Of a DNA stretch of 64,000 nucleotides, positions 1-64,000 are shown in pieces. Origin of the DNA: a virus; IMG/VR virus record IMGVR_UViG_3300027244_000194, positions 1 to 64,000 of that record. One strand, 5' to 3'. The position numbers and the translations under genes are program-made. How positions within the stretch are numbered: the stretch's first letter is position 1; every line of letters begins with the position of its first letter. The notes below the pieces were generated by a model, which had not been told where the DNA came from, made no database searches, and saw nothing but the letters and a program-made list of their open reading frames with translations.

Positions 1-2
1 CT

Positions 3-962
3 TTGAAACTATATAGTAGACTTTCAGGCTCTTTGAGATTAGCAGACATGGGTTCAGCCTATTATGTTGATGTAGAGTCTCGTCAATCTGGTGGCAATTT
101 CACTTTGAATTTCAACAAATCACCTCTAGGTTCTGGTGACTACATTTATACATTTAATGGCGAAAACCTAATTCTGAAGTCAGGTGGCGTTAACAAGGTT
201 AATTTAGGAGCTGTAACGTCTACGTTTGATTCTGCAATAGTATTAAATTCTAGCCTTAAGATAACTTCAGGTGCTGCGGCTAACAGATATTTGAAATCTG
301 ACGCTTCAGGTAATGCTTCATGGGCTACTTTAACCACCGCGGTTCCGATTGGTACTATTGTAATGGTATCTAAATTTGTATTAGATTCTAATGTTAACTG
401 GACTGGTACATACCCCGCTGTTGGCGATTATGACTATGTAGGTAGAGGAACCGGTTCATGGGAAGGTTGGTACTATTGTTATGGTAAAACATGGGTGACT
501 GGTTCAACCTCTTTTGAGACACCAGATATGAGAGAGCGTTATCCAATTGGTTACGTTGGATCTCCACTTTCATTTGCAGGCGTTTCAACTGACGTTAATT
601 CGGCAGCAGTTGGATCAGGTATTGCATCTAATACATCAGTTGCTGGATATTTTGGCACCAATGACGTTGATAATCTACAGACTAAATCTATTACAACGGG
701 TCAACACAATCACAGCATTAATAACGTTGCCAATGGATCCGGTTATCAATACGCTCAAGTAGCAACCGGTACAACTAGTAAATATGTTCCTTATGTTTCT
801 TCATCAGATGGGCAATTACAGACAAGTACTTCTGGAACTTCAGTGGCAGCAAATAACGACATTTCACCGAGATCTGCAGTAGTGGGTTTCATGATCTATC
901 TTGGAAACGCAAACCTACAATATTACACAGGTTCTTTAGGCGGAGGACCAGTAGGAGGATAA
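3..962 (+). CDS. Tail fibre / tail-collar domain protein, 5' end cut by window
   Basis: Probable receptor-binding or short-tail-fibre-type virion protein. The visible 319 residues are rich in Gly, Ser, Thr and Asn, as in beta-structured fibre shafts. From about residue 113 there is a phage tail-collar pattern: P-I-G-T-I-V-M-V, then a W-x-x-C block, then the sequence P-D-M-R-E-R-Y-P-I-G. A His-containing stretch (T-G-Q-H-N-H) and a C-terminal P-R-S-A-V-V-G-F-M-I follow, as in T4 gp12-like proteins. The first in-frame start codon is only a TTG at position 3, so the real gene almost certainly begins outside the window. The C-terminus is Gly-rich (GGGPVGG). It sits directly upstream of other tail genes. 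Confidence 0.7.
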   Translation: MKLYSRLSGSLRLADMGSAYYVDVESRQSGGNFTLNFNKSPLGSGDYIYTFNGENLILKSGGVNKVNLGAVTSTFDSAIVLNSSLKITSGAAANRYLKSDASGNASWATLTTAVPIGTIVMVSKFVLDSNVNWTGTYPAVGDYDYVGRGTGSWEGWYYCYGKTWVTGSTSFETPDMRERYPIGYVGSPLSFAGVSTDVNSAAVGSGIASNTSVAGYFGTNDVDNLQTKSITTGQHNHSINNVANGSGYQYAQVATGTTSKYVPYVSSSDGQLQTSTSGTSVAANNDISPRSAVVGFMIYLGNANLQYYTGSLGGGPVGG

Positions 963-967
963 TTAAG

Positions 968-1729
968 ATGATTAAGTTTGACTTTAATAGAGACAATTTA
1001 ACTTTCATCGGATTGGTGATTGTTGTTCTTCTTCTGCTTGGACAATGCAGCCGCAACGCTACGCTTAATCAAAAGATTGATGAAATCACAGTTGAATTAA
1101 ACGCGTCTAACGCTAACATTGCAGCAGCTAACGATACTGTTGAAGTTTATAAGAATAGAAAAGGATTCTTGGAGGCTGAAATCAAAACTTATCAAATCTC
1201 AGCTGAAGGATTAAAGAATGCTAATGCAAAGCTAACCAAGGATTATGTTTCATCTTTAAGCCTTAATAGAAATCTTAAGAATGTTAACTCTTTATTGAGA
1301 GCTGAATTAAGAGATAAAGATAGTATTTTAGCTAACGGAACTCTAATGCCAGATTCAACATTTATCTTATCTGATAATCAGGACTATGGAGATGGAAGTT
1401 ATAGAAATATAAAAGTAACTGGAAAGATTCAAGATTCAACCGTCAATGGTACTATCACACTTGACCAAAGCATCAGATTATGGATGGCCGTTGAAGATAT
1501 TAAAGGCGTTAAGTCTCTAAAGCTTGCTACAAAATATCCATTTGACAATTTCGATATTCAAGGAATTGAACTTGTAAATAAAGATTTGAATACATACCAA
1601 AAGAAAAGTAGATGGAACATAAGTGCAGGAATCGGATTAGGAGTTGTTCCTAACGGTACCACTGGACTTGCAGTAACTCCAACCGTTGGTATTATGTTGG
1701 GCTGGTCACCTAAATGGCTACAGTTCTAA
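968..1729 (+). CDS. Membrane-anchored coiled-coil protein, spanin-like candidate
   Basis: Not assigned to a family with certainty. The 253-residue product has one N-terminal membrane segment (about residues 12-26, LTFIGLVIVVLLLLG) ending in G-Q-C-S. A long Asn/Ala/Lys/Glu-rich coiled coil follows to about residue 120, then a beta-rich C-terminal domain. The end is a glycine-alternating hairpin (NISAGIGLGVVP...TPTVGIMLGW) that looks like outer-membrane-type strands. An inner-membrane anchor, a periplasmic coiled coil and a beta-rich distal end fit an Rz/spanin-like lysis protein of a phage infecting an envelope with two membranes. A virion or envelope-tether role cannot be excluded. It starts 6 nt after the fibre gene, with AGGAGG in the upstream coding sequence. 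Confidence 0.45.
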   Translation: MIKFDFNRDNLTFIGLVIVVLLLLGQCSRNATLNQKIDEITVELNASNANIAAANDTVEVYKNRKGFLEAEIKTYQISAEGLKNANAKLTKDYVSSLSLNRNLKNVNSLLRAELRDKDSILANGTLMPDSTFILSDNQDYGDGSYRNIKVTGKIQDSTVNGTITLDQSIRLWMAVEDIKGVKSLKLATKYPFDNFDIQGIELVNKDLNTYQKKSRWNISAGIGLGVVPNGTTGLAVTPTVGIMLGWSPKWLQF

Positions 1730-1745
1730 AGAAATTAAAAAGTAA

Positions 1746-3767
1746 ATGGCACAATCATCAAAATACGCTAGATTAGATCAGGATGTTCTATTAGAGTTCA
1801 TTTATCACGATCAAACTGTCGCCACTATTGCGAACTATCAGATTGAAATTGATGATAATGGTTCTCATGTTAAGGCATTAAATACTACTACTTCTATATC
1901 AGGTACTCGTCATTTGATTCACGAGTTAGGTTCTAATGTTGTTAACTTTGATATTACGACATCAGGTGCTTATGTATTAGTTGAAAACTTCGCAGCTAGA
2001 CCATTAACGCTCGAAAATGGTAAGACGTATAAGTTTAACCTAGCAACATTAGCAGATCCTACGCTATTCACTATTTCAGGTGGCGGTTCAGCCATTCTTT
2101 TAGGTTCAGTTCTAACATTCACGCCAACTGTGAATGGAATCTATCAATACACATACGATGATTTCATCGGTGGTAAAATCACTGTTCAAAATACCGCAAA
2201 TCCTTTGTACGCAACGGCCGATGAGGAAACAGGTAATGATATTAAAACCGGAGTTGGTCAAGTTGAAAGATACCAAGCAGTTTCGGCAGATACAGCTGGT
2301 TCAAAATACGCTTTACTAGATTCAACTAACAATTACATTGATAATAACGTTGATTGGACAGGTGATGATTCAACCACTATTGACCAAGCAGATGCAGTAG
2401 ATATTCCATCTAATACAATTACATACGATACAGTAAGACTTCACCTTAAATCGGGTTATTCATTCGCTGCCAGAGGGTACCAGGGTTTCCTTTTCCAAGT
2501 TGCAGCGCCTAGAGTTTCTGGAGTTAGATCATATTTTACTTCAATCGTTTATTTGAATTCATCTTCATTTGAGATTCAAAACCCAAAGCCATTTATTATT
2601 GGTGAAACACTTTACTCAAAGTTCATTGAGGTTAAGATTCCATCACTAGTTAATATGGATCCTGGTTTTGCGAATTGGTTCTTTGGAACTGGGGCTGATG
2701 CAGTAGATCCTACAGCTAACTATGAGATTACATATAAGTTAATCGATTCATTTGAAACTTCAACAGGATTCGATTACATTAACACGGGCGAAGAAGTAAC
2801 TCTAACTCTTTCTAGAGAAGATGAGTATGCTAATATAACGGCAGTACTACAACCAGCTTCTGATGGAGATTACTTTGAAATGTACGGTGCAATTAACGGT
2901 TCAATTGTTGAGTTTGATAATTACATTAATGGTAGAATTCAAACTCAAGGAGATGACATCACTGTTTTCCATGACATTTCAGTTTATGAGCAGATTGCAT
3001 CTTTCTTTGATAAGACGTATGAGATGTCAATTGTTCAAGCAGAAAACTTTGATCAGTCAATTCCATTTAGACCAGTAATTCAGAACTCTTCTAATGCTGT
3101 AGCATATAATATTGACTACACTTTGAGAATTTATAATGAAAAGAATAATTCTCAAATTGTTAAGAGAGCTTCATTCACATCTTATGAGATTGGAAAGTAT
3201 GGCAAATCACTAAGAAAGGTTAACCTACCTTCCTCAAATAGATTGTTCAAGATTTATAATACTCTACCAAACGTATTGGAAAGTAGAGAGATTTCATCTA
3301 ATTTAAACGCTCTTCCTCAAACACAAGTTAGATTCGTTCCAACATTTATTGAAAGAATGAACATCGTTACGGGTTCAACTAACGTCACTATAATAGATAA
3401 TGAAGTTATTGACTCTTCAGAAATAACTTATTTCGCAGATGGTCAATCAAATCTCATGCTTAGTCCATACGATAACTTCATCAAATTCAAAATTGCTAAG
3501 AAGGATGGAGATAGTTTGATTGCAATCTCGCTTGAAGGTGCTGATAAAGTTATTCTAGATATTTCTGGAGCAACTATAGAAAATCAAATGAATTATGATG
3601 ATGTTGATTTGAGCCAAGGAGAAGTAATGTTTAAAGTAACTCAAGATCAGGCTACCACTGCTAAGTCGTTGCAGAATGCATCAACTGCCCCGGTAACATA
3701 CACCATTTCTATTATGAATGGTAGCACTAAAACATTAGTTCACCACGGAACTTACAGTGTGATATGA
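1746..3767 (+). CDS. Virion structural protein, beta-rich, unknown role
   Basis: A 673-residue protein I do not recognise by family. It is rich in Thr, Asn, Ser and aromatic residues with many predicted beta strands, typical of tail or baseplate components. Residues about 75-150 look like a cupredoxin or Ig-like beta sandwich (LENGKTYKFNLA, then FTPTVNGIYQYTYDDF). It has no signal peptide or membrane segment. It is co-directional with, and overlaps by 4 nt (ATGA), the following tail-tube-like gene, so the two are likely co-translated and may act in the same assembly. There is no Shine-Dalgarno; the start is preceded by A-rich sequence. Confidence 0.6.
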   Translation: MAQSSKYARLDQDVLLEFIYHDQTVATIANYQIEIDDNGSHVKALNTTTSISGTRHLIHELGSNVVNFDITTSGAYVLVENFAARPLTLENGKTYKFNLATLADPTLFTISGGGSAILLGSVLTFTPTVNGIYQYTYDDFIGGKITVQNTANPLYATADEETGNDIKTGVGQVERYQAVSADTAGSKYALLDSTNNYIDNNVDWTGDDSTTIDQADAVDIPSNTITYDTVRLHLKSGYSFAARGYQGFLFQVAAPRVSGVRSYFTSIVYLNSSSFEIQNPKPFIIGETLYSKFIEVKIPSLVNMDPGFANWFFGTGADAVDPTANYEITYKLIDSFETSTGFDYINTGEEVTLTLSREDEYANITAVLQPASDGDYFEMYGAINGSIVEFDNYINGRIQTQGDDITVFHDISVYEQIASFFDKTYEMSIVQAENFDQSIPFRPVIQNSSNAVAYNIDYTLRIYNEKNNSQIVKRASFTSYEIGKYGKSLRKVNLPSSNRLFKIYNTLPNVLESREISSNLNALPQTQVRFVPTFIERMNIVTGSTNVTIIDNEVIDSSEITYFADGQSNLMLSPYDNFIKFKIAKKDGDSLIAISLEGADKVILDISGATIENQMNYDDVDLSQGEVMFKVTQDQATTAKSLQNASTAPVTYTISIMNGSTKTLVHHGTYSVI

Positions 3768-4315
3768 TCTTAAATTCACGTAGTAATTTATACAACTTTA
3801 AGTTTCCAAGAAACTTCATTCCTAAGGAGGTGGCTGATAAGTACCGTCCTTATTTGAATAGGATGCCAGGTAACTTGATCACTGAACCTATTGATTACAT
3901 TAACTATGCAATTCAAGGCATATCAATTCCAGGTGTAACCTTCGATCCAGTTGAACAATCACCTAACGATGGTACCGTTACTTATAAGCGTGGTTTGATT
4001 CCAATTCAAAATCTAGTCACAAGGCAGTTCACTGTAACTATGCAACTCCTTGATGGTTTCATTAATTATTGGATTATGACGGACACTCTATTGTACTATT
4101 ATAACCGTGACAATAAAGAATCTTATACTGACGATTTGAAACTTCAGATCCTAGATTCGGAGGGTCTTCATGTGATGAGCGCCGTTTTTGAGAAGCCAAT
4201 TTACAACAGTATCAATGAGCTATCATTAAACATGAGTCAGAATGTTGCTGAATTCACTACGTTTGATTGTGGGTTCTATTATAACAAATTTAATTTGATT
4301 AACGAATTAGACTAA
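3764..4315 (+). CDS. Tail-tube-like / tube-initiator-like virion protein
   Basis: A 183-residue protein with the layout of T4 gp19/gp54-type tube folds: an early I-P-G-V-T-F-D segment, a central strand pair (TRQFTVTMQLLDGFINYWI), a Tyr-rich middle (LLYYYNRD), then I-L-D-S-E-G-L-H-V and a final strand ending F-D-C-G-F-Y-Y-N. A clear gp19 tube protein lies at 63297-63851 with almost the same length, so this may be a paralogue capping or initiating the tube at the baseplate. The gp54-like role is inference from size, fold pattern and neighbours. Its start overlaps the stop of the preceding gene. Confidence 0.5.
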   Translation: MILNSRSNLYNFKFPRNFIPKEVADKYRPYLNRMPGNLITEPIDYINYAIQGISIPGVTFDPVEQSPNDGTVTYKRGLIPIQNLVTRQFTVTMQLLDGFINYWIMTDTLLYYYNRDNKESYTDDLKLQILDSEGLHVMSAVFEKPIYNSINELSLNMSQNVAEFTTFDCGFYYNKFNLINELD

Positions 4316-4322
4316 TATATAG
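4314..4322 (+). promoter_or_regulatory. Late-promoter-like box AATATATAG
   Basis: AATATATAG lies 3 nt before the ATG at 4326. It matches the (G/A)ATATATA(G/A/C) box found before most late genes in this window and resembles the T4 late -10 TATAAATA read by gp55. If used, the transcript would begin at or near the start codon. Confidence 0.45.
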
Positions 4323-4325
4323 AGT

Positions 4326-4697
4326 ATGAGAACTTTTATCGAATATCTTGAAGCACAGAACGTTACAGAGGCAGAATTGAATGCCCTTAACGAGTCATTG
4401 CAATCTGAATGGACTGACGAACTCGAAGAAAGAGTTGACGCAGCTGTTGACGCATTTCTTGCTGAATATAAAAACGAAGACGGTACGTACGATATCGATA
4501 AGTTTAACGTTGAACTTACGAATGAAGGTGTTCTGGGTTCTATTTTAGGAGGTCTAACTGGTTTTGCACTTGGTAAATCTGTTGGTAAACTTCTGGCTAA
4601 GACGCTTGGTATTGAAAAGGGCTTGATGTACGATCTATTAACTTCAAGACTTGTCGGCGCCGCTCTAGGTGCAAGTCTTGGTAAAAACATGTTCTAA
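4326..4697 (+). CDS. Glycine-zipper protein with CTS-like N-terminus
   Basis: A 123-residue protein of unknown function. The N-terminus (MRTFIEYLEAQNVTEAE) resembles a capsid-targeting sequence with a possible gp21-type cut after V-T-E. An acidic helical middle follows. The C-terminal half is a hydrophobic glycine zipper (GSILGGLTGFALGKSVGKLL, then GAALGASLG) able to insert in a membrane. A small, head-targeted, membrane-active peptide could help DNA entry or be an internal head protein; this is inference. It starts next to a late-type box and overlaps the resolvase gene by one base (TAATG). Confidence 0.5.
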   Translation: MRTFIEYLEAQNVTEAELNALNESLQSEWTDELEERVDAAVDAFLAEYKNEDGTYDIDKFNVELTNEGVLGSILGGLTGFALGKSVGKLLAKTLGIEKGLMYDLLTSRLVGAALGASLGKNMF

Positions 4698-5332
4698 TGA
4701 ACTACGTCGGAATCGACTTTTCTATTAATTCTCCAGGTGTTTGTGTTTTAAAGGATGGGAAACCTCATTGGATTTCATACCTAAATTCTACAAAATCTAC
4801 AAAGAAGGATAAAGCCGCTCAACAAGAGATGGCCAAGCTATCGGACGTTAGTCTTGTTTTTCAAGACGAACCTGATATTTCTAAACACGAACTCACTAGA
4901 GTTAATCGACATATTAACATTGCCGAAAATCTAATGGCAATGATCATTGAGCACACTGATCCATCTAAACCTTACAGGATTTATTTTGAGGGTGCTTCTT
5001 ATGGTACTTCTAGATTTGGTACCAATTCACTACTGGATCTTCAAGCAGCTGCATCAATCCTTAAATGTAAATTGATTGAAACCTTAATCGTTGAAGACCT
5101 TGACGTTATTGCTCCAACCGCAATCAAGAAGTTTGCTGGCAAAGGTAACATGAACAAAGAAGCGATGTGGAAAGCATTTGTTGACAGTGACTCCTTTCAG
5201 TCCTCTGAATTTCATTCTTTTTGTCAACCCTTTCGTGATGAGAAAAAACTAGTGAAACCTTTAGATGACTTGGTTGACGCTGCCTTCCTCTTAATGTATT
5301 TACTGTCGTTGCAACCTTCAACCCAGGATTAG
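4697..5332 (+). CDS. RuvC-like Holliday junction resolvase
   Basis: Structure-specific endonuclease of the RNase H-like fold, expected to resolve branched DNA before packaging. The 211-residue protein shows the acidic core in order: Y-V-G-I-D-F-S near residue 7 (first Asp), Y-F-E-G-A-S-Y-G near residue 97 (Glu), and a C-terminal D-D-L-V-D-A-A-F-L-L-M (two Asp in the last helix). T4 uses the unrelated endonuclease VII (gp49) for this job, and no gp49 was seen here. It overlaps the previous stop by 1 nt. Confidence 0.75.
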   Translation: MNYVGIDFSINSPGVCVLKDGKPHWISYLNSTKSTKKDKAAQQEMAKLSDVSLVFQDEPDISKHELTRVNRHINIAENLMAMIIEHTDPSKPYRIYFEGASYGTSRFGTNSLLDLQAAASILKCKLIETLIVEDLDVIAPTAIKKFAGKGNMNKEAMWKAFVDSDSFQSSEFHSFCQPFRDEKKLVKPLDDLVDAAFLLMYLLSLQPSTQD

Positions 5333-5427
5333 AACCAATCCTTCTATGCTTCCTGGGCCCGATTGTTTCAGAGACCATTAAATATAATCAGATAATAAGT
5401 TTGGTGTAAACAAATCTCTACGGGCGG

Positions 5428-5436
5428 GATATATAG
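5428..5436 (+). promoter_or_regulatory. Late-promoter-like box GATATATAG
   Basis: GATATATAG ends 3 nt before the ATG at 5440, the same spacing as at 4326 and 41008. The 107-nt gap upstream also holds TTTGGTGTAAACAAATC, which could carry another promoter, and no clear terminator. Confidence 0.5.
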
Positions 5437-5439
5437 AAT

Positions 5440-5625
5440 ATGAAAACACTAACTTCCGTAGAGTTCTTTCGTCTGCTATACATAGTCGACAGCATGCTCA
5501 ATTATAAGCTAATCACACAAGATGAAGCAGAAGCCTTCATAGCTAAGACAGGTTATGTCAAGATTAGCGACACGGGATATCATGCACCTGACGGTACGGT
5601 ACACGAGACAAACGGGAGTAAGTAA
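5440..5625 (+). CDS. Small protein, unknown
   Basis: A 61-residue protein, not recognised. The N-terminal part is an amphipathic helix with aromatic residues (VEFFRLLYIVDSMLNYKLIT), followed by D-E-A-E-A-F and a short polar tail. It has its own upstream late-type box and lies alone between the resolvase and gp32, in a gap of about 400 nt. Coding status rests on the good start context and on the lack of a better reading in that interval. Confidence 0.5.
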   Translation: MKTLTSVEFFRLLYIVDSMLNYKLITQDEAEAFIAKTGYVKISDTGYHAPDGTVHETNGSK

Positions 5626-5697
5626 TTTCTATGCTTATGAAACAAACTTAGGTTTGTAGATATAAGTATTGTTAAAGTTTCTCTAAAAGACACATTA

Positions 5698-5710
5698 ACG
5701 GGATAATTTA
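5698..5710 (+). promoter_or_regulatory. Replication-gene promoter-like box before gp32
   Basis: ACGGGATAATTTA lies 25 nt before the gp32 start and matches the CG-N-(T/G)ATAA box seen before other DNA-metabolism genes in the window. A short inverted repeat, CAAAC-TTAG-GTTTG, lies further upstream near 5643. AAAGGAA just before the ATG is one of the few plausible ribosome-binding sites in the window, fitting a highly expressed gene. Confidence 0.4.
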
Positions 5711-5734
5711 AGTTTAACAATTTTTAAAGGAAAC

Positions 5735-6658
5735 ATGGCAGATTTTGACATTTTTAATCTGAGTGTCTCAGACGTAGACACACACGAGACAGCCTCAAAC
5801 ACACGAGAAGAGGTTATCTACAAACCTACCGCAGATGACGGTAAAGACGGTACTTACAAAGCACTTATTCGCTTCGTACCAAACCCTGAAAACCCACGTA
5901 AATCACTGGTTCGCAAGTATGTCCATTGGATGACTGACGCCTCTGGCACTGGTCGTTTGATCGATTCACCTGCATCAGTCGGTGAAAAGTGTCCAATTCA
6001 GGATGCATTCTTTCGCCTTCGCAAATCAGACTCAGCCGTTGATCGCAAGATGTCTGAAAAGCTAAAGCGCCGTGAGCAGTACTATTCGCTCATTAAAATC
6101 ATCAAGGATCCACAACGTCCTGAGCTAGAAGGTCAATACATGATCTTCAAATTTGGTTACAAGATCAAAGAAAAGATTGATGAGGAATTGAAGCCTTCAT
6201 TCGGCGAGTCAACTCAAGTATTTGACTTGTTTGAAGGTAAGAACTTCGAGTTGATTATTACACGCCAAGGCGAGTACAACAACTATGATAAGTCTAAGTT
6301 CTCTTCTTCTCGATCTGCAGTTATCGTAGATGGTAAAGCAGCTGAACGTACCAAGGAAGCGATGGCATCCATCAAGACTGAATTGGATAAGGCTCCAAAG
6401 CTAGAAGTATATGAATACAAAGTATGGGACGATCAAACACGTGACTTTGTAAATTCAGTACTTGGTCAATACGTTAACCCAAGCGAAGCAATGACAGCTG
6501 TGACTTCAAAATCAGCTCCCGTTGCAAAGAAAGCATATACTCCTGAAGTAGAAGCTGCGTTCGACTTGGATAATGTATCTTCAGAACCAGCAGGAAGCAC
6601 TGCTAAGGTGAGCGATGATGATGACTTGGAATCATTCTTGAATGACCTCGACATCTAA
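5735..6658 (+). CDS. 32: Single-stranded DNA-binding protein gp32
   Basis: Cooperative ssDNA-binding protein coordinating replication, recombination and repair. At 307 residues it is close to T4 gp32 (301). The OB-fold core is recognisable from G-T-Y-K-A-L-I-R-F-V-P through P-E-L-E-G-Q-Y-M-I-F-K-F-G-Y-K-I to N-Y-D-K-S-K-F. The C-terminus is the expected acidic protein-interaction tail (DDDDLESFLNDLDI) after a Ser/Ala-rich linker. The T4 zinc ligands are not kept: where T4 has C-P-V-C this protein has C-P-I-Q, with no other Cys nearby. The gene overlaps primase by 17 nt, so gp32 and gp61 are probably co-expressed. Confidence 0.9.
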   Translation: MADFDIFNLSVSDVDTHETASNTREEVIYKPTADDGKDGTYKALIRFVPNPENPRKSLVRKYVHWMTDASGTGRLIDSPASVGEKCPIQDAFFRLRKSDSAVDRKMSEKLKRREQYYSLIKIIKDPQRPELEGQYMIFKFGYKIKEKIDEELKPSFGESTQVFDLFEGKNFELIITRQGEYNNYDKSKFSSSRSAVIVDGKAAERTKEAMASIKTELDKAPKLEVYEYKVWDDQTRDFVNSVLGQYVNPSEAMTAVTSKSAPVAKKAYTPEVEAAFDLDNVSSEPAGSTAKVSDDDDLESFLNDLDI

Positions 6659-7724
6659 TTTATCAGAAGATTTAAAGCAAAAAATCAGAAGTTTGGTGAA
6701 GCAGGTGGTTGTAGAAAACCACTCTGCCTCTCCCAAACAAATGATTAAGGAAATGTCAGGTCGTTTGAACCTGGCATGTCCTTATTGTGGGGATTCCACA
6801 GAGGATCATACCAAAAAGAGAGGTAATCTTTTTTGGGATACTCTTCAGTTTCACTGTTATAATTGTAGTCATCACACTGATCTGAATACATTCTTAAAGG
6901 ATCATGGTTTACGAGCAGGTTCAACTGATGAAACAGTTCAAATCATCGAATACATTAGGGAAAAGAAGATTGACGTTAAAGACATTCAAACTCTTCAGCA
7001 TTCGGTTTATAATAATGCAATAAAACTTGCAATACCCGTACAGGATTTCAAGGCCTTCTTTAAGGCCAAATCTATTCAACCTGGCGATTTTGCATGGTTC
7101 TATCTAAGAGGAAGATTGTTACATCGTCACATCGATGACTTTCTTTTTTCAGATATGGGCAAAAGATTGTGGATTCTAAACAAGACACCTGACGGCAAAA
7201 TCTTAAGTTGTCAAAGTCGTCAATTAGGCAAGAATGCACGATCAAAGTATTTGACGTATGATCTTGAAAAATTGTATGAAGAAATGAATCGTCCATTTCC
7301 AGTTGAAGGAGATGATGTCATTGCCGTTAATAAACTATCAACTCTGTTTGGTCTAATGTACGCTGATATGGGTCGTCCAGTAACAGTGTTTGAAGGACCT
7401 CTTGACGCAAAGTTTATGAGCAATTCGATTGCTCTTGCAACGGCTGGTCGTTCAACTACCGAGCTAGACGAGATTCCAACAATCCGTTACATGTTTGATA
7501 ATGACGAAACGGGTAAAAAGAAGATGTTAGAGAAACTAAAGAAGGGTAAACAGGTTTTCATGTGGTCTAAATTCCTAGACGATACGAAAATGAATATATA
7601 TTCAGATAGTATAAAGGATTTAAACGATCTGGTTAAGAAGTGTTTTGAAATTAAGAACACCTCACCTCTAAGCAAAATCAATCAGTATTTTACAGATTCA
7701 CGTTTAGATGCCTTGTACGTATGA
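6642..7724 (+). CDS. 61: DNA primase gp61
   Basis: Primase that lays down RNA primers with the gp41 helicase. The 360-residue protein (T4 gp61: 342) has an N-terminal zinc ribbon, C-P-Y-C-G-D-S near residue 46 paired with F-H-C-Y-N-C near residue 76. A TOPRIM-type catalytic core follows, with V-F-E-G-P-L-D-A-K (acidic motif) and M-F-D-N-D-E-T-G-K. The start lies inside the gp32 tail, and the 3' end overlaps the next small gene by 4 nt. Confidence 0.9.
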   Translation: MTSTSNLSEDLKQKIRSLVKQVVVENHSASPKQMIKEMSGRLNLACPYCGDSTEDHTKKRGNLFWDTLQFHCYNCSHHTDLNTFLKDHGLRAGSTDETVQIIEYIREKKIDVKDIQTLQHSVYNNAIKLAIPVQDFKAFFKAKSIQPGDFAWFYLRGRLLHRHIDDFLFSDMGKRLWILNKTPDGKILSCQSRQLGKNARSKYLTYDLEKLYEEMNRPFPVEGDDVIAVNKLSTLFGLMYADMGRPVTVFEGPLDAKFMSNSIALATAGRSTTELDEIPTIRYMFDNDETGKKKMLEKLKKGKQVFMWSKFLDDTKMNIYSDSIKDLNDLVKKCFEIKNTSPLSKINQYFTDSRLDALYV

Positions 7725-7930
7725 TTAGTTTTGATTGGATGGAAAAGGAACTTGACCAGTTTCACGAAGACCACGATGGTCGCAAAAACATGAAAGCGTT
7801 GATTGATTTCGATCAAATCGATATTTCATTTAGCGAGGTAGGATTAGAATTTAGCACGCCAAAGATGAAAAAGAAGTTAACTGCAAATCCATGGACCCCG
7901 TTGAAAAACAACAAAGGTCAACTTTTTTAA
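7721..7930 (+). CDS. Small protein with C-terminal Leu-Phe tail, unknown
   Basis: A 69-residue protein between primase and UvsY, translationally coupled to gp61 (ATGA). It has an acidic N-terminal helix (FDWMEKELDQFHEDHDG), then D-F-D-Q-I-D, and a basic Pro/Lys-rich C-terminus ending K-G-Q-L-F. The final Leu-Phe is shared with four other proteins here and may bind the sliding clamp (inference). No family assignment. Position would allow a small replisome adaptor. Confidence 0.55.
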   Translation: MISFDWMEKELDQFHEDHDGRKNMKALIDFDQIDISFSEVGLEFSTPKMKKKLTANPWTPLKNNKGQLF

Positions 7931-7939
7931 ATGTAACCA

Positions 7940-8368
7940 ATGCAAGTAGAGAAAAACAAAATAGTACAAGTTGATCAGTACCTTGGAAATCAGCGATCAG
8001 AATGGACTTCAAAGATTAGAGAGCTTGCAAAGGCCTTTAAGAATGTTGATGACTTAAATGATGCAATGGTGACAATTCCATCTTATCGCCAAATCATCAT
8101 TGAACAGATAGCACAACTGAACATCAAGATCAAGGAACAGGAACGTAAACTGTCAAAGACTTATAAAGAGTCTTTCATCAAGTATTACGAATATGATTAT
8201 AAACTCACTGACAAACAAAGGGAATCGTTCTTAAAAGCCGATATGTCAGATGAGAGCATGATTCTATCCCTATTAGAAACACAGATGGATTTCATGCGTG
8301 AATCGGTTAAGACTCTAGACAATATGAGTTGGGCCGTTCGCAATAAATTACAGTTGAACGGTCTGTAA
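7940..8368 (+). CDS. uvsY: UvsY-like recombination mediator
   Basis: Helps load UvsX recombinase onto gp32-coated ssDNA. At 142 residues it is close to T4 UvsY (137). It is an all-helical, charged protein; the C-terminal half has the family pattern F-I-K-Y-Y-E-Y-D-Y-K followed by a helix and a final S-W-A-V-R-N-K-L, similar to the end of other UvsY proteins. Its place directly before UvsW, as in T4, is the strongest support. It has no zinc or nucleotide-binding motif. Confidence 0.75.
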   Translation: MQVEKNKIVQVDQYLGNQRSEWTSKIRELAKAFKNVDDLNDAMVTIPSYRQIIIEQIAQLNIKIKEQERKLSKTYKESFIKYYEYDYKLTDKQRESFLKADMSDESMILSLLETQMDFMRESVKTLDNMSWAVRNKLQLNGL

Positions 8369-8397
8369 TTGCGAGAATAAAAATGCTCAACCAATGA

Positions 8398-9906
8398 GTG
8401 GAGCTAACTTTAACTGACAACGCTCAGTTCTTAAGAATTGATCAGGCAACTGATCTTGAACTTGAGCAGTTGAACATATCGATGACTCGTCGAATCGAGG
8501 GTTGGCGTTTCAACCCCCTAGTTAAAAGGGGTGTTTGGGACGGTTACATCTCGTATGTAAAAGACGATAAGTGGATTCCTTCCGGTTTATGGCAAGAAGT
8601 GATGAAGATCTGTAAGAGCTACAACTATGAGCTTAAGATCAATGGCATTACTCGGCTGTTTGACAGAGACATAACATCAGAAGGATTCGAAGAATGGTCT
8701 CTTGAGTTTTTTGAAAGATCAGAAATGACTCCAAGGGACTATCAAATAGAAGCCGCATTTAACATTCTAAAATTCAGACGCTCTCTATCTGAGCTTGCTA
8801 CATCAGCCGGTAAGACAATGATTTCTTTCATGGCAGTTGCATATATGCTAGAGAAACAAAAGGCAAAAAAGATTTTGTTTATCGTACCTAACGTATCCCT
8901 GGTTGTTCAAGCAACTGAGGACTTTGGAGAATACAATTACGAGAATAGAATTCAAATGATGATTCAGCAAGTTTATGCTGGTCAAAAGATTAAAGACTCT
9001 AGAAACATTGTTATAGGAACATATCAATCGCTAGTTAAAAAGGGAAAAGACTTCTTTGAACAGTTTGATTGTGTGATTGTCGATGAAACGCACAAGGCCA
9101 AATCAGCCTCAATCAAAACCATTCTACAGAAGTGTGAAAACGCGACCTATAGGTTTGGTTTATCAGGTACTATTCCAAAGGATAACACACTAGATCGTTT
9201 AACCTTAATGTCACATACTGGACCTCTTATCACTGAGGTTAAGGCCGCTTTTTTACAAGATGAAGGTCATATTGCAAAGTGTAATGTGAAAGTAATTGAA
9301 ATGAATTACGCACCAGAAACAGCACGTAAGGCGTTTATGGAATTGTCAACAAACAGATACGAAAATAAAGACGTATTTCAGCTTGAACAAAACTACATTA
9401 TACAATCACCTGGAAGATTAAACTTTATTAGTAAAGTAATCGCTAAGATTCCAAACAACTCACTTGTGCTATTCCATAGAATTGAACACGGTAAAAGACT
9501 ATACGAAGAACTTCGTAGAAGAAGTAACAAGGCAGTCTACTATGTTGATGGAGGAACTGATAAGGATATTAGAGAAGAATATAAAAAGAAGATGGAACAA
9601 GGTGATGACATTATCATCGTCGCGTCTTATGGAACGTTCTCGACAGGTATCTCAATTAAAAAGATTCACAACATCTTTTTCACCGAGTCTTTCAAATCCG
9701 AGATCATTATTAGACAGTCAATTGGTCGTGGCCTTAGACAACATGAATCAAAGGATGCTGTAAATATCATTGACTTCGTTGACGATATTACATACGAAGG
9801 CCATCACAACTACCTATATAAACACGGTATTGCCCGCCAAAAGATCTATAGACAAGAAAAGTTTAGATATGAAATTAAAAGGGTAACCTTTGAGGGTGAT
9901 ATATAG
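8398..9906 (+). CDS. uvsW: UvsW-like DNA/RNA helicase
   Basis: Superfamily 2 helicase that remodels recombination intermediates and R-loops and helps the switch from origin to recombination-dependent replication. The 502-residue protein (T4: 503) has an N-terminal domain with the typical W-R-F-N-P-L-V-K-R-G-V-W-D-G pattern, then motif I (L-A-T-S-A-G-K-T), motif II (D-E-T-H-K), motif III (F-G-L-S-G-T), and C-terminal V-A-S-Y-G-T-F-S-T-G-I-S and Q-S-I-G-R-G-L-R-Q (motif VI). It starts with GTG; the upstream in-frame ATG at 8383 is closed by TGA three codons later, so GTG is preferred. The stop lies inside a late-type box. Confidence 0.9.
   Translation: MELTLTDNAQFLRIDQATDLELEQLNISMTRRIEGWRFNPLVKRGVWDGYISYVKDDKWIPSGLWQEVMKICKSYNYELKINGITRLFDRDITSEGFEEWSLEFFERSEMTPRDYQIEAAFNILKFRRSLSELATSAGKTMISFMAVAYMLEKQKAKKILFIVPNVSLVVQATEDFGEYNYENRIQMMIQQVYAGQKIKDSRNIVIGTYQSLVKKGKDFFEQFDCVIVDETHKAKSASIKTILQKCENATYRFGLSGTIPKDNTLDRLTLMSHTGPLITEVKAAFLQDEGHIAKCNVKVIEMNYAPETARKAFMELSTNRYENKDVFQLEQNYIIQSPGRLNFISKVIAKIPNNSLVLFHRIEHGKRLYEELRRRSNKAVYYVDGGTDKDIREEYKKKMEQGDDIIIVASYGTFSTGISIKKIHNIFFTESFKSEIIIRQSIGRGLRQHESKDAVNIIDFVDDITYEGHHNYLYKHGIARQKIYRQEKFRYEIKRVTFEGDI
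9898..9906 (+). promoter_or_regulatory. Late-promoter-like box GATATATAG
   Basis: GATATATAG overlaps the uvsW stop codon and precedes the first gene of the head-protein block by 41 nt. It marks the change from replication genes to a late, head-targeted gene block. Confidence 0.5.
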
Positions 9907-9947
9907 TCTTAAGATAACATACTACAAAAATACATAATCATTTGCAA

Positions 9948-11792
9948 ATGGAACGTATTCAAAATTTCAAGTCATTTTCTACGCTAAAAACACAGCTTAG
10001 AGAAGAGGCCGAGAACCAACAAAAAGAAGTTTCAAGAGGTGAAGCGGCCGCTTCATTTAATGGGCTTCTGAAGAAATATAACGTAACTAGAGCTTCTGAA
10101 CTTACAGAAGATCAGTTAGAGGCTTTCACCGCCGAACTATTCGATCTAAACGAAGAAGAGGCTGGAATTGCTGAAGGTAGAGCTTTCATTTTCGCTGCTT
10201 CAAAGGCAAAAAGAGAGGGTAAAAAAGAGTTCGAATGGAACGGTAAGAAATACCCAATCACTTTGAAAGAATCTGAGACAGAGGAAGCAAAGGAAACCGA
10301 AGAAGTTAACGAAGGCAAAAGAGAGCGTAGTTCAGTAGTCAATGCTTGGAAAAAGTCAGGCGTTAAAGAACTAAATGCAATCGCTAGGGTTTACGCTGAT
10401 GCAATGGAAGATGCTAACTTTCACCAAGAAATCGTTACGTCAAAGGCAATCGGTTCTGCATCGAGAGCAAAGGGCCAAGGTCAAGTTTATTCAGACATCG
10501 CTAACGCTGCTAAGTGGGACGGTTATGCAATCGCTAACGGCACAGTAGATTACCTAAAAGAAATTGGTGAAAATGACGCGGCTGATAAGCTTCTTAACGC
10601 TATCACAAAATTCAATCTTAACGAGTCAGTTAACCTAAACTCTCTAGAGCAAATCATTGAAGAAGGTACAAGAGGCCAATTCGGTAAGATTTATAAGTCA
10701 GGCGAGATTGCATCAGTATACACTCACTACGATTCTTACCCAGAACACATGTTGCCAGTTATTAAGAAAGGTTACAAATCTGGTTCTGATGTTGATGCAG
10801 TTATCACAAAGGGAGATAATTCAGGTCTAGAGGCTGACATCAATAAGATTAAGTTCTATAACGATAAAAACTCTATGACACCTCTTAAGGGTTCAGTTAA
10901 GAATTTGAAGAAGTATATCAACGACGCTGACGCTAATGGTGCAGAATATGCATACCTTTATGACGAAAGAGACGGCAAGTGGTACATGATCGACCTTTAT
11001 GGAGATAGAGATCTTGTTCCAGCTTTTGAAGCAGTAGTCAATGAAGAGAATGAGCAATTATTCGAAGCAGAAGTTGAAATGGACGCAATGGATCCAGACA
11101 ATAAAGACTTCTTAAAATTCTTAAAGAAGAATAATGTTAAAATTATTAACAAGCAAATGGACGGTCCAGCAGGTGGTCACCCAGTTATCTTAATGCAAGG
11201 TAAGAGAAAAGACCTTGAAACTGTATTAGCAGATTGTGATTATGGATGGTGTGACGAAGACTTAGCAGAATACATTAAAGAATCAAAAGTATATGAAGCT
11301 GAAGTAGATATTTACGACGAAGTCGGCGGTCTAATTGAAGATCTATACGCAAAGCTAAATGATCTAGCTGAAGAAACAACCGACGCAGCTTGGAGAAAGG
11401 CCATTCAGAATATCATTAAAAACGTTGAAGCAGTTGAAAACAACCTTGGCAAAGCATCTAGCAAACTAGGTATTGTTCCAGTTCGCGAGTCTGATGAAGT
11501 TGAAGAAGGCAATGCTTTCGGTGACGCAGTAAGAAAGGCTAAAGAAGCTGGCGAAGAAGAGTTTGAATTCGATGGTAAGACTTACAAGGTCGAAGAGGCA
11601 GCTAAGGACGAGCAAAAGGCAATGGAACTTTATGTGTCTCTAGTTGATCTAAAGAAAGGTAAGCACTCTGAGTCTGAACTTCAATCAATGTCAGAAGACG
11701 AGCTATTCAATCTTGTTCAAACAGAAGGTGGTCTAAAAGGCGCTGAAGCAAAGAACGTTGCTAAAGAGCTTGCAAAGATCGCTAAAGGATAA
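9948..11792 (+). CDS. Large head-associated precursor protein with repeated gp21-type sites
   Basis: A 614-residue acidic protein I cannot assign to a named family. ATG 9948 is preferred over the TTG at 9942. It carries two copies of a roughly 30-residue module (E-G-x-A-F-x-x-A-x-x-A-K-x-x-G-x-x-E-F-E-[FW]-[DN]-G-K-x-Y) at residues about 76-108 and 520-550. The same module occurs in the gp21-gp22 scaffold at 47554-47652. Many short sites look like prohead-protease sites: V-N-E-G, L-N-E-S, L-F-E-A, V-Y-E-A. This suggests a core or internal protein processed into several pieces during head maturation; processing is inference. A strong terminator follows. Confidence 0.6.
   Translation: MERIQNFKSFSTLKTQLREEAENQQKEVSRGEAAASFNGLLKKYNVTRASELTEDQLEAFTAELFDLNEEEAGIAEGRAFIFAASKAKREGKKEFEWNGKKYPITLKESETEEAKETEEVNEGKRERSSVVNAWKKSGVKELNAIARVYADAMEDANFHQEIVTSKAIGSASRAKGQGQVYSDIANAAKWDGYAIANGTVDYLKEIGENDAADKLLNAITKFNLNESVNLNSLEQIIEEGTRGQFGKIYKSGEIASVYTHYDSYPEHMLPVIKKGYKSGSDVDAVITKGDNSGLEADINKIKFYNDKNSMTPLKGSVKNLKKYINDADANGAEYAYLYDERDGKWYMIDLYGDRDLVPAFEAVVNEENEQLFEAEVEMDAMDPDNKDFLKFLKKNNVKIINKQMDGPAGGHPVILMQGKRKDLETVLADCDYGWCDEDLAEYIKESKVYEAEVDIYDEVGGLIEDLYAKLNDLAEETTDAAWRKAIQNIIKNVEAVENNLGKASSKLGIVPVRESDEVEEGNAFGDAVRKAKEAGEEEFEFDGKTYKVEEAAKDEQKAMELYVSLVDLKKGKHSESELQSMSEDELFNLVQTEGGLKGAEAKNVAKELAKIAKG
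10173..10271 (+). repeat. Module copy 1, E-F-E-W-N-G-K-K-Y type
   Basis: Residues about 76-108 of the 9948 gene. The pattern E-G-R-A-F, A-x-K-A-K, E-F-E-W-N-G-K-K-Y-P matches a second copy in the same protein and one in the scaffold protein. Confidence 0.7.
11505..11597 (+). repeat. Module copy 2, E-F-E-F-D-G-K-T-Y type
   Basis: Residues about 520-550 of the 9948 gene. The E-F-D-G-K-T-Y core is identical to that in the gp21-gp22 fusion protein. Confidence 0.7.
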
Positions 11793-11801
11793 AAATAATC
11801 T

Positions 11802-11830
11802 GACCCGGATTTTTCCGGGTCGGTTTTTTT
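11802..11830 (+). terminator. Intrinsic terminator
   Basis: Perfect 8-bp stem GACCCGGA/TCCGGGTC with a 4-nt T loop, followed by GG and seven T. The right arm supplies the GGGTC of the promoter-like element that follows, so the two signals overlap. Confidence 0.85.
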
Positions 11831-11840
11831 GGTTATATTA
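11817..11840 (+). promoter_or_regulatory. Promoter-like element GGGTC-N12-TATATTA
   Basis: One of three sites with GGGTC, exactly 12 nt, then TATATT(A/T). Here it is followed by GCCCT and the ATG at 11846, so a transcript from it would be leaderless or nearly so. TATATTAG resembles the Bacteroidota -7 box TAnnTTTG with one mismatch. Confidence 0.5.
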
Positions 11841-11845
11841 GCCCT

Positions 11846-12148
11846 ATGAAACACGTTAAACTATATGAACAGTTCATCTCTGAAGGTATTTTCATGACCT
11901 ATAATCAGATGACTCCTTATGAGTACAACAAATTTGTTGAATCATACAAGGAGCTTCACCCTGATAACATGGTATCTTATGACAAGAAGCAGGATATGAC
12001 ATACGGTTTTCGTAAAGGTTCTAAAGAGGCTCATTGGAAATATGATCACGATACATTCAAATTACAACACAGTGAAAAGGACAGAGATGTTCTAGGCCTT
12101 ATTCACGGTAAAAAGTTTGTTGCTAAAAATCACCCATGGTCACTATGA
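11846..12148 (+). CDS. Small internal head protein candidate with CTS
   Basis: A 100-residue protein of unknown activity. Its N-terminus (MKHVKLYEQFISEG) closely matches T4 capsid-targeting sequences such as MKTYQEFIAE, with a predicted gp21 cut after I-S-E, before Gly. The mature part is charged and rich in Tyr, His and Lys. It is probably packed in the prohead core and injected. It overlaps the next gene by ATGA, and that gene also begins with a CTS, so they may form a pair. Confidence 0.6.
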   Translation: MKHVKLYEQFISEGIFMTYNQMTPYEYNKFVESYKELHPDNMVSYDKKQDMTYGFRKGSKEAHWKYDHDTFKLQHSEKDRDVLGLIHGKKFVAKNHPWSL

Positions 12149-12417
12149 AACGCGTAAAATTGTACGAAGCATTTGTTAATGAAGAAGTATCTTTCTCAAA
12201 GATTAAGAAATCATTGAAAGATGCTGCCTTCCCAGTGACACTAGTAGTTCACGCTAAAGGCGCCCAGGTTGGAGCAGTCATTCATCAGGAAGTAATTAAC
12301 ATTCCCGACGCCGTTCCAGCGAACTGGACAACTCTTAAAAAGCGTTACCCAACGTCCGGTTATCATTTCACACTTGAAGATGCTACCGGTAAAATAGTAT
12401 TTCAAGATAAAATCTAA
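12145..12417 (+). CDS. Small internal head protein candidate with CTS
   Basis: A 90-residue protein starting MKRVKLYEAFVNEE, a clear CTS with a predicted cut after V-N-E. ATG 12145 is chosen over the in-frame ATG at 12136 because it puts the CTS at the N-terminus and gives an ATGA overlap with the upstream stop. The mature domain is a small alpha/beta sequence (TLVVHAKGAQVGAVIHQEV, then SGYHFTLEDATGKIVFQD) of unknown role. Confidence 0.6.
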   Translation: MKRVKLYEAFVNEEVSFSKIKKSLKDAAFPVTLVVHAKGAQVGAVIHQEVINIPDAVPANWTTLKKRYPTSGYHFTLEDATGKIVFQDKI

Positions 12418-13706
12418 TGAAATTATTAACTTATAACCAATTCATCGTTGAAAGAGCAGGTCAAAGCTTGGCCGGCTCTGACCTCGTTTTAGAGGGTGGT
12501 GCTGCTGGTCACATGTCACATCCGTTTGATGACAAAGATCTAACGTTTGGCGACTTTAAAGCCATGATTGAAGCAGGTCTAAAGGGAGAATTGAACTTCG
12601 AAGAAGATCCAACTGAAAAAACAGATGGTCAAAACATCTTTGCAACAGTTAAAGATGGCGTTACAATGTTTGCAAGAAATGCAGGTCAGTTGAAAAACCC
12701 ATTGGACCTTAGTGGAGTTACTTCAATGTTTGCTGATCACCCTTCAGAGGGAGTTCGTAAGACATTTACTATGGCAGCTAATGATTTAGCTTCAGCCCTA
12801 GGCAAATTGAAGTCAGATTCACAAGAAAAATACTTTGACGGCGGTAAGAACTTCATGAATATGGAGTTAATCTTTTCGGGTAACTCTAATGTCATCAATT
12901 ACGATAAAGATGTAATTCAGTTCCACGGAATTAAATACACTGACGGTAACGGAAACATTACTGGTGAGTCTGGTCCTGGAGCAGCTAAAGAGCTTACAAA
13001 GATTCTACAAGACGTTAATGCTCACATTGGTAAAACATTCACGATCATTCCTCCACAGGTTCTTGTTCTGAGAAAGCACCAAGACTTTTCTGCCAAGCTA
13101 CCTTATTTCATGAAGAAGATTGAAGACCTTAAGAATCGTTACAAGCTTTCTGATTCAGACGAGGTTTCACGTTATCATGAAATGTGGTGGAGAGAAGAGA
13201 TCGATGCTTCATTCCCTAACCTTACACAAGACGTAAAAGAAGGTCTTCTTCAGAGATGGGCCTATAACAACAAACAAGGCATGGACTTTAGAGCCATGGC
13301 CAAACTCGTTGACGCTGCAGGTATGGATAAGATCAAGCAATACGATAAGATGGATGCTGGTAAGAAATACAAAGAAAACATTAGACCATTTGAAGATCTT
13401 TTCCTAGAGTTTGGTTCTGAGGTTCTAAAGAATGCTTCAAACTTCTTGGCTGCTTCACCTGATCAGGAAATGCAAAGACTTCACAATCAGATTAGAACAG
13501 AGGCGGGTAAGATTAAGAAAGGCGGAGACGTTAAGCAAATTCAAAAGGTTGAAGCTGAACTTGACAGACTTTCAAGAATTGGTGGAATTGATTCAATCAT
13601 TCCTTCTGAAGGTCTAGTGTTCAAGTATAAGGGTAAAATATATAAGCTAACTGGCACCTTTGCTGCAATCAACCAGCTAATGGGTATTATTAAATACGGA
13701 AGATAA
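12417..13706 (+). CDS. Nucleotidyltransferase/ligase-fold protein with CTS
   Basis: Probable member of the covalent nucleotidyltransferase (DNA/RNA ligase) superfamily. The 429-residue protein begins MKLLTYNQFIVERAG, a CTS with a predicted cut after I-V-E. Motif I is E-K-T-D-G-Q-N near residue 62, with the Lys nucleophile in K-x-D-G, followed by F-A-R-N. A motif III-like N-M-E-L-I-F is near residue 145, and a motif IV/V-like E-G-L-V-F-K-Y followed by Y-K-L-T-G lies near the C-terminus. A helical domain sits between III and IV. Substrate (DNA, RNA or other) cannot be told. The CTS implies it is carried in the head and injected, which would be unusual for a ligase. Confidence 0.6.
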   Translation: MKLLTYNQFIVERAGQSLAGSDLVLEGGAAGHMSHPFDDKDLTFGDFKAMIEAGLKGELNFEEDPTEKTDGQNIFATVKDGVTMFARNAGQLKNPLDLSGVTSMFADHPSEGVRKTFTMAANDLASALGKLKSDSQEKYFDGGKNFMNMELIFSGNSNVINYDKDVIQFHGIKYTDGNGNITGESGPGAAKELTKILQDVNAHIGKTFTIIPPQVLVLRKHQDFSAKLPYFMKKIEDLKNRYKLSDSDEVSRYHEMWWREEIDASFPNLTQDVKEGLLQRWAYNNKQGMDFRAMAKLVDAAGMDKIKQYDKMDAGKKYKENIRPFEDLFLEFGSEVLKNASNFLAASPDQEMQRLHNQIRTEAGKIKKGGDVKQIQKVEAELDRLSRIGGIDSIIPSEGLVFKYKGKIYKLTGTFAAINQLMGIIKYGR

Positions 13707-13708
13707 AA

Positions 13709-15574
13709 ATGGCACTACCTAAACTTAGAGATCACTTCAACGATACGAATCGCGAAAACTTCATGGCAATGTTAACCCAAAAGGTTCACGCTGTTGAGAA
13801 GATCGCTGCTTCATCATTTCACGTCAGAAGAGATGATCTAACCAACAAGTACTACAAATCAGGTTCTGAAAGAGCTATGGATATTGTAGATCGTACTATC
13901 GTTAGATTTTATGAAAATGCTATTCGTCACTTTCAAGGTTTAGGTGATGAAATGAAGAGCGACATGCCGAAGGATTGGAAGTTTGGTTTTGATTATCTGA
14001 TTGAAAATGAAACTCCAAATTTTAAGTACGCTCTTCTTCCTAAGAATAATTTAATTCTAACGCATATCCAGGTTCTTAACGAATCAGGCAGGGTTTCTAA
14101 GGTGATTAGAGACACTGAGGTCCTAAACAAGTGGGCAAAGAAACTTGATGTTCAAAAGCCACCTGTGATCTTCGAAGGCATGCTGACGATGTTCCAGAAG
14201 GAGCAATTGATCAAAATTCTAGAAATGAACGATAATGAATTTGAAAAAGTATACGAAAATCGTTCATTCACCAGAGACATCTATAACATTTTTAATTCAG
14301 GCATGTCTAGAACTGCGCTGAATGAATCAGTTAATGAAGAAATTGATGGTTTAGTTGTTTCGTTTGTTGATGGCAAATCAATGAAGTCTTTCAAGCTAGA
14401 AGATTATAGAAGAAAGAATGAAGAAACAGAAAGAAAGTCTTCTGATGTTTATCAAATCACAATGGTAGACGTTATTGAATACTTCACAAACCATGATTTT
14501 TCACAATACAAACTAGTTGAAGAAAAGAAAGACAGAAGATTTATAGAAATCATGTCTGAATCATTTAACGATTACATTAAGGCTAATGCCGCAAAATATA
14601 TTGGTGTTAAGTTTGAGACAGCTGATTTCGCAAAGAATGAAGCCTTTAATCTAAACACCGCGTTTTTGAAAAACGAACAAACCTTAAAATACGTCAACAA
14701 CCCAATCCTATCTGAGCTTTTCAAAATTGTTTTATCTTCTTTTAGAAATAAAAGAGAGAAGGCAAGTGATATTCTAACCGAGGACATGGTTGCACAGCTA
14801 AACGAGATCATCGATAAGATTTACGAGCAGATTGACGCAAAATTAGAAGAGAACGACGTAATGGACTTTACATCATTTAAGAAGTGGTCTTCAATTCAGG
14901 AAGATGCTCCAGAAGGAGAAGTTAATGAAGCCCTAAAGGTTAAGACCCTAGAACATGGTAAACAAAAAGTAAATATGTTTGTTGGCAGATTCCAACCTTT
15001 TACTCTAGGTCACGCTAAAGTTCTTCAGTCTCTACATGATCAGAACGGCCTACCAGTTGTAGTATTCCTAGTTAAGTCAAAGACGGCTAAAAAGGAAGAT
15101 GCATTCAAAAGACCTTATGACGAGGCAATGCAAATGAAAATGTTTAAGGCAGTTCAAAGGGAATACAAGTTCCTAAAAGATATTATTGTTGTTCCATTCG
15201 CTGCAATTGACGCCCTATTCAATGAGTTAAGACCTAAGTACGAACCAGTCTTATGGGGTACAGGTACAGATAGAATGGCAGCTTACTCTTCACAGGCATA
15301 CAAAGAAACGTACAGAGAACAATTGAACGTTCTACCTGAGTTTGGTATGCATGAAATTCACAGAACAGATGATGACATCTCAGCAACTGCGGTTAGAAAC
15401 GCAATGATGTCCGATAATAAGACAGAGTTTCAAAGAATGACACCAAAGTCACTTCACGGAATGTACCCAGTTCTACAGTCTGAGCTTTTAAAAGCTATGA
15501 CAGCTGCGGAGTCAAAAGTAAATGAAGAATTGATGACCTTTGAACAGTTCATCAACAAGTTTAGCAATGAGTAA
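13709..15574 (+). CDS. Fusion: ligase-fold domain plus NMN adenylyltransferase-like domain
   Basis: A 621-residue two-domain protein. The N-terminal half resembles a nucleotidyltransferase: V-E-K-I-A-A-S-S-F-H-V near residue 30, W-K-F-G-F-D near 91, and D-G-L-V-V with F-K-L-E-D near 212-228. The usual K-x-D-G motif I reads K-I-A-A, so activity is doubtful. The C-terminal part, from about residue 423, is an NMNAT-type cytidylyltransferase-fold domain: F-V-G-R-F-Q-P-F-T-L-G-H (ATP-binding GRFQPxxxGH) and late I-S-A-T-A-V-R (ISxTxxR). It probably makes NAD from NMN and ATP. The extreme C-terminus (ELMTFEQFINKFSNE) looks like a CTS placed at the wrong end. It lies in the head-protein block. Confidence 0.7.
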   Translation: MALPKLRDHFNDTNRENFMAMLTQKVHAVEKIAASSFHVRRDDLTNKYYKSGSERAMDIVDRTIVRFYENAIRHFQGLGDEMKSDMPKDWKFGFDYLIENETPNFKYALLPKNNLILTHIQVLNESGRVSKVIRDTEVLNKWAKKLDVQKPPVIFEGMLTMFQKEQLIKILEMNDNEFEKVYENRSFTRDIYNIFNSGMSRTALNESVNEEIDGLVVSFVDGKSMKSFKLEDYRRKNEETERKSSDVYQITMVDVIEYFTNHDFSQYKLVEEKKDRRFIEIMSESFNDYIKANAAKYIGVKFETADFAKNEAFNLNTAFLKNEQTLKYVNNPILSELFKIVLSSFRNKREKASDILTEDMVAQLNEIIDKIYEQIDAKLEENDVMDFTSFKKWSSIQEDAPEGEVNEALKVKTLEHGKQKVNMFVGRFQPFTLGHAKVLQSLHDQNGLPVVVFLVKSKTAKKEDAFKRPYDEAMQMKMFKAVQREYKFLKDIIVVPFAAIDALFNELRPKYEPVLWGTGTDRMAAYSSQAYKETYREQLNVLPEFGMHEIHRTDDDISATAVRNAMMSDNKTEFQRMTPKSLHGMYPVLQSELLKAMTAAESKVNEELMTFEQFINKFSNE

Positions 15575-16718
15575 TTTAATTAGATCTAATTTTGCAAGAG
15601 AACTTCAGCTGATCAACGAGACTGAAGAATACACAGCATACGGAATTAAGAACCCTGCTCTTACTAAAGCGGTTTCTTCTAAGAAGGCACAATTTGATAA
15701 GTACCTTCAAAACCTACAAAGGACAGGAGGTTCACCTTTTGCCGACATGATTAAGACACTTAATTCCCTGTCAGGTAAGGATCTTGCAATCTTCGTTGAA
15801 GGACTTGGAAAGTATTCGAGCCTTGAGGCCCTACAGCCTAACTATCTTAAAGAAGTTAATTCATCTTCGTTCTCAAATGGTCTATTCAATACGCAATCAA
15901 AGGGTATTGGTCCTGGTGAATTGTGGTTGGCTTGGGTGGTTGATGGTGTTAGAATCTCAGGCGGCGGAGAATCCTTTGACGTAACACACAATGAAAAAGG
16001 ACAATACGAAGTTAAGTCATACGCTGACTCTCATTCTCCATTCAGATTGGGTAATGCAGGTGCAGCTTCTCAATTCGTATGGTTGAGAAAAATGAGACAC
16101 GTTGCCGAAATCACAGAAGAGATTGTTGCAATTCCAGGTCTAAAAGATATGCACCCTGAAATCTTCAATGCAGCTGCGACCGTAAATTCAAGAGGTGAAG
16201 GTAAATCAGCAGCTTCTGATTTTTCTAGAGGTGAAGTATCAAAAGAACTTATTAGCTCTGTGATTGATTTCATTAAGATTGCAAAAGAGCAATTAGCGAA
16301 TAGGTCTACAGGATACGATATCATTGAGGTGAAATCAACTTCACCCGGTAATCCAAACATGTCTTTTATTATCGAACCCGCAAAGGAAGCAGATATTAAA
16401 GCAGGTAAATTTAAGATCATTAAGCAAGTTAATATGGCTGACGTTTCAAACGAAGAAGCACTATACAGAATGCTTGCAAAGAACGAATATGTTAGAGCAG
16501 GCGTTGAATCGCTAGTTAAAGACATCAATGATGGTCTTGCAAATGTTGAAAAGAAATACGCTAAAATGAAATTCGTTGTCTTTAGAAAAGAGGCAATGAA
16601 CATTACTTCAGGGTTGAAGAAGGTTCAAGGAACCGATATTGCATCACAATACGGAGCTGGTAAAGAAGCCATCTTTGGTATGTCAGGAGCCCTACTAAGA
16701 GTAAGAGAAGATGCGTAA
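15567..16718 (+). CDS. PD-(D/E)XK nuclease-like protein in the head-protein block
   Basis: A 383-residue protein. ATG 15567 is preferred over the upstream TTG at 15540 and overlaps the previous gene by 8 nt. The N-terminus (MSNLIRSNFARELQLINETE) has a CTS-like end with L-I-N-E. Near residue 120 there is G-P-G-E-L-W-L-A-W, then S-F-D-V, then Y-E-V-K-S-Y, an E...D-x(8)-E-V-K arrangement typical of PD-(D/E)XK nucleases. The rest is helical and basic. A nuclease entering with the DNA could attack host DNA or counter defence; function is inference. Confidence 0.5.
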   Translation: MSNLIRSNFARELQLINETEEYTAYGIKNPALTKAVSSKKAQFDKYLQNLQRTGGSPFADMIKTLNSLSGKDLAIFVEGLGKYSSLEALQPNYLKEVNSSSFSNGLFNTQSKGIGPGELWLAWVVDGVRISGGGESFDVTHNEKGQYEVKSYADSHSPFRLGNAGAASQFVWLRKMRHVAEITEEIVAIPGLKDMHPEIFNAAATVNSRGEGKSAASDFSRGEVSKELISSVIDFIKIAKEQLANRSTGYDIIEVKSTSPGNPNMSFIIEPAKEADIKAGKFKIIKQVNMADVSNEEALYRMLAKNEYVRAGVESLVKDINDGLANVEKKYAKMKFVVFRKEAMNITSGLKKVQGTDIASQYGAGKEAIFGMSGALLRVREDA

Positions 16719-16726
16719 TATATAAA
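16719..16726 (+). promoter_or_regulatory. Late-promoter-like box TATATAAA
   Basis: TATATAAA follows the stop of the nuclease-like gene and lies 30 nt before the next CTS gene. Confidence 0.45.
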
Positions 16727-16756
16727 ATAAGATATTAAAAAAGACAACACTTAAAA

Positions 16757-17776
16757 ATGAGAGTATTTGAGTCATTTGGAACATTCTTAAATGAATTCTA
16801 CAACGAAGATCAGGCTTATACCCTGTTCAAAACTTATGGTGGTAGAAACATTGAGAGAAAGCCAGCTTACACATCTGATCTTTTTGGTTCAAACGCTGTT
16901 CAGCTGAAAGACGCACAGCAAAAAGAACTAGACCTAACCCACATTCCAGTTTATACATCTAAGGATGTTTGGGGTAAAATGGCACCAAAAGGAATCTATG
17001 CTAATTTTGCAAACACACCTACTGAAACGATCTTTATTCTTTGGTTGAATCACGAACAAGGTGAACTTAAGGACTACTACGGTCAATGTGTTTTCGTTGA
17101 TACTCAAGGCGCTAATTACGTAAGATACGGCTTTGGTATGGACTACGAACCAGATCTAAGCAAATTTGCAATGGGCGTACCAGAATCTCTAGAAAACGAA
17201 GTTGAGATTGAAGGCGAAATTGACGAAGCTAAAGGTTACAACATGGAAGACATCAGATATGCGATGCAACAAGTGTTCAGTGAGGTTGGCTTTGATAAAG
17301 CTCTGAAAAGAATCTCTAAAGTTAAAGGTGGTTTCCAAATGAACATGTCATCGTACATGTCTCCATCTTCCCTTGAAGGTTATGGCATGATTAAGATGTT
17401 TAGCGAAATCATGGGTCACGAGTTCAAAATGGACGTTGATTCATTCACAAAGGGTGGCCTTACATCTATCGTAATCCTAGAAGGTGAACAAATCACCGAA
17501 GGTAAAATCACTCTAAAAAGACGTTACACTGACAACTATCCACAGATCACAGTATCTAAGTTTGGTCCAGTCAGAGACAAGATCATCGAAGCAATTGCAG
17601 ACGGTAAAGTAACGACTGAAGAATTTGAAACAATCATTAAGGAATTCTCTACTGCTTCTAGAAGATGGGCGAAATCAAATCGTCACTACTTCAACGTTTC
17701 AGAAGATGGTATCTCACTGTCGAAGTACGGCCAGAGAATCCTATCTAAAATTAAAACAGTAAACGAAAATGAATAA
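16757..17776 (+). CDS. Internal head protein candidate with CTS
   Basis: A 339-residue protein of unknown fold. The N-terminus MRVFESFGTFLNEFYNE fits a CTS with a cut after F-L-N-E. Later Glu-Gly and Glu-Ala sites (I-E-G-E, I-D-E-A, I-T-E-G) could be additional protease sites and would separate an N-terminal domain (about 1-165) from a C-terminal one. No catalytic motif was recognised. It overlaps the next gene by 8 nt. Confidence 0.55.
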   Translation: MRVFESFGTFLNEFYNEDQAYTLFKTYGGRNIERKPAYTSDLFGSNAVQLKDAQQKELDLTHIPVYTSKDVWGKMAPKGIYANFANTPTETIFILWLNHEQGELKDYYGQCVFVDTQGANYVRYGFGMDYEPDLSKFAMGVPESLENEVEIEGEIDEAKGYNMEDIRYAMQQVFSEVGFDKALKRISKVKGGFQMNMSSYMSPSSLEGYGMIKMFSEIMGHEFKMDVDSFTKGGLTSIVILEGEQITEGKITLKRRYTDNYPQITVSKFGPVRDKIIEAIADGKVTTEEFETIIKEFSTASRRWAKSNRHYFNVSEDGISLSKYGQRILSKIKTVNENE

Positions 17777-18776
17777 GATTCACACAACATTCGAAAGCTT
17801 TGTTAATGAGTCATTAGAGGTTAACGAAGCATTCAAGTCTTCAAAGTTGGCTTCTATTCTTGGCCTATCTTCGGCTAGGAAGGACATAATGAAAGCAGTT
17901 TATAATTTCACTAAGGTTAAGCTAGATGAAATTACTGACGATCAAGTGGTTGAACTACACCCAGCTGAGGCTTATAAGACCAAAGCTCACCCTAACGCTA
18001 TCTTTTTCTATATCTCCGATAATGAGAAAGGAAACCCATACGCTGATCACAGTCAATCTAAATACACCGGTTACGGTACTATTCCAGGTAACACTCTTTT
18101 GGCCATTGCAAATGGTAAAAATGAAATGTTTGCAATGGATTACACTAGAGGATGGAATAGATCAGCTCCTTACGAACCAAAACTAAAGAATGCCGGTAAA
18201 TACGGTAAAGAAGCTTCATCTATAGGCATTGACAAGCAACATTCTGGTTATGGTGCTTCAGGTCTATCAAACATCAAGAGAATTTCTGAGGTTTCAGATA
18301 GAGTTCTAATGTTTGATCCATCTATTCTTCCAAGCGCTGCAGATCAAAAAGCTAGCAGATCAGCTGCTAAAGCAGGCGCAACAGCATTCATGACAGATAA
18401 GGAATTCAAACAGGAGAACATGAACAGATACAAAATGATTCTTGCAACTAGAGCAGCCAGCGATGATATTGACGGTATGGTTGAAAAGGCAATTGAAACT
18501 GTAACTGGACATATTCAAAGCGCTCTTAAGAATAAGACTGCGGGTAGATACGAGTCAATGATCATTGGCACCGACAAGAAAGGTCGCGAAATCTCTATGA
18601 GAGATGCCGCTAACGTTATTTCTAATATACTTGACATGTATCAAAGTTATGTTAGATACACTAACGATGCTAAAAATCCTGAAGGTAGTAAATACTACAC
18701 AAGAGAAGCTTCTACCTACGCTAAGAGCATTAAAGACAAGGTTAAAAAAGTAAATGACATGGATTACGCTTGGTAA
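17769..18776 (+). CDS. Internal head protein candidate with CTS
   Basis: A 335-residue protein of unknown function. The N-terminus MNKIHTTFESFVNESLEVNEA holds two nested possible gp21 sites, after F-V-N-E and after V-N-E. A polar alpha/beta part with many Tyr and Gly residues follows, then a Lys-rich helical C-terminus. Mature composition is basic, suitable for DNA contact inside the head. No catalytic motif seen. Confidence 0.55.
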   Translation: MNKIHTTFESFVNESLEVNEAFKSSKLASILGLSSARKDIMKAVYNFTKVKLDEITDDQVVELHPAEAYKTKAHPNAIFFYISDNEKGNPYADHSQSKYTGYGTIPGNTLLAIANGKNEMFAMDYTRGWNRSAPYEPKLKNAGKYGKEASSIGIDKQHSGYGASGLSNIKRISEVSDRVLMFDPSILPSAADQKASRSAAKAGATAFMTDKEFKQENMNRYKMILATRAASDDIDGMVEKAIETVTGHIQSALKNKTAGRYESMIIGTDKKGREISMRDAANVISNILDMYQSYVRYTNDAKNPEGSKYYTREASTYAKSIKDKVKKVNDMDYAW

Positions 18777-18814
18777 TCATTAAACCAACTAAAGATTAAA
18801 CATATCTATAAATA

Positions 18815-19507
18815 ATGAAACACGTAAAACTATTTGAACAATTCATCTTCGAAGCTTCTAACGAGAAGAGAATTAAAGAGATTCAAGCAGAATTGCAGGA
18901 CATCGAAAAAGAAATGGAAGATGTTCAAGACGCTATGGACAATGGCGACTTTGATGAAGATGAGGCTGAACTTCGCCTAAATGATCTAGACGGTAACAAA
19001 CTAGATCTAGAAGCTGAATTAGAAAAGCTTAAAGGTGGTGATAAAGACAAAGATCAAGAGAAAGTTAGACCAGTTGTTGCAAAAACAATTCAAATTATTG
19101 GAGAATTGAGTTATCAATCTTCTAAATGGTCTGCAATGTTGCAACACGTTCCATCAGATAAGAAAAATTTGATGAAATCTTTGAAAGAGAGAGACGAAGC
19201 AGAGGAGACGAAAGCAGATGCAGTTGCAGAAAAGGTGATTGCTAAATGCGATAAGTTAGAGGATAAAATGTCATCGGATATGTTAGCGCTATATTCTTTT
19301 GCTAAAGGTGAATATAAATCATCAAGAAAAGCTTTTATGAAAGCAGGATCAGCATTACAAGGTGTAAAAGAGACTTGTAAAGATCTTAAAAAGGGTTGCG
19401 ATGAAGTTGCAGCTCGTAAAAAGACATACGACGAAGTATTTTCTAAATTTCAACAAGCTCAAGCTAAGTTAAGAGAATTGGCAAAAGTTGCTGGCGTTAG
19501 AGTCTAA
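18815..19507 (+). CDS. Coiled-coil internal head protein candidate with CTS
   Basis: A 230-residue protein beginning MKHVKLFEQFIFEA, nearly the same CTS as the gene at 11846 and with a clear cut after I-F-E before Ala. The next 90 residues are a strongly acidic coiled coil (EIQAELQDIEKEMEDVQDAM). The C-terminal part is Lys-rich and helical. TATAAATA (18807-18814) directly abuts the start codon. No enzyme motif. Confidence 0.6.
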   Translation: MKHVKLFEQFIFEASNEKRIKEIQAELQDIEKEMEDVQDAMDNGDFDEDEAELRLNDLDGNKLDLEAELEKLKGGDKDKDQEKVRPVVAKTIQIIGELSYQSSKWSAMLQHVPSDKKNLMKSLKERDEAEETKADAVAEKVIAKCDKLEDKMSSDMLALYSFAKGEYKSSRKAFMKAGSALQGVKETCKDLKKGCDEVAARKKTYDEVFSKFQQAQAKLRELAKVAGVRV

Positions 19508-19533
19508 TCTCTAAACAATATAGAGCTATTAAA

Positions 19534-20094
19534 ATGCCAAGCACTAGTAAATCACAACAACGTTTAATGGGAGTTGCATACGCCGTCAAGAAGGGCGATA
19601 TGCAACTTTCAGACGTTGACGCGACTTACAGAAATAAGGTGTCAGATCTAGTAGACAGTATGACACTTAAACAACTTAAAGATTTTGCAGAAACAAGCCA
19701 TGAAGGTCTTCCAGAGGTTAAGGAAGATACGATGTTCAGCACGTTGGGTGGAGCGTCTTTATCGAATCTTGGTCCAGGTATGTTGGGTGGGATGGGAGAC
19801 CCTGTTTTACCCGATGCCGGCTCCGATGGTTCAGGAGATGTACCTGCCGGCCAAGGCGATGCTAAGGAAGAGTATCGTAAGAAAAAGAAAAAGAGACGTA
19901 AACTCTTAATGACAATGGAGGAATTCATTGTTGAAAAACAATTAAAGGCATTTTCACCTGATCAACCAGAAGAAGAATCTGTTGGCGGTGGAGATTATGA
20001 AAAGGGCTCAGTTCCCATTCCAGATCAAGAAATGATCGAAAAAGGAAATATGCTTAGCAAGGTTCGTCAAATTATTGGCATTGCTAACAATTAA
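19534..20094 (+). CDS. DUF3008-like protein with internal CTS-like segment
   Basis: A 186-residue protein. The N-terminal 60 residues (SKSQQRLMGVAYAVKKGDM) fit the small DUF3008-type phage family of unknown function, from memory of the S-x-x-Q-x-x-L-M-G-x-A pattern. A Gly/Pro/Asp-rich linker follows. After a basic stretch (YRKKKKKRRKLL) there is M-T-M-E-E-F-I-V-E-K, which looks like a CTS in the middle of the protein rather than at its start. The gene is the last of the head-protein block. Confidence 0.55.
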   Translation: MPSTSKSQQRLMGVAYAVKKGDMQLSDVDATYRNKVSDLVDSMTLKQLKDFAETSHEGLPEVKEDTMFSTLGGASLSNLGPGMLGGMGDPVLPDAGSDGSGDVPAGQGDAKEEYRKKKKKRRKLLMTMEEFIVEKQLKAFSPDQPEEESVGGGDYEKGSVPIPDQEMIEKGNMLSKVRQIIGIANN

Positions 20095-20119
20095 TCTGAA
20101 ACTTTCCTCACGACTGCGA

Positions 20120-20128
20120 TATAAATTA
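20120..20128 (+). promoter_or_regulatory. Promoter-like box TATAAATTA
   Basis: CGACTGCGATATAAATTA ends one base before the ATG at 20130. It belongs to the CG-N-TATAAAnTA group and marks the return to DNA-metabolism genes. Confidence 0.35.
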
Positions 20129-20129
20129 C

Positions 20130-20342
20130 ATGGCAGTCAATCAACAACTCTATTTTTTAAAGGCCCTGAACACTATTCGGTCATGTGAAAACATGACTCA
20201 ATTGGCGGTTGCAGAGTCCGTGATGCAACAATATATTGACATGGAATTATCTTTTGTTAAAGAAGACGAAAACTATGACCATGAATGGCACATGTATACG
20301 TTGATGGCTGAACTTTCAACCGCAAAAAAACTTTTAAGTTAA
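20130..20342 (+). CDS. Small helical protein, unknown
   Basis: A 70-residue, mainly helical, acidic protein (QLYFLKALNTIRSCENMTQL). No family recognised. It is the first gene of the ThyA group and overlaps the next small gene by one base (TAATG). Confidence 0.5.
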   Translation: MAVNQQLYFLKALNTIRSCENMTQLAVAESVMQQYIDMELSFVKEDENYDHEWHMYTLMAELSTAKKLLS

Positions 20343-20494
20343 TGGGTGCTGAAAATCAAATTGAAGAAATTCTAATGGAGGCTGATGCATACGGCCTTCG
20401 TCTAGAGGTGATTGAAACCGCTAAAAAATTCATGGAAGAAGGAATCGAAAGAGTTGAATCGTACGAACTAGCATTTCAAGATTGGGTAAAATGA
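20342..20494 (+). CDS. Very small acidic protein, unknown
   Basis: A 50-residue protein reading MGAENQIEEILMEADAYG... to a C-terminal A-F-Q-D-W-V-K. It fills exactly the gap between two genes, with 1-nt overlap upstream and 4-nt overlap (ATGA) with ThyA, which supports real coding. Helical and acidic; function unknown. Confidence 0.55.
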   Translation: MGAENQIEEILMEADAYGLRLEVIETAKKFMEEGIERVESYELAFQDWVK

Positions 20495-21534
20495 TGACAA
20501 ATTGGTTAGATTTAGACTATCAAAAACTGTTGAGCGATATCGTTCAAAACGGTAAGATCAAAGAAGACAGAACCGGCACTGGAACAAAGAGCTTGTTTGG
20601 AAGGCAGGTTCGCCACGACATGCGAACTGGATTTCCATTGTTGACCACTAAAAAGATGGCGTGGAAAACAATGGTGACTGAACTGCTATGGTTCCTTCGG
20701 GGAGATACTAACATCAAGTTCCTCGTTGAAAATGGGTGCAACATTTGGAACGGTGATGCATATAAAGCATACAAAAGTAGGACCAATAATCAAATGTCTA
20801 TGGATGAGTTCATTGAACTTATCAAAACCAATGAACAATTTGCTGAAATAAACGGTGAGTTAGGACCAATCTATGGTAATCAGTGGCGTGAATGGGGCAG
20901 TCAATATGAAACCAATTACATTTTAGGCACTCAAACCAAAAGAAAACCAGGCATAGATCAGATCCAACAGTTGATTGACGACTTGAAGACTAATCCAGAT
21001 TCTCGCAGATTGATGGTTAATGCATGGAACGTTGAGCAGTTGCCTAATATGGTTCTTCCACCGTGTCACTATGGGTTTCAAGTTTACACCACCGAAATGA
21101 GTATTAAAGAGCGTAGATCGCGCTGGGCTGAATCAATCGGGCACAATGATTATTATGCAGTTAACCTAGAACATGAAGATCTTGATGAAAGAGATTTTCC
21201 TCGCCGTAAGATTTCATTGATGTGGAATCAACGCTCAGTTGACACGTTCTTGGGTCTACCATTTAATATCGCGTCGTACGGACTTCTACTTACCATCCTT
21301 GGTAAGGCCGTTAACATGATCCCAGATGAATTGATTGGAAGTTTGGGAGATACTCATTTGTATCTCAATCACCTTTCACAGGCAAGTCAGCAAATTAGAC
21401 GTGAGCCATTTGACTTACCATACGTCACAGTTGACATGCCAATCTCTGGCAAAATAGAGGATTTGACACATGACCATATTCGATTGTTCGAATATCAATG
21501 TCATGAGCAAATCAAAGCACCGTTAAGTAATTAA
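20491..21534 (+). CDS. td: Thymidylate synthase ThyA
   Basis: Converts dUMP to dTMP with methylene-tetrahydrofolate. The 347-residue protein has R-T-G-T-G-T-K (phosphate-binding Arg loop), L-L-W-F-L-R-G-D-T, catalytic Cys in P-P-C-H-Y, and L-M-W-N-Q-R-S. L-G-L-P-F-N-I-A-S-Y keeps the Asn that selects dUMP, so it is a synthase and not a dCMP hydroxymethylase. It is longer than E. coli ThyA by inserts near residues 90-160 and 205-235. ATG 20491 (or 20494) is preferred over the TTG at 20482. Confidence 0.9.
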   Translation: MMTNWLDLDYQKLLSDIVQNGKIKEDRTGTGTKSLFGRQVRHDMRTGFPLLTTKKMAWKTMVTELLWFLRGDTNIKFLVENGCNIWNGDAYKAYKSRTNNQMSMDEFIELIKTNEQFAEINGELGPIYGNQWREWGSQYETNYILGTQTKRKPGIDQIQQLIDDLKTNPDSRRLMVNAWNVEQLPNMVLPPCHYGFQVYTTEMSIKERRSRWAESIGHNDYYAVNLEHEDLDERDFPRRKISLMWNQRSVDTFLGLPFNIASYGLLLTILGKAVNMIPDELIGSLGDTHLYLNHLSQASQQIRREPFDLPYVTVDMPISGKIEDLTHDHIRLFEYQCHEQIKAPLSN

Positions 21535-21550
21535 CTTAACACACTAGAAT

Positions 21551-21574
21551 AAGCCTGAGAGATCAGGCTTTTTT
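21551..21574 (+). terminator. Intrinsic terminator after thyA
   Basis: Stem AAGCCTGA/TCAGGCTT with GAGA loop and a run of T. It lies 17 nt after the thyA stop and 6 nt beyond the convergent minus-strand gene, so it may serve thyA mainly. Confidence 0.8.
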
Positions 21575-21579
21575 AGGGC

Positions 21580-21723
21580 TTAGCGACGACCACCTTGGCC
21601 TCTGTTCTTCTTCTTGTAGTTTTTACCCGTCTTGTGAACAGAGTTCTTCTTTTTAGCGTGAACGCCCGGTCTCTTTCTTTTAGGTTTGTCAAGAGACATT
21701 ACTGATGCACTTGCTTTTGCCAT
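21580..21723 (-). CDS. Small highly basic protein, unknown
   Basis: A 47-residue minus-strand protein starting MAKASASVMSLDK and continuing as a Lys/Arg/Gly/Asn-rich chain (P-G-V-H-A-K-K-K-N-S, then N-Y-K-K-K-N-R-G-Q-G-G-R-R). It has almost no hydrophobic core, so it probably binds nucleic acid or ribosomes. One of only two minus-strand genes in the window. The reading is supported by a clean ATG-stop frame, strong composition bias and convergent placement to a terminator. Confidence 0.65.
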   Translation of the reverse strand: MAKASASVMSLDKPKRKRPGVHAKKKNSVHKTGKNYKKKNRGQGGRR

Positions 21724-21802
21724 TTCTACATAAGTGTGTTATTTGGGTTTATGAGCTATCTATTCGAAAAAAAGTTGCACTTTTTTCACAAAAAGTTTTT
21801 TC

Positions 21803-21826
21803 GGGTCAGATTTATTGGTTATATTT
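21803..21826 (+). promoter_or_regulatory. Promoter-like element GGGTC-N12-TATATTT
   Basis: Same exact spacing as at 11817 and 52863. It drives toward the small membrane gene at 21853 and lies in the divergent gap after the minus-strand basic gene. T-rich sequence precedes GGGTC as at the other sites. Confidence 0.5.
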
Positions 21827-21852
21827 ACTTATAACAATTGGTAATAGACACT

Positions 21853-22044
21853 ATGAAAGTAAATCTCAAATCTCTCGCCGTTTCAGCTCTCAGTTTTCTG
21901 ATCGTAGCTGGCTTAATGAAAGGTTCCGTTCAGGAATTCATTCACTTCGCTGACCCCATTAACGAACTCTTTACCGCCGCCCTTCTTGGAATGGTCGGTA
22001 TCGCGTCTCTCACAATGTCTTTTGAAACAAAATCAAGTAAATAA
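21853..22044 (+). CDS. Small membrane protein, two TM segments
   Basis: A 63-residue protein with two hydrophobic segments (SLAVSALSFLIVAGLM and LFTAALLGMVGIASLTM) separated by a short acidic loop. ATG 21853 is chosen over the TTG at 21838. Size and topology would fit a small holin or an early host-membrane effector; the early-type promoter favours the second. No family assignment. Confidence 0.55.
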   Translation: MKVNLKSLAVSALSFLIVAGLMKGSVQEFIHFADPINELFTAALLGMVGIASLTMSFETKSSK

Positions 22045-22075
22045 ATATAATCTAAACCTAAAATAAATTAAAACC

Positions 22076-23209
22076 ATGGTAGCAACACTATCTAACGACG
22101 CAATCCTCACGCGGAAAGAGGAATCACTGAATGCACAAGCTCTTCGTAAGACTGTGCCAGTTCGAGACATCAAATTGATCGACGAAAAGACGATCGAGTA
22201 TCAAGGTCACCGCATTGGAATCACTAATGGTGCTTTCAAGTCCTTGATGAAAATCATTGGAATGAGCAAGCAATTTGCTGATCGCTTTGAACGACTGTTC
22301 AATGCTGAAGCTAAAGCTCAATTCATCAACACGGTTAAGAACGCTATGGCTTCTAACCGCGGTAACTTAAGCCAAATCACTTTGGTTTTGAATCCAGTTT
22401 CTAAGTTGATTGTCAACTTTACCAAACATTCTAACGAGTTGATCTCAAACTCTCAGTTCATTGAGAATGCAGAAGAGATCATTGATCGCGGTAAGTTTGG
22501 AGTAGTAAACTGGACAACTGATCCTGGAACTGGTATCATTACCATCAATGCATTCAATCCTAATGCTTCATGGGCTGTTCCTGGTGATGAAACAGAAGTG
22601 TTCCAAGCGGGTATCACTCTTAAGAACTCACCTATCACGGGTTTTCAAGTATCTCCTTACGTAAATCGTATGTGGTGTACTAATGGCTTGACCACCTCAA
22701 TGGCAGCTGACACTTACAACTTGACTTCATTGACAGCTGATTCAATGGAAAAGTTCAACGAGTACCTTCGTGATCTTGCTAAGCGCCAATTCATGCCAAC
22801 TGAGTTTGACTCATTGGTTAAGAAGGCCAAGAACACTGCAGCTTCTTTGAAGGAAATGCAATGGGCTCACAAGTTGATTAAAGATGCAGGTGCAGGTGAT
22901 CGTGCAGACAACTGGATTCCTTTGGCACAAAATGAATTAGCTTACTCTCGTGCTGGAGTTTCAACTAGCGAGTTGAACTCTAAAGAACTTGCTAACGCAA
23001 CAACTGACCAATCTATCTGGTCTATCGTTAACGGAGTCACTCACTTTGCAACTCACGGTCAAGACATCGTTGAAGGTGTACAAGCACATGATGGTACTCG
23101 CTTGATGGTTCAAGCCGGTAACATTCTTGGTAAAGATTGGAACCTTGGCAATCAGGTTCGATCTCCCTTCTCCGGTTTTGGAACCCAAGTTGGAGAATTG
23201 CTCAACTAA
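22076..23209 (+). CDS. DUF932-like protein
   Basis: A 377-residue protein. The segment S-P-Y-V-N-R-M-W-C-T-N-G-L-T near residue 200 resembles the R-x-x-C-T-N-G pattern of DUF932 phage/plasmid proteins, whose function is unknown. The rest is mixed alpha/beta without catalytic motifs. It is followed by a strong terminator and is transcribed with the small membrane gene, perhaps early and in high amount; codon choice here is richer in CGC/GGT than the late genes. Confidence 0.5.
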   Translation: MVATLSNDAILTRKEESLNAQALRKTVPVRDIKLIDEKTIEYQGHRIGITNGAFKSLMKIIGMSKQFADRFERLFNAEAKAQFINTVKNAMASNRGNLSQITLVLNPVSKLIVNFTKHSNELISNSQFIENAEEIIDRGKFGVVNWTTDPGTGIITINAFNPNASWAVPGDETEVFQAGITLKNSPITGFQVSPYVNRMWCTNGLTTSMAADTYNLTSLTADSMEKFNEYLRDLAKRQFMPTEFDSLVKKAKNTAASLKEMQWAHKLIKDAGAGDRADNWIPLAQNELAYSRAGVSTSELNSKELANATTDQSIWSIVNGVTHFATHGQDIVEGVQAHDGTRLMVQAGNILGKDWNLGNQVRSPFSGFGTQVGELLN

Positions 23210-23217
23210 TTCTAATT

Positions 23218-23242
23218 GAAGAGCGGCCTAGTGCCGCTCTTC
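23218..23242 (+). terminator. Intrinsic terminator / strong hairpin
   Basis: Perfect 10-bp stem GAAGAGCGGC/GCCGCTCTTC with a 5-nt loop CTAGT. The T-run after it is weak (TTATCT), so it may also act as a 3' stabilising hairpin. Confidence 0.7.
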
Positions 23243-23255
23243 TTATCTCTATTCT

Positions 23256-23552
23256 ATGAGTATTCTAACATACGCACAAATCTACCTTGGCCTAGGCATC
23301 TTCTTTTCACTATTGATGGATCTAATGCATTACAACATTCGCAATGTAGTTGATGAAGAAACCTACGAAAAGAATCGATACACTACGGCTGAAAGACTAT
23401 ACATGATTTTGGTTTGGCCATTGGTAATCTATTCAGTCATTCTAACCCTTTTTAATGGAACAACAGTTGAAGACTTAGAAAATAAAGTTGAAGCCGAGAA
23501 AAAGAAGTTAGAAGATCTTAAAAAGGAAGACGATGCTGAGAATCAGGCTTGA
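23256..23552 (+). CDS. Small membrane protein with coiled-coil tail
   Basis: A 98-residue protein with two membrane segments (about residues 4-21 and 48-66) and a charged C-terminal helix (VEDLENKVEAEKKKLEDLKK). Function unknown. Its 3' end overlaps the DNA glycosylase gene by 20 nt. Confidence 0.55.
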   Translation: MSILTYAQIYLGLGIFFSLLMDLMHYNIRNVVDEETYEKNRYTTAERLYMILVWPLVIYSVILTLFNGTTVEDLENKVEAEKKKLEDLKKEDDAENQA

Positions 23553-24222
23553 GACATCACCCTGGAACACCCGCCAAGAACAACTTAGAGACAACCCATG
23601 GCAGATGATGATCGTCTGTATGATGTTGAATCAAACCAACTACAAACAGGTAGAAAAAGTACGGTATAACTTCTTTGATCGATTTCCAACGCCTGAGGAA
23701 TTGATGTTTGCATCAGATGAAGAGATCATTGAAATCATTCGATCTCTTGGATTCTATAATCGACGAGCTAAACAATGGAAACAATTTAGCCGCGAGTGGC
23801 TCGAATTAACAGACACTTTCAAAGATCCTGTCACCATCCCTGTGGATCGGTTGGGAGATTTAACAGGAGTTGGTAAGTACGCCCTCGATTCATGGAAGAT
23901 CTTCCAGCTGTATGATTATTCAGTTGATCCGGAAGATCACGTTTTGAACTGGTACATCGATTGGGCTCGTCAAGAGGTTGAAAAGATTGAACGAGAGCAA
24001 AACGAACCCAAAGCAACTGTGGTCTATTACTTACACTACGAAGATGAGCGTGAAATGCAATCAGCGTGGAGTAAAAGACAAGATTTCGTTTGTTGCGTGT
24101 GGGCTCGAACTCACAGAGAGGCAATTGAAAAGACCAAGAGAATTGCAGGCGGCAAGCACATCAAGATCATGGGTCTCGCCAATGGAAAACCCGAGTGGGT
24201 CAATGAAACTAAACACCTTTAA
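23533..24222 (+). CDS. MBD4-like HhH DNA glycosylase with extra C-terminal domain
   Basis: Base-excision repair glycosylase of the helix-hairpin-helix superfamily. Residues 1-150 follow the MBD4 catalytic domain: N-P-W-Q-M-M-I-V-C-M-M-L-N-Q-T, L-G-F-Y-N-R-R-A-K, the hairpin L-T-G-V-G-K-Y-A-L-D-S-W, then P-E-D-H-V-L-N-W-Y with the expected catalytic Asp. There is no Fe-S Cys cluster, unlike Nth/MutY. MBD4 enzymes remove T, U or 5-hydroxymethyluracil opposite G. About 75 extra C-terminal residues after the core are not recognised. The neighbouring glucosyltransferase and gp56-like genes raise a link with modified bases. Confidence 0.7.
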   Translation: MLRIRLETSPWNTRQEQLRDNPWQMMIVCMMLNQTNYKQVEKVRYNFFDRFPTPEELMFASDEEIIEIIRSLGFYNRRAKQWKQFSREWLELTDTFKDPVTIPVDRLGDLTGVGKYALDSWKIFQLYDYSVDPEDHVLNWYIDWARQEVEKIEREQNEPKATVVYYLHYEDEREMQSAWSKRQDFVCCVWARTHREAIEKTKRIAGGKHIKIMGLANGKPEWVNETKHL

Positions 24223-24227
24223 TTACG

Positions 24228-24233
24228 TATAAT
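24228..24233 (+). promoter_or_regulatory. Promoter-like box TATAAT
   Basis: TTACGTATAATCTAT just before the ATG at 24238, in the CG-N-TATAA group. Weak on its own. Confidence 0.3.
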
Positions 24234-24237
24234 CTAT

Positions 24238-24531
24238 ATGGAAAACAAATCAATTGCACTAGAAGCTCACGAGCTTATTAATAATCGTTCAGAAGAAAAA
24301 GATCGTATGTATGGCCCCTTCTCTGAAGGCATGGATCGTGCAGCGATGGTCTTCAACGGTATGACAGGTTTAAATGTTACCGGTCGTGAAATGTACATGG
24401 CTTTAATCGCTCTTAAGTTTTCACGTGAAAGCTACAATCACAAGCGCGATAATCTCTTAGATGCGGTTGGTTATATTCAAGGTTTAGAAAACTACATCAA
24501 CGAGAAGAATGAGTACCCAATTACTGAGTAA
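24238..24531 (+). CDS. Small DUF6378-like protein
   Basis: A 97-residue protein with E-E-K-D-R-M-Y-G-P-F near residue 20, A-L-K-F-S-R near 62 and D-N-L-L-D-A-V-G-Y near 74. This resembles the small phage family DUF6378, which shares R-x-x-x-Y-G, K-x-x-R and D-x-x-G-Y spaced in the same way. It may be related to all-alpha NTP pyrophosphatases; function unproven. The 3' end overlaps the next gene by 23 nt. Confidence 0.5.
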   Translation: MENKSIALEAHELINNRSEEKDRMYGPFSEGMDRAAMVFNGMTGLNVTGREMYMALIALKFSRESYNHKRDNLLDAVGYIQGLENYINEKNEYPITE

Positions 24532-24679
24532 AGGAACCCAAGTCCACCATCCAAAATTTGGACGTGGATCCATCAAGGATTTCTACGAGTTTTATAACGT
24601 TATATTCGTTGATGTGGTATTTGAAAACCATGGAAATGAACCAGTCTATGTTAAATTAGACGACTTAAAAACGGAGTAA
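24509..24679 (+). CDS. Stand-alone UvrD/PcrA Tudor-like domain protein
   Basis: A 56-residue protein whose core V-H-H-P-K-F-G-R-G-S-I-K followed by V-D-V-V-F-E and Y-V-K-L-D-D-L matches the small C-terminal Tudor-like domain of UvrD/PcrA helicases, which binds RNA polymerase. It overlaps both neighbours (23 nt upstream, 1 nt TAATG downstream), supporting real coding. It might bind the host RNA polymerase; inference. Confidence 0.55.
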   Translation: MSTQLLSKGTQVHHPKFGRGSIKDFYEFYNVIFVDVVFENHGNEPVYVKLDDLKTE

Positions 24680-24855
24680 TGAAAAGAATTATCGAACATT
24701 TTGAATCTAAAAGGTTAGGTCACAAACTACACCAACTTCAAAAGCGCTACAATCGAGCCATCGAAAACGGTTACACTGAAAAGGCTGAAGCGTATAAACG
24801 AAGAATAAATTCAATGGTCGAAAAACTATCACATATCAAAGGACATGGAAGCTAA
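24679..24855 (+). CDS. Small basic helical protein, unknown
   Basis: A 58-residue Lys/Arg/His-rich helical protein (MKRIIEHFESKRLGHKLHQ). Its first residues faintly resemble a CTS but lack a proper cut site. It is coupled to both neighbours by overlaps of 1 and 11 nt. Function unknown. Confidence 0.45.
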   Translation: MKRIIEHFESKRLGHKLHQLQKRYNRAIENGYTEKAEAYKRRINSMVEKLSHIKGHGS

Positions 24856-25204
24856 CTTCACAATCAAAAAGAACGGTCAAGAATTTATGACCGCAGACAA
24901 ATTAAACTGGATTTCTTACACGGCTAAAGACAAAGTTGGTAAGAGAATTGAAACCAATCCAGCCCTAAATTATGCAATGGCGCTCGAACTCGAGGTTGCA
25001 GATATTAATTCATTAGATCTAGCAAACTTGAAAAAAGCACAGGTAAAAAACTCAGCTGCATATACAAGCCCATTGATTACAAGTGTGGTTGAAAACTCAA
25101 GAGAGTATGTCAAATTCGAGTGCGGAGAAGACGTGTTTGAAGTATTGATCAAAATCAATACCACTCCAAAGCCTCGTACATCACCTGTAGGCCCTGCAAT
25201 GTAA
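24845..25204 (+). CDS. Hypothetical protein
   Basis: A 119-residue protein, beta-rich with a Pro-rich C-terminus (TTPKPRTSPVGPAM). No motif recognised. One-base overlap (TAATG) with the next gene, so it is part of a chain of coupled small genes between the glycosylase and the glucosyltransferase. Confidence 0.5.
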   Translation: MEANFTIKKNGQEFMTADKLNWISYTAKDKVGKRIETNPALNYAMALELEVADINSLDLANLKKAQVKNSAAYTSPLITSVVENSREYVKFECGEDVFEVLIKINTTPKPRTSPVGPAM

Positions 25205-25416
25205 TGGCTAGAATGCCTAAACTTGATGAGTTTCACTATCATGAAATGACAGATCGATTGAGCGTCATTATGATGGTGATTGAAAACAATTTGACTCAGC
25301 ATCCAGTTGCTAAGTTGAATAAAGACATTCAAACGCTAATTGACGAGGCTAACGACAAACTGGCCGAAGCGTATCAAATAGCTGGAAATCTTGAAATAAA
25401 ATATGAAAATGATTAA
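25204..25416 (+). CDS. Small helical protein, unknown
   Basis: A 70-residue, acidic, all-helical protein. It has His/Tyr residues near the start (FHYHEMTDRL) and a long helix to the end. No family recognised. It overlaps the next gene by 14 nt. Confidence 0.45.
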   Translation: MARMPKLDEFHYHEMTDRLSVIMMVIENNLTQHPVAKLNKDIQTLIDEANDKLAEAYQIAGNLEIKYEND

Positions 25417-25885
25417 AGATATTTTTAGAAGAATACAACGTGTCATCGACTTTCTACCCATGATTTGGAAGGGTTATGACTTTGATTTCCGTTACTCAGT
25501 AGAATTATTCAAGCACCAACTTGAACGTCAGGCCAAGTTCTTTGAATCTTCTAAATCTTATCGTCGTGATTCTCTTCATCAAGCTTCTAGAATTAGAACT
25601 GTCATCAAACTAATGGACATTGTATATGATGAAAAGTATAATGACGAAATGGCAGTCATGATGGAAAAGATATACGGCGAGCAAAAGTTTGAGTTTATTG
25701 AAAACAAAGCAACTGGCATGTATTCTCTTGACATTAGATGGGAAAAGGCAGTTGATGATCAACACAACGAAGAGATCATGCAAATTTGGTCAGAGCAGAT
25801 GAAAATAACTGCATATAAAACCAAACGAGCCCATGACATCCTGTGGAGAATGATTGAACATAACATAAGATACTGGTGGGATTAA
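25403..25885 (+). CDS. Hypothetical helical protein
   Basis: A 160-residue, aromatic- and charge-rich helical protein. Conserved-looking residues are R-R-D-S-L-H-Q near 55 and a Trp/Tyr-rich end (DILWRMIEHNIRYWWD). No signal or membrane segment, no catalytic motif I can name. A short inverted repeat, GTGGGAT/ATCCCAC (25876-25896), spans its stop codon without a T-run. Confidence 0.45.
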   Translation: MKMIKDIFRRIQRVIDFLPMIWKGYDFDFRYSVELFKHQLERQAKFFESSKSYRRDSLHQASRIRTVIKLMDIVYDEKYNDEMAVMMEKIYGEQKFEFIENKATGMYSLDIRWEKAVDDQHNEEIMQIWSEQMKITAYKTKRAHDILWRMIEHNIRYWWD

Positions 25886-25902
25886 ACAAATCCCACTTCG
25901 TG

Positions 25903-25911
25903 TATAAAATA
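25903..25911 (+). promoter_or_regulatory. Promoter-like box TATAAAATA
   Basis: TTCGTGTATAAAATAACTAAACG, 17 nt before the ATG at 25929. The string AATAACTAAACG recurs before the clamp gene (32093-32104), suggesting shared control. Confidence 0.45.
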
Positions 25912-25928
25912 ACTAAACGTTTCTTAAA

Positions 25929-27149
25929 ATGAAGATAGCATTAGTACTAGCTAAAGGAGTAGAAGGATGTGGATTGACTCGCCACACCATTGAATTTTAC
26001 AACTGGTTGATTAAAGAAGGTCACGAAGCAACCATTTACGCAGCAACAGAAAAGATGTGGCCTCGTCACAAGTCAACTGACATTATTGCAACTAACTTTA
26101 AGCGCAAAGACATTCCTAAGGTCGCTAAAGAATTGAACGAATGTGATGTGGTCTATTACACTTCATTCCCTCACAAATCAGTAGGTGATGAATTTAACGA
26201 AGACTTTATCGAACATTGTGTATATGGTCTAACCAAACCAGTAAAGGTTGGTAACTGCCTTGACCACAACATGGCGAATCTTAATAAGAACCATCGCTAT
26301 TGGGAGATCATGAGTCAAATGGATGCAATGTTCAATTACTCGTTGACATCTAACTTCGCAAACAAAATGCGTGAGCACGCTCCAAACACTCCATTGATTG
26401 AGATGAATCTCAATCCTTACGATTACGATGCTTGGAAGCCTGTTTGGAAATCAGCTGAAAAGCAGACTCGAAGAATCACTTACTTTGGTCGTTTCGCTGG
26501 ATTTAAGGATCCATTCAGAATGTTTGATTTGATGAACCTTTTGAAAAATGAAGACGTGGTAACTGAAGCTCGAGGCGTTGAACGTTCTATTGGTGCCCTA
26601 CCAATGTTCTTGAACGATGATCGCACTCCACGTCAAGATGTATTTGAAGTCCATGACACGAAGAATCCAGTCACATATCCTCAACTCACTGATAAGGTCT
26701 ACATTTACGGTCCTTATAATCTAGCTGAAGGTATGGGTGAGTTGTCAAACTCAATGTTTGGTGCAGAATTCTTTAACCTACCCGAACGCCTTTACGGCTC
26801 AATGATTGAGTATGCAATGTGCGAGGTAATTGCAGCAGGTACCATTCCTTTGTTTGATAAACACTGGGGAGATCACGTTATTCACCGTACTGAAGGGGTT
26901 CCTTTCAGTCAACTAAAAGATTTTGCAATCTTCGTTGATAAGAATAACGTTGAAGCTTCAATTCCTCAGATTCTAGAATTGGCAGCTGATCACAAGCGTC
27001 GAGATGAATTCAGACAGAATTCATTCCGTCTAGCTAAATTGCACAATGCACCTGAAGTTGTTAACACTGATTTGTTCAATGCTATCGCAAGTGTTAATAA
27101 AAGACAAACAGAAAAGCCAATTACTTTACAAACAAATTCACTTTTCTAA
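25929..27149 (+). CDS. Alpha-glucosyltransferase (Agt)-like GT-B enzyme
   Basis: Glycosyltransferase of the GT-B fold closely related to T4 Agt, which glucosylates 5-hydroxymethylcytosine in DNA. The start (MKIALVLAKGVEGCGLTR) parallels T4 Agt MRICIFMARGLEGCGVTK, including the G-x-E-G-C-G loop, and I-K-E-G-H-E-A-T follows. The C-terminal domain has Y-F-G-R-F-A-G-F-K-D-P and an E-x-x-x-C-E-V-I-A-A-G-T-I-P nucleotide-sugar region. It ends T-L-Q-T-N-S-L-F, a Leu-Phe tail also found on the polymerase and RNase H. T4 Agt is reported to contact clamp gp45. The true DNA base and sugar are unknown; no hydroxymethylase lies in the window. Confidence 0.75.
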   Translation: MKIALVLAKGVEGCGLTRHTIEFYNWLIKEGHEATIYAATEKMWPRHKSTDIIATNFKRKDIPKVAKELNECDVVYYTSFPHKSVGDEFNEDFIEHCVYGLTKPVKVGNCLDHNMANLNKNHRYWEIMSQMDAMFNYSLTSNFANKMREHAPNTPLIEMNLNPYDYDAWKPVWKSAEKQTRRITYFGRFAGFKDPFRMFDLMNLLKNEDVVTEARGVERSIGALPMFLNDDRTPRQDVFEVHDTKNPVTYPQLTDKVYIYGPYNLAEGMGELSNSMFGAEFFNLPERLYGSMIEYAMCEVIAAGTIPLFDKHWGDHVIHRTEGVPFSQLKDFAIFVDKNNVEASIPQILELAADHKRRDEFRQNSFRLAKLHNAPEVVNTDLFNAIASVNKRQTEKPITLQTNSLF

Positions 27150-27160
27150 GTACAAGATAT

Positions 27161-27625
27161 ATGGCAAACACAGATAATAAATGCTCAGACCTTAACGTAG
27201 AAGATTTCTACACAGGCGTTGAAGACACCTTTGGTCTAATCTACAACAAGCAAAAAGAATTACAAGCTCGCCTTGGATTTGACTTCACAGGTTGGACCCT
27301 TAAGCAGATTGCAGACTTTTGGATGGTCAACAAGCACGCTCTAAGTGATGAACTAAACGAAATGTTCGATTCACTAGGAGGTGTTAACGATGGAATTGGT
27401 TCAGCTGCATGGAAGTACTGGAAGAAGGATAACGCTAAGGCAGTTGACATGAAAGTTGAAGATCTTAGTGAAGCAGATCGATTGGAACTCTACTATGAGT
27501 GGGTTGATGGCTTGCACTTCTTCATGAATTTCGCAATTTCAATCGGTATGACTTCAAAAGATGTAGTCAACCTTTACATGGCCAAGAACGCAGAGAATCA
27601 CGATCGTCAAAACCGAGGATACTAA
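27161..27625 (+). CDS. 56: gp56-like dCTPase/dUTPase
   Basis: All-alpha NTP pyrophosphatase that hydrolyses dCTP/dUTP and in T4 keeps plain cytosine out of phage DNA. The 154-residue protein (T4: 171) matches T4 gp56 in S-L-G-G...W-K-Y-W-K-K, the metal-binding E-x-x-D pattern in Y-Y-E-W-V-D-G-L-H-F-F, and the end L-Y-M-A-K-N-A-E-N-H-D-R-Q-N-R-G-Y. It starts 11 nt after the glucosyltransferase and overlaps polymerase by 1 nt (TAATG), so modification and replication are in one operon. Confidence 0.75.
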   Translation: MANTDNKCSDLNVEDFYTGVEDTFGLIYNKQKELQARLGFDFTGWTLKQIADFWMVNKHALSDELNEMFDSLGGVNDGIGSAAWKYWKKDNAKAVDMKVEDLSEADRLELYYEWVDGLHFFMNFAISIGMTSKDVVNLYMAKNAENHDRQNRGY

Positions 27626-29028
27626 TGTTATTAGACGTAGAACAAAGAGACAAAGAAGTCATTATTTCATATTACGACAAGGAAGGCAAGGTTAATTTCA
27701 AGCGCTACCCTGTTGAGCAATTTAAGAACTGGTACATCACCGATCCAATGGATCGTTATAAACATGAGACCTTGACAAACTGGGACGGTCGTCCTATCAA
27801 GTTGGGTCCTGCTCGCCAGTTCAATAAGTTCTCTTTGATCTATTACTTAGACAATTTACCCGAACGAGACAAAGAAGAAATCTTTGCATACAATCTTCCT
27901 CGTACATACTTTGTCGATATTGAAACCGAGATCGTAGATGGTTTCCCTAAAGCTGAAGAAGCCAAATCACGAATCCTAACATTCTCAATCATTACGCCAG
28001 AACGTAAGGCCATTGTTCTTGGATTAGAAGAACTTTCTCTTGAAAAAGTTAAGAAAATCGAAGCTGACACTAATGAATACTTCAAACAATTCGATCAGGA
28101 TTGGACCTTTGAATACCGTCAGTTTAAGAATGAACATGACATGGTGGCAACATTCATTTATCGGTTCTTACCTAAGTTTCCGATGATGACGGGCTGGAAC
28201 TTTATCAACTATGACTGGCAATATATCGTTAACCGATGTAAGCGTCTCCAGATTGACATCAAAGAAGCCTCAATGACTCAATCACTTGATAAGAATGATT
28301 CTAGACCGCTGCACATCGGCATCTTAGATTACATGCAATTGTATGATAAGTACGATCGCACGGTCAAGGTAAAAGAATCTAATGCTTTGGATTATGTATC
28401 TGGTCAAGTACTGAAGACAAATAAGATCAAGTATAATGGATCCTTACAGGACCTTTACGAGAATGACTTTACAAAATACGTATTCTATAACGTAGTTGAC
28501 TCATGTCTAGTCTATTATATAGATCAACAGCTTAAGTCAATGGAAGTTCTATTGACCCTGGCTTCAATCACCAAGATGCCTCTCTATAAAGCTGCATCAC
28601 CAGTTGCTGTAACGGAAGCTCTGATTGCACGTAAGATGTCAGCCCTTAATAAGAGAATTGGATCAGAACAAAGAGATGAAGGTTCAAAGGATGGCCAATA
28701 TGCTGGTGCTTATGTTAAAGAACCGGTTGTTGGTTTCTATCAAGGTGTATCTGCATTTGACTTTGCTTCACTGTACCCCTCAATCATGCGACAGTTTAAC
28801 ATCTCACCTGACTCATATAAAGAAATCATTCCAAAGTCTGAGATTCCTGAAAGACGAAAGAATGAAGATGAAATCGTCTGTGTTAACGGAGTTGTGTACG
28901 ATAAGAAAGATTCAATATTGAAGCAAATTCTTTCAGATCTTTACACACAGCGTAAAGAATATAAGGCAAAATCTTACGAGTATTTCACTAAAGCTGAAGA
29001 AGCTAAAAAGGTACTAAAAGGATTTTAA
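27625..29028 (+). CDS. 43A: DNA polymerase gp43, N-terminal subunit (split)
   Basis: Family B replicative polymerase, N-terminal part, 467 residues. It contains the 3'-5' exonuclease: Exo I F-V-D-I-E-T-E, Exo II G-W-N-F-I-N-Y-D, Exo III Y-N-V-V-D. Then comes palm motif A, D-F-A-S-L-Y-P-S-I. The chain stops in the first fingers helix (QRKEYKAKSYEYF...KVLKGF). The missing fingers/palm, motifs B and C, and thumb are encoded at 32866-34074, 3.8 kb away, so the enzyme must be assembled from two chains. No intein or frameshift signal is visible at the break. Confidence 0.9.
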   Translation: MLLDVEQRDKEVIISYYDKEGKVNFKRYPVEQFKNWYITDPMDRYKHETLTNWDGRPIKLGPARQFNKFSLIYYLDNLPERDKEEIFAYNLPRTYFVDIETEIVDGFPKAEEAKSRILTFSIITPERKAIVLGLEELSLEKVKKIEADTNEYFKQFDQDWTFEYRQFKNEHDMVATFIYRFLPKFPMMTGWNFINYDWQYIVNRCKRLQIDIKEASMTQSLDKNDSRPLHIGILDYMQLYDKYDRTVKVKESNALDYVSGQVLKTNKIKYNGSLQDLYENDFTKYVFYNVVDSCLVYYIDQQLKSMEVLLTLASITKMPLYKAASPVAVTEALIARKMSALNKRIGSEQRDEGSKDGQYAGAYVKEPVVGFYQGVSAFDFASLYPSIMRQFNISPDSYKEIIPKSEIPERRKNEDEIVCVNGVVYDKKDSILKQILSDLYTQRKEYKAKSYEYFTKAEEAKKVLKGF

Positions 29029-29064
29029 TCAGTTATTATATTTAGAGCCCCTCGTAACAGCCAT

Positions 29065-29073
29065 GATATATAC
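29065..29073 (+). promoter_or_regulatory. Late-type box GATATATAC in the gap after gp43A
   Basis: GATATATAC within the 144-nt gap, 100 nt before nrdB. Far from the start and in a replication region, so its use is uncertain. Confidence 0.25.
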
Positions 29074-29096
29074 AATGTATCGTAAAGTTACACCCC

Positions 29097-29127
29097 GGGT
29101 CCATCAGTTCTAATGAATTAAGGACCC
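29097..29127 (+). other. Hairpin in the gap between gp43A and nrdB
   Basis: GGGTCC and GGACCC can pair across a 19-nt loop, followed by TTTG. GGGTC is also spaced 12 nt from TGAATTA, a degenerate copy of the GGGTC-N12-TATATTA element. It may be a weak terminator or control element upstream of nrdB. Confidence 0.4.
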
Positions 29128-29172
29128 TTTGTCGTCTAATAGCAATAGTAAAAAAAATACGTTTTTTAAAAA

Positions 29173-30183
29173 ATGTCAAAATCTCAATTATTTAAAGAAA
29201 GAATAGAATTTAAGCCCTTTGAATATCCAATTTATTACACAGAGGGATGGCTAAAACAAGCACAGGCCTTTTGGCTTCATACGGAGATTTCGATGCAAGG
29301 CGACGTGAAAGATTGGAATGAAAATCTTTCAGCATCTGAAAAGAATTTGGTCGGTAACATTTTATTGGGGTTTGCACAGACTGAATGTGCAGTTTCTGAT
29401 TATTGGACCGGCATGGTAACCAATTGGTTCCCTAAACATGAAATTAAGCAAATGGCAATGATGTTTGGTTCGCAAGAAACCATCCATGCAACAGCGTATT
29501 CATATCTAAACGAAACATTAGGCCTTGAGGATTTTAAGGCATTCTTACATGAGCCTTCAACAGCTGCACGTTTTGAGTTCTTGATGGGTACTACAGCGGA
29601 TTACACCCATGAAGATTTGGCTAGGTCAGCGGAAGCTCGAAAAGACGTTGCTCGTTCATTGGCTATTTTTTCAGCCTTTGCCGAAGGAGTAGCTCTATAT
29701 TCTTCATTTGCGGTTCTATACTCGTTTCAAATGAGAAACCTTTTAAAGGGTATTGGTCAGCAAATGAAATGGTCAGTTAGAGATGAATCTCTTCACTCAA
29801 AAATGGGATGTCAATTGTTCCGTCAAATGTGTGAAGAGTATCCAGACCTAAGAAATGCAGTACAATCACAGGTTGAAGAAGCTGCACATCTTATGGTCGA
29901 AATGGAAATGAATTACATCGATAAGATTTTTGAAGCTGGCGATCTAGAAAATCTAAATGCATCAGACTTAAAAGAGTTCATCAAGAAAAGAGCCAATGAA
30001 AAGCTCAATGAAATTGGTTATGAATCTATCTTTAAGTTTGATGAATCAGCAGCCGCAGAACTTGATTGGTTCTATCACTTAACAGGCGGGCATACGCATA
30101 CAGACTTCTTCGCAGTACGCCCTACGGATTACTCAAAGGCTGGTGAAGATGAAAACTGGGATGAAGACGATTTGTTTTCTTAA
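29173..30183 (+). CDS. nrdB: Ribonucleotide reductase small subunit NrdB
   Basis: Class I RNR radical-generating subunit, 336 residues. Metal-site motifs are E-T-I-H-A-T-A-Y (Glu, His and the candidate radical Tyr) and D-E-S-L-H-S (Glu, His), with a central F-A-E-G-V-A-L-Y (Glu). The first carboxylate ligand seems to be the Glu in A-Q-T-E-C rather than the more common Asp. It ends in an acidic, Trp-containing tail (ENWDEDDLFS), the usual NrdA-docking region. It precedes nrdA by 43 nt and lies between the two polymerase halves. Confidence 0.9.
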   Translation: MSKSQLFKERIEFKPFEYPIYYTEGWLKQAQAFWLHTEISMQGDVKDWNENLSASEKNLVGNILLGFAQTECAVSDYWTGMVTNWFPKHEIKQMAMMFGSQETIHATAYSYLNETLGLEDFKAFLHEPSTAARFEFLMGTTADYTHEDLARSAEARKDVARSLAIFSAFAEGVALYSSFAVLYSFQMRNLLKGIGQQMKWSVRDESLHSKMGCQLFRQMCEEYPDLRNAVQSQVEEAAHLMVEMEMNYIDKIFEAGDLENLNASDLKEFIKKRANEKLNEIGYESIFKFDESAAAELDWFYHLTGGHTHTDFFAVRPTDYSKAGEDENWDEDDLFS

Positions 30184-30202
30184 ACAGATTTGAATCTAGC
30201 GG

Positions 30203-30211
30203 TATAAAGTA
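30203..30211 (+). promoter_or_regulatory. Promoter-like box TATAAAGTA
   Basis: AGCGGTATAAAGTA, 15 nt before the nrdA start. CG-N-TATAAAnTA group. Confidence 0.35.
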
Positions 30212-30226
30212 CATAAGAATTATAGA

Positions 30227-32026
30227 ATGGAAGAAATTAATCATGGTGAATTTTTAGGATGGGAAGTTGGAGTTGACTTTCCAATATGGGCCAACACTGA
30301 AGTTTACGTTAAAACAGTATCTAAAGGTTATCTTTTAGAAGGTGAAACACCAAAGGATGCATATTGGAGAGTTGCTACCACTGTAGCAAAGAGATTACGT
30401 AAGCCTGATTTGGCTAGTAAATTCTTTGATTACATGTGGAAGGGTTGGTTGAACCTAGCAACTCCAGTTTTCTCAAACACTGGAACCGAAAGAGGTCTAC
30501 CAATTTCATGTTTTGGTATTGATGTAGGCGATTCAATTCAAGAGATTGGTAACAAGAATCTTGAAATGATGCTACTTGCAAAACACGGTGGCGGAGTTGG
30601 AATTGGAGTTAATATGATTCGTCCTGCAGGTTCGAACATTTCACAGAACGGTACGTCAGATGGCGTAGTTCCTTTTATTAAGATCTACGATTCATCGATT
30701 CTAGCGACAAATCAGGGTTCAGTTCGTCGAGGTGCAGCATCAGTTAATATCGATATCGAGCACGGTGACTTTTGGGAGTGGCTAGAAATTAGAGAACCCA
30801 AAGGAGACGTTAATCGTCAATCTCTAAATATGCACCAATGTGTTGTTGTCTCAGATTCATTTATGATGAAGCTTGAACAAGGAGACAAGGAAGCCCGTAA
30901 ACGATGGGCTGCAGTTCTTCGTAAGCGTAGAACGACCGGCGAGCCTTACATCATGTTTAAAGGTAACGTTAACCGTCAAAATCCAGATGCTTACAAGAAC
31001 AATCAGTTAAAGGTTTTTATGACCAACATTTGTTCTGAGATTACTCTTCATACTGACGAGAACCACTCATTCGTTTGTTGTTTGTCTTCAATCAACCTTG
31101 CAAAATACGACGAGTGGAAGGACACTGATCTGGTTTACACTGCAACATGGTTCCTAGACGGCGTCCTAGAAGAGTTTATCACACGTGCAAAATACATGCG
31201 TGGCTTCGAGAACTCTGTTCGTTCAGCTGAAAAAGGTCGAGCACTGGGTCTTGGAGTTCTTGGATGGCATACGTACCTACAAGAAAGAGGTATTGCATTT
31301 GACGCAATGGGCGCACAATTTGAAACACGTAAGATCTTCTCTCAAATTAAGATTGAATCGGAACGAGCTTCACGAGACATGGCAAAAGTGTATGGCGAGC
31401 CACTGTGGTGTGTTGGAACAGGTATGAGAAATACACACCTTCGTGCCATTGCCCCAACAGTTTCAAATTCAAAACTGTCAGGAAACGTATCAGCGGGTAT
31501 TGAGCCATGGGCTGCCAACGTTTTCACCGAGCAAACTGCAAAAGGTACATTCATTCGCAAGAACCCAACCCTTGACACGGCACTGAACATGATCAAACTA
31601 AACTCTAAAGAAGTTTGGGATCAAATTTTGATAGATGGTGGATCGGTTCAAGGAGTAGAATCTCTTGACAAGTGGTACGCCAAAGAAGGTGAGAAATTCA
31701 CATACATCAATCAAAAGGAATATGATAAACTTTCTGAAATTGAAAAAGACAAGTGGGTTCCATTCAAAGATGTATTTTTGACCTTTAAGGAAATCAATCA
31801 AATGGAATTAGTTCGTCAAGCTGGTATTCGTCAACAATACATTGACCAAGCGGTTTCACTTAACCTTGCCTTCCCTAACGAGGCTGAACCCAAGTACATC
31901 AATCAAGTTCACCTAGAGGCATATAAGCAAGGCGTTAAGACATTATACTACATGCGAACAGAATCAGTGCTAAGAGGAGATATTGCTCAACGAGCAATGA
32001 TTGACTGCTTAAGTTGTGATGGATAG
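30227..32026 (+). CDS. nrdA: Ribonucleotide reductase large subunit NrdA
   Basis: Class I RNR catalytic subunit. The 599 residues are shorter than E. coli NrdA (761) because the N-terminal ATP-cone is absent, so the usual dATP overall-activity control is probably missing. Active-site features are present: S-C-F after N-L-A-T-P-V-F-S-N-T-G, N-I-C-S-E-I (Asn, Cys, Glu), V-C-C-L-S-S-I-N-L, P-T-V-S-N-S, and the C-terminal redox pair C-L-S-C. Catalytically complete by these residues. Confidence 0.9.
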   Translation: MEEINHGEFLGWEVGVDFPIWANTEVYVKTVSKGYLLEGETPKDAYWRVATTVAKRLRKPDLASKFFDYMWKGWLNLATPVFSNTGTERGLPISCFGIDVGDSIQEIGNKNLEMMLLAKHGGGVGIGVNMIRPAGSNISQNGTSDGVVPFIKIYDSSILATNQGSVRRGAASVNIDIEHGDFWEWLEIREPKGDVNRQSLNMHQCVVVSDSFMMKLEQGDKEARKRWAAVLRKRRTTGEPYIMFKGNVNRQNPDAYKNNQLKVFMTNICSEITLHTDENHSFVCCLSSINLAKYDEWKDTDLVYTATWFLDGVLEEFITRAKYMRGFENSVRSAEKGRALGLGVLGWHTYLQERGIAFDAMGAQFETRKIFSQIKIESERASRDMAKVYGEPLWCVGTGMRNTHLRAIAPTVSNSKLSGNVSAGIEPWAANVFTEQTAKGTFIRKNPTLDTALNMIKLNSKEVWDQILIDGGSVQGVESLDKWYAKEGEKFTYINQKEYDKLSEIEKDKWVPFKDVFLTFKEINQMELVRQAGIRQQYIDQAVSLNLAFPNEAEPKYINQVHLEAYKQGVKTLYYMRTESVLRGDIAQRAMIDCLSCDG

Positions 32027-32037
32027 CATTATTTAAG

Positions 32038-32062
32038 AACCCGCTTTGAGCGGGTTTTTTTA
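32038..32062 (+). terminator. Intrinsic terminator after nrdA
   Basis: Stem AACCCGC/GCGGGTT with TTTGA loop and a T-run, 11 nt after the nrdA stop. Confidence 0.85.
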
Positions 32063-32086
32063 TGTGAAACAAATTACCAATTTTAC

Positions 32087-32095
32087 TATACAATA
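32087..32095 (+). promoter_or_regulatory. Promoter-like box TATACAATA
   Basis: TTTACTATACAATAACTAAACG, 21 nt before the clamp gene. Shares AATAACTAAACG with the site before the Agt-like gene. Confidence 0.45.
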
Positions 32096-32116
32096 ACTAA
32101 ACGAAAATAATTAAGC

Positions 32117-32866
32117 ATGAAAATTCAAATCAATCGCGTAGATCAGAACCAATTCGTAGAGTTCGTTAATCGCCTGAAGTCAATCGATTCATTCCTGTAC
32201 TTCAAGTTGCGTAACGGTAACATTCAATCTGCGGTTTATCTACCACAACGTGATGCAGTTAAAATGCATTCACAGCCAATTTCAGAGTTGTTCACTGTCG
32301 ATGGTGATCTTCCTGAAGGTAAGGAAATCAAAGTTGCTTTCTTTGACGCTAACAAAGTTCTTGAAGCAATTAAGATGTTTGGTTCAGATCAAATCTCAGC
32401 AGAGATCGAATTGATCGAGAACGAAGAAGACTATGTATCATCTACAATGAAGATTTTCAATAATGAACTTGAAATCACACTAGTTTGTTCTGAACCTTCT
32501 CTTGGTTTCAAAGATCTTACAGATTCTCAAATTGAAGGCATCTTTTCACGTGAAGGGTCGGCATTTGATTTTACGCTTGACACTTTCACACTTGGTAAAA
32601 TCAAGTCACTGTTTAATCTTGATAAAGATGAAACGTTTGAAATTAAAGCGAATGGCGAAGGTGTTCGAGTTAAAGGTAAGACTTATAACTATCAAGCAGG
32701 TTCAGAGTACAATGGTCAATCAGCTTCTGCAACCCTTTACAAAAAGTATTTGAATCTTCTAGACCGTGAAGAGTACGCAGTTTACGTATCAGCAAATAAG
32801 GTTGTTATGAAGTCTAATGACTCTAACACATTGTTGACGATTGCTACTTGTCAAACGGCTGAATAA
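32117..32866 (+). CDS. 45: Sliding clamp gp45-like
   Basis: Processivity clamp, 249 residues (T4 gp45: 228). Assigned from size, from the two-domain beta-rich clamp pattern (KVAFFDANKVLEAI in the first domain, FTLDTFTLGKIKSLF and EEYAVYVSANKVVMKS in the second), and from direct overlap with the polymerase C-subunit gene (TAATG). In T4 the clamp also activates late transcription through gp33 and gp55, both of which have candidates here. Sequence similarity to T4 itself is low. Confidence 0.7.
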   Translation: MKIQINRVDQNQFVEFVNRLKSIDSFLYFKLRNGNIQSAVYLPQRDAVKMHSQPISELFTVDGDLPEGKEIKVAFFDANKVLEAIKMFGSDQISAEIELIENEEDYVSSTMKIFNNELEITLVCSEPSLGFKDLTDSQIEGIFSREGSAFDFTLDTFTLGKIKSLFNLDKDETFEIKANGEGVRVKGKTYNYQAGSEYNGQSASATLYKKYLNLLDREEYAVYVSANKVVMKSNDSNTLLTIATCQTAE

Positions 32867-34074
32867 TGACTTTAGAAGAACTAAAGAATACTTCCCTAGA
32901 TCGACTAGGAAAAGACGAGCTACAAAGCTTGGTGGACTATTATCAAAAAGAGTCCGCCAAGTTTACGGCTTATGAGCAAGCGGTTAAGGTAACGCTAAAC
33001 TCAGTTTACGGTGCATTTGGTAATAAGTGGTTTCACTTCTTTAATCTAGATATTGCCGAATCAATTACCTTACAGGGTCAAAACGCTATCCTGTATTCTG
33101 AACAAGTATTAAATAAGTACTTTCATGATTTTTGGCATAAAGACACTAAGTTACACGAACACATCGGCGTAACAGTTAAAGGACAATGCCACCGCCCATC
33201 TGTAATTTACATTGATACTGATTCGTGCTACGTACAGTTCGATGAGATGTATAAAACATGTGAATGGACAGGAGAACCGATGACCATTGATACATTCATC
33301 CTAGCAGTATACAATTTTAGAATTAAAGAGTATATTGTTAAAGCAATGGAAAAGTATGCAGTAGCAGCCAACACCGATAACTTCTTAGTTTTTGAGCTAG
33401 AAACAGTGGCCTACTCTGGCATTTGGATGAGTAAGAAAAAGTACATTCAGGATATTGCGTGGGATGATAAGATTCCTACGACTGAACGCCATAAGCCACT
33501 GAGTAAAGTAAAGACCATTGGATTTGATACCATTCAATCCTCTACTCCTACGTTTGCTAGGGCTAAATTAACAGAGGCCCTTAAGATTATGTTTAATGAA
33601 GAGGCTGGCCCTACAGCAGACACCCTTCAAAAACTTACATCATTCTTAAGCGAAGCCAAGAAGCAGTTCAAGATGGCCAAGCTCGATGAAATTGCGTTCA
33701 ATAAGAGAACAAATAACATTGAAAGATATATTGTTGATGATCATATTGAATTTCAGTTTGGTCTAAAGTGTCCGCCCAACGTAAAGGCTGCAGGATATTA
33801 CAACTTCTTGTTGAACAACAACCAAAAATTCAAATCAAAGTATCGACTGATTGGTAATGGTGAGAAGTTGAAGATCTATCACGCAATTGATCCAGGTGGA
33901 ATTTCAGACGTATTTGCATACCTTCCAGGAGATCATCCTTATGAATTTGCGCCACAGGTTGATTACGAAACACAGTTTGAAAAATCAATCATTGATCCCT
34001 TGAATCGATTGTTAACGTCAGTTGGATTACAGTCCATTAATCGTAATCTAATTTACTCAACTTCTTTGTTCTAA
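32866..34074 (+). CDS. 43B: DNA polymerase gp43, C-terminal subunit (split)
   Basis: C-terminal part of the family B polymerase, 402 residues. It starts in the second fingers helix (KFTAYEQAVKVTLNSVYG...), with motif B K-V-T-L-N-S-V-Y-G, then motif C Y-I-D-T-D-S, K-K-K-Y and the thumb. It ends I-Y-S-T-S-L-F, equivalent to the clamp-binding C-terminus of T4 gp43. The two halves appear to join without a large deletion. The gene is coupled to the clamp by 1-nt overlap. Confidence 0.9.
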   Translation: MTLEELKNTSLDRLGKDELQSLVDYYQKESAKFTAYEQAVKVTLNSVYGAFGNKWFHFFNLDIAESITLQGQNAILYSEQVLNKYFHDFWHKDTKLHEHIGVTVKGQCHRPSVIYIDTDSCYVQFDEMYKTCEWTGEPMTIDTFILAVYNFRIKEYIVKAMEKYAVAANTDNFLVFELETVAYSGIWMSKKKYIQDIAWDDKIPTTERHKPLSKVKTIGFDTIQSSTPTFARAKLTEALKIMFNEEAGPTADTLQKLTSFLSEAKKQFKMAKLDEIAFNKRTNNIERYIVDDHIEFQFGLKCPPNVKAAGYYNFLLNNNQKFKSKYRLIGNGEKLKIYHAIDPGGISDVFAYLPGDHPYEFAPQVDYETQFEKSIIDPLNRLLTSVGLQSINRNLIYSTSLF

Positions 34075-34093
34075 ACAAAACACATTCACGTAG

Positions 34094-34102
34094 TATAAAT
34101 TA
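34094..34102 (+). promoter_or_regulatory. Promoter-like box TATAAATTA
   Basis: CACGTAGTATAAATTA, 13 nt before the ATG at 34116; probable start of the uvsX-gp41-gp46 transcription unit. Confidence 0.4.
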
Positions 34103-34115
34103 AAATACACTAATC

Positions 34116-34244
34116 ATGGAAGATAATAAACTCATGACCCAATTAGTTGAACTTCACACTGAAAATCCAAACGACATGGAATTTGGAGCATCTGTTCGCA
34201 AACTAGTATGGGATTACATCCAGCAAAACAGTCCAGCTTACTAA
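34116..34244 (+). CDS. Very small acidic protein, unknown
   Basis: A 42-residue protein (MEDNKLMTQLVELHTENPND... ending N-S-P-A-Y). It lies between a promoter-like box and the next gene with a 4-nt gap. Helical; no family recognised. Confidence 0.5.
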   Translation: MEDNKLMTQLVELHTENPNDMEFGASVRKLVWDYIQQNSPAY

Positions 34245-34248
34245 AAAT

Positions 34249-34458
34249 ATGGCACTCAGACCAAGAGACCTTGAAGGTCTATCACAAAACGAAATATTCT
34301 TTGTTGAACGATATGATTTCATTTACCGTGAGTTGAATCGTCTACAGGATAACATGTCAAAGATTGAAATCGAGACAGGTAAACTATTAACAGAGCTTCA
34401 AGCTCTTCGAGAAAAAGAACAACAAACCCTAGAAAACAATGGCGAAGAAATTAACTGA
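34249..34458 (+). CDS. Small coiled-coil protein, unknown
   Basis: A 69-residue protein with a C-terminal coiled coil (NRLQDNMSKIEIETGKLLTE). It overlaps uvsX by 20 nt. It may be an accessory protein of UvsX, but no family is recognised. Confidence 0.5.
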   Translation: MALRPRDLEGLSQNEIFFVERYDFIYRELNRLQDNMSKIEIETGKLLTELQALREKEQQTLENNGEEIN

Positions 34459-35563
34459 ATTCACATTTGAAGATCTTAACGCAGAGTTGAAGGACATCAA
34501 TCCGTTAGGTTCTATCATGGAACACTCTTCTTTTAGTGAAGTTACAGAGTGGATCGACACCGGCAACTATAACCTGAACGCATGTATCTCAGGGTCTGTG
34601 TTTGGCGGATGGCCAAATAATAGAGCATGTTCGGTTGCTGGTCCTTCAGGAACGGGTAAGACATATTTGATGTTGAACACGGTGAAGAGGGCAATTGACA
34701 TGGGCTACAGTATCATCTATTATGATTCTGAAGCTGCGGTGGATCGAGATCAAATGAAGAAGTTTGGCATTGATACAAACAAAGTTAACTATCAACCCGT
34801 TAATACGGTTCAAGATTTCCGTACTTCAGTCACCCGCATCACCAAGAAAATGCAAGATGCAAAAGCATCAGGCGCAGAATTGCCTAAGATCCTAATTATT
34901 CTTGATTCTGCCGGTAACCTTGCAACCGCAAAGGAAATTGACGATGCTGCATCGGGGTCTGATAAGTCGGATATGACACGTTCAAAGGTTCTAAAGTCAA
35001 TCTTTAGAATTATCATGACTCCGATGGCAGATCTAAAGATTCCTTTCTTGTTCACCAACCACACATATCAATCACAATCCTTTATCCCAACTCAAATTGC
35101 AGGTGGAGGTACAGGTCCTGAATATGCAGCGTCAATCGTTTTATTCTTGAACAAGGCACAATTGAAAGAAGGAGATCAGAAAGCAGGTATTATCGTTACT
35201 GCGTCACCTAACAAGAACCGTTTCGCTAAACCTTCAAAGATCAAGTTTCACTTGCACTTCTCTAAAGGCATGAACCGTTACGTTGGTCTTGAAAACTACG
35301 TATCATGGGATATTTGCGGTGTCGATCGAGGAACTATCGATCCTAAGACCGGTGAGAAGATCTTAAAGAAAACTGCACGCACTTGGGTTTGTGAACACCT
35401 TGACGAAGCAGTCGATAACAAAGACTTCTTCACTGATAAGGTATTCACGACTGAGGTTCTAAAGAGAATCGATGCACACATTCAACCGATCTTCAACTAC
35501 AATATGGAAGAGATCGAAGATATAAACATTGATGAGATCTTAGAAGATGTTGCTAACGATTAA
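34439..35563 (+). CDS. uvsX: RecA-like recombinase UvsX
   Basis: Strand-exchange recombinase for recombination-dependent replication and repair. The 374-residue protein (T4: 391) has Walker A G-P-S-G-T-G-K-T, the catalytic region Y-Y-D-S-E-A-A, Walker B I-L-I-I-L-D-S-A-G, an L-F-T-N-H-T-Y motif and the T-Q-I-A-G-G-G-T-G-P loop. The C-terminus is acidic (IEDINIDEILEDVAND), as in UvsX/RecA. It works with UvsY (7940) and gp32. Confidence 0.92.
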   Translation: MAKKLTEFTFEDLNAELKDINPLGSIMEHSSFSEVTEWIDTGNYNLNACISGSVFGGWPNNRACSVAGPSGTGKTYLMLNTVKRAIDMGYSIIYYDSEAAVDRDQMKKFGIDTNKVNYQPVNTVQDFRTSVTRITKKMQDAKASGAELPKILIILDSAGNLATAKEIDDAASGSDKSDMTRSKVLKSIFRIIMTPMADLKIPFLFTNHTYQSQSFIPTQIAGGGTGPEYAASIVLFLNKAQLKEGDQKAGIIVTASPNKNRFAKPSKIKFHLHFSKGMNRYVGLENYVSWDICGVDRGTIDPKTGEKILKKTARTWVCEHLDEAVDNKDFFTDKVFTTEVLKRIDAHIQPIFNYNMEEIEDINIDEILEDVAND

Positions 35564-35852
35564 CGAAGATCGTCTCCCAATTAAATTTATCCTAGGGATT
35601 GAAAAGGATCTGGAAAGTTATCCAGATCCTTTTGACATCTTACATTTCTATATCAATCTGGCCTATCGTAATCCAGATCGTTATAAGGATAGTTTTACCA
35701 AACATGCTGTAGTCCAATATCACTTCAAAGACTTTTCACCAGAAGTGATCGATGCATCTCTAAATAAACTATTAGAAGAAGGTTATTTAGAACAGACTAA
35801 AGATCAACCGGGCAAAGAAGCCTACAAAATTATAATAAATCCATTCGAATGA
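35547..35852 (+). CDS. Hypothetical winged-helix-like protein
   Basis: A 101-residue protein overlapping uvsX by 17 nt. Its C-terminal half (PEVIDASLNKLLEEGYLEQT, then Y-K-I-I-I-N-P-F) looks like a winged-helix recognition helix and wing. Function unknown; the overlap suggests co-expression with UvsX. Confidence 0.5.
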   Translation: MLLTINEDRLPIKFILGIEKDLESYPDPFDILHFYINLAYRNPDRYKDSFTKHAVVQYHFKDFSPEVIDASLNKLLEEGYLEQTKDQPGKEAYKIIINPFE

Positions 35853-36424
35853 TTGTAGTAATTGATAACTTCGTAAAAGATGAAATGTTGCTTAAAGATA
35901 TTGCAGCTGATCAAACTTTTTTTGCCGATCCCGGTGTTTATTATTACTGGGGAGGATGGTGGGATTCATCAGCTAATACAATTAAGAAAAGATTGATTGA
36001 ATATATTTGGGGACATAATTGTCCAATCAATGAGAGCTTTAATATCAATGGATTTGAATATTGGACTGGAATTCAAACTGCTAATCCAGAAAAAGGATTC
36101 AAAAATATTCTTGGAAATCATTACGATAAAGATGAAGCTTGGTTTGAAAAAACTGGTGCTATTGTGATTCCATTAATAGGAACAGTATATTATCCAGCAG
36201 GTCAAGAATTTGAAGGTGGAGAATTAGCAATTTACACAGACGGAGTGAACTCTCCACCTGAGATCGTAAAGGCTAAACCTAATCGATTAATTATCTTTGG
36301 AGCAGGCAATTATGTTCATGAAGTTAAACCAGTAACGAGTGGAACTCGACATGCAATTGCAATTAATCTATGGGAAAATGAACCATATAGTAAACAAGTT
36401 GGTCAATTTCGTATAGAAGCCTAA
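35849..36424 (+). CDS. 2OG-Fe(II) oxygenase, prolyl-hydroxylase-like
   Basis: A 191-residue double-stranded beta-helix oxygenase. The iron site is readable: H-Y-D near residue 92 (His, Asp) and the distal His in V-H-E-V-K-P near 152, followed by G-T-R-H-A-I with the Arg that binds 2-oxoglutarate. Such enzymes are common in T4-like phages and hydroxylate proteins or bases; the target is unknown. The coding sequence appears more AT-rich than its neighbours, hinting at separate acquisition. It overlaps the previous gene by 4 nt. Confidence 0.75.
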   Translation: MIVVIDNFVKDEMLLKDIAADQTFFADPGVYYYWGGWWDSSANTIKKRLIEYIWGHNCPINESFNINGFEYWTGIQTANPEKGFKNILGNHYDKDEAWFEKTGAIVIPLIGTVYYPAGQEFEGGELAIYTDGVNSPPEIVKAKPNRLIIFGAGNYVHEVKPVTSGTRHAIAINLWENEPYSKQVGQFRIEA

Positions 36425-36437
36425 AATATACTCAATA

Positions 36438-37751
36438 ATGCAGTTCGGTCAAGATTTTGAAAAGATATTCTTTAAGCTATCTCTACAGAGGGTAAAGTAT
36501 TTAGATACCATCAAGGGTGGTTTCTACACTTCTGAAGAGATTGATCACTTATCTAAATTAGCTCACAAGTTCTACGAGCGGTTTCACGAGACTCCTTCTA
36601 AGGATCAGATGAAGCTACTCGTTAAGAGTTCAAAGCAAAAAGAAAAGGTAAGTGATGAAATGATTGACCTCATCTATGATGTCAATCTACATGAATACGA
36701 TGACGAATGGTTGACCTCAACCGCAGAGTCTTGGATCAAATGGCGCAACTTCAATGAATCTCTCGCAGATTCAATCGAGTTCATTAAGACCACTACAGTT
36801 ACACCTGAAAACGTTGATGCTTTAGTCAATAAGTTTAAAGGTCTAATCAATGACCGTAACTCAATTAACTTTGATTCTAACCTGGGTCTAGACTTCTTTG
36901 ACCCTAATGCCCACGATCAAAAAGAAACTGAAAAGGTAAGTTCGGGTTACAACTTTATTGACCGTCTTCTTGGCGGTGGATATGATAGAGGTGGTAACTT
37001 AATTGTTTACGTTGGTGAACAAAACATCGGTAAGTCAATCTTTCTAGCGAATGATGCTGCAACCGCTGTTAAAATGGGTCACAACACTGCGGTCATTACT
37101 GCAGAAATGGCGGACCATAAGTTTGTAAAACGTATTGGTTCAAACCTTCTATCAATTCCAATCAACGAGTACCAGGAAAAGTCAAAGAATAAGGACTACA
37201 TTCAACGTAGATTGGAAACTGTTGGTAATGGTCTAACTCCTCCTGGAAATCTATTCGTTAAACAGTTTCCAACTTCACAGGCGACGGTTCTCGATATTGA
37301 ATCGTACCTCAAACAAGTTGAAGAAGAAAAGAAAGTAAAACTAAATGTAATCGTAATTGACTACATTAACATTCTTTCAAATTACAGAAATCCAAACTCG
37401 GAGAACACCTATCTGAAAATCAAACAGATCGCTGAAGATCTTCGTGCAATGGGAGTTCGTAACAATTGGCTAATTGTTACAGCGACACAGATCACGCGTT
37501 CAGGATATAATGCATCTGACATCTCAATGTCTGACGTTGCGGAATCTGCAGGTCTATCACACACTGCAGATGTAATGTTGGGTATTATTCAAGATGATTT
37601 GATGCGAGCGAACTTTGAGTACTGGTTGAAAATCCTAAAGATCAGAGATGGTGAAGGTAAGGGTACAAAATGTAGGTTGATAATCAACTATAATATGATG
37701 AGACTAAACGAAACCGAGGACATCACCGGTTCAAACATACATACACTATAA
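36438..37751 (+). CDS. 41: Replicative helicase gp41
   Basis: DnaB-type hexameric helicase, 437 residues (T4: 475). Walker A is G-E-Q-N-I-G-K-S-I-F, Walker B is V-I-V-I-D-Y-I-N, and T-A-T-Q-I-T-R carries the sensor/arginine region; V-A-E-S-A-G-L-S-H-T-A-D follows. The N-terminal domain is helical. Partner of primase gp61. Confidence 0.9.
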   Translation: MQFGQDFEKIFFKLSLQRVKYLDTIKGGFYTSEEIDHLSKLAHKFYERFHETPSKDQMKLLVKSSKQKEKVSDEMIDLIYDVNLHEYDDEWLTSTAESWIKWRNFNESLADSIEFIKTTTVTPENVDALVNKFKGLINDRNSINFDSNLGLDFFDPNAHDQKETEKVSSGYNFIDRLLGGGYDRGGNLIVYVGEQNIGKSIFLANDAATAVKMGHNTAVITAEMADHKFVKRIGSNLLSIPINEYQEKSKNKDYIQRRLETVGNGLTPPGNLFVKQFPTSQATVLDIESYLKQVEEEKKVKLNVIVIDYINILSNYRNPNSENTYLKIKQIAEDLRAMGVRNNWLIVTATQITRSGYNASDISMSDVAESAGLSHTADVMLGIIQDDLMRANFEYWLKILKIRDGEGKGTKCRLIINYNMMRLNETEDITGSNIHTL

Positions 37752-37754
37752 GAT

Positions 37755-38201
37755 ATGTCACGCGAAAGACACGATAAAATATTTGACAACAACTTCGAAT
37801 CAACTGAATTCGAATTGGATGGCTCCATGACCTTTAACCTCAGTCCACAATGGACTGATGATCGACCTGAAGAAGAAAAGATTCAACAGCGAATCCTACA
37901 GGAAAAGATTCACGCTCTAATTGAATCTTCACGATTCAAAACCTTTAATGATCTAGACGAGTTCTCAGATTCACGTAAGTTGAAGAAGAACGACATCAAT
38001 AGCGTTTATGATTACATTGAAGGAGAACTTGTACGTAACCACTCTAGAATTGAAATCTTTTCTGAGTTATGCGATTACTTTAACGTTCACCCAACCAAGT
38101 TCTATAATTCCCTATCAAACACCTTTAAGGAGGGTTTGATTGAAGAACTTGACAACAAAACAGGAATTCTTAAGAAGAAGAACATTAACCGATTATTCTA
38201 A
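37755..38201 (+). CDS. gp33-like late-transcription coactivator candidate
   Basis: A 148-residue helical, acidic protein. A helix pair (IFSELCDYFNVHPTKFYNSL, then L-I-E-E-L) is loosely like the RNA-polymerase-binding part of T4 gp33, and the C-terminus K-K-K-N-I-N-R-L-F ends in Leu-Phe, as expected for a clamp-binding tail. gp33 links clamp and RNA polymerase at late promoters. The similarity is weak, so a helicase-associated protein remains possible. It overlaps gp47 by 1 nt. Confidence 0.4.
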   Translation: MSRERHDKIFDNNFESTEFELDGSMTFNLSPQWTDDRPEEEKIQQRILQEKIHALIESSRFKTFNDLDEFSDSRKLKKNDINSVYDYIEGELVRNHSRIEIFSELCDYFNVHPTKFYNSLSNTFKEGLIEELDNKTGILKKKNINRLF

Positions 38202-39325
38202 TGATCGATCAGAAAACACTTCAACAACCCGTTAAAAGGGTGTGGATCCTAGGTGATATGCACTTAGGGGTTCGTGCCAATTCTCAGGAGTGGTTGGAAA
38301 TTCAACAGGACTTTTACGATAAGGTGTTTATTCCAACCCTTGAAAAGAACGTTCAACCTGGTGATGTGTTGGTTCAGGTTGGTGATGCATTTGACAATCG
38401 TCAGTCCATCAACCTAAAGGTTCTCCACTATGCAATCAACCTGTTCGAAAGACTGGGTAAGATTCTACCTACACATGTTATTGTTGGTAACCACGACATT
38501 TGGGCCAAGAAATCTAATGACGTGTCTGCGATTGATTCAATCAAGTGGATCCCAGGTGTACAGGTTTATAAAGACCCGATCGAATATAAGTGGTTAGACA
38601 AGAAGATCTTACTGATGCCATGGAGAAGAGACGTTGATCATGAGTCTGAAACCCTCGCTGAGTTTCCTAACTCTAACATCGTTTTCTGTCACTCAGAAGT
38701 ACGTGGCGTTGCATTGAATTCAAAGGTTAAGAATGAACACGGGTCTGACTCTCAAAACTTTGATCGTTATGACGCAGTGTATTCAGGTCACATTCACTAC
38801 CGTCAAAAGAAAGGACAACTCCGAATGGTTGGTACTCCGTACCAACTAACCCGTTCAGATTCTGGAAACCCTAAAGGATTTGACCTGGTTGACTTGTCAA
38901 CAATGGAAGAAACCTTCTTTGAGAACAAGTATTCACCCAAGTTTGTAAAGTACAACATTACTACACTGTACAATACCACTCTAGGTGACTTTAAGAAACA
39001 CATTGACAATAACTTTGTTGATCTGTACATTCCAAGTTCGATTGCACAGACTGCATCCCTTGGCACCCTAATTCAGAAGATTCAAAAGTCCGCTCGACGA
39101 ATCGAACCCAACATCTATCAGGAACAAGACATCATCGACAAGGATCTGTATGATATGGATGAGATTGAAGGACAGTACAAAAATTATAACATCCAACACC
39201 TATTCAGAACCTACGTAGATGGGTTACCTCATGACGATGAAATGAAACAAAAGATACATCAGACTCTAAAAGATCTACATGACAGATGTGTCTATAACTA
39301 CGAGGTAAACACTGAGGAAGGATGA
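38201..39325 (+). CDS. 47: Recombination nuclease gp47 (Mre11/SbcD-like)
   Basis: Metallophosphoesterase subunit of the gp46/47 complex that resects DNA ends. The 374-residue protein shows the motif series L-G-D-M-H-L-G, G-D-A-F-D-N-R, V-G-N-H-D, F-C-H-S-E and S-G-H-I-H-Y. It overlaps gp46 by 4 nt. Confidence 0.92.
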   Translation: MIDQKTLQQPVKRVWILGDMHLGVRANSQEWLEIQQDFYDKVFIPTLEKNVQPGDVLVQVGDAFDNRQSINLKVLHYAINLFERLGKILPTHVIVGNHDIWAKKSNDVSAIDSIKWIPGVQVYKDPIEYKWLDKKILLMPWRRDVDHESETLAEFPNSNIVFCHSEVRGVALNSKVKNEHGSDSQNFDRYDAVYSGHIHYRQKKGQLRMVGTPYQLTRSDSGNPKGFDLVDLSTMEETFFENKYSPKFVKYNITTLYNTTLGDFKKHIDNNFVDLYIPSSIAQTASLGTLIQKIQKSARRIEPNIYQEQDIIDKDLYDMDEIEGQYKNYNIQHLFRTYVDGLPHDDEMKQKIHQTLKDLHDRCVYNYEVNTEEG

Positions 39326-40995
39326 AGATTAAGTCGATAGAGTTTAAGAACATCGCATCTTACGGAAACAAGGTTCAAAAGATTGAATTCTCTGACGATA
39401 AGGCGGAGTTGTATTTGACCCTGGGTAAAAACGGTGACGGTAAGACCACCATTGCGAATGCAATCATCTTTGCCCTGTATGGTAAGGTTGAAGGTGTTCG
39501 AATGTCAGATCTTCCAAACCGTATTAACCGTGAATTATGGGTTCGTATCAAACTTCAGTGTGGTACGATGGACATTGAGATTGAACGTGGTCTTGCACCC
39601 TCTAGGTTCTCAGTCCTAGTTAATGGGGTTGAGTTTGACAAAGCGGGTAAGAGATCAGTTCAAGAGTATCTTGAAGAAGAGGTGTATGGAATTCCATATC
39701 ACGTATTCAAGAACATTATTATCCTATCAATCAACGACTTTAAATCCTTCTTGACCATGTCCCCAATGGACAAGAAACAGATCATTGACCGTATGTTTGG
39801 GTTCTCAATCCTGAACGACATGCAACGAACCGTTAAGGAGGAACGTAAGAACCTAAAGACGGATATTGATTCGTATGACACTGAACTGCGACAGATTGAA
39901 GAATCAATCGTTCAGGTTAAAATGAAGTTGAATCAATTACAAGCGGAGAGTGATGAAAAGTCCAAGGGTCAGATTGAAAAATTAAAGTCACAACTGGTAA
40001 AGTTTGATGACAATCGTAAGAAACTTGAAGAGGCAAGAGATCAGATCACTGACAGGATTGGCACGTTTGAAACTGATCTTGAAACCAAGACCTCAAGTTA
40101 CACCAAACTAAAGTACGAACTTGAATCTGCGAAGAGAAAACTGTCCCTATACGAGAACAACACCTGTCCAACTTGTGAAGCACCTTTAGATTCTGAATTT
40201 CACGTTCACAAGAAAAAGGAGTACAAAGACCGAGTTAATGAAACTCCAGAACAACTTCAAAAGGCGGAACAAGAGGTTCAATTAATCAAACAAAAGATTA
40301 ATGATACTCGTGTTAAAGAACGTGCGGTCTTAGATAAGGTTTCAACCCTGAATACCAACATTCGTTCAATCAAGAATGAGTTGATTAAGATCAAAGAAAC
40401 GGTTGGGGCATCAGAACAGTTTGAATCCTTGAACTCCCTAATTCGTGAGTTTGAAGACCAAGAGGTTCAAAAGAGTCAGGATAAGTCTAAACACTCTAAT
40501 GATTATCAGTTCTTAGAGTTGATTGAATCAATCCTAGGTGAAGACGGTGTGAAGAATCTAGCGGTTAAGACTATTCTACCTGGATTGAACACCAACATCG
40601 CTGCAATGGCGAACACAATGCACCTTCCGTTCCACATTCGATTCAATGACAAGTTTGATTGTATCATTACCAATCACGGTGAAGAGGTTAACCCAATGAC
40701 CCTATCAACCGGTGAACGTAAGAAGGCGGATTTCATTATCATCATTGCCATCATCAAGATCCTAAAACTCAGATTCCCACAATTGAACCTTCTATTCCTT
40801 GACGAATTGTTGAGTTCTGTTGACCAGGATGGTGTTTACAACATCTTGAAGATTCTATCACAGGTGATCAAAGAAAACCAGATCAACACCTTTGTTATCA
40901 ATCACACCGTTCTACCTCACGAAATCTTTGACAAAAAGTTACAGATCTATCGTGATAACGGGTTCTCGAAGTTCGAGATAGAGTCCATCGAATAA
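39322..40995 (+). CDS. 46: Recombination ATPase gp46 (Rad50/SbcC-like)
   Basis: SMC-like ATPase partner of gp47, 557 residues (T4: 560). N-terminal Walker A G-K-N-G-D-G-K-T-T, central coiled coils with a zinc hook C-P-T-C near residue 277, signature L-S-T-G-E-R-K-K and Walker B L-L-F-L-D-E-L. Complete by these features. Confidence 0.92.
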   Translation: MKIKSIEFKNIASYGNKVQKIEFSDDKAELYLTLGKNGDGKTTIANAIIFALYGKVEGVRMSDLPNRINRELWVRIKLQCGTMDIEIERGLAPSRFSVLVNGVEFDKAGKRSVQEYLEEEVYGIPYHVFKNIIILSINDFKSFLTMSPMDKKQIIDRMFGFSILNDMQRTVKEERKNLKTDIDSYDTELRQIEESIVQVKMKLNQLQAESDEKSKGQIEKLKSQLVKFDDNRKKLEEARDQITDRIGTFETDLETKTSSYTKLKYELESAKRKLSLYENNTCPTCEAPLDSEFHVHKKKEYKDRVNETPEQLQKAEQEVQLIKQKINDTRVKERAVLDKVSTLNTNIRSIKNELIKIKETVGASEQFESLNSLIREFEDQEVQKSQDKSKHSNDYQFLELIESILGEDGVKNLAVKTILPGLNTNIAAMANTMHLPFHIRFNDKFDCIITNHGEEVNPMTLSTGERKKADFIIIIAIIKILKLRFPQLNLLFLDELLSSVDQDGVYNILKILSQVIKENQINTFVINHTVLPHEIFDKKLQIYRDNGFSKFEIESIE

Positions 40996-41004
40996 GATAT
41001 ATAG
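40996..41004 (+). promoter_or_regulatory. Late-promoter-like box GATATATAG
   Basis: Follows the gp46 stop directly and ends 3 nt before the ATG at 41008. It marks the change from replication to virion genes. Confidence 0.5.
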
Positions 41005-41007
41005 TGT

Positions 41008-41796
41008 ATGGCAACATACAACGTAAAGTACAACAAGGATGACAGTGTTATTAGACACTTGATCATCGGACTTCTTGCAGACCTTAACAACAAAGTTTAC
41101 TTCTATCGTCAGATGGATGCAGATACTCGAGTTGAGGTTGACGTGCCATTCTATTACTCTATTTCTGGAGATGAAGACTTTTTAAAGGATCAGTTTCTGT
41201 TCTTAACCAAGGACGGTTTGAACTGTGCTCCAGGAGATGTTAGAGCGGATGGCAATTATGACATTGTTCCAAGAGGTGTTGCAAACCTAACTTCAATGTC
41301 AATTGATTCTTCTAAACTGGTTAACAAGAGAACCAGGGGTGAATACGCTAAGATGAACGATCAAGGTGCTATGGAAGGTTACACAGCGGAGTTTGAGATG
41401 ATTCCGGTCAATCTTTCATTTGATATTGAGATTATTACTTCCTCACAACTAGATAACTTTAAGATCACTGAGATGATCATTAAAAGGTTGTATAAGTCAA
41501 ACTACTTTAACGTCGAGGTTGGCCACTTAGATGAAGGCACATATAGAATCTCTTCATACTATGCAATGCCCGAGGACTACACAACCGAGAGACCAATTGA
41601 ATTTACATTCGACTCTAAAGAAGGTTACAAAATTACTTTCTCAGTTGAAGTTAGTTCATTCATTCCATCGTTTGAATTTGAAACTGAAATGCACATTGGT
41701 AACAGAATGTTTGAAATTCATTCTTACACCACTGAAACTGCGCCCGACAGGTTCGATAGAACTAATGTATCCAATCCCCCGGGCATCGTAGATTAA
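41008..41796 (+). CDS. 15: Tail completion/sheath stabiliser gp15-like
   Basis: A 262-residue protein with the pattern of T4 gp15 (272): Y-F-Y-R-Q-M-D-A-D-T then V-D-V-P-F-Y-Y-S near the start, and a central N-L-S-F-D-I-E-I-I followed by F-K-I-T-E-M-I-I-K. gp15 caps the tail and joins it to the head. Placed by pattern and by late-gene neighbours; similarity is modest. Confidence 0.6.
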   Translation: MATYNVKYNKDDSVIRHLIIGLLADLNNKVYFYRQMDADTRVEVDVPFYYSISGDEDFLKDQFLFLTKDGLNCAPGDVRADGNYDIVPRGVANLTSMSIDSSKLVNKRTRGEYAKMNDQGAMEGYTAEFEMIPVNLSFDIEIITSSQLDNFKITEMIIKRLYKSNYFNVEVGHLDEGTYRISSYYAMPEDYTTERPIEFTFDSKEGYKITFSVEVSSFIPSFEFETEMHIGNRMFEIHSYTTETAPDRFDRTNVSNPPGIVD

Positions 41797-41798
41797 CT

Positions 41799-41807
41799 GA
41801 TATATAG
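41799..41807 (+). promoter_or_regulatory. Late-promoter-like box GATATATAG
   Basis: GATATATAGTTAAAG, 27 nt before the ATG at 41835. The same 15-nt string recurs before tail sheath gp18 (60933). Confidence 0.55.
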
Positions 41808-41834
41808 TTAAAGATTAAAATAAATCACTCAAAG

Positions 41835-42602
41835 ATGATTATTTCACCATTTTTCCAACTAAGCGAGAATCAAGTTCTAGTTGCAGTAAGAAACCTACCT
41901 TATGTAGTTAACACTGAAACTAACGAGATCTCAGAAGCAGAAGGTCAAATCCCTTCAGAATTTACAAGACTTGTTGAAGCTCTTTCAGCATTCAGATTTG
42001 AAAACAATGAAATCAGATGGTTTCATGGAGTTAACAGAATGAGATACTCGATCGAAGAAGGCAAGTTCTTCTTGGGTAATAGCGAGATTTTATCTGAATC
42101 TTTCGTTAATCACGTTTTGGCAGCCGGTGTCATTAGATACGAACATAAAGAGACCGCTGAGCTATTCGTTGAAGCAGCTTCTAACGTTGATAAGTACATC
42201 GCTCTAGATTTCGTTCAGACATTTGAAAATGCTAATAACGTTGTAGATCTATTCAAACTAGAAGAAAACGTTTACACATCTACGTTCAACAAATCTACAA
42301 GAATGCAGAAGTTCACAAGAGTTAACACTGCAAATACAGCGATTGAGTACGTAACTGAAAAGACTGGTCTTGACGCTTCAATGTTCCTATCTAATCTATT
42401 AGAAGGTGAAGCAGCTGATAGAGTTGTAACTCTTAAGAAGATCGAAAATCTAGAAGAAATGATTCACTTCTTAAAGGATCAGAGAAATCTTCTAGCTGAC
42501 GCAGACAGATCTATCGATGAAATCAAAGCAGCTGATGCTCTGATTGAAGGTGAGATCAAGAAGATTGAGGCAGATATTGCCGAAGTCAAATCTGCACTTT
42601 AA
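41835..42602 (+). CDS. Hypothetical late protein with coiled coil
   Basis: A 255-residue protein with its own late-type box. The first 200 residues are mixed alpha/beta (MIISPFFQLSENQVLVAVRN). The C-terminus is a coiled coil (KKIENLEEMIHFLKDQRNLL to the end). It is bracketed by promoter and terminator, so it is a single-gene late unit, probably a virion protein made in quantity. No family recognised. Confidence 0.55.
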   Translation: MIISPFFQLSENQVLVAVRNLPYVVNTETNEISEAEGQIPSEFTRLVEALSAFRFENNEIRWFHGVNRMRYSIEEGKFFLGNSEILSESFVNHVLAAGVIRYEHKETAELFVEAASNVDKYIALDFVQTFENANNVVDLFKLEENVYTSTFNKSTRMQKFTRVNTANTAIEYVTEKTGLDASMFLSNLLEGEAADRVVTLKKIENLEEMIHFLKDQRNLLADADRSIDEIKAADALIEGEIKKIEADIAEVKSAL

Positions 42603-42621
42603 TTTACTTTAACCCTACACG

Positions 42622-42652
42622 AAAAGGCCAGGAATAAACTTTCTGGCCTTTT
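42622..42652 (+). terminator. Intrinsic terminator
   Basis: Ten-base-pair stem AAAAGGCCAG/CTGGCCTTTT with an 11-nt loop, 20 nt after the stop at 42602. Confidence 0.8.
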
Positions 42653-42690
42653 AGGTGTATAAAAGGTATCAAATAATACACAACACAACA

Positions 42691-43062
42691 GTGGCTAGAA
42701 ATTATCTTAATAACAAGGATCTTTACAACGAGATCGTTAAGTCAAAAGATCAGGACAAATTAACTTCTGATGCTGAAAAAATGCTGATGCTTTTGGCGGA
42801 TCGAGCCATTCGTAAAATGAAATACGTCTACGATGAAGATCGAGAGGACTGTCTTCAGTTTGCGCTACTAGATATGTTGAAGTATTGGAGAAACTTCAAT
42901 CCACAATACCCTAATGCATTTGCATATTTTACAGAGATTGCAAAGCGAGGTTATGCAAAGGGTTGGAATAAGATTCATCCACAAAAGTATAAGGGCACAC
43001 TTTCAATCGATCGTGCAGGTTATAGAACCGAAGATGGAGAAGGTGGAATTTACACAATTTAA
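42691..43062 (+). CDS. 55: Late sigma factor gp55
   Basis: Phage sigma factor that directs RNA polymerase to late promoters. GTG 42691 gives V/M-A-R-N-Y-L-N-N-K-D-L-Y, matching T4 gp55 Y-V-N-N-K-E-L; an upstream GTG at 42655 would add 12 residues but lies in the promoter/terminator zone. The middle has Y-D-E-D-R-E-D-C-L-Q-F-A and N-A-F-A-Y-F-T-E-I, the sigma region 2-like helix pair. At 123 residues it is shorter than T4 gp55 (185); the C-terminal clamp-binding part seems reduced. It overlaps gp4 by 1 nt. Confidence 0.7.
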   Translation: MARNYLNNKDLYNEIVKSKDQDKLTSDAEKMLMLLADRAIRKMKYVYDEDREDCLQFALLDMLKYWRNFNPQYPNAFAYFTEIAKRGYAKGWNKIHPQKYKGTLSIDRAGYRTEDGEGGIYTI

Positions 43063-43538
43063 TGTCAATTAAACGGGTTAAACCTACTAAGAAATCTGGA
43101 TTCATCCAAGGTTACTATAAGCCTCACAACTTAGAAAAGTATGTGGGTCCGCAACCCGTTATTTTCAGAAGTTCATGGGAACGTAAGTTCATGATTTGGT
43201 GCGACACCAATGAAAGAGTTCTAATGTGGTCTAGTGAACCGATTGAAATCAAGTATTGGTCAACTCTTTACAAAAAAGAAAGAACCTACCACCCCGATTT
43301 TTACATTAAGATCCTAAAGGAAGATGGTTCCCAAGAGCAATTGATTGTTGAAATCAAACCCGAAGCTCAAATCACTAAGCCTGAACCACCGAAGACAAAT
43401 TCGAAAAAGGCAATTGACGGTTATAAATTCTTAGCCGAACAGTACGTTACGAATCGTGATAAATATATTTCAGCTAAAAAGTATGCTGAAGACCGAGGTT
43501 GTAGGTTTGTTGTTATGACAGAAAACTCGCTTAAGTGA
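43062..43538 (+). CDS. 4: Head completion protein gp4
   Basis: Head completion protein of the PD-(D/E)XK fold, 158 residues (T4 gp4: 150). Readable pattern: Y-V-G-P-Q-P-V-I-F-R-S-S-W-E-R-K-F, W-C-D-T-N, W-S-S-E-P-I-E-I, then the nuclease-like core H-P-D-F-Y-I-K and L-I-V-E-I-K-P. It acts after packaging, before tail joining. Confidence 0.85.
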   Translation: MSIKRVKPTKKSGFIQGYYKPHNLEKYVGPQPVIFRSSWERKFMIWCDTNERVLMWSSEPIEIKYWSTLYKKERTYHPDFYIKILKEDGSQEQLIVEIKPEAQITKPEPPKTNSKKAIDGYKFLAEQYVTNRDKYISAKKYAEDRGCRFVVMTENSLK

Positions 43539-44140
43539 TGGGAGAAATCAAATCTAAAATAGCAAAGTATTCTAAGGATAATGGAGGTAAGACGGCTGCT
43601 CGAAAGGCGGCCGAGGTATGGTATAACAAAGCTTTAAACTCTTTTAGAGATAAAAGTGTTGCTAAATCGAAAACTTTACCCTTTATTCCCGGTAAAATAT
43701 ATGTTTTCAGGTATGATAACCCGAAAACAGAACAATATCTTGCATGGTGGGACAGAAATCCCGTTGTGTTAGCGCTCGATCCAGTAGCAGGAAATGATTG
43801 CGGAATCAATCTAAATCTATTACCGGTTGAAATTAAAGAAAAACTGTTAGACGATATTTACACACGTCTCAGTGGTTCTATTAAGACACTAACGACAAGA
43901 GCAAAGGATGATGCCAATGCTCAGGGTCGATTACAAATGACTTATGCAGGTGCAAAAAGTTATTTAGACAGATACGGGTTTGGATTTGCTGTTAGGCAGT
44001 ACATCCCGATGTTGAAAAGAAAGCAAGCGGTTGTTAGTTATGAGAACTGGCACCTAATTGCGTTGTGCGATTTCATAGAACTAGAAGGAGCTTCATTAGC
44101 TAGCATTCAGAGACAGTTCAGAGATTACAACAAAAAATGA
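43538..44140 (+). CDS. Late protein, gp2-like DNA-end protector candidate
   Basis: A 200-residue basic protein coupled to gp4 (ATGA overlap; ATG 43538 preferred over GTG 43535). The middle contains P-G-K-I-Y-V-F-R-Y then W-W-D-R-N-P-V-V-L-A-L-D and G-I-N-L-N-L-L-P, a pattern I recall from T4-like head genes near gp4. In T4 genes 2 and 4 are adjacent, so gp2 (which protects DNA ends from RecBCD) is a reasonable but unproven candidate. Confidence 0.45.
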   Translation: MGEIKSKIAKYSKDNGGKTAARKAAEVWYNKALNSFRDKSVAKSKTLPFIPGKIYVFRYDNPKTEQYLAWWDRNPVVLALDPVAGNDCGINLNLLPVEIKEKLLDDIYTRLSGSIKTLTTRAKDDANAQGRLQMTYAGAKSYLDRYGFGFAVRQYIPMLKRKQAVVSYENWHLIALCDFIELEGASLASIQRQFRDYNKK

Positions 44141-44142
44141 AG

Positions 44143-44151
44143 AATATATAA
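44143..44151 (+). promoter_or_regulatory. Late-promoter-like box AATATATAA
   Basis: AGAATATATAACGAG directly after the previous stop and 21 nt before the portal gene. Confidence 0.5.
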
Positions 44152-44172
44152 CGAGAAACTAGTTTTTAACAC

Positions 44173-45780
44173 ATGGCAGGTTTTGTAGAAAATAGAAACG
44201 GTCCCCTATCGACGGGCAGAAGACCATTCACTCTTAGTGATGGTCTGAAGCGACTTTCGTCGTTCGGTATGTATTATGATGATTTGGTATTGCGCCAATC
44301 TCAAGCAATCGGACCAATGGAAGCGCAATTCGGTTACGGTCAGATCAACCCGATGGGTGTTGACAATGACGACATCTATGCTGCGTTTGCAGCGTTGTCG
44401 ATGACCGACACCAACATGAGAAAGCAAATTCCTTTCTTTGATAAAAACTATCCTGCTAAAAGAGATGAGCTTAGAAGATTCTCACTTCATGATGAAATTG
44501 AAGACATTCTTGACATTCTTTGTGATGAGACAGTTGTCTATGATGAAAAGAACTTTTTCTGTTATCCTGACATCATCGGATTTGATGTATCAGATGAAGT
44601 AGATGCTTATTTTAAGAGAGCATTTAGAGAAATCTATCAATACTTTGGTTTTAACCAAGATCAATCTGCATGGTACTATTTTAGAAAGTTCCTGATTGAT
44701 GGTTACCTAGCGTTTGAAATCATTTATTCACCTGACCAAAAGCAGATCATTGGTTTTAAAGAACTAGATCCTGTAACCCTAATGCCAGGTTATAATAAAG
44801 AAGACGGTAAAAAGGTTTGGATTCAATATAAGGATGATCCTATTAAGGAAAGAGTTCTTTATGATGCACAGATCATTTACATCTCATACTCTTCAATTAC
44901 AACTGCATCAAGAGTTTCTTATGTAGAAAGATTGGTTAGAGCATTTAACCTAATGAGAATCATGGAACACACCCGAGTTATTTGGGCAGTGACTAACGCT
45001 TCATTCAGAATGAAGTTTGTGATTCCAATGGGTGGTAAATCAAAAACACGTGCTAAGCAATCTCTAGCACAATTGATGAATAACTATAAAGAAGTCGTTG
45101 ACTTTGATTGGGAATCAGGTACACTGACAACCGACGGTAAGCCAATGATGCAGTTCAACAAAGAATACTGGTTGCCTTCAAAAGAAGGTGAATCACCAGA
45201 GATTGAAACCCTAGGAGGTGATGGTCCAGATCTATCAGACACGGAAGCTCTTAAGTACTTCTCTGATAAGTTGAAGCATGTATCTAAGATTCCATTCAAC
45301 CGTTTCATGTATGAAGATGGCGGTGGTGAATTCAACCTTGCAGCTGACGGTATGATTAGAGACGAAATCAAGTTCTCTAAATTTGTTAGACGTTTGAGAT
45401 CAGCTTTCCAAGAAGTTCTTGTAAAGCCACTGTTCATCCAGTTGTCTATTAAATTCCCAGAGTTTGCAGATGATGCTGCATTTAGAACTCAAATCGCTCT
45501 AAGATTTAATGAAGAGAACATGTTTGCTGAACTGAAGAACATGGAAATCATGGAACGTAGAATTGACTTCATCGGTTCATTGAAAGATAACCTAGTTATT
45601 ACTGATCCTGCAACGATGGAAGAAGAACACTACTTTGATATGGACTTCTTAGTTGACAGATACTTAAAACTAACTCCAGACGATAAAGCAGCTAACGATG
45701 CATATAAAGCTCGTAAAGAAGCTAAACAAGCTGGTGAAGATGATCCAGACCCAATGGCAGCGATGGGCGGAGGAATGTAA
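44173..45780 (+). CDS. 20: Portal protein gp20
   Basis: Dodecameric portal through which DNA enters and leaves the head. At 535 residues it matches T4 gp20 (524). Typical features are R-F-S-L-H-D-E-I-E-D-I-L-D, D-E-T-V-V-Y-D-E, the R-K-F-L-I-D-G-Y-L segment, and the C-terminal clip/stem region I-P-F-N-R-F-M-Y-E-D. It ends in an acidic/Met-Gly tail. It is the first gene of the 20-67-21-22-23 head cluster in the T4 order. Confidence 0.9.
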   Translation: MAGFVENRNGPLSTGRRPFTLSDGLKRLSSFGMYYDDLVLRQSQAIGPMEAQFGYGQINPMGVDNDDIYAAFAALSMTDTNMRKQIPFFDKNYPAKRDELRRFSLHDEIEDILDILCDETVVYDEKNFFCYPDIIGFDVSDEVDAYFKRAFREIYQYFGFNQDQSAWYYFRKFLIDGYLAFEIIYSPDQKQIIGFKELDPVTLMPGYNKEDGKKVWIQYKDDPIKERVLYDAQIIYISYSSITTASRVSYVERLVRAFNLMRIMEHTRVIWAVTNASFRMKFVIPMGGKSKTRAKQSLAQLMNNYKEVVDFDWESGTLTTDGKPMMQFNKEYWLPSKEGESPEIETLGGDGPDLSDTEALKYFSDKLKHVSKIPFNRFMYEDGGGEFNLAADGMIRDEIKFSKFVRRLRSAFQEVLVKPLFIQLSIKFPEFADDAAFRTQIALRFNEENMFAELKNMEIMERRIDFIGSLKDNLVITDPATMEEEHYFDMDFLVDRYLKLTPDDKAANDAYKARKEAKQAGEDDPDPMAAMGGGM

Positions 45781-45798
45781 CACACAGATAAATAGACT

Positions 45799-46143
45799 AT
45801 GAAAAATCTAAAGACATTTGAACAATACTGGTCTTCAATTACTGAAGATGCTATTAAAGCCGGAGAAGAATCAGAAGTTGTGATCGACGATATGATTACA
45901 ACCGATGGAACTGAAATCTCTTCAGAAGAGATCTTAGGCATTGTAATATCTTCTGAAACAGAGGAAGAAACAGTAGATAAAATGTACGATAAGTTTGGTC
46001 AATTATCATTTTCTACTGAAGACATTGAAAAGATCAAAAAGTATTTCAATGATTATCAAGCAGAAGTGAAAGAGAAAGAAAAAGAAGCTGAGAAAGAAGC
46101 TGATGGTGGAGATGGAGAGGAAGATCCTCTAGCAGATCTATAA
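45799..46143 (+). CDS. Prohead core protein, gp67-like
   Basis: A 114-residue protein beginning MKNLKTFEQYWSSITED, a CTS-like start with a possible cut after I-T-E. The rest is acidic and helical, ending in E-K-E-A-D-G-G-D-G-E-E-D-P-L. Acidic C-terminus, small size and position between portal and protease equal those of T4 gp67, a core protein degraded to internal peptides. Assigned by position and composition. Confidence 0.6.
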   Translation: MKNLKTFEQYWSSITEDAIKAGEESEVVIDDMITTDGTEISSEEILGIVISSETEEETVDKMYDKFGQLSFSTEDIEKIKKYFNDYQAEVKEKEKEAEKEADGGDGEEDPLADL

Positions 46144-46170
46144 AAAATCATTTTTCTCTTTTTTCATCAG

Positions 46171-46179
46171 GATATATAA
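46171..46179 (+). promoter_or_regulatory. Late-promoter-like box GATATATAA
   Basis: GGATATATAAACC, 21 nt before the protease-scaffold gene. Confidence 0.5.
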
Positions 46180-46200
46180 ACCAAATATACTATAAGGTTC

Positions 46201-48336
46201 ATGAATCAACATAATCTATTGATCCTTGAGAGATCATCGAATACACTGGACTTCAAATCAGAAGGAGGTTCATACGTACTCGAAGGTATTTTCGGAGAGC
46301 TGGACAAAAAGAATAGAAACAATCGTATCTATACAGCTGAAGAATACTTACCACAAATCGAATCTCTACAGGAGAAAATCAAGTCATCTAAGCTATTAGG
46401 TGAGCTTGATCACCCACAAAAATTTGACATTTCTCTAAGAAACGTTTCACACGTAATCGAGGAACTTCACTACGATCAAGATTCTAAGCAAATCAGAGGT
46501 AGAATCAGACTACTAGACACAGATGCTGGAAAGCAAGCTAAAGCTCTAGTTGATTCTGGCATTCCATTGCACATCTCTTCAAGAGCTGCTGGTGTTGTTG
46601 AATCAGACGGTAAAGTTAAAATCAAGCAACTTTTCACTTACGATCTAGTTGCTGATCCAGGTTTCGAGAACGCTGAACTTGCAAGAGTAAATGAATCTTA
46701 CGGACTAGCTAACGACGATCTAATTCAAATCTATGAAATTGGAGGAGTTGCTACTCTACTTGAAACAGAAACTAAAATCGAAAATAACGATACAAACATC
46801 ATGGAAAACAAAGCTAGATTTATAGCGGTTGAAGATTTCAACAAGTACTCTGCCTACCTTGCTGAAGAGATCAAATCGCTTAAAGAAGCTCTAGCCGCCG
46901 TTTCTACTGAGACTATTGAAGAGAAGATGAAAGCTCTTACAGAGTACGTAGAATACGTTGCTGAAAGAGCTGACAAAGGTATTCAGTACTCTGAGTACGT
47001 TGCAGAAAAATTAGATGGTAACATCGAATACTCTAACTACTTGGCAGAAAAGTTGGACCAAGGAATTGAATACTCTGAGCACATCGCTGAGTCAGTAAAT
47101 AACGTTAAGGATTACGCTAATTATTTGGCAGAATCTTACAACGAAGGTGTTACTACAGGTGAGAATGTTCAAAAGTATCTAAACTACCTAAAAGAAAACA
47201 TCGAGTCAATCTCTGAATACGCTGATTACATTGCTGAAACTATTAATTCTAACCTAATCGTTGAAGAAGAAGGTGAAGGAGCAGCAAAAGATCACGAAGA
47301 AGCAGCAGACAAGAACGAGCTAGAAAACGTTGGTGACAATTCAGCTGAAGGTTCAGTTGATGCAGCTGGTGAAGAAGCTGGTGTTGAAGCTGAAGACCTA
47401 GAGGCTGACACTAAAGAGGTTTACTCTGAAGATGACAAGAAAGAACTTGACGCAGCTGATCAAGACGCACCAGAAGATGAAGGTGAAGAAGCTGCTAAAG
47501 AAGTTGTTGAAGCTGAAGAGTCAGAAGAGACTGAAGAGACTGAAGAAGTCGAAGAAGGAAGAGCTTTCGCTGCTGCAGCTAAAGAAGCTAAAGATAAAGG
47601 TGAGAAAGAATTTGAATTCGACGGTAAGACATACCCTGTAACAGTTAAAGAAGGTGAAGAAGTTGAAGAATCTGCTGAAGGTGCTATCGACGCTGAAGAC
47701 CTAGAAGCTGATATGGACGAAGTTTCTTCTGAAGACGATAAGAAAATCACTAAGCAAGCTGATCAGGAAATTCCATCTGAAGAAGATGCAATCACCGATG
47801 ACGCTCTAGAGTCTTACAAAAGAGAAATCTCTGAGAAGCTTTCTTCTCTAATCAACAAAGCTACTGAAAAGAAGACTAACGATCCTCACTTCTTCAAGTT
47901 TGTATCTGAATCTACTAAGACAAGATTCAACGAACTAGAAGTTGAAGACAGAACTAAAGTTCTTTCAGCAGTTGAAGGTAGAGGTTACCTAACAGAGTCA
48001 CAAATTGTTACTCTAATGGAAGGTGCTCTAGTTGAAGTTGCAGGTCAAACTACTCCTTACTTTGTGGAAGCTGCTCCAGCTGAATACAAAGAGATCTGGA
48101 ATAACCTATCTGAAGCTAAGAGAAATCAATTATCTGCTCAAGCTAAGATGGTGAAGCTTTCTACTCCTTACCAAGTTGCTAACTTCTGGCAAACAAGAGA
48201 TCTAAGAGAAGTTGCTCCAGTTATGGAAAAGCTAACTATGATCACAGAAGCTAAGAAAGAAGAAGCTCCTAAGAAATCTATCGGTTACGATGTAACTGGT
48301 ATTGGCGAAGAAATCGCTAAGAGATTTAAGAAGTAA
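46201..48336 (+). CDS. 21-22: Fused prohead protease gp21 and core scaffold gp22
   Basis: A 711-residue fusion. Residues 1-190 are the gp21 serine protease: L-E-G-I-F-G-E-L-D, N-R-N-N-R-I-Y, L-G-E-L-D-H-P (catalytic His region), and I-S-S-R-A-A-G (catalytic Ser). Then come seven 14-residue helical repeats (46945-47259), a long acidic part with one E-F-E-F-D-G-K-T-Y module, and a gp22-like helical C-terminus. T4 makes gp21 and gp22 from separate genes. An in-frame ATG at 46801 (MENKARFIAVEDF), after L-L-E-T-E, could yield scaffold alone, like lambda C/Nu3. Terminator follows. Confidence 0.8.
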   Translation: MNQHNLLILERSSNTLDFKSEGGSYVLEGIFGELDKKNRNNRIYTAEEYLPQIESLQEKIKSSKLLGELDHPQKFDISLRNVSHVIEELHYDQDSKQIRGRIRLLDTDAGKQAKALVDSGIPLHISSRAAGVVESDGKVKIKQLFTYDLVADPGFENAELARVNESYGLANDDLIQIYEIGGVATLLETETKIENNDTNIMENKARFIAVEDFNKYSAYLAEEIKSLKEALAAVSTETIEEKMKALTEYVEYVAERADKGIQYSEYVAEKLDGNIEYSNYLAEKLDQGIEYSEHIAESVNNVKDYANYLAESYNEGVTTGENVQKYLNYLKENIESISEYADYIAETINSNLIVEEEGEGAAKDHEEAADKNELENVGDNSAEGSVDAAGEEAGVEAEDLEADTKEVYSEDDKKELDAADQDAPEDEGEEAAKEVVEAEESEETEETEEVEEGRAFAAAAKEAKDKGEKEFEFDGKTYPVTVKEGEEVEESAEGAIDAEDLEADMDEVSSEDDKKITKQADQEIPSEEDAITDDALESYKREISEKLSSLINKATEKKTNDPHFFKFVSESTKTRFNELEVEDRTKVLSAVEGRGYLTESQIVTLMEGALVEVAGQTTPYFVEAAPAEYKEIWNNLSEAKRNQLSAQAKMVKLSTPYQVANFWQTRDLREVAPVMEKLTMITEAKKEEAPKKSIGYDVTGIGEEIAKRFKK
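46945..47259 (+). repeat. Seven 14-residue repeats in the scaffold
   Basis: Consensus Y-S-x-Y-[VL]-A-E-K-L-D-x-G-I-E: five in tandem from residue 249, a 7-residue break, then two more. Fourteen residues equal two heptads, so the block is an extended regular coiled coil, suitable for the prohead core. Confidence 0.75.
47554..47652 (+). repeat. E-F-E-F-D-G-K-T-Y module in the scaffold
   Basis: Residues 452-484, matching two modules of the 9948 gene. It is flanked by a roughly 30-residue acidic duplication (A-E-D-L-E-A-D...E-D-D-K-K at both sides). Confidence 0.7.
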
Positions 48337-48343
48337 TACTAAC

Positions 48344-48375
48344 GAGCCCAGATCCATTGGGTCTGGGCTCTTCTT
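48344..48375 (+). terminator. Intrinsic terminator after scaffold
   Basis: Perfect 9-bp stem GAGCCCAGA/TCTGGGCTC, 9-nt loop, followed by TTCTT. The 207-nt gap to gp23 also holds the late-type box at 48455 and A/T-rich leader. Confidence 0.85.
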
Positions 48376-48454
48376 ATAAAACATAATCAGGTAAATAAAA
48401 AATCATATTTTTCATTTTTTTCAAAAAAATCTGAAAAGGTTATCAAATTAACTG

Positions 48455-48463
48455 AATATATAC
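48455..48463 (+). promoter_or_regulatory. Late-promoter-like box before major capsid gene
   Basis: AATATATAC, 80 nt before the gp23 start, giving an unusually long, A-rich 5' leader compared with other late genes. Confidence 0.5.
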
Positions 48464-48543
48464 CCTAATCGACAAGAACGAAGAAGCAAAACGTTCAAGC
48501 ATGTCGAATCAAAACCAAACGCCAAAAAAAATTATAAATTACA

Positions 48544-50037
48544 ATGGCAAATTTAATCAATGAAGCTGAAATCAGAGCAACATGGGCTCCTATCATCGAG
48601 TCTGCTACTGGTATCAACGATTCAAACAAACTAGCTTGGATGTCAGAATACTGCCACAATCACAAGCTTTATGAAGAAGCTACACTTTCTTCAGTTCTAC
48701 CATCTATGGTAAAAGGTATGGGTGCAGTTTCTTTCCCATCAGCATTCAACACTGCAGGTTCTGCAGGTGACGGTTCTGGTGACAAGTCTCCATCACTACT
48801 TCCTCTAGCAATGCAAGTTGCTGCACAAACTGTAGGTCTAGATCTAGTTCCTGTAGTTCCTATGGCTGGTCCAATGGGTCTACTTTCTTACCTAGACTTC
48901 GTATACGACGGTGGCGCGAAGAGAGATGACGCTAAACTAGCTAACGTATACTACTTCTCAACTGATTCAGGTACTGGTGCTGATATCGCTGGTGGTGCTA
49001 CTCACGCTGCATACGAGTTCGTTGGTACTTCAAGAATCGACGGTAACGACATCTACAAGGTGATCGGTACTGCACTAATCGATGCTAACGTACAAGCTGA
49101 CTTCAGATTGGCTGTAGCTGTTCCAGCTGCAACAGTTGAACTAGTTAAGGCTCTAGAAGACCACATTCCTGGTTTCTCTGCATCTAACGCTGCTGGCGAT
49201 CCTTTCAAGAGAGAAGACGGTGAGAGAAAGGCTGAGAACATCATGGGTCTATCTCTATTCTCTAAGTCAGTTGCTGCTGAAACTTTCCAAGTTGCTGCTG
49301 CAGTTACTAGAGAGCAAGTTCAAGATCTTAAGCAATTCGGTGTTGACGCTGTAGCTCAAGTTGAGGCAGTTCTAACTAACGAACTAACTCAGTCAATCAA
49401 CAACCTAATCCTAAGAGAAATGAAGGTTCTAGGTTACAGAAACGTTAAGTCTGTATTCCCAGCAGCTCCTCTTAATGTACTTGGTAATTCAACTGGTTTC
49501 GACCTAAAACTTCCTGCTGCTGCTGATCTAGCTGGTGGCGAGACTGTTGCTTCAGTTCACAGAAGACTTCTTTCACAGATTCTAGCTGCTGCTAACTTGA
49601 TCGCTAACAGAGGTAGAAGAGGTGCTGGTAACTTCGCAGTTGTTGGTCCACAGACTGCAACTGTTCTTCAAGCTGTAGCTGGTTTCGTTGCAAACCCAAT
49701 GGCTAACACTATCTCTCAAGCTGCTGGTGCTATCTACCCTGTAGGTTCTGTTGCTGGTATCAATGTTTACACTGATCCAAGAAAAGCATGGGACGATTAC
49801 ACTGTAGTAGTTGGTAGAAAAGGTGATGGTAACTCTCCAGGTCTAGTATTCATGCCATACCTAATGGCTGAATCAGTTCAGACTATCGCAGAGGGTACTA
49901 TGGCTCCTAAGATTGCTGTTAAGTCTAGATTCGCTCTAGTTGAAGCAGGTTTCCACCCAGAGACTCAGTACGTATCATTCGAAGTTACGAATGACGCAGC
50001 TGGTGCTACTTGGTCTAACCTACTAAACCTAGCTTAA
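48544..50037 (+). CDS. 23: Major capsid protein gp23
   Basis: Main head protein, 497 residues (T4: 521). Matches the T4-like capsid pattern: L-V-P-V-V-P-M-A-G-P-M-G-L, R-E-Q-V-Q-D-L-K-Q-F-G-V-D, N-R-G-R-R-G-A-G-N-F, and I-Y-P-V-G-S-V-A-G-I. A probable gp21 cut lies in H-K-L-Y-E-E-A near residue 45, earlier than the T4 site (65). Codon use is strongly biased to CTA, GCT and GTT, as for a very highly expressed gene. Own promoter and terminator. Confidence 0.92.
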   Translation: MANLINEAEIRATWAPIIESATGINDSNKLAWMSEYCHNHKLYEEATLSSVLPSMVKGMGAVSFPSAFNTAGSAGDGSGDKSPSLLPLAMQVAAQTVGLDLVPVVPMAGPMGLLSYLDFVYDGGAKRDDAKLANVYYFSTDSGTGADIAGGATHAAYEFVGTSRIDGNDIYKVIGTALIDANVQADFRLAVAVPAATVELVKALEDHIPGFSASNAAGDPFKREDGERKAENIMGLSLFSKSVAAETFQVAAAVTREQVQDLKQFGVDAVAQVEAVLTNELTQSINNLILREMKVLGYRNVKSVFPAAPLNVLGNSTGFDLKLPAAADLAGGETVASVHRRLLSQILAAANLIANRGRRGAGNFAVVGPQTATVLQAVAGFVANPMANTISQAAGAIYPVGSVAGINVYTDPRKAWDDYTVVVGRKGDGNSPGLVFMPYLMAESVQTIAEGTMAPKIAVKSRFALVEAGFHPETQYVSFEVTNDAAGATWSNLLNLA

Positions 50038-50063
50038 TCTTTAGATTTAGTATAATCCTTCTT

Positions 50064-50096
50064 GAAGGGCTCCAGAAATGGAGCCCTTCTTTTTTT
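50064..50096 (+). terminator. Intrinsic terminator after capsid gene
   Basis: Perfect 11-bp stem GAAGGGCTCCA/TGGAGCCCTTC with a GAAA tetraloop and seven T. The strongest terminator in the window. Confidence 0.9.
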
Positions 50097-50100
50097 ATAG

Positions 50101-50109
50101 GATATATAG
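50101..50109 (+). promoter_or_regulatory. Late-promoter-like box GATATATAG
   Basis: GGATATATAGG, just after the capsid terminator and 27 nt before the next start. Confidence 0.5.
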
Positions 50110-50136
50110 GTTATAGATAAAAATACATCTACAACT

Positions 50137-51351
50137 ATGAAATTAAAGATGAAATCTGCGATCAAGCTTTATGAATCTTTCTTAAAGGAAGGTGCTGAAG
50201 CCCCTGCCGCGGCAGAAACAACGTCCGCTACTTCAAGAGAGGCGGTTATTAAAGATGTCGATACTATCATCACATCACTAGAAACTCTAGTTTCTCAAGT
50301 ATCTGAGGAGCTAGAAGAAGAATTCAATACTCCTGAAAAAATTGAAGAAGCCGGCGACGACAACATTATCGTTCAATGGATTACTTCAATGAAAGCCGTT
50401 AAAGCTCAAAAGAAGGTTAATAACATTAAGGTTAATAAAGTTGCTCTTGAGATTGCAAGGGATGAAGCTCCAAACACAGAGCAAAAGAACAAGATCAAAG
50501 ACAGGGAAACCCTTCTTACCAGTCAAATCAAATCTCTACAAGATGCTGTCAATGATAGATTTGCTAACAAAGGAGGTTTAGTAGATAAGAAATTATCAAA
50601 CGCTAAAATTGAAGGAGAGCTAGCAGTTATCAAAGCTCACTCAGGTGCAGGTATTGATAAAAAAGAAGCTGGTGATTTAAAGCAAAGAATGGCCGATCTT
50701 CAAAAAAGATACAAAGAAAATGAAGCTGCTCTAAAAGAGCTTGAACCTTCTGAAGAAGATAAAAAAACAGCTGCGAAATCTGCGCAAGATAAAAAGGATC
50801 AAGAAGCAGCTGCGGCGGCGAAAGCTAAAAAAACATCCAATAATGAACCTCAACAGGAACCTGAACAGGAACCTCAACAGGAACCTCAACAGGAAGAACC
50901 TAGAAAAGACGATAACATGGAGGCAGATATTGCTCAATATGATCAGAATATCAAAGATGAAATGGCAAGAGAAGCTGATCTTAAGAAGAAGCTAAAATCA
51001 GTTGAAGACGAAAAGGCAAAGTCAACCGATCCCGAATCTTTCGACGAAAAGATCATCAATATTAAAGCCGAAATCGATAAGTCTAAACAAGATATTAAAC
51101 AGATGAAAGATGCTAAATCTGCACTGGTTAAAAAGACTGCTACAAAAGAATCATTGATTCTAAGGGCTGAAGAATTGGGTTTAAATGAACTTGCTTCTGA
51201 AATTTCAGAAAAAGAAGAATGGCAACTAAACGGAACACCTTTATATTCCAAGTACGATGCTAAAATTAAAAAGGTAGAATACTCTAATTCTTTAAACGAA
51301 TCACGTTACACTATTAACACAGTTAAAGATAGATTTGCAAAACTAATCTAA
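50137..51351 (+). CDS. Internal head protein candidate with CTS, coiled coils and QEP repeats
   Basis: A 404-residue protein beginning MKLKMKSAIKLYESFLKEGAE. The CTS (K-L-Y-E-S-F-L-K-E before Gly) fits best if translation starts at ATG 50149. The rest is Lys/Glu/Ala-rich coiled coil, broken by a Q-E-P repeat linker near residues 236-256. It probably fills or shapes the prohead core beside the scaffold. Its 3' end overlaps the convergent minus-strand gene by 9 nt. Confidence 0.6.
   Translation: MKLKMKSAIKLYESFLKEGAEAPAAAETTSATSREAVIKDVDTIITSLETLVSQVSEELEEEFNTPEKIEEAGDDNIIVQWITSMKAVKAQKKVNNIKVNKVALEIARDEAPNTEQKNKIKDRETLLTSQIKSLQDAVNDRFANKGGLVDKKLSNAKIEGELAVIKAHSGAGIDKKEAGDLKQRMADLQKRYKENEAALKELEPSEEDKKTAAKSAQDKKDQEAAAAAKAKKTSNNEPQQEPEQEPQQEPQQEEPRKDDNMEADIAQYDQNIKDEMAREADLKKKLKSVEDEKAKSTDPESFDEKIINIKAEIDKSKQDIKQMKDAKSALVKKTATKESLILRAEELGLNELASEISEKEEWQLNGTPLYSKYDAKIKKVEYSNSLNESRYTINTVKDRFAKLI
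50845..50900 (+). repeat. Short tandem repeat, 12-nt unit GAACCTCAACAG
   Basis: About four and a half copies coding for E-P-Q-Q; a replication-slippage-prone linker inside the CTS protein. Confidence 0.7.
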
Positions 51352-51849
51352 TCTCTTTCGAGGATTAGCATTCTTTTTGAACACTTTCATCAGCTCCTTC
51401 TGTTCATTCAGGAGGAGCTGTTGACATTTTTGGCGAAACTCAAGTGAAGATTTCAGTACACTCTGGTTAATGCCAACCTCAAGGGCATCCCAATACTCTG
51501 GGTGTACAAAGTTTCGAGCGCTAAAGTCACCCATCTTAGATTTGATCGGACGTCCAGAGATTGCGCAAGCCCAATCGATCGATCTATAAGAATCGTATAC
51601 ATCGTCGATCTTTTTAAGATCACCTTCAATCCAGTCATAGAACAGCTTGGTCTTGTGACGATCATTTGAACCTCTGAATAATCCTAATACAGCCTTCAGT
51701 TTCTGCTCATCCTTTACAAAGTCTTTGATGTTTGGATGTTCTAGTAGAAAACGCTTATGTAACTTGGACAGGGTTTCAAACGCAACTCCATGTTTGCCCC
51801 TGACCCCGTCTTTATATTTGATGTGCGGATATTTCTTAGCGTATGCCAT
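51343..51849 (-). CDS. Minus-strand basic protein, unknown
   Basis: A 168-residue, strongly basic protein starting MAYAKKYPHIKYKDGVRGKHG. ATG at 51849 is preferred to the longer reading because upstream residues overlap gp44 in antisense. It is helical with a Lys/Arg-rich C-terminus (KVFKKNANPRKRLD). It interrupts the + strand order between gp23 and gp44, converging on the CTS gene and diverging from gp44; this placement suggests an accessory insertion. No family recognised. Confidence 0.6.
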   Translation of the reverse strand: MAYAKKYPHIKYKDGVRGKHGVAFETLSKLHKRFLLEHPNIKDFVKDEQKLKAVLGLFRGSNDRHKTKLFYDWIEGDLKKIDDVYDSYRSIDWACAISGRPIKSKMGDFSARNFVHPEYWDALEVGINQSVLKSSLEFRQKCQQLLLNEQKELMKVFKKNANPRKRLD

Positions 51850-51898
51850 TGAAACTAACTGTAAGCTGTGAGGTATAACCTCTGTAAACGTGTAAATT

Positions 51899-52855
51899 AT
51901 GCAATCATTGACGCAACTCTTTACTGAAAAGTACCGTCCAAAGAACTTGGACCATTTGATTCTACCCGAACGAGTGATGAACAAGTTCAAAGATGGAATC
52001 CAACAGAACATGCTGTTCGCTGGAAGCCCAGGGACTGGTAAAACATCAACTGCTAAGGCAATTGTCAATCAGTTTGAGTTACCTTACCTATATATTAACG
52101 CTTCAACAGATACATCAGTTGATGTTATCAGAACTCGTATCACTGACTTCTGTTCAACCATGTCAATCCTAGATGACCGAAATAAATTCAAGGTAGTTAT
52201 TCTTGATGAGGTCGATGGTGTATCTGATCAGTTCTTCAAGGCTCTTCGTGCTACGATGGAACAATTTGCTTCCAACTCACGATTCATTGCAACATGTAAC
52301 TACATTAACAAGTTACCAGATCCAATTCTTAGCCGATTTGAAGTCATTAACTTTGACTTTGATAAGAATGAAGAAGCTGAATTAACTAAGAAATACATTC
52401 GCCGCGTTCATGAAGTTTGTAAAGACGAAGACTTGACGATTGAAAAAGATGCATTGGTTGAGTTTGTTCGTCGTAACTTCCCAGACCTTCGCACAACTTT
52501 AAACAAACTTCAAGGTTATAAGTCACAGGGTACCACTTCAATTGGTATCGAAGATGTAAAACGATTCAACTCGGTCTATAAAGACGTGTTTGAACTCATC
52601 TTTAACGAAATGGATCCAGTGAAGAACTATAAGCTTCTCGTTAGTGAATACTCTAATCGTGTTGATGATGTTCTACAATCACTAGGACAAGACTTCATTG
52701 AATACATCAAGCAAGAAAAAACACAGGCTGCAAGATTTATTCCTCAAATCATCATTGTTGTCGCTGAGCATCAAGCTCAACGAATCAATGTGATTGATCC
52801 AGTTATTACAATGTTGTCATGTATTTACAAAATACAAACAATTATTAAGCAATAA
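51899..52855 (+). CDS. 44: Clamp loader large subunit gp44
   Basis: AAA+ ATPase that loads gp45, 318 residues (T4: 319). Walker A G-S-P-G-T-G-K-T-S, Walker B I-L-D-E-V-D-G, sensor 1 A-T-C-N-Y, and the S-R-F arginine finger in L-S-R-F-E-V-I. The C-terminal collar domain is helical. A 49-nt gap with the palindrome GAGGTATAACCTC separates it from the divergent gene. Confidence 0.9.
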   Translation: MQSLTQLFTEKYRPKNLDHLILPERVMNKFKDGIQQNMLFAGSPGTGKTSTAKAIVNQFELPYLYINASTDTSVDVIRTRITDFCSTMSILDDRNKFKVVILDEVDGVSDQFFKALRATMEQFASNSRFIATCNYINKLPDPILSRFEVINFDFDKNEEAELTKKYIRRVHEVCKDEDLTIEKDALVEFVRRNFPDLRTTLNKLQGYKSQGTTSIGIEDVKRFNSVYKDVFELIFNEMDPVKNYKLLVSEYSNRVDDVLQSLGQDFIEYIKQEKTQAARFIPQIIIVVAEHQAQRINVIDPVITMLSCIYKIQTIIKQ

Positions 52856-52862
52856 TTTCCTC

Positions 52863-52886
52863 GGGTCACCGGAATTTGTTATATTA
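52863..52886 (+). promoter_or_regulatory. Promoter-like element GGGTC-N12-TATATTA
   Basis: Third copy of the exactly spaced element, followed by GCCCTAT as at 11834. It precedes the RNase H gene by 20 nt. Confidence 0.5.
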
Positions 52887-52906
52887 GCCCTATAAAGATA
52901 AAAGTT

Positions 52907-54139
52907 ATGAAATTAGGCAAACACACGTTAATGATCGATGGCAACTACTTTGTATACAGCCGTCTATATGTCATGCCTCGTAGCAAGTCCGGTAAACTGT
53001 TAGGAGATGAAAAGGAAAAAGCACAGTTCATGCGCAAGCTGTGTATCGATATTGCCAGCGAAATTCGTAAAATGCGACCTTTCATTGATCAGGTTGTTGT
53101 TGCTGTTGATTCTAAGTCTTGGCGTAAAGATCTGTTTCCTGAAGCTGAATACAAGGGTACTCGTGTAGCCGATGACTCAGTCGATTGGGATGCAGTGTAT
53201 AGTGTATACGATAGCTTTCGTACGGTTCTTCAAAAACAGGGTGTTATTGTTCAACAAACTAATGGTGCCGAAGCTGACGATATTCTGTTTGCATGGGCAA
53301 CTGAATTAAACAATCAGGGCCGCAATTGCATCGTATGGACAGGCGACCGTGATCTTATTCAATTGGTTGATTACACCCAAGCCACTGATGGTTATACTCT
53401 TTGGTACTACAACACTAAACGTAATCTTATTGCATTTAACGGTTTCACCGCTCTATTAGAGGGTGAGTCTAATGATACCAAGTCTGATGATGACTTACTA
53501 TTTAACCTATCAGGTTCTGACATCGCAGGTAGTCTTAAAGATGATATTAATGATTGGGTTAAACGTAATCGCGTTAGTATTGAAGAAATAGATTCACGTG
53601 AATTTCTGTTCAAAAAGATTCTTATCGGTGATAAATCAGATAACATACCTTCAGTTGTCACTTACGATAAGCAAATGAATAATGGCAAGCATCGTACCTT
53701 TTCAATCACAGAAAAGCAATCTGAAAAGATTCTTGCACAATATGAAAAAGACTATGGTAGTTTTCAGGTAGAACATTTGTTCATCAAAGAAAATCGTCAG
53801 CACATGTGCGATGTAATCTATAGGTCGGTTGGTAACTCAAACGTAGAACAGATTGCTTCTAATTTGATGCAAAACATTCAACTAATGTTTCTTCACGTTC
53901 GCATCATACCAGAACCTATTCTAAAAGCAATCTATAAGGAAATCTCTAAGCCTTATGATAGTCCTAATTTCCATAATCTATCACAGATGGAACGCATCCT
54001 TGAAGGAACGGGCTTTACTGATCGCGATAAACAAGTCGTACCCAAAGGAATGGATCCCTTTAGCGGTCTAAAATTAGTTGATGAAAAGCCAAAGAAGGAA
54101 GATCAACCTAAGACTAAGAAGCTGAACGAATTGTTCTAA
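52907..54139 (+). CDS. rnh: RNase H / 5'-3' exonuclease
   Basis: T4 Rnh-type 5' nuclease of the FEN/PIN fold, removing RNA primers from lagging-strand fragments. The 410-residue protein is longer than T4 Rnh (305). Metal site: M-I-D-G-N-Y near residue 10, G-A-E-A-D-D near 123, T-G-D-R-D near 144, and G-D-K-S-D-N near 242. The C-terminus is a Lys-rich tail ending K-K-L-N-E-L-F, a likely clamp-binding tail. Confidence 0.85.
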   Translation: MKLGKHTLMIDGNYFVYSRLYVMPRSKSGKLLGDEKEKAQFMRKLCIDIASEIRKMRPFIDQVVVAVDSKSWRKDLFPEAEYKGTRVADDSVDWDAVYSVYDSFRTVLQKQGVIVQQTNGAEADDILFAWATELNNQGRNCIVWTGDRDLIQLVDYTQATDGYTLWYYNTKRNLIAFNGFTALLEGESNDTKSDDDLLFNLSGSDIAGSLKDDINDWVKRNRVSIEEIDSREFLFKKILIGDKSDNIPSVVTYDKQMNNGKHRTFSITEKQSEKILAQYEKDYGSFQVEHLFIKENRQHMCDVIYRSVGNSNVEQIASNLMQNIQLMFLHVRIIPEPILKAIYKEISKPYDSPNFHNLSQMERILEGTGFTDRDKQVVPKGMDPFSGLKLVDEKPKKEDQPKTKKLNELF

Positions 54140-54158
54140 ACTTAACATATTTACGGGG

Positions 54159-54167
54159 TATAATTAA
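54159..54167 (+). promoter_or_regulatory. Promoter-like box TATAATTAA
   Basis: TTACGGGGTATAATTAAT abuts the ATG at 54169; CG-N-TATAA group. Confidence 0.35.
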
Positions 54168-54168
54168 T

Positions 54169-54600
54169 ATGCTGGACGAAACTAAATTGTTCGACTTCAT
54201 TAAAATGATGTTCGAAAAACCCAAAGAGTACGATGCTATTAAACAGCATAATAAGAAGCGTCATTTCTTTATGATCAATCGTTTCTTTTCGATTAAGTTT
54301 CCTGATAATGCAAACGCGTTCAATCTTAACGGTATTGAAGGTTCTCACGTGGTTGATAGTTGGAGAATGGTCGCAGGTAGATTTAAAGGCGTTCCAGGTT
54401 GGATTTACACCAAGACCAAAAAAGCTTCACCGTCTGCAGCCAAAGTAAAAGATCAATATATACCTTCAGACGAAGCAGTTAAATTCTATATGACCAAAAA
54501 TGAAATTGGCAAAAGAGAATTTGAAGAACTGAAAAAGTTTGCGCAATTTGAATTGTACAAAGACCTTCAAATGATTGAAAAATCAATCAAAGTTTATTGA
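54169..54600 (+). CDS. Hypothetical basic protein, possible clamp-loader small subunit
   Basis: A 143-residue protein with K-R-H-F-F-M-I-N-R-F-F-S-I-K and W-R-M-V-A-G...P-G-W-I-Y-T-K-T-K-K. I have a memory of this pattern in T4-like genomes but not of a proven function. T4 gp62 is the obvious missing partner of gp44, and this gene lies near gp44, so gp62 is a possibility only. It overlaps the next gene by one base. Confidence 0.4.
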   Translation: MLDETKLFDFIKMMFEKPKEYDAIKQHNKKRHFFMINRFFSIKFPDNANAFNLNGIEGSHVVDSWRMVAGRFKGVPGWIYTKTKKASPSAAKVKDQYIPSDEAVKFYMTKNEIGKREFEELKKFAQFELYKDLQMIEKSIKVY

Positions 54601-55247
54601 TGAAAATATACAACTCATCCGACTTCGTAGATGTGATTGACGTGACGCTGTTCAAGTATAATCACTATGATAATTTGATTTGGACTAAATGTCTGAATCA
54701 GTTGGACTACATGAGGGTTGACGATGAATCTATTTTAGTTACTCCATATCAATTGGAGACGATGTTTGAATATAACTTTGAGAAAGAAATTAGACGTATT
54801 AAGGCCATCACCTTTGAGTTGATTCACAAGGATGCTTCATCTCTATTCTTTCTTCACAAGATTGTTGAAGATTTTGGCAGATTAAAATGGATCAAATTAA
54901 CACTTTCCAAGCGTAGAAACTTTAGTAGAGTAATTGAAGATTTTGAAAATACAACTCGACAAATAAAGTATTCTTATAAGATTCTTAGAGCGACCGTTAG
55001 ATTGAGCGAATTTATTGATGTTCATGAAATTAAAAAGATCAATCCACTGTTGAGATCTGCTGGTTTGATTGGTGAAAAGCCATACAACTCAATGCCTATT
55101 AAGCGATTGACTATGGGAGTTGAAAGTATTTTAGGTTCAGAAGACATGTCTGATCAAACGGCCGAATCCCTTGCAATGATTTTAGACATCATTGACCATA
55201 AACTGGAAGGTGATAATCCTGAAGTACTTTTAGTCACGGATTGGTGA
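54600..55247 (+). CDS. Hypothetical helical protein
   Basis: A 215-residue protein (ATG 54600; a TTG one codon upstream is less likely). Aromatic-rich N-terminus (DVTLFKYNHYDNLIWTK), long helices, and an acidic C-terminus. No motif recognised. It lies just upstream of the late-type box at 55248, so it could belong to either the replication or the structural unit. Confidence 0.45.
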   Translation: MKIYNSSDFVDVIDVTLFKYNHYDNLIWTKCLNQLDYMRVDDESILVTPYQLETMFEYNFEKEIRRIKAITFELIHKDASSLFFLHKIVEDFGRLKWIKLTLSKRRNFSRVIEDFENTTRQIKYSYKILRATVRLSEFIDVHEIKKINPLLRSAGLIGEKPYNSMPIKRLTMGVESILGSEDMSDQTAESLAMILDIIDHKLEGDNPEVLLVTDW

Positions 55248-55256
55248 GATATATAA
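55248..55256 (+). promoter_or_regulatory. Late-promoter-like box GATATATAA inside an inverted repeat
   Basis: GATATATAA lies in the loop side of a GTGAGA/TCTCAC inverted repeat (about 55244-55270), 20 nt before the membrane-protein start. Confidence 0.45.
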
Positions 55257-55276
55257 AAGAAAGTCTCACTTTCTGA

Positions 55277-55777
55277 ATGAAAAAACTACGCGAATTACTA
55301 AAGGATTTTGGTAAGCGTGAGGAGTTGGTTTACATTGTTGTTCTGTTATGGATTACAATGGGAGTTCTTGGAGCTTATAAAGATACTGATTTCACTCAAC
55401 TTGCAGCCTACTTTGGTTCACTAACAGCATACGTTGCAACTTATATCTGGGGAGAGTCTCGTAGGCCAAGTGAAAAGACTGGTTTAATGAAAGAGGGTCC
55501 AAACTCTAGACGAGAAGTAATGATATACATTATCGTTGCTCTATGGACCATTGTTGGTGGATTTGCAATATGGTTTAAGGCTAATTTGAGCGATCTAGCA
55601 GTTTACTTCGTATCACTTACGGGTTTCATTGCATCTTGGATTGCGGGTGAAGTTTACAAACCTCAGGATATTGTCAAATCTAAACCGGTTTCAAAGCCAA
55701 CTTTCAGTCAGAAACCATCGGTTCCAAAGATCATTGGTGAAGAACCTTCCGACGAGGCCAAAAACATTGAAGTATAA
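55277..55777 (+). CDS. Membrane protein with tandem-duplicated two-TM unit, holin candidate
   Basis: A 166-residue protein built from two similar halves. Each has a charged R-E start, a helix (IVVLLWITMGVLGAY / IIVALWTIVGGFAIW), then L-A-[AV]-Y-F-[GV]-S-L-T and a second helix ending W-[GI]-[EA]-[SG]-E/R. That makes four membrane segments, followed by a Pro/Lys-rich tail. It sits at the head of a late unit. Size and topology allow a holin; a virion membrane role is also possible. Confidence 0.5.
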   Translation: MKKLRELLKDFGKREELVYIVVLLWITMGVLGAYKDTDFTQLAAYFGSLTAYVATYIWGESRRPSEKTGLMKEGPNSRREVMIYIIVALWTIVGGFAIWFKANLSDLAVYFVSLTGFIASWIAGEVYKPQDIVKSKPVSKPTFSQKPSVPKIIGEEPSDEAKNIEV

Positions 55778-55784
55778 ATAGTTT

Positions 55785-57722
55785 ATGGTAACTGGCTCAA
55801 CAGCAAATGAGATCGGAGATTTCATCATTGGAAAACTTGTCGATCCGTATGAAAACGTAATTCGTGTGACAGATTGGTCTATTTTGGCCGGTCTAAGTAA
55901 CGATTATACGGTAGGTAAAATTAGTTTTACTGAAGGGTCTACGACCGTTTCAGGGTACGGTACTAATTTTAATCTAAGTCCTGGTGATTCTATCATCGTA
56001 GGTAATCACGTACTTGAAGTTGCACTTCAAGTTACTCCACTTCACATTGAACTTGCTGATCCAGCACCTTTCACTGCATCGATGGCAACTTTCATGATTT
56101 TGCCAGATGCAAACAATGAGTTTATTTACGAATACCGATGGTCTCACACTAATGAAGAATTCAGTGAATTCAAATTATTGACCAAAGATATGAATCCTGG
56201 TGATCTGATGTTTATCGCATGGGATGGAACGAGACCACTTTGGATTGACGTTAAAGGTACTGTTGATCGTTTAACGCTAGGTGCGTCATTAACGATGATC
56301 AGTATTACGTTCACACTTGAAACCACTGAAGGAGAAATCATAGCTTGTCCACAGTATTGCTTAGGATGCGATGATCCATATTCATATATTGGTTGCGCCA
56401 ACATTAAACCATGTACGACTGATGAAAATATCTTTAAGCCATACGAATTAAATAAGAGCGATAATCTGTACAGACAGCTTGTAGAAATTTCAACTGACAT
56501 CTTTGGATGGCCAGTAAGATATTACAGAACTGAACCCGATGAAAGAACCAGAGACGTTACTTTCATGGAGTATTCTTTGTTTAACGTAGTTGCCCAAGGA
56601 GACGTTAAAGTTTCGGTTCCAGATAATGAAATGCCAACACAACAAATCAATTACGACATCTTCGGCATGGGCTTTGAAGATTTTGAAATTCACATTGCTG
56701 ACTATCAATTTGAAAAGACTTTCGGACCATTTAAGAGACCAAGAGTTAAAGATTACTTGTACTTCCCAAAACTAAACAGGATGTACGAGGTCAAATCTGT
56801 GTCACTGGCAGATGAGTTCAATGTTAACCATACATACTGGAGAGTGATGCTAGCGAAATATCAAGATCGTTCGGCGGTTATCAAGTCTCCAGAGGCAGAA
56901 GCAGAATTGCAAGACCTAGTAGTTGGAATGGATGACATTTTTGGAGCTGAAATTCAGGACGAGAGCAAAAAGGTTACAAAGCCGCAACAACTTCAAGGAG
57001 TATCTCATATTTGGGAAGATGGCGTTAGAACTGGTGCAAATGCCCTAGTTAAAATAGTTGACTATGATTTGAAAAACAGATGGACAATTGTATCTAAGCA
57101 TCACTATAATCTAAGTACTGTTCCAAATGATCAGACTGCAGTTGAATATATTCAACCTGCAAAACAAACGCAAGAAGAAAACTTAGCATTTACATTCTGG
57201 GTTCAACCGACCTTTGATAACTTAGATACAACCAAATATGTTTTGATCCAAGGCGAACAGTTTGGCGTTGGTTTAACGGCAAGACTTTCATCATCAAAAT
57301 TAGAGTTGATGATTAATAATCAACCATACACTTTCATGCACGGTATGATCATGTCAACTGACGAATGGTATGCGATTGTTATCAATCTATCAAACGACTT
57401 TAGAGAAATTGGAGTGTATATGTACTATCTAAATGAACAACTCAATTACGTTAGACCACAAGATGGTAATAACAACCTTGAACTTCAATTTAGAGAAATT
57501 AGACCTACAACACAATCATTTATTTGGGATGTGGATAGAGGTTATCAATTAAGAGGTGGTAAATTAAAGATGACAAACATTAGAATTTGGAAAAAGACCA
57601 TTGAGGAAGAACAACATTCCAATGTGTTAAACCAATCTCTAGTTAGAGACGCACAATACGCATTGGTGATAGATAACGCCATTCCATCTCTTTCGTACCA
57701 ACGATATAGAAACGCAAGATGA
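55785..57722 (+). CDS. Virion protein, neck-like domain plus lectin-like C-terminus
   Basis: A 645-residue late protein. The middle (F-G-M-G-F-E-D-F-E-I-H-I, then R-P-R-V-K-D-Y-L-Y-F-P-K-L-N-R-M-Y-E-V and Y-W-R-V-M-L-A-K-Y-Q-D) recalls T4-like gp13/gp14 neck proteins. From about residue 460 the sequence (ENLAFTFWVQPTF, then M-T-N-I-R-I-W-K) looks like a concanavalin/LamG-type sandwich, perhaps a surface-binding decoration. Its place before the terminase genes, where T4 has 13-14-15, supports a neck role. Confidence 0.5.
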   Translation: MVTGSTANEIGDFIIGKLVDPYENVIRVTDWSILAGLSNDYTVGKISFTEGSTTVSGYGTNFNLSPGDSIIVGNHVLEVALQVTPLHIELADPAPFTASMATFMILPDANNEFIYEYRWSHTNEEFSEFKLLTKDMNPGDLMFIAWDGTRPLWIDVKGTVDRLTLGASLTMISITFTLETTEGEIIACPQYCLGCDDPYSYIGCANIKPCTTDENIFKPYELNKSDNLYRQLVEISTDIFGWPVRYYRTEPDERTRDVTFMEYSLFNVVAQGDVKVSVPDNEMPTQQINYDIFGMGFEDFEIHIADYQFEKTFGPFKRPRVKDYLYFPKLNRMYEVKSVSLADEFNVNHTYWRVMLAKYQDRSAVIKSPEAEAELQDLVVGMDDIFGAEIQDESKKVTKPQQLQGVSHIWEDGVRTGANALVKIVDYDLKNRWTIVSKHHYNLSTVPNDQTAVEYIQPAKQTQEENLAFTFWVQPTFDNLDTTKYVLIQGEQFGVGLTARLSSSKLELMINNQPYTFMHGMIMSTDEWYAIVINLSNDFREIGVYMYYLNEQLNYVRPQDGNNNLELQFREIRPTTQSFIWDVDRGYQLRGGKLKMTNIRIWKKTIEEEQHSNVLNQSLVRDAQYALVIDNAIPSLSYQRYRNAR

Positions 57723-58402
57723 TCATACGATACTCTGAATTTCAAGCCCTATATGAAAAGGGAGCTAAACTTGACGGAGTTGCAAGTCAACTTCTAAAAG
57801 ATTGTTTTAAGAAGTGGGTCACTGACCATAAATCTGGTAAAAGTCAAGGTAGCTTCTATCAGCAAATAGAACTTCCAGGATTGGAGTTTGATTTTGACGC
57901 AAACATTCATTTCAAGTCAAAGGGATTTGACATTCACAATACAACCGGAGCAGACGGTCGAGACATCGATGACGATGACGAAGATCAAACACCTTACATC
58001 ATTATTGACTTTGACGTTAACCCAAAGTGGTTACCAGGGTATTGGTCTGAAATTTATATGCACCTTGCAGATGTTATTAGACATGAAATTGAACACATCA
58101 CACAAGACGGTCCAAACATTGGCAATTATAGGGGTGGTAAACCGAATGAAGACGATCAACAGATGAGACTGTTAATTAAGTCTGGAATTCTACCACAACA
58201 CATGTATCTATTGCTACCAAAGGAGGTTGATGCAAATCTTCAAGGTTTAAGATACGAAGCCAAGAAAAGAAAGATGTCAATGATTGATACTGTCAATCAA
58301 TACTTAGACACACAGGATTACCTAACCCCTGAAACCAGAGAAGAGGTGATCAACCACTGGAGATTCAGAGCCGAAAAGATCGGCGGTATTCCGAAGTTCT
58401 GA
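57719..58402 (+). CDS. HExxH putative zinc metallopeptidase
   Basis: A 227-residue protein with V-I-R-H-E-I-E-H-I near residue 120, the zinc-protease HExxH motif, in an acidic protein. An N-terminal M-I-I-R-Y-S-E-F-Q-A-L-Y-E-K-G resembles a CTS with a cut after Y-E-K or near it. It is coupled to the neck-like gene (ATGA) and placed before terminase. It could process a virion protein or act after injection; substrate unknown. Confidence 0.55.
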   Translation: MIIRYSEFQALYEKGAKLDGVASQLLKDCFKKWVTDHKSGKSQGSFYQQIELPGLEFDFDANIHFKSKGFDIHNTTGADGRDIDDDDEDQTPYIIIDFDVNPKWLPGYWSEIYMHLADVIRHEIEHITQDGPNIGNYRGGKPNEDDQQMRLLIKSGILPQHMYLLLPKEVDANLQGLRYEAKKRKMSMIDTVNQYLDTQDYLTPETREEVINHWRFRAEKIGGIPKF

Positions 58403-58409
58403 TATATAC
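58401..58409 (+). promoter_or_regulatory. Late-promoter-like box GATATATAC
   Basis: GATATATAC begins in the stop codon of the previous gene, 24 nt before gp16. Confidence 0.5.
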
Positions 58410-58432
58410 TACCAGAATAACTTATTACCATT

Positions 58433-59086
58433 ATGTCGGATAAGAAAACTCTTCGTTCCCAAGCGGACGAGATTAGAAATGAATTGGATAGTTTGATCGG
58501 AGACAATGAATCCCTTGAAGGAATCATTGACGTAGATCCACAGCTTCCAGCACACCATAGACCAACATTTAACTTCTTAGAGGTTAAAACTGGTGCAGAT
58601 AAACAGGCTAAAAAGACCATTGATGCCTTGATGAGGTTCTATCTAGATTCCGACATCATTGAACATAATGAATACGTTAAAGCCAAGAGAAAGATGGACG
58701 AGATGACGATGTCATCTCTAGTGTATCAACTCCAAGCGGGTGAAAGAGCACTAACTCGTTTATTAGAGACCATCGAGGATGGCGACATGGCTCCTAGGAT
58801 GTTCGAGGTTCTTGCAACCCTACAAAAGTCAATGTTGGACATCATCAAATCACAAACGATGTATTTGATGGCAACTGAAGAATCAATGAAGCGTATCGCT
58901 AGAGATTCTGAATTATATCAGGAAAAGACAAATCGTCAAATCTCTGAGGACTTTAACAATGAAAAGGGTTCATCTAACGTTCAGCGTGGAACCAAAGATC
59001 TGATGTCAAAGATTCAGGCTTCAATCGCAGGTAACGTCGAAGACGCTGAAATTGAAGAAGATACAACAGATAACACTGAAGAATGA
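58433..59086 (+). CDS. 16: Terminase small subunit gp16
   Basis: Helical DNA-recognition/regulatory subunit of the packaging motor, 217 residues (T4: 164). Helical core with coiled-coil propensity (ERALTRLLETIEDGDMAP; Q-K-S-M-L-D-I-I-K) and an acidic C-terminus. Assignment rests on the pattern and on the 4-nt overlap with gp17. Confidence 0.8.
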   Translation: MSDKKTLRSQADEIRNELDSLIGDNESLEGIIDVDPQLPAHHRPTFNFLEVKTGADKQAKKTIDALMRFYLDSDIIEHNEYVKAKRKMDEMTMSSLVYQLQAGERALTRLLETIEDGDMAPRMFEVLATLQKSMLDIIKSQTMYLMATEESMKRIARDSELYQEKTNRQISEDFNNEKGSSNVQRGTKDLMSKIQASIAGNVEDAEIEEDTTDNTEE

Positions 59087-60912
59087 GCGATTACGTAGGA
59101 GATAACGTTTGGATCCCAAAGGATAACGATGATTCCACCGCAGCAAAACTAGTATGGTCATCTAAAAAGGTATCTGATCTAGTAGTTGCGATGGACCAGG
59201 GTTATCGTCCAAAGATTTCTTTGCCCTTCTATGAGGGTAAACAATTTCTACGAAAGGGTAACATTGTATTTGAATACACTGACGAAGAAATTCAAGAACT
59301 TGCAAAATGTGCAAGTGATATTGTATACTTTGCTGAAAAGTATGCAGTGGTTATGACTGACGAAGGTATTCGTAAAGTTAAGCTTAGAGACTATCAAAAG
59401 GACATGTTACGTAACTTTCAAAATGAAAGATTTAATGTAGTTCTAGCTTCTCGCCAAATGGGTAAAACCGTTACAGCTTCAATCTTTAACGCATGGTACC
59501 TAACTTTCCAAGTTGACAAGAACACTCTACTTCTTGCGAACAAGTCAGATACAACTAAAGAAATTATCGATAAGGCCAAAACCGTAATTGAGAACCTACC
59601 CTTCTTTATGAAACCGGGCATTATTAAGTATGACGTTATGAACGTTAAAGCTGATAACGGTTGTCGTCTTGTAGGTCAATCTACCACTGCTAAAGCAGGT
59701 ATCGGTTTTACGATTCACACTCTATTCTTGGACGAGTTTGCACACATTCACGGTTCAATTGTAGATACGTTCTATGAAAACGTATATCCTACCCTGTCGG
59801 CGTCAAAGGTATCACGTATCATCATCACTTCTACACCTAACGGTTTCAATAAGTTCTATGAAATCTATTCAGCTGCAGAGAAGGGGCTAAATGCCTATAA
59901 AGCCACTCGTATTGACTGGTGGCAACACCCCGACAGAGACGATGAATGGTATGAACGTGAATTAGGTAACCTGGGCTCTGAAGAAGCCTTTAACCGCCAA
60001 TACGGTAATGAATTCGTATCATCATCAAACCTACTATTTGACCCCGTAACGATGAAGAAACTTCGCAAGGGAATGGCTAAATACGAATACGAAGATCTTG
60101 AAGAGTTTGAAAACATTCACATGGATTTGAAGGGATACCTTGGGTTTGCTCCGGATTTTGATGTTGAATACGCAAAGGAAGAAGGTAGATATTATGTGTT
60201 CTCAGTTGACATTGCCGAAGGTAACGGTGGCGACTATTCTGTAATCAACCTATTCGAGATAGTGCCAATGAAAAAGAAGCAAATGAAGTACGTTCAAAAC
60301 CCAGGGGCAATGTACGATTTCTTCACGTTAAAGCAGATTGGTCTATTTAGGTCTAATGAGCACGTAATTGAAGACTTTGCTAAAGTACTTTATACCCTAT
60401 CAGTTGAAATCTTTGAGCCTGAGAACGTTAAATTGATCATTGAATACAATACCTATGGTTCTATTCTAATTAAGTATTTGACAACTCTATTCCCACAGAG
60501 AAACGAGTTTGATGAAGAGATGATTGTTAGATTCAGACACCGCCACGATGCAAGGGTTTTGAAACCAGGCATTAGAGTCAAATCCGACAATAAACCTGTG
60601 ATGTGTCAGAACCTTAAAAAGCTAGTTGAGGGTAATAGAATTGATTTCACTGAACATCAAACAGTAACAGAAGCATCAATGTTCGGTACTCTTGTAAATG
60701 GTTCTTATGGTGCTCAACATGGTAATGACGATACTCTAATGACGTGTGTCACGATCACTGAATTCTTCTTAACAGTTGATTACGCTGACTTCATTGAAGA
60801 GGTTCTTGATCACATTGATGAAGAACTTCACAACTACATGGAGAAAATTCTTTATAAAGATCAAAACACTGACGGAGATCTACAATATGACATTTATGAT
60901 CTGTTGAATTGA
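59083..60912 (+). CDS. 17: Terminase large subunit gp17
   Basis: Packaging ATPase-nuclease, 609 residues (T4: 610). ATPase: A-S-R-Q-M-G-K-T (Walker A), T-L-F-L-D-E-F-A-H (Walker B), S-T-P-N-G (coupling). Nuclease: F-S-V-D-I-A-E-G-N-G-G-D-Y (Asp), then E-Y-N-T-Y-G and a late H-G-N-D-D-T. Complete. It cuts and packs headful concatemers through gp20. Confidence 0.93.
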   Translation: MSDYVGDNVWIPKDNDDSTAAKLVWSSKKVSDLVVAMDQGYRPKISLPFYEGKQFLRKGNIVFEYTDEEIQELAKCASDIVYFAEKYAVVMTDEGIRKVKLRDYQKDMLRNFQNERFNVVLASRQMGKTVTASIFNAWYLTFQVDKNTLLLANKSDTTKEIIDKAKTVIENLPFFMKPGIIKYDVMNVKADNGCRLVGQSTTAKAGIGFTIHTLFLDEFAHIHGSIVDTFYENVYPTLSASKVSRIIITSTPNGFNKFYEIYSAAEKGLNAYKATRIDWWQHPDRDDEWYERELGNLGSEEAFNRQYGNEFVSSSNLLFDPVTMKKLRKGMAKYEYEDLEEFENIHMDLKGYLGFAPDFDVEYAKEEGRYYVFSVDIAEGNGGDYSVINLFEIVPMKKKQMKYVQNPGAMYDFFTLKQIGLFRSNEHVIEDFAKVLYTLSVEIFEPENVKLIIEYNTYGSILIKYLTTLFPQRNEFDEEMIVRFRHRHDARVLKPGIRVKSDNKPVMCQNLKKLVEGNRIDFTEHQTVTEASMFGTLVNGSYGAQHGNDDTLMTCVTITEFFLTVDYADFIEEVLDHIDEELHNYMEKILYKDQNTDGDLQYDIYDLLN

Positions 60913-60932
60913 TAAATTGTCGTAGTTTCCTT

Positions 60933-60941
60933 GATATATAG
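60933..60941 (+). promoter_or_regulatory. Late-promoter-like box GATATATAG
   Basis: GATATATAGTTAAAG, 30 nt before the sheath gene; identical over 15 nt to the box at 41799. Confidence 0.55.
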
Positions 60942-60971
60942 TTAAAGCAAAAAAAAGTCCAATATAAAATT

Positions 60972-63266
60972 ATGGCACTAAGTCCACAACTTCTACAATT
61001 CAAGAGCTCTGGTGTATACAGACTTGAATTCGATAAGTCGCAGACTGTCAACATTCCAGCCGAAACAATCAGATTGATTGTTGGTCACTCTAAGAAAGGA
61101 CCATACAATTCTCCTGTTTTGATCGACTCAGTTGAACAGTTCATCAATGTTTTTGGTAGCATTGATCGCAACTTGGAGAAAAAAGGCATGTTCTTCCACA
61201 GATCAGCTCTTACAGCTCTAACAAGAGGTCCTATCCTAGCTCTTAACCTAGCTAAATTTGATAGCAATGACAAAATTTCTTATGCAGCACCTGTAACTGA
61301 TGCTTCAGATGCACTTTCAACTGCAATTGAGAATGAAAATGAGTACTCAAAGTTTTTCAACATTGAAAAATTCTGGACTCCTTCTGACGACGCAGTTAAC
61401 AATGTAGTCGGTAATGCTATTAAAGGTAACGTTCTAAGATTTGCTAACATTAAGCAAGATCCTATCACTGTTATTGTTAGACAAGCACAAGACGTTAAAC
61501 CTTTCAATATCACTGCAAGAGAGTGGTACGGAGAAGGTAACGTTCCTGCATACCTAAATGACTTTGATTATATGTCAGACTTCATGGTTGACGTATTCGT
61601 ATTCAAAGGAGGCTTTGATGCACTTGTAATGGACACAGATCCTATTTATGGCGAATTCTTTACAGCTGATGGTCTAGATAAGACTAAGCTTGCTGAATTT
61701 GCTAACCTAAGACAAGTATCTCTAATTGCACAATACACTGGTTCTATTCTTCCAGGTTTCACAGATCTAGAAGGCAACCAAATGTACGTTGAGACAATGA
61801 TCAATTCTGAAGCAAGAAGAACAGGTTTGTTCTGCGCTGTTCTAGAAGATGCAGTTCTTGACGAAGCAAACGGTACTGCAGTTGATTTAATCGGTCACAC
61901 TGGTGATTCTCTAGACGCTCTATCGTATTCTTTAACTACAGGTGATAGAGATGTTATGATTGATGCTGCATGGGTATATGCTGCTGGTTCAAACACCGCA
62001 ACATTCACATACCAGGGTATACTTACTCCACCAACGTTTGATCTAAAGGTTGGTCACTACATTCATGCTGACGCTACCAATAGACTTGCTAAGGTAACTA
62101 GAATCATTAAAAACGTTATTCCAGCTACTACAGCACCAGCACCTCCGGCAGATCCAATTACAACTTACACAGTTTACGTACATACGACACCAGCTGCAGT
62201 ATTTGCAGGAGCTTATTCTTCATACGAAGAAGCAACTGCTGTCTATTACCCATTCGTTCTAGATGGAGCGAAGATTGGTACACAGTCTATCCTAGATTGC
62301 CTAGACGCAGTAAACACTGGTACAAACCTAGGTAACACTCTAGCAGACAAAGATAACATCACGTACAGATACATTGTTGATACATTTGGTTCTTATGAAT
62401 CTGCGAACGGTATTCTAAATAAGTCACAGCTTTCAAACCTAGCTAAGACTAGACAGAATGCTTCTGCCATCCTAAACGCGCCAATGATCTTTGAATTCAA
62501 AGCATCTACAAACCCATCTTTCATCGATGATAATGGTGCATTCAATGTAAATTACGTTGCGAATGGCGGTAACCTAGACAAGAACCCAACTTCATTGTAT
62601 TCTCTACCTTCAATCAACGAAGGTGCTAACTTTGCATTCTACTACGGTCCAGGTCTAGTTGTTAGAGAGAACAATAAAGATCTAATCGTTCCTCCAGCAT
62701 CTTACGTTTCTAACAACTTCATTGACAAGTACACTGATTCTCTACCATGGGCAATCGTTGCTGGTCCAAGAAGAGGTGTAGTTTCTGGTTCTGGTGTATC
62801 AGGCGCAGAATACGCATTCGACAAGGCGGACAGAGATGTTCTTGAGCCATTCGGTTACAACCCAATCGTCTTCCAAAGAGGCGTTGGTCTAACAATTCTC
62901 GGTAACAAGACTGCACAGCAGTCTGTTCAATCAGCGCTGTCATCGGCTCACGTAAGGGAGGTGTTGATCTTCATACAGGAAGGTATTGCCAACATTCTTA
63001 AGGATTACGTATTTGAGTTCAACACTGCTCAAACAAGACTTGAAATTAAAACTCTAGCTGACTCATTTATGGAATCAGTTAAAGCTGACTTTGGTGTTTA
63101 CGATTACAAAAACGTAATGGACACTACAAACAATACCAATGATGTGATTGATGCAAATATGGGTATCGTCGATACTTATGTTGAACCAGTTAAAGGTCTA
63201 GAGATTGTTGTTCACAGAACTACGATCCTAAACACTGGAGAAATCTCAACTGGTAACTTCAGCTAA
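60972..63266 (+). CDS. 18: Tail sheath protein gp18
   Basis: Contractile sheath subunit, 764 residues (T4: 659). Starts MALSPQLLQFKSSGVYRLE and has the family F-G-S-I-D, I-V-G-H-S-K-K-G-P and C-terminal V-Y-D-Y-K-N-V-M-D-T...V-E-P-V-K-G-L-E-I. The extra length is in the middle, a Thr/Ala-rich, Pro-containing protruding domain (about residues 330-410). Confidence 0.9.
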   Translation: MALSPQLLQFKSSGVYRLEFDKSQTVNIPAETIRLIVGHSKKGPYNSPVLIDSVEQFINVFGSIDRNLEKKGMFFHRSALTALTRGPILALNLAKFDSNDKISYAAPVTDASDALSTAIENENEYSKFFNIEKFWTPSDDAVNNVVGNAIKGNVLRFANIKQDPITVIVRQAQDVKPFNITAREWYGEGNVPAYLNDFDYMSDFMVDVFVFKGGFDALVMDTDPIYGEFFTADGLDKTKLAEFANLRQVSLIAQYTGSILPGFTDLEGNQMYVETMINSEARRTGLFCAVLEDAVLDEANGTAVDLIGHTGDSLDALSYSLTTGDRDVMIDAAWVYAAGSNTATFTYQGILTPPTFDLKVGHYIHADATNRLAKVTRIIKNVIPATTAPAPPADPITTYTVYVHTTPAAVFAGAYSSYEEATAVYYPFVLDGAKIGTQSILDCLDAVNTGTNLGNTLADKDNITYRYIVDTFGSYESANGILNKSQLSNLAKTRQNASAILNAPMIFEFKASTNPSFIDDNGAFNVNYVANGGNLDKNPTSLYSLPSINEGANFAFYYGPGLVVRENNKDLIVPPASYVSNNFIDKYTDSLPWAIVAGPRRGVVSGSGVSGAEYAFDKADRDVLEPFGYNPIVFQRGVGLTILGNKTAQQSVQSALSSAHVREVLIFIQEGIANILKDYVFEFNTAQTRLEIKTLADSFMESVKADFGVYDYKNVMDTTNNTNDVIDANMGIVDTYVEPVKGLEIVVHRTTILNTGEISTGNFS

Positions 63267-63269
63267 TTA

Positions 63270-63278
63270 GATATATAA
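63270..63278 (+). promoter_or_regulatory. Late-promoter-like box GATATATAA
   Basis: Just after the sheath stop, 18 nt before the tube gene. Confidence 0.5.
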
Positions 63279-63296
63279 AAAAAGCTTAAGAAGAAA

Positions 63297-63851
63297 ATGC
63301 CTTTACCACACTATTCAAACGATCAGACCAGCAGAAAGGGTAGAAACTTTGAACCAGTACAACAGTCACTGTTCGAAGTAACAATTATCCCACCTGCAGG
63401 TGTACAAGGTGCTAACATGCTTCTTCAGCAAGTTAAGTCAATTTCTGGTCTAGCAATCAACAAAGAGATTGGTACTCAGGAGCAGAAGTTTAAGTTTGTA
63501 ACACGTTCATTTGCATCTCAACCAGATTCAACTGCACTAGACGTTGCAATCGCTTTCGAACTTAACTTGAACGAAGCTAACGAAGCATACGTATACAAGA
63601 CGCTAAAACAATGGTATAATTTGATTTACAATCCAAATACCGGTGCTTTTGGCCTAAAGAAAGATTACGTTGGTACTATCATCGTAACACAATTTAACAG
63701 AGCAGGTGACATCTTTAGAACAGTTACTCTAGAAGATGCGTTCATTTCATCAGGTCTTCCATTCCTAGAGGGTGGTGACTATTCAGACGCAGCTCCTCAA
63801 ACCCTAGAGGTTACTTGGAGAGTTGATTCTTGGAAAGAACAACTTGCATAA
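63297..63851 (+). CDS. 19: Tail tube protein gp19
   Basis: Subunit of the inner tail tube, 184 residues (T4: 163). Strand pattern Q-S-L-F-E-V-T-I-I-P-P, V-K-S-I-S-G-L, K-T-L-K-Q-W-Y-N-L-I-Y, and final V-T-W-R-V-D. Its order after gp18 is as in T4, although here portal gp20 is about 19 kb away rather than next. Confidence 0.9.
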   Translation: MPLPHYSNDQTSRKGRNFEPVQQSLFEVTIIPPAGVQGANMLLQQVKSISGLAINKEIGTQEQKFKFVTRSFASQPDSTALDVAIAFELNLNEANEAYVYKTLKQWYNLIYNPNTGAFGLKKDYVGTIIVTQFNRAGDIFRTVTLEDAFISSGLPFLEGGDYSDAAPQTLEVTWRVDSWKEQLA

Positions 63852-63863
63852 TTTTATAAAAGA

Positions 63864-63895
63864 GGAGCAGGTTCATAAGATCTGCTCCCTTTTTT
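63864..63895 (+). terminator. Intrinsic terminator after tube gene
   Basis: Stem GGAGCAG/CTGCTCC with an 11-nt loop and a six-T run. A TTGACA (63893) with T/A-rich downstream sequence follows and may be a promoter for the next gene. Confidence 0.8.
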
Positions 63896-63931
63896 GACAC
63901 TTTTTAAAAGATAATATCTTATCAAGGTAGT

Positions 63932-64000
63932 ATGAACGATACATCAAAGCTTACCAAAAAACTTCAGGTTCTTCTGTCTGAAGATGAGGTGGCAATTCTC
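63932..64000 (+). CDS. Start of a gene cut by the window end
   Basis: ATG followed by 23 open codons to the end (MNDTSKLTKKLQVLLSEDEV). It follows a terminator and an A/T-rich promoter-like gap. Too short to assign. Confidence 0.45.
   Translation, partial: MNDTSKLTKKLQVLLSEDEVAIL

Follow-up and report, generated by a model that had tools for sequence, protein, structure and literature searches.

A T4-like putative capsid-targeting N-terminus shared by many sequence-unrelated proteins of an uncultured marine phage

Tagged genes and head genes of the window

The window analysed here, a stretch of 64 kb, is part of the 170,561-bp record of an uncultured T4-like marine phage, which was read as overlapping stretches; the members of its clade were found solely as metagenome contigs, and nucleotide comparison with named phages gave no close relatives. 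The products of many genes in this record share an N-terminus of about 13 residues, the "tag", of which MKHIKLFEQFINE is one form. A first-pass annotation had proposed that repeated protein starts between 9,948 and 20,094 match the capsid-targeting sequence (CTS) of the T4 internal proteins (IPs) and end in an (L/I/V)-x-E cleavage site, and every N-terminus that it quoted is the start of an open reading frame (Table 1).

Within this block the proposal stands for the genes at 11846, 12145, 12417, 16757, 17769 and 18815, while no canonical N-terminal tag is present at 9948 (aromatic pair only), 13709 (motif C-terminal), 15567 (none) or 19534 (motif internal). The orthologs of the 9948 protein, which has a module in common with the C-terminal half of the scaffold, begin MQKLKSFQQFATE or MHKLKSFDQFSTE, and some orthologs of the 19534 protein read KTFEQFINE at the internal site. 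In many relatives the 16757 gene is fused with the next gene, and the counterpart of the 17769 protein, for which a fold search gave no convincing structure or fold match, forms the C-terminal portion of a longer polypeptide whose junction is tag-like. The pattern in the 15567 protein, judged by eye, suggests a PD-(D/E)XK nuclease fold; profile searches gave no family match. A tag tentatively placed at 4326 is degenerate in this genome and well formed in the orthologs, which start MKTFLDYIAE; the C-terminus of this protein is glycine-rich and hydrophobic. The further tags listed for 45799 and 50149 are confirmed as reading-frame starts, and the observation is larger than first noted, since tags continue beyond the window at 105590 and in a second cluster at 159,497-163,308.

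As in T4, a T4-type prohead protease and capsid are encoded in the same genome as the tags. The protease matches PHROG 207 (head maturation protease, 1.9e-36) and by sequence belongs to the gp21 type; its GELDHP and HISSRAAG segments resemble the catalytic His and Ser motifs of that family. The portal and major head proteins match PHROG 213 (5.6e-70) and PHROG 138 (5.6e-42), and in one relative (locus L326) the counterpart of the 45799 protein, adjoining the protease, has the canonical start MKHVKLFEEFLSE. The scaffold itself repeats the tag motif, with 7-9 copies compared to 0.07 in the shuffled scaffold, and the copies are kept in distant relatives; the T4 scaffold, by contrast, is without motif repeats.

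Table 1. Tagged genes, head genes and upstream elements of the window (a slash marks the candidate cut)
Feature	Coordinates	Strand	Remarks
Conserved 123-aa protein	4326..4697	+	degenerate start MRTFIEYLEAQ; 66 homologs
GATATATA element, candidate late promoter	9898..9905	+	precedes tagged block
614-aa multidomain protein	9948..11792	+	N-terminus MERIQNFKSFSTLK; aromatic pair F..F, without cut-site Glu
100-aa protein	11846..12148	+	strict tag MKHVKLYEQFISE/G; 12-member family
90-aa protein	12145..12417	+	strict tag MKRVKLYEAFVNE/E
RNA-ligase-like covalent nucleotidyltransferase	12417..13706	+	strict tag MKLLTYNQFIVE; second hydrophobic-x-E/GGAAGHM site
Protein with NMN-adenylyltransferase-like C-terminal domain	13709..15574	+	tag-like C-terminal end LMTFEQFINKFSNE
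383-aa protein	15567..16718	+	without clear tag; FDV...EVKSY pattern
339-aa protein	16757..17776	+	strict tag MRVFESFGTFLNE
335-aa conserved unknown	17769..18776	+	strict tag MNKIHTTFESFVNE; second site VNE/AF
230-aa coiled-coil-like protein	18815..19507	+	strict tag MKHVKLFEQFIFE/A
DUF3008 protein	19534..20094	+	internal tag-like site MTMEEFIVE behind basic linker
gp67 (core protein)-position protein	45799..46143	+	tag-like start MKNLKTFEQYWSSITE; between portal and protease
GATATATA element	46171..46178	+	precedes protease-scaffold gene
Prohead protease fused to scaffold	46201..48336	+	711 aa; scaffold repeats Y..[YH][LVI]xE, spacing mostly 14 residues
T4-type major capsid protein	48544..50037	+	PHROG profile match
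GATATATA element	50101..50108	+	precedes tagged gene 50149
400-aa charged protein	50149..51351	+	strict tag MKSAIKLYESFLKE/G; adjoins capsid gene; GATATATA element upstream

Enrichment and conservation of the tag

The strict rule used to count tags, [FY]xx[FY][ILVM]xE at gene starts, specifies the T4 CTS geometry, with aromatic residues at +0 and +3, an aliphatic residue at +4 and Glu at +6. This spacing is that of residues 4, 7, 8 and 10 of T4 IPIII, in which mutations have established that residues 4 and 7 matter for targeting and residues 8 and 10 for processing (PMC9026906). The rule finds 11 genes in the 170.6-kb genome, compared to 0.75 expected from shuffled N-termini, and other spacings of the aromatic residues yield 0 or 1 matches, so that the enrichment exists only for the T4 spacing. 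A motif search in related phages, called for beforehand, found 5-25 strict-tagged genes in each of five relatives, the richest having 25 against an expected 0.83. False positives are expected at about 0.5-1 per genome, and a clamp-loader-like start in the phage Melnitz that matches the rule is probably one of them. Applied to T4 as a control genome, the rule recovers IPII, IPIII and gp61.1, and in gp23 it picks out the motif directly before the established cut after residue 65. Tag counts in the T4-like controls PTm1, S-WAM1 and Mel-JY01 are at chance level only, and the same search found zero tagged genes in HTVC008M. When 2.9 million viral contigs were scanned with a strict DNA form of the pattern, at least 120 viral stretches matched, compared to 0 for a composition-matched scramble and 0 in bacterial genomes; among the unique matches listed, 106 of 107 are reading frames of at least 50 aa or run off the contig end.

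Clustering sorts the 264 tagged proteins into 76 groups whose mature parts are mutually unrelated, and the alignment of 49 representatives is confined to the positions of the consensus MKxxKLFExFxNE. Conservation does not extend past the Glu, the residue after which a T4-type prohead protease would cleave; in 34 of 67 cases the P1' position holds A, G or S, and some family members are without the Glu. The T4 proteins IPI, IPII and IPIII likewise carry a short N-terminal peptide on sequence-unrelated mature proteins (PMC9026906, PMC12373910). The present tag differs from the T4 CTS in being longer (MKxhKLFExFhNE), and tag-like motifs occur, unlike in the T4 IPs, also at the nucleotidyltransferase C-terminus and at domain junctions. 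The C-terminal form has no genome-wide enrichment and is clear in the NMNAT-like family only.

Short motifs can arise by chance, and some tags within one genome are near-identical as protein, as might be expected if the resemblance were accidental, or if recombination had recently copied a short, functionless DNA segment to gene starts. Such an origin is scarcely credible, however: it is contradicted by the shuffles, the spacing controls and the scrambled pattern, and the motif is kept in relaxed form in 57 of 57 orthologs of the 12417 ligase-like protein (51 of 57 in the T4-strict form), in which the propeptide otherwise diverges in length and sequence. Third-base identity is, moreover, merely 0.54-0.68 at positions with agreeing residues, and because the synonymous third bases vary, selection acts on the protein and not on the DNA.

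The candidate promoter GATATATA lies upstream of 21 of 79 tagged genes compared to 91 of 1218 others (p=8e-7), and is also found ahead of structural genes. The T4 late promoter TATAAATA, considered as a shared late element, is not enriched ahead of tagged genes. The promoter-like element often stands directly upstream of the start, and the tag is short, so the shared N-terminus could be read as a translation or regulatory signal, or as an address to the tail, the membrane or an intracellular compartment. This reading is very improbable, since the motif is repeated by the scaffold and not by a tail or membrane protein, its conservation ends at a protease-type Glu on the protein rather than the DNA level, and a start-codon signal cannot account for a motif found at a C-terminus and at internal junctions as well.

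Enzymes among the tagged proteins

The recognisable cargo, which distinguishes these phages from T4 with its IPs, comprises Acb1-like anti-CBASS, RNA-ligase-like, polynucleotide-kinase-like, phosphatase-like, ATP-grasp and NMN-adenylyltransferase-like proteins, and many cargos are apparently counter-defence, RNA-repair or metabolite enzymes. In the 12417 protein K68-x-D70-G71, E398-G399-x-V401 and K410 are invariant across 35 sequences, and its best Foldseek matches are RNA ligases (best E 7e-3, with low TM-scores); no Pfam or NCBIfam ligase family matched. Profile-profile comparison with KxDG proteins of Melnitz or HTVC008M gave no significant match, and these proteins are therefore described as alike in motif and context and are not called homologous. 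Tags are found on a similar ligase-like/nuclease-like cassette in the Methylophilales phage Melnitz-3, and the kinase homologs that a pelagiphage and a Methylophilales phage encode retain a hydrophobic-x-E/G site. The Methylophilales phage Melnitz is an isolate.

The test of the 13709 protein for NMN adenylyltransferase sought the GRFQP..xGH nucleotide-binding motif and the family profile: CTP_transf_like scores 36.6 bits against a cut-off of 21, and NMNAT equivalog models match with scores below their cut-offs. Its C-terminal tag-like motif is found in 47 of 51 orthologs. One tagged family of the relatives resembles anti-CBASS Acb1 in exceeding the PF23474 cut-off (31.5 bits against 27) and in having two HxT motifs (HCT, HMT) in every member inspected; it differs from Acb1 in bearing the head tag, at 13 of 14 loci inspected with a one-residue-off variant at the remaining locus, and its similarity to solved Acb1 is distant (E about 0.01); its anti-CBASS activity is putative. 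The search with the HAD-like protein gave no solved-structure matches.

Head loading and delivery of the tagged proteins

It is very probable that the shared N-terminus acts as a signal for capsid targeting and processing, and that the tagged proteins are loaded into the head, trimmed by the prohead protease and injected. From the sequence evidence we infer core binding, cleavage, packaging, injection and cargo function as follows. The tag would work like the CTS of T4 IPIII on proteins that would be made late in infection; its aromatic face (F1, F4 and h5, on one helix side) would dock on the scaffold core carrying the same motif; the prohead protease would cut behind the Glu of [LIV]xE to release the mature cargo, and would also break the scaffold at matching sites; and the freed proteins would be packaged alongside the DNA and pass into the host on infection. 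The tag would thus provide the clade with a general loading system for about 5-25 sequence-unrelated cargos per genome.

A true core-targeting signal might instead serve proteins that work within the head, in core assembly, head size or DNA condensation. T4 IPIII affects head assembly too (PMC9026906), and several members look structural: the coiled-coil-like 18815 protein, the charged 50149 protein beside the capsid gene, the 45799 protein in the gp67 position and the 9948 protein with its scaffold module. A predominantly head-internal role is nevertheless unlikely, if deserving of some weight, because intact enzyme motifs are present in many cargos (Acb1-like, P-loop kinase, ATP-grasp, RNA-ligase-like, NMNAT-like), and because the repertoire is very different from relative to relative, which fits accessory effectors better than assembly factors.

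Within the preferred reading of the tag as a signal for loading and injection, we lean modestly towards a more specific account, in which the tag mimics one repeat of the 14-residue scaffold motif and was made into a general loader by a marine T4-like clade. The loader would carry a swappable kit (anti-CBASS nuclease, RNA-repair kinase, phosphatase, ligase, NMNAT, ATP-grasp) delivered before phage gene expression, with variants in the form of protease-cut polyproteins with internal tags and of an uncut, targeting C-terminal tag. The NMNAT-like protein, with its motif at the opposite end, counts against the preferred reading, as do the members without the Glu, the expected false positives and the T4-like controls with chance numbers of tags or none.

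To our knowledge, no more than a handful of injected internal proteins is known for any one phage. The T4 internal proteins are themselves well known, and what is unusual here is the scale, the cargo and the placement of the tags: T4 has three IPs, whereas genomes of this clade have up to about 25 tagged genes. Ip1, Ip2 and Ip3 of T4 are injected restriction inhibitors with only the leader in common (PMC12373910). By description, the tagged enzymes are also comparable to T4 Alt, a head-packed enzyme that the prohead protease trims, at its C-terminus among other places, and of which kind T4 has one; and to the many head-loaded proteins, some of them prohead-protease-cleaved, described in reports on phiKZ-type giant phages such as SPN3US (PMC5694885, PMC7411985), which belong to another phage lineage.

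The recruitment of cargo to the core was still called 'mysterious' in a recent review (PMC9958956), and the likeness of the tag to the scaffold repeats points to a route; the tag could likewise help to direct foreign proteins into phage heads. Given that loading into the head with the DNA is very probable, these phages seem to bring with them a large ready-made kit for host takeover and anti-defence. Because the tag is readable, the content of a phage head would become predictable from sequence, and the tagged unknowns would therefore form, for uncultured marine phages, a shortlist of genes that counter host defence early.

Detection and anatomy of the tag

The virus record comprises 170,561 bp, and its bases 1-64,000, the window, include a T4-type head module (portal, protease-scaffold fusion, major capsid protein, terminase, sheath and tube), the major capsid protein of which has its nearest matches in uncultured megaphages, Prevotella Lak phages and Tenacibaculum PTm1. 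Beyond the window, two stretches, 69500-71034 and 120985-123760, may be tRNA arrays: they hold short ORFs with translations of the kind that tRNA genes give (e.g. GLEPATLWSQTRCATTCATSRG). The first-pass annotation had read 9948-20094 as a block of proteins with T4-type capsid-targeting N-termini; each N-terminus that it quoted is an actual ORF start, but within the block 13709 has no N-terminal tag, the site in 19534 is internal, and 15567-16718 is without a clear tag, its FDV...EVKSY pattern resembling a PD-(D/E)XK nuclease.

The tag was detected as [FY]xx[FY][ILVM]xE close to the gene start (the "exact T4 spacing" rule), with expected counts generated by shuffling N-termini. This strict motif occurs in 11 genes of the window's genome compared to 0.75 expected, and the motif search in related phages which that annotation had proposed finds enrichment in five relatives as well (11, 5, 8, 7 and 25 genes compared to 0.5-0.9 expected); alternative aromatic-aromatic spacings number 0-2 in the genomes scanned. 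In T4, the control, the rule picks IPII, IPIII and gp61.1, and elsewhere FGSFLTE, residues 59-65 of gp23, which ends at the known 65-residue propeptide cut. Gene 61.1 (T4 locus L138, 18966-19130), found with the same scan, encodes a CTS-like start, MKTFKEFIKE. When the tag is searched for as a strict DNA pattern, IMG/VR contains at least 120 matching stretches, compared to none for the version with F and E swapped, and bacterial and archaeal genomes have no match to the tag pattern; among the matches listed, 106 of the 107 unique proteins either reach a length of 50 aa or more or continue past the contig end.

Residue counts over 67 tags give the consensus M-K-[HK]-[IVL]-K-L-[FY]-E-x-F-[ILV]-N-E, with conservation dropping immediately past the Glu, which is followed by A, G or S in 34 tags. 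Third codon bases are identical in only 54-68% of cases where residues agree, so selection is on the protein rather than the DNA. In T4 IPIII, positions 4 and 7 matter for targeting and 8 and 10 for processing (PMC9026906), and the tag's spacing corresponds to these four critical positions. Behind the tag the proteins are unrelated: clustering divides the 264 of them into 76 groups, and 49 representatives can be aligned over the tag only. Direct constraint is shown by the ligase-like family (12417), in which the relaxed motif is kept in 57 of 57 orthologs, and the strict motif in 51, while the propeptide varies in length and sequence. An invariant EGGAAGHM follows the tag, preceded in nearly all orthologs by a hydrophobic-x pair which is possibly a second cut site.

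Scaffold, a candidate late promoter and the proposed pathway

The 711-aa protein at 46201-48336 is a T4-type prohead protease fused to a scaffold which carries Y-x-x-[YH]-[LVI]-x-E at 8 sites within 160 residues, mostly spaced by 14; shuffled scaffolds contain a mean of 0.07 copies and a maximum of 2, and 7-8 copies are retained in distant relatives at about 31-37% identity. No other protein of the genomes scanned has a comparable run, and the T4 scaffold differs in lacking it; the tag therefore looks like a single scaffold repeat, both bearing a predicted prohead-protease site. A tag-like start is also seen in the gene that occupies the gp67 position and lies between portal and protease; in one relative this start is canonical. 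The C-terminal half of 46201 contains a module like GRAFxxAxxxAKxxGxxEFExxGKxYPV, which is found again in the 9948 protein and, in relatives, in further tagged proteins.

All 25 copies of the element GATATATA lie on the + strand and none on the opposite one; many are placed 12-47 nt upstream of genes, among them the protease-scaffold, sheath and tube genes and some tagged genes. Across six genomes it lies within 70 nt of 21 of 79 tagged genes compared to 91 of 1,218 others (p = 8e-7), and it is a candidate phage late promoter, standing in the place of T4's TATAAATA.

From the observed motif, its statistics and modularity, the protease, the scaffold repeats and the cargo families, we infer the physical steps of a very probable chain: tagged proteins would be synthesised late, recruited by the tag to the prohead core, cleaved by the prohead protease after the tag's Glu, packaged with the DNA and then injected. 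As the closest competing explanation, some of the tagged proteins may act within the head itself. Packaging and injection of internal proteins is a kind of system already known, since T4 Ip1, Ip2 and Ip3, which share the leader alone and inhibit different restriction enzymes, and at least 10 such proteins of related phages have been described (PMC12373910). Novelty lies in the clade, in the scale, in enzymes as cargo, in where the tags are placed and in the match to the scaffold; searches of an open-access library yielded no description of this clade's tag system, though one may exist.

Tag placements and range

In the NMN-adenylyltransferase-like family of 13709-15574, the C-terminal end is TFxx[FY][IVLM] (TFEQFI in the window) in 47 of 51 orthologs, mostly without the Glu; of the remaining four, one has TYEQFI and three are different proteins. 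Because T4 data separate targeting from processing, a C-terminal tag that targets without being cut is plausible. The separately tagged 16757 and 17769 form a single longer protein in many relatives, in many of which the junction is tag-like (similar to ESFSEFVExLNEAF) with a possible cut site, and some orthologs of 19534, a DUF3008 protein, have KTFEQFINE at the internal site.

Among T4-like isolates, PTm1, S-WAM1 and Mel-JY01 have tag counts at chance level, the scan of pelagiphage HTVC008M finds no tag, and Methylophilales phage Melnitz-3 has 5 tagged genes compared to 0.55 expected. At 12203-16866 of its locus L353, a tagged, KxDG-bearing ligase-like protein (MLTLINFSKYITE) lies beside a second tagged gene (nuclease-like) and a cytidylyltransferase; comparison of this protein with the window's ligase-like protein did not show homology. 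Kinase homologs in HTVC008M and Melnitz start with hydrophobic-x-E-G[LV]YDP, like the window's VNE-GYYDP. In Mel-JY01 a 12417 homolog lies inside a gene annotated as cytidylyltransferase-like (locus L139, 11243-13162), which suggests that the two activities work together.

Cargo

Locations of the promoter-like element and of tagged genes in the virus record
Feature	Position	Strand	Remarks
GATATATA element	9898, 40996, 46171, 50101, 60933, 63270 and others	+	directly upstream of structural genes and of tagged genes
RNA-ligase-like enzyme	12417		invariant KxDG, EGxV and Lys motifs
ATP-grasp R2K enzyme	105,590		tagged; outside window, from reading the remaining record in overlapping stretches
Second tagged cluster	159,497-163,308		outside window; e.g. 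MKRIKLFEDFVNE, MKQLKTYTTFVNE, MKHVKLFEEFLNE
P-loop protein	159,497		AAA_33 match; PHROG polynucleotide kinase
DLDDT HAD-motif protein	161,823		matches PHROG polynucleotide-kinase family

The top fold-search matches of 12417, all weak, are RNA ligases, with T4 RNA ligase 1 among the leaders; together with the P-loop and HAD-motif proteins, 12417 resembles a split T4 RNA-repair set (T4 Pnkp, Rnl1). Further tagged proteins in relatives are NMNAT-like, ATP-grasp and, by a weak match, GNAT-like. Phages have been reported to restore NAD+ when defences deplete it (PMC12774641). Relatives also encode a tagged Acb1-like protein (PF23474, 31.5 bits compared to a cut-off of 27); of 18 loci found, 14 were inspected, 13 being tagged and 1 having a tag variant. 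Acb1 counteracts CBASS signalling. Because of these two activities, opposition to CBASS and the rebuilding of NAD+, a counter-defence role would fit the tagged cargo.

Follow-up and report, generated by a model that had tools for sequence, protein, structure and literature searches.

T4 RNA ligase 2 (gp24.1/rnlB) is a two-domain enzyme whose family has a KxxG motif I, and it carries Glu in motif IV and two lysines (KxK) in motif V; RNA ligases of the Rnl1, Rnl5, and Trl1 type combine a ligase core fold with the nucleotidyltransferase motifs; and NadM-type NMNATs, such as those of M. thermautotrophicus and Synechocystis, are marked by GRFQPF..GH and ISxTxxR and can have a Nudix domain as fusion partner. 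What NADases such as Thoeris set free is nicotinamide rather than NMN. Phages are known to encode NAD-reconstitution pathways (PMC12774641), and in one survey NadV is reported to accompany NadM in every phage that had NadM (Iyer et al. 2022, PMC9503650). Jumbo phages are one setting in which Pol-beta NTases associated with RNA ligases have been described (PMC7824862). In T4, cleavage of head proteins falls behind an L/I-x-E sequence, and for Alt there is processing at the C-terminus too (PMC9026906).

We describe here a locus of a T4-like phage in which two ligase folds and an NMNAT are encoded side by side. It lies in the first 64,000 nucleotides of IMG/VR record IMGVR_UViG_3300027244_000194 (the whole stretch of DNA analysed, hereafter the window). 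The central gene, PLN-NM, is open at exactly 13709-15574, starts with ATG, and encodes 621 aa; the stop of LIG, the gene upstream, and the start of PLN-NM are 2 bases apart. The locus comprises:

12417..13706, + strand: LIG, a 429-aa ligase-fold protein with complete motifs (motif alignment, predicted structure)
13709..15574, + strand: PLN-NM, an Rnl2-like ligase-fold domain plus an NMNAT domain, 621 aa (reading frame, Pfam, PHROG, AlphaFold2, fold matches)
13709..14842, + strand: PLN domain, residues 1-378, with a T4 RNA ligase 2-like fold (AlphaFold2 model, Foldseek)
14846..14962, + strand: low-confidence linker at the PLN/NMNAT junction, residues 380-418 (pLDDT < 50 at 380-406)
14963..15508, + strand: NMNAT domain, residues 419-600 (Pfam, PHROG, PDB sequence, fold)
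15540..16718, + strand: NUC, the next gene, with a GIG.GE ... GG ... D ... ExK pattern (annotated from TTG; the ATG at 15567 is likelier)

We consider it close to an even prospect, falling just short of one, that PLN-NM, with its attached NMNAT, makes up one half of an RNA-end-repair module delivered by the virion. No description of a ligase-NMNAT fusion was found in the open literature searched, the coverage of which was limited. The intact KTDG gene LIG, the repeated coupling of ligase folds to NMNATs, the C-terminal tail, and the predicted cut site of PLN-NM, all discussed below, are points that the original prediction for this DNA missed.

That prediction had read 13709-15574 as a degenerate ligase-fold domain joined to an NMNAT, and structure agrees with the N-terminal fold: the AlphaFold2 model of PLN-NM (pLDDT 84.7, built from 46 relatives) finds its best PDB match for PLN in T4 RNA ligase 2 (2hvr, Foldseek E 6.6e-9, 370 columns), and the top three Foldseek rows are all full-length Rnl2 structures (2hvr, 2hvq, 1s68), so that the C-terminal domain of Rnl2 is covered too. 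The VIA list of PLN-NM was filled by rows for the NMNAT domain, and the ligase matches of the model therefore come from Foldseek. Neither the PDB sequence search nor Pfam gave a ligase match to PLN, and the PDB sequence search gave none to LIG, so the ligase nature of both proteins is seen only by structure; neither family has a name in Pfam or PHROGs. Since sequence-profile comparison revealed no relation between PLN and LIG, the two are not recent paralogues. Four motif-like segments can be placed in PLN:

13796..13816, + strand: motif-I slot E30-K31-I-A-A-S-S36 (K31 in 46/46 of the clade; Rnl2/Vibrio-phage alignment)
13982..13999, + strand: motif III-like FGFD95YL (D/E at 95 in 48/51)
14339..14359, + strand: motif IV-like EID213GLVV (D/E at 213 in 46/51)
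14387..14404, + strand: motif V-like SFK229LED, without the second motif-V Lys (K229 in 44/51)

Profile alignment confirms KIAA in place of KxDG at residues 31-34, and K31 aligns with the lysine of 'EKIHG' in T4 Rnl2 and of 'KTDG' in a related Vibrio-phage domain (hhalign E 0.03 and 7e-4, respectively, both modest values from single comparisons). The motif IV/V-like part said to be kept in PLN was likewise found (ID213G and FK229L), together with the motif III-like FGFD95. PLN thus resembles T4 Rnl2 in a predicted fold that spans both Rnl2 domains, in the motif-I lysine, and in an acidic motif III; it differs from T4 Rnl2 in that i) motif I reads KIAA rather than KxxG, the Lys being kept and the Gly replaced; ii) motif IV has Asp rather than Glu; iii) motif V, K229-L-E231, offers one Lys where the KxK of Rnl2 has two; and iv) an NMNAT is fused to it.

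Whether PLN should be called degenerate is another matter. The word goes too far: K31 is present in all 46 members of the PLN-NM clade while its neighbours vary, and this invariance leads us to regard PLN as divergent rather than clearly dead. Two relatives have EKIDGSS and others KIQG, KING, or KLSG, although the D-G pair is mostly lost (G in 12 of the 51 aligned domains). Among those 51 domains, the only ones in which D or N replaces K31 are five remote members, from LR756500 and four megaphage proteins. It is quite possible, if not quite probable, that PLN is a pseudoenzyme, one that would bind RNA or LIG but catalyse no ligase reaction itself, as KIAA, the absent second motif-V lysine, and the D or N of the distant forms would suggest; the constancy of K31, the largely retained acidic residues of motifs III and IV and K229, and the KIDG of two relatives speak against it. 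A pseudoenzyme would be compatible with an RNA-repair module, and on the sequences at hand a divergent enzyme appears to fit about as well. Solo PLN homologs also occur in phages of 634-735 kb (L012-L015), where the motif-I lysine is lost and ED or EN replaces EK; no LIG was found in these four megaphage records.

LIG, by comparison, retains every nucleotidyltransferase superfamily motif (I [KxDG], III, IIIa, IV, and V), and nine of its residues (K68, D70, G71, R87, E150, F169, E398, G399, and K410) are invariant in 46/46 relatives:

12618..12629, + strand: motif I, K68-T-D-G71 (invariant in 46/46)
13602..13655, + strand: motifs IV and V, EG..F ... K410-L-T-G (E398, G399, and K410 invariant in 46/46)

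The LIG model (pLDDT 87.2) belongs to the ligase fold, its 37 best VIA rows being RNA or DNA ligases headed by a Naegleria RNA ligase (Z 9.3), fungal Trl1 (8.6), and T4 Rnl1 (8.3), where Z values of 7 to 9 are middling; Foldseek gave no match at E 0.001 or better, the E value reaching only 4e-3. LIG thus shares its core fold and motifs with Rnl1/Rnl5/Trl1-type ligases, but departs from them in a sizeable helical insertion that precedes motif IV and in a segment near the N-terminus, EGGA.GHM.HPF (window 12492-12533), which is invariant and kept even in NM-LIG fusions. A search of 84,980 cellular genomes with LIG gave only 4 matches, all on MAG contigs that are probably phage.

Searches with the two proteins returned at least 246 and at least 584 related stretches in viral contigs. 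Among 120 distinct loci, i) PLN-NM comes after LIG in 75, ten of which continue with NUC; ii) 17 have an NM-LIG fusion, Microcystis phage Mel-JY01 and a 484-kb phage among them; iii) the order is LIG, PLN, NM as separate genes in 3; and iv) it is LIG, NM, Pol-beta NTase, PLN in 2. Vibrio and Campylobacter phages have an NMNAT fused to a KTDG domain, for which profile comparison shows a relation to PLN in the Vibrio case; 21 records cover most of the query. Xanthomonas phage X1 and Stenotrophomonas phage Moby have a small gene directly before a stand-alone NMNAT, and the X1 protein contains KLDG; neither small protein showed a profile relation to LIG, PLN, or Rnl2. By sequence, NM domains from NM-LIG fusions group separately from all other NM domains, which implies that the coupling of ligase folds to NMNATs probably arose more than once. 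Such repeated coupling is the strongest argument that the ligase and NMNAT activities belong together.

Two of the neighboring genes deserve mention. The NUC pattern is suggestive of a PD-(D/E)xK nuclease; NUC is fused to PLN-NM in L167, and in Vibrio phage pv27 it also lies 3′ of the gene for the KTDG-NMNAT fusion; no phage relative was found by tblastn and no family by Pfam or PHROGs. In L010 (5570-6451), a tagged Pol-beta-like NTase (GSAG...GDIDIAV) has a stand-alone NMNAT on one side and solo PLN on the other.

The second half of PLN-NM carries GRFQPFTLGH at residues 426-435 and ISATAVR at residues 557-563:

14984..15013, + strand: GRFQPFTLGH nucleotide-binding motif (sequence, alignment of relatives)
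15377..15397, + strand: ISATAVR motif (sequence, alignment of relatives)

These motifs had been taken to mark an NMNAT-type domain, and four lines of evidence concur: Pfam CTP_transf_like (6e-9 across PLN-NM residues 423-564), a PHROG cytidyltransferase (1.7e-14), PDB sequence matches to NMNATs only, and a fold match to M. thermautotrophicus NMNAT (1ej2, Z 14.5, 2.7 A across 153 residues). Both [HT]xGH and ISxTxxR are present on a HIGH fold, as in NadM-type enzymes, from which PLN-NM differs in having a ligase-fold partner instead of a Nudix domain. The phosphopantetheine adenylyltransferase fold is nearly tied with NMNAT (Z 13.4 vs 14.5); it is not clear that the NMN-stacking Trp of archaeal NMNATs has been retained (F504 may replace it, but the cross-family alignment shifts there); and the NM-LIG fusions have GRFQPMGxHH, a change at the first residue of the motif. 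All three would suit a HIGH-type domain that, rather than making NAD, acts on another phosphate, such as a 5′-phosphate RNA end or some other small molecule, by adenylylating or de-adenylylating it; we think this very unlikely in view of the exclusively NMNAT matches in the PDB sequence search and the retained ISxTxxR.

What NAD would be for is harder to say. The original prediction saw PLN-NM as an NAD-repair enzyme against NAD-depleting defences, and the phage NadV/Nampt salvage systems do resemble PLN-NM in encoding an NMNAT-type enzyme. However, the search for a Nampt partner elsewhere in the genome detected neither Nampt nor NadV, whether in this record or in nine related ones that share the operon (all possibly incomplete), so that no phage source of NMN is apparent; Nampt/NadV is present in LR756500, X1, Moby, and four megaphages. 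We regard as unlikely, and as weakly supported for PLN-NM, a scheme in which injected NMNAT rebuilds NAD+ after attack by host NADases, with the ligase fold as a carrier or RNA-binding appendage. The NMNAT fold and motifs, the precedent of phage NAD reconstitution, and the NadV of some domain-bearing relatives such as LR756500 all favour it, but host NADases would yield nicotinamide instead of the NMN that the enzyme needs, and the conserved coupling to LIG would go unexplained. Less likely still is a cycle in which LIG or PLN takes AMP from NAD+ rather than ATP, freeing NMN from which the NMNAT and ATP restore NAD+. Such recycling would explain why ligase folds and NMNATs are joined in several arrangements without NadV, and the invariant N-terminal segment of LIG might be counted in its favour; yet among solved structures the nearest folds belong to RNA ligases that use ATP, no LigA-type NAD-binding Ia domain was identified, and the net reaction has no obvious gain over an ATP ligase. 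The NAD could as well serve to supply injected users such as the ADP-ribosyltransferase-like tagged protein described below.

The original prediction also placed the gene among head-targeted proteins, a setting that we corroborate from tags, from a prohead-protease-like site in the linker, and from a head maturation protease gene within the window, which in addition encodes portal, major head protein, and tail sheath. T4-like targeting peptides occur at 13/219 ORF starts of the record but at only 1/938 internal methionines, in a scan that allowed starts up to about 45 residues in. The relevant features of LIG and PLN-NM are:

12417..12452, + strand: LIG N-terminal head-targeting-like tag MKLLTYNQFIVE (such a tag in 73/88 LIG proteins)
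14921..14935, + strand: predicted prohead-protease site V405-N-E407↓A-L409 (conserved linker pattern)
15524..15571, + strand: PLN-NM C-terminal targeting-like tail EELMTFEQFINKFSNE (similar tail in 66/74 PLN-NM, background 10%)

The LIG tag ends at an h-x-E site, as an N-terminal targeting peptide should. PLN-NM has no N-terminal tag, and its C-terminal tail has only distant precedent. The linker pattern [LIVM]-x-E-[AG]-[LFR] is found in 44/46 PLN-NM proteins vs 0.02 expected, where the sequences behind the motif and tag counts given here are related, so that the counts do not represent independent events. In stand-alone NMNATs, the N-terminal tag ends at the matching domain position (FINE↓AVKV vs VNE↓ALKV in PLN-NM); on the simplest reading, the fusion has kept an ancestral cleavage site, and the virion would hold the mature ligase-like and NMNAT enzymes as separate proteins. 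The parallel with the T4 internal head proteins and Alt lies in N-terminal tags, L/I-x-E-like sites, and C-terminal processing in Alt; PLN-NM, as a candidate for packaging, differs in joining two enzymes in one chain, in bearing its targeting-like tail at the C-terminus, and in a cut that is predicted to fall inside the protein. The head maturation protease gene itself (window 46201-48336) is of unusual length, 711 aa, and contains short EYVAEKLDGNIEYSNYLAEKLDQ-type repeats.

For the RNA-repair module that we prefer, the steps might run as follows: i) LIG would be sent into the prohead by its N-terminal tag and PLN-NM by its C-terminal tail; ii) during head maturation the phage protease would cut PLN-NM at [LIVM]-x-E↓A-L, separating the ligase-like domain from the NMNAT; iii) both would be injected with the DNA; iv) LIG would seal RNA broken by host defence nucleases, with the Rnl2-like PLN as a helper or second ligase; and v) the NMNAT would make NAD+ from NMN and ATP, supporting repair or other co-injected users of NAD. 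Catalysis by LIG, PLN, and the NMNAT is presumed from the models, and it is their folds that point to RNA as the putative substrate of LIG and PLN. RNA repair is suggested by the ligase folds; by the PF09414 RNA ligase, which is not recognisable in most relatives with the operon; by the separate DNA ligase that many of them have; by the Pol-beta NTase of some operons; and by tagged kinase-like and PNK-phosphatase-like proteins. Against it stand KIAA, the missing motif-V lysine, the weak Foldseek scores of LIG, a kinase that is not conserved, and a need for NAD that the module does not explain.

We wish to stress that the wider generalization is tentative. It is possible, though we would place it somewhat short of an even chance, that the operon represents a widespread and undescribed module in which RNA-repair ligase folds are combined with an NMNAT, packaged here as a polyprotein and split in the capsid, with both activities available at DNA entry. 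If so, many phages would carry RNA-sealing and NAD-making enzymes into the cell, tying RNA repair to NAD metabolism, a link not described in the literature that could be searched; phages that have an NMNAT and no nicotinamide salvage would have a reason to keep it; and functions would be suggested for two large protein families that are nameless in Pfam and PHROGs.

Several other genes of the record are tagged or NMNAT-like. A tagged P-loop kinase (G000:C1:159497-160240; L029:15497-16240) matches AAA_33 and a PHROG polynucleotide kinase (7e-7), and was not found in eight other records searched; a tagged HAD-like protein (G000:C1:161823-162440; L029:17823-18440) matches a PHROG polynucleotide kinase as well (2e-8), and the two could be a split Pnkp-like end-healing pair. 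Between them, the protein at G000:C1:160240-161439 (L029:16240-17439) starts with MKRVKLFEEF and has an R-S-E-like pattern (LYRGT, SFTP, TEYEIFV); it resembles an ADP-ribosyltransferase, the class of enzyme to which T4 Alt belongs, and had no Pfam, PHROG, or PDB match. A small GNAT acetyltransferase (G000:C1:161436-161759; L029:17436-17759) starts with MKKVKLFEEF and is perhaps head-targeted. For a tagged 404-aa protein in the window (50137-51351), tblastn gave no relative. A tagged DUF5824 protein (G000:C1:162751-163308; L029:18751-19308) matches the C-terminal end of PHROG 3041, the N-terminal end of which is an NMNAT-like domain, and NMNAT-DUF5824 fusions may occur in other phages. Finally, at G000:C1:129179-130063 (L028:5179-6063) an APS-kinase-like gene is followed by a small NMNAT-like gene (GRWQPWHGGH); the two match separate parts of one PHROG 'kinase' family and look like a split fusion.

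Follow-up and report, generated by a model that had tools for sequence, protein, structure and literature searches.

Results

Organization of the split gp43 locus

The window, a stretch of 64,000 nucleotides of virus DNA (positions 1 to 64,000 of IMG/VR record IMGVR_UViG_3300027244_000194), carries two genes, polN and polC, which correspond to the two parts of a replicative DNA polymerase (Table 1). As laid out in the preliminary description, whose coordinates, order and strand all held, the polymerase is broken in the fingers and nrdB, nrdA and a gp45-like clamp gene fill the 3.8 kb that separate the two parts. polN and polC each have their own start and stop codons. The ATG of polC shares one base with the stop codon of the clamp gene, and that of polN overlaps by one base the dUTPase/MazG-like gene lying directly 5' of it, an overlap that is also the most frequent dUTPase/polN junction in relatives (44 distinct). 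Downstream of polC, the run from uvsX to gp41 is the one that also follows the intact gp43 of cyanophage S-SM1; clamp, uvsX and gp41, the genes taken to define a gp43 neighbourhood, are all found in the window.

Table 1. Genes and elements of the polN-polC region (positions in the window).
Feature	Position	Strand	Characteristics
dUTPase/MazG-like nucleotide pyrophosphohydrolase	27161..27625	+	PF08761 (E=7e-9), phrog_173
polN (gp43 N-part)	27625..29028	+	467 aa; exonuclease domain, palm motif A, first fingers helix
polN-nrdB intergenic stretch	29029..29172	+	RNA structure; GGGUCC/GGACCC stem at about 29097-29127
nrdB, class I ribonucleotide reductase small subunit	29173..30183	+	PF00268 (E=7e-59); NF007186 over cut-off
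nrdA, class I ribonucleotide reductase large subunit	30227..32026	+	PF02867 (E=6e-90); NF006577 and TIGR02506 over cut-off
Intrinsic-terminator-like hairpin	32035..32061	+	AACCCGCT-TTG-AGCGGGTT-T tract; between nrdA and clamp gene
gp45-like sliding clamp, PCNA fold	32117..32866	+	249 aa; AlphaFold2 and Foldseek
polC (gp43 C-part)	32866..34074	+	402 aa; second fingers helix, motifs B and C, thumb, C-terminal STSLF
uvsX, small ORF, 2OG-Fe(II) oxygenase, gp41 helicase	34439..37751	+	downstream of polC

The ribonucleotide reductase (RNR) genes were readily recognized by profile searches, in which the nrdA product gave no ATP-cone match. In contrast to these, the clamp had no match to any Pfam, PHROG or NCBIfam model. 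Its AlphaFold2 model (pLDDT 91.7, pTM 0.85) matched PCNA clamps in Foldseek (E=5e-13, TM about 0.6-0.7), and the gp45 label given to it beforehand is thus correct, on its fold. For the structure models, rows from the phage collection were left out of the alignments.

Two non-coding elements accompany these genes. The stretch between polN and nrdB folds better than its shuffled versions (z=-3.8, 200 shuffles). A perfect hairpin followed by a T tract 5' of the clamp gene was found in 19 of 62 sequence clusters of relatives (see below) and in none of the shuffles. Since this terminator-like element parts polN and the RNR genes from the clamp gene and polC, equal amounts of the two polymerase parts from one transcript are not guaranteed.

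The break lies at the tip of the fingers

In Pfam, polN aligns with PF03104 and with the N-terminal stretch of PF00136, and polC with a stretch of PF00136 further on. Likewise the two proteins align with consecutive stretches of a single PHROG profile of 856 positions, phrog_262 (97-496 for polN and 498-842 for polC), and each half also has a PHROG profile of its own (phrog_2062, phrog_1918). Profile matches to RB69 gp43 (1clq) were obtained with both (E=1e-64 for polN, E=3e-29 for polC). These comparisons confirmed that the window encodes a T4-type family-B replicative polymerase (gp43) as two genes.

No catalytic residue is lost at the break: the acidic residues of Exo I-III and motifs A, B and C are spread over the two chains. 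In polN, to which Exo I-III and motif A had been assigned earlier, the exonuclease residues D98, E100, D197 and D292, as well as D379 of motif A, were invariant in 44/44 aligned N-parts. In polC, K41, N45, Y48 and G49 of motif B and D117 and D119 of motif C were invariant in 31/31 aligned C-parts. So was F402, the last residue of the C-terminal STSLF, a putative clamp-binding tail by analogy. The position of the break itself had to be corrected. polN had been described as ending inside the first fingers helix and polC as starting within the second; motifs B and C of polC stood, and the break within the helices did not. Because polN reaches to about residue 505 of RB69 gp43 and polC begins at about 520, the break (about 506-519) falls at the fingers tip, outside the helices. 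N-parts in this lineage also consistently stop shortly after the first fingers helix.

Modelled alone, polC had pLDDT values below 50 at residues 33-75 and 170-223, for which the alignment was possibly too shallow; these are the stretches expected to contact the missing half. Much of the remaining model matched residues 589-893 of RB69 gp43 (Z 17.9).

The two halves are conserved and evolve together

One rival reading is that the gene is simply broken: its halves would be decaying or doing separate jobs other than polymerization, and the genome would be replicated by a different polymerase. Such a reading can point to the exonuclease part of polN, which is complete and could work alone, and to phage RM378, which keeps its exonuclease apart from its polymerase part. 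The dN/dS values in the comparison with L011 were 0.025 for polN and 0.055 for polC, by which measure strong purifying selection acts on each of them. When protein distances were taken pairwise, those of polN correlated with those of polC at r=0.94, and still at 0.64 once the uvsX distance was removed; the same correction left only 0.04-0.21 when polN or polC was compared with nrdA or nrdB. Judged by these distances, polN and polC evolve together and the RNR does not. Moreover, no further A-, B- or C-family polymerase, and no complete second gp43 of the kind that would have undermined the split, was found in the 170.6-kb record, which is possibly incomplete; a host enzyme could be used instead. 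Together with the invariant polymerase residues of both halves, these observations make a broken gene very unlikely.

No element that would rejoin the halves

A different possibility is that a split intein or a trans-spliced intron rejoins the halves after expression into one normal polymerase. Precedents exist. Among relatives, Lak-A2 and LR756500 appear to carry a split intein at motif C of polC, and LR756500 appears to have another in NrdJ; in archaea, a link with inteins has been drawn for split PolB genes (PMC4104785). In the window, however, the Pfam library revealed no intein domain in polN or polC, and inspection showed no intein motif at the polN end or the polC start, which consist of fingers sequence, although the same library detects intein domains in the RNR genes of relatives. 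A permissive Rfam scan of positions 27000-35000 gave no group I or II intron, and there is no homing endonuclease between polN and polC in the window, in agreement with the initial reading of the sequence. In megaphages the halves lie more than 100 kb apart on opposite strands, and their fingers are without intein. Given also the separate starts and stops of the two genes, we consider rejoining extremely unlikely.

The split is fixed in a lineage in which the RNR genes are exchanged

The polN..polC arrangement was present in 93 distinct sequences on other contigs from many samples, grouped in 62 clusters. The split is therefore fixed throughout a lineage of related phages and is no oddity of a single genome. 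These sequences also exclude the assembly error envisaged in the preliminary description: although the window comes from an IMG/VR record, probably a metagenome assembly, an assembly or strain-mixing artefact in which a neighbouring stretch wrongly interrupts an intact gp43 has a negligible probability, since the split recurs in PAU and MA9V-2, which are phage isolates, and no intact gp43, as had been suggested to be sought, was found among close relatives of the lineage.

An insert of three intact genes, first regarded as unusual, is conserved over the 62 clusters. It is not a fixed block: clamp and polC form a stable pair, the clamp gene usually directly adjoining polC, and in the space from polN to the clamp gene the RNR genes are swapped, being of class I types or class II.

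A recent insertion into gp43 was also considered and dropped, as all close relatives, down to about 45% identity, are split too. A scan with the intact MaF61 found no relatives in viral contigs.

The split was further found in PAU, a Chryseobacterium phage, Lak phages and megaphages. One origin for the split in these phages and in the window lineage fits the tree.

Discussion

We propose, with considerable confidence, that the replicative polymerase of this lineage is an obligate two-subunit enzyme, held together non-covalently without splicing, whose gene was split once in the lineage ancestor. What we infer from the data above is that the subunits associate, that the enzyme is active and in which order the locus evolved. 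The 3'-5' exonuclease would come from polN, along with one fingers helix and the portion of the palm that bears motif A; polC would contribute motif B and its own fingers helix, the catalytic DTD of motif C, and the thumb with the putative clamp-binding tail. The separately translated chains would join through the antiparallel fingers helices and a palm built from both, to give one T4-type polymerase-exonuclease running on the adjacently encoded clamp. A gp43A-gp43B complex has reportedly been seen for phage 44RR.

As to origin, the ancestral gp43 of the phage lineage most likely underwent a single split, placed at the tip of its long fingers. The clamp gene would have come to lie, or have remained, immediately next to polC, and the RNR genes would have been placed later between polN and the clamp gene and swapped as a cassette; this order (single split, clamp first, RNR later) is read from a tree with long PAU, Lak and MaF61 branches. 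The halves could instead stem from a tandem gp43-clamp duplication, gp43-(clamp)-gp43, followed by loss of complementary halves, rather than from insertion into gp43. This would explain both why the clamp gene lies between the halves wherever these are linked, PAU and MA9V-2 included, and why polC kept cyanophage-like downstream genes. However, no intermediate with overlapping halves was seen, and N-part ends and C-part starts fall at nearly the same point lineage-wide, a pattern more readily accounted for by a precise break than by erosion of each half on its own. We regard the duplication as possible, though rather doubtful.

Split T4-type polymerases have been described in Aeromonas phages 44RR and 25, whose gp43A and gp43B likewise separate exonuclease and motif A from motifs B and C (for 44RR, Petrov et al. 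2010, as cited in PMC2993671). The 44RR break is at the same fingers-tip site between motifs A and B, the aligned break points lying within a few columns of each other. The layouts differ, as had been anticipated: the 44RR halves are 49 bp apart and those of phage 25 are separated by a homing endonuclease, whereas in the window nrdB, nrdA and the clamp gene take up the 3.8 kb between the halves, without a mobile element. In addition, 44RR groups with T4 and RB69, and a single clade with the other splits was rejected (AU p=8e-8); on this tree the 44RR split is independent of that in the window lineage.

Sphingomonas phage PAU (gp105/gp110), Chryseobacterium phage MA9V-2 and the Prevotella Lak phages have the same split as the window; PHROG families 2062 and 1918 go with these polymerase halves. 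In PAU and MA9V-2 the clamp gene is directly or nearly 5' of polC, as in the window, with a TnpB gene between the two in MA9V-2; unlike in the window, no RNR was detected between their halves. In Lak phages, as in megaphages, the halves are more than 100 kb apart and polC may carry a split intein. Rhodothermus phage RM378 (Far-T4), which is T4-like, has its exonuclease and polymerase parts in distant genes, but there the break is at the exonuclease/palm boundary and leaves motifs A and B in one protein. Finally, Methanobacteriales and Nanoarchaeum equitans make a B-family PolB from two genes (PMC4104785). The split archaeal enzyme is the cellular PolB3 rather than a phage gp43, and a split intein, absent from the window halves, is believed to join the N. 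equitans PolB by trans-splicing. Split gp43 was already known, and its fixed, lineage-wide form around a clamp and a swappable RNR appears to be undescribed in the literature searched.

That the gap in the polymerase is a dedicated RNR exchange site, at which phages retain polN, clamp and polC as a group and swap the RNR class to suit the supply of oxygen, metal or cofactor, we consider an unlikely extension of these results; if true, an RNR lodged there would tie the making of dNTPs to the polymerase at the level of expression, and possibly also physically.

Altogether, these data indicate that in a large and diverse phage lineage a two-chain replicative polymerase can be the fixed condition, and that splitting at this one site of the fingers tip happened at least twice independently. 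Engineered or controllable polymerases may be divided at such naturally occurring breaks. Surveys that use gp43 as a marker, and genome annotation, will count halves or miss polC. The swapping of RNR classes between the halves makes modular replacement within a replication locus open to testing.

Organization of the polymerase locus

The locus carries the two parts of a T4-type gp43, polN and polC, as separate genes with three others between them (Table). It comes from an IMG/VR virus record of 170,561 bases, possibly incomplete, which we searched without finding a further polymerase of family B, A or C. Profile searches gave no match for the 249-aa protein; its predicted structure (pLDDT 91.7) is that of a PCNA-type clamp. 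Elsewhere in the window, several proteins (start codons at 11846, 12417, 17769, 18815 and 50137) have a common N-terminal header, for example MKHVKLFEQFI or FESFVNE, possibly a capsid-targeting sequence for head-packed proteins.

Table. Features of the split polymerase locus in the window
Feature	Position	Strand	Remark
dUTPase/MazG	27161-27625	+	
polN	27625-29028	+	together with polC, matches successive stretches of shared family-B polymerase profiles
polN-nrdB intergenic	29029-29172		folds far better than shuffles (z=-3.8)
nrdB	29173-30183	+	
nrdA	30227-32026	+	
249-aa protein	32117-32866	+	PCNA-type clamp by model
polC	32866-34074	+	see polN
uvsX, then 2OG-Fe(II) oxygenase, then gp41	3' of polC	+	

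The split is a feature of the lineage

Three scans of viral contigs yielded 164 loci (93 distinct sequences, 62 clusters) with polN and polC arranged as in the window, and no joined polymerase among its close relatives; the split polymerase is a lineage feature. Joined forms were seen only in distant cyanophage-like groups (~30% identity) and in Flavobacterium phage MaF61. Sphingomonas phage PAU (gp105/gp110) and Chryseobacterium phage MA9V-2 have the split too. In Lak phages and megaphages more than 100 kb separate the halves, which are found, for instance, at 233 kb (+) and 131 kb (-) in LR745206 and at 124 kb (-) and 346 kb (+) in Lak-A2. Each half is already its own family in PHROGs. The nearest records to the window capsid and UvsX are again LR756500 with Lak phages or other megaphages, and one relative sits on a Bacteroidales MAG contig, which makes a Bacteroidota host likely. 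On such a contig (L333, 3865-7818), a polN relative is followed by an NrdJ that contains an in-frame intein and matches HNH weakly.

Split gp43 has been described before, and databases already contain halves from this lineage. Our search, chiefly of open literature, found no open paper on a lineage-wide split, or on an exchangeable ribonucleotide reductase (RNR) and clamp between the halves.

Position and origin of the break

To map the break, profiles built from 44 N-parts and from 34 C-parts were compared with the PDB. The N-part profile matches as far as RB69 gp43 residue 504 (at profile position 465), the C-part profile from residue 527 onward (at profile position 8); the break therefore lies at the fingers tip, about RB69 506-519. 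In nearly every distinct case, about 24-38 residues separate the QRK motif from the N-part end. The catalytic residues are all present and invariant, in polN (Exo D98, E100, D197, D292; motif A D379) as in polC (K41, N45, Y48-G49, D117/D119). From the QRK arginine to the motif B asparagine, the fingers measure 59-90 residues in split members (128 in one megaphage), 41-47 in intact cyanophage-like relatives, 82 in T4/RB69, and 70 and 78 in intact MaF61 and YEP3. In both splits sampled, only long fingers carry the break.

In a 45-row polymerase tree, from which the break columns were left out, the 22 split rows group together with intact MaF61 at full support, and 44RR, an Aeromonas phage with a split gp43, groups with T4 and RB69. 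A single clade of the 22 split rows was unrejected (AU p=0.47); the same clade with 44RR added was rejected (AU p=8e-8). Without PAU, MA9V-2, Lak-A2 and YEP3, MaF61 takes a basal position in the split group. These tests and placements fit one old split in the window lineage and an independent one, at the same place, in 44RR; since the branches of PAU, Lak and MaF61 are long, this reading falls short of proof.

The window holds no signal of an intein or intron that would rejoin the halves. The RM378 polymerase (L164 21996-22937; L177 29587-31155) is split at a different position, between exonuclease and palm, and a jumbo-phage survey (PMC7824862) describes another kind of split polymerase (Pol III alpha). 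In LR756500 (L165 15416-18816) and Lak-A2 (L166 4914-7062), polC itself is broken at motif C, between DTD and S, by an apparent split intein, which thus gives three polymerase genes. Between the intein halves, LR756500 has an ORF (16179-17882) that matches DUF7487 and an MTES_1575 nuclease; its class II RNR (NrdJ, L165 7069-11240) is divided in a similar way into two ORFs, which enclose a third and have an intein-splicing domain where the gene is broken. In L248 (3252-6394), a locus of the intact-polymerase group nearest L212, an ORF with GIY-YIG/NUMOD-like repeats (by eye) interrupts gp43 near the fingers and looks like a recent endonuclease insertion; the gene also has a frame break upstream.

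An exchangeable RNR and a stable clamp-polC pair

The RNR between polN and the clamp varies among loci. That of the window is class I without an ATP cone; another type of class I (identity about 30/41%) occurs in L026, L031 and L068, and class I with an ATP cone was demonstrated in L263, L265 and L266 being alike by identity. Class II enzymes are NrdJ-type (L270, LR756500) or RTPR-like (L289), and no RNR was detected between the halves in PAU or MA9V-2. The RNR of locus L264 is 76-77% identical to that of the window, whereas its polN is only 49% identical. Over 703 genome pairs, whose non-independence makes the values descriptive, the polN-polC distance correlation was 0.94, and 0.64 after uvsX removal; after the same removal it was 0.76 for clamp-polC and 0.02-0.21 for RNR against polN, polC or clamp.

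Of 67 distinct junctions, 65 place the end of the clamp gene between -14 and +16 bases from the start of polC. An exception to this tight spacing is L273 (14272-20613), where an ORF (19804-20613) parts the two; additional genes also lie there between RNR and clamp. A clamp homologue stands directly 5' of polC in PAU, and in MA9V-2 with a TnpB-family gene alone between (L161 18693-19859). Judged from these tight junctions and gene orders, the clamp-polC pair appears to predate the rest of the arrangement.

Each half is closely linked to its upstream gene, polN to the dUTPase and polC to the clamp. Among the 62 clusters, 19 have a terminator-like hairpin 5' of the clamp gene, that of the window being one of them; shuffled controls have none. 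The halves are probably in two transcription units.

Function of the two halves

Relative to locus L011, dN/dS was 0.025 for polN and 0.055 for polC, indicating strong purifying selection on both. The model of polC alone is unreliable in stretches expected to pack against polN, and much of the remainder matches RB69 gp43 (Z 17.9). A gp43A-gp43B complex has reportedly been found for the split gp43 of 44RR. Taken together, the selection, the lone polC model and the 44RR precedent make a heterodimeric polymerase the best reading, in which, we infer, polN and polC would associate and be active.
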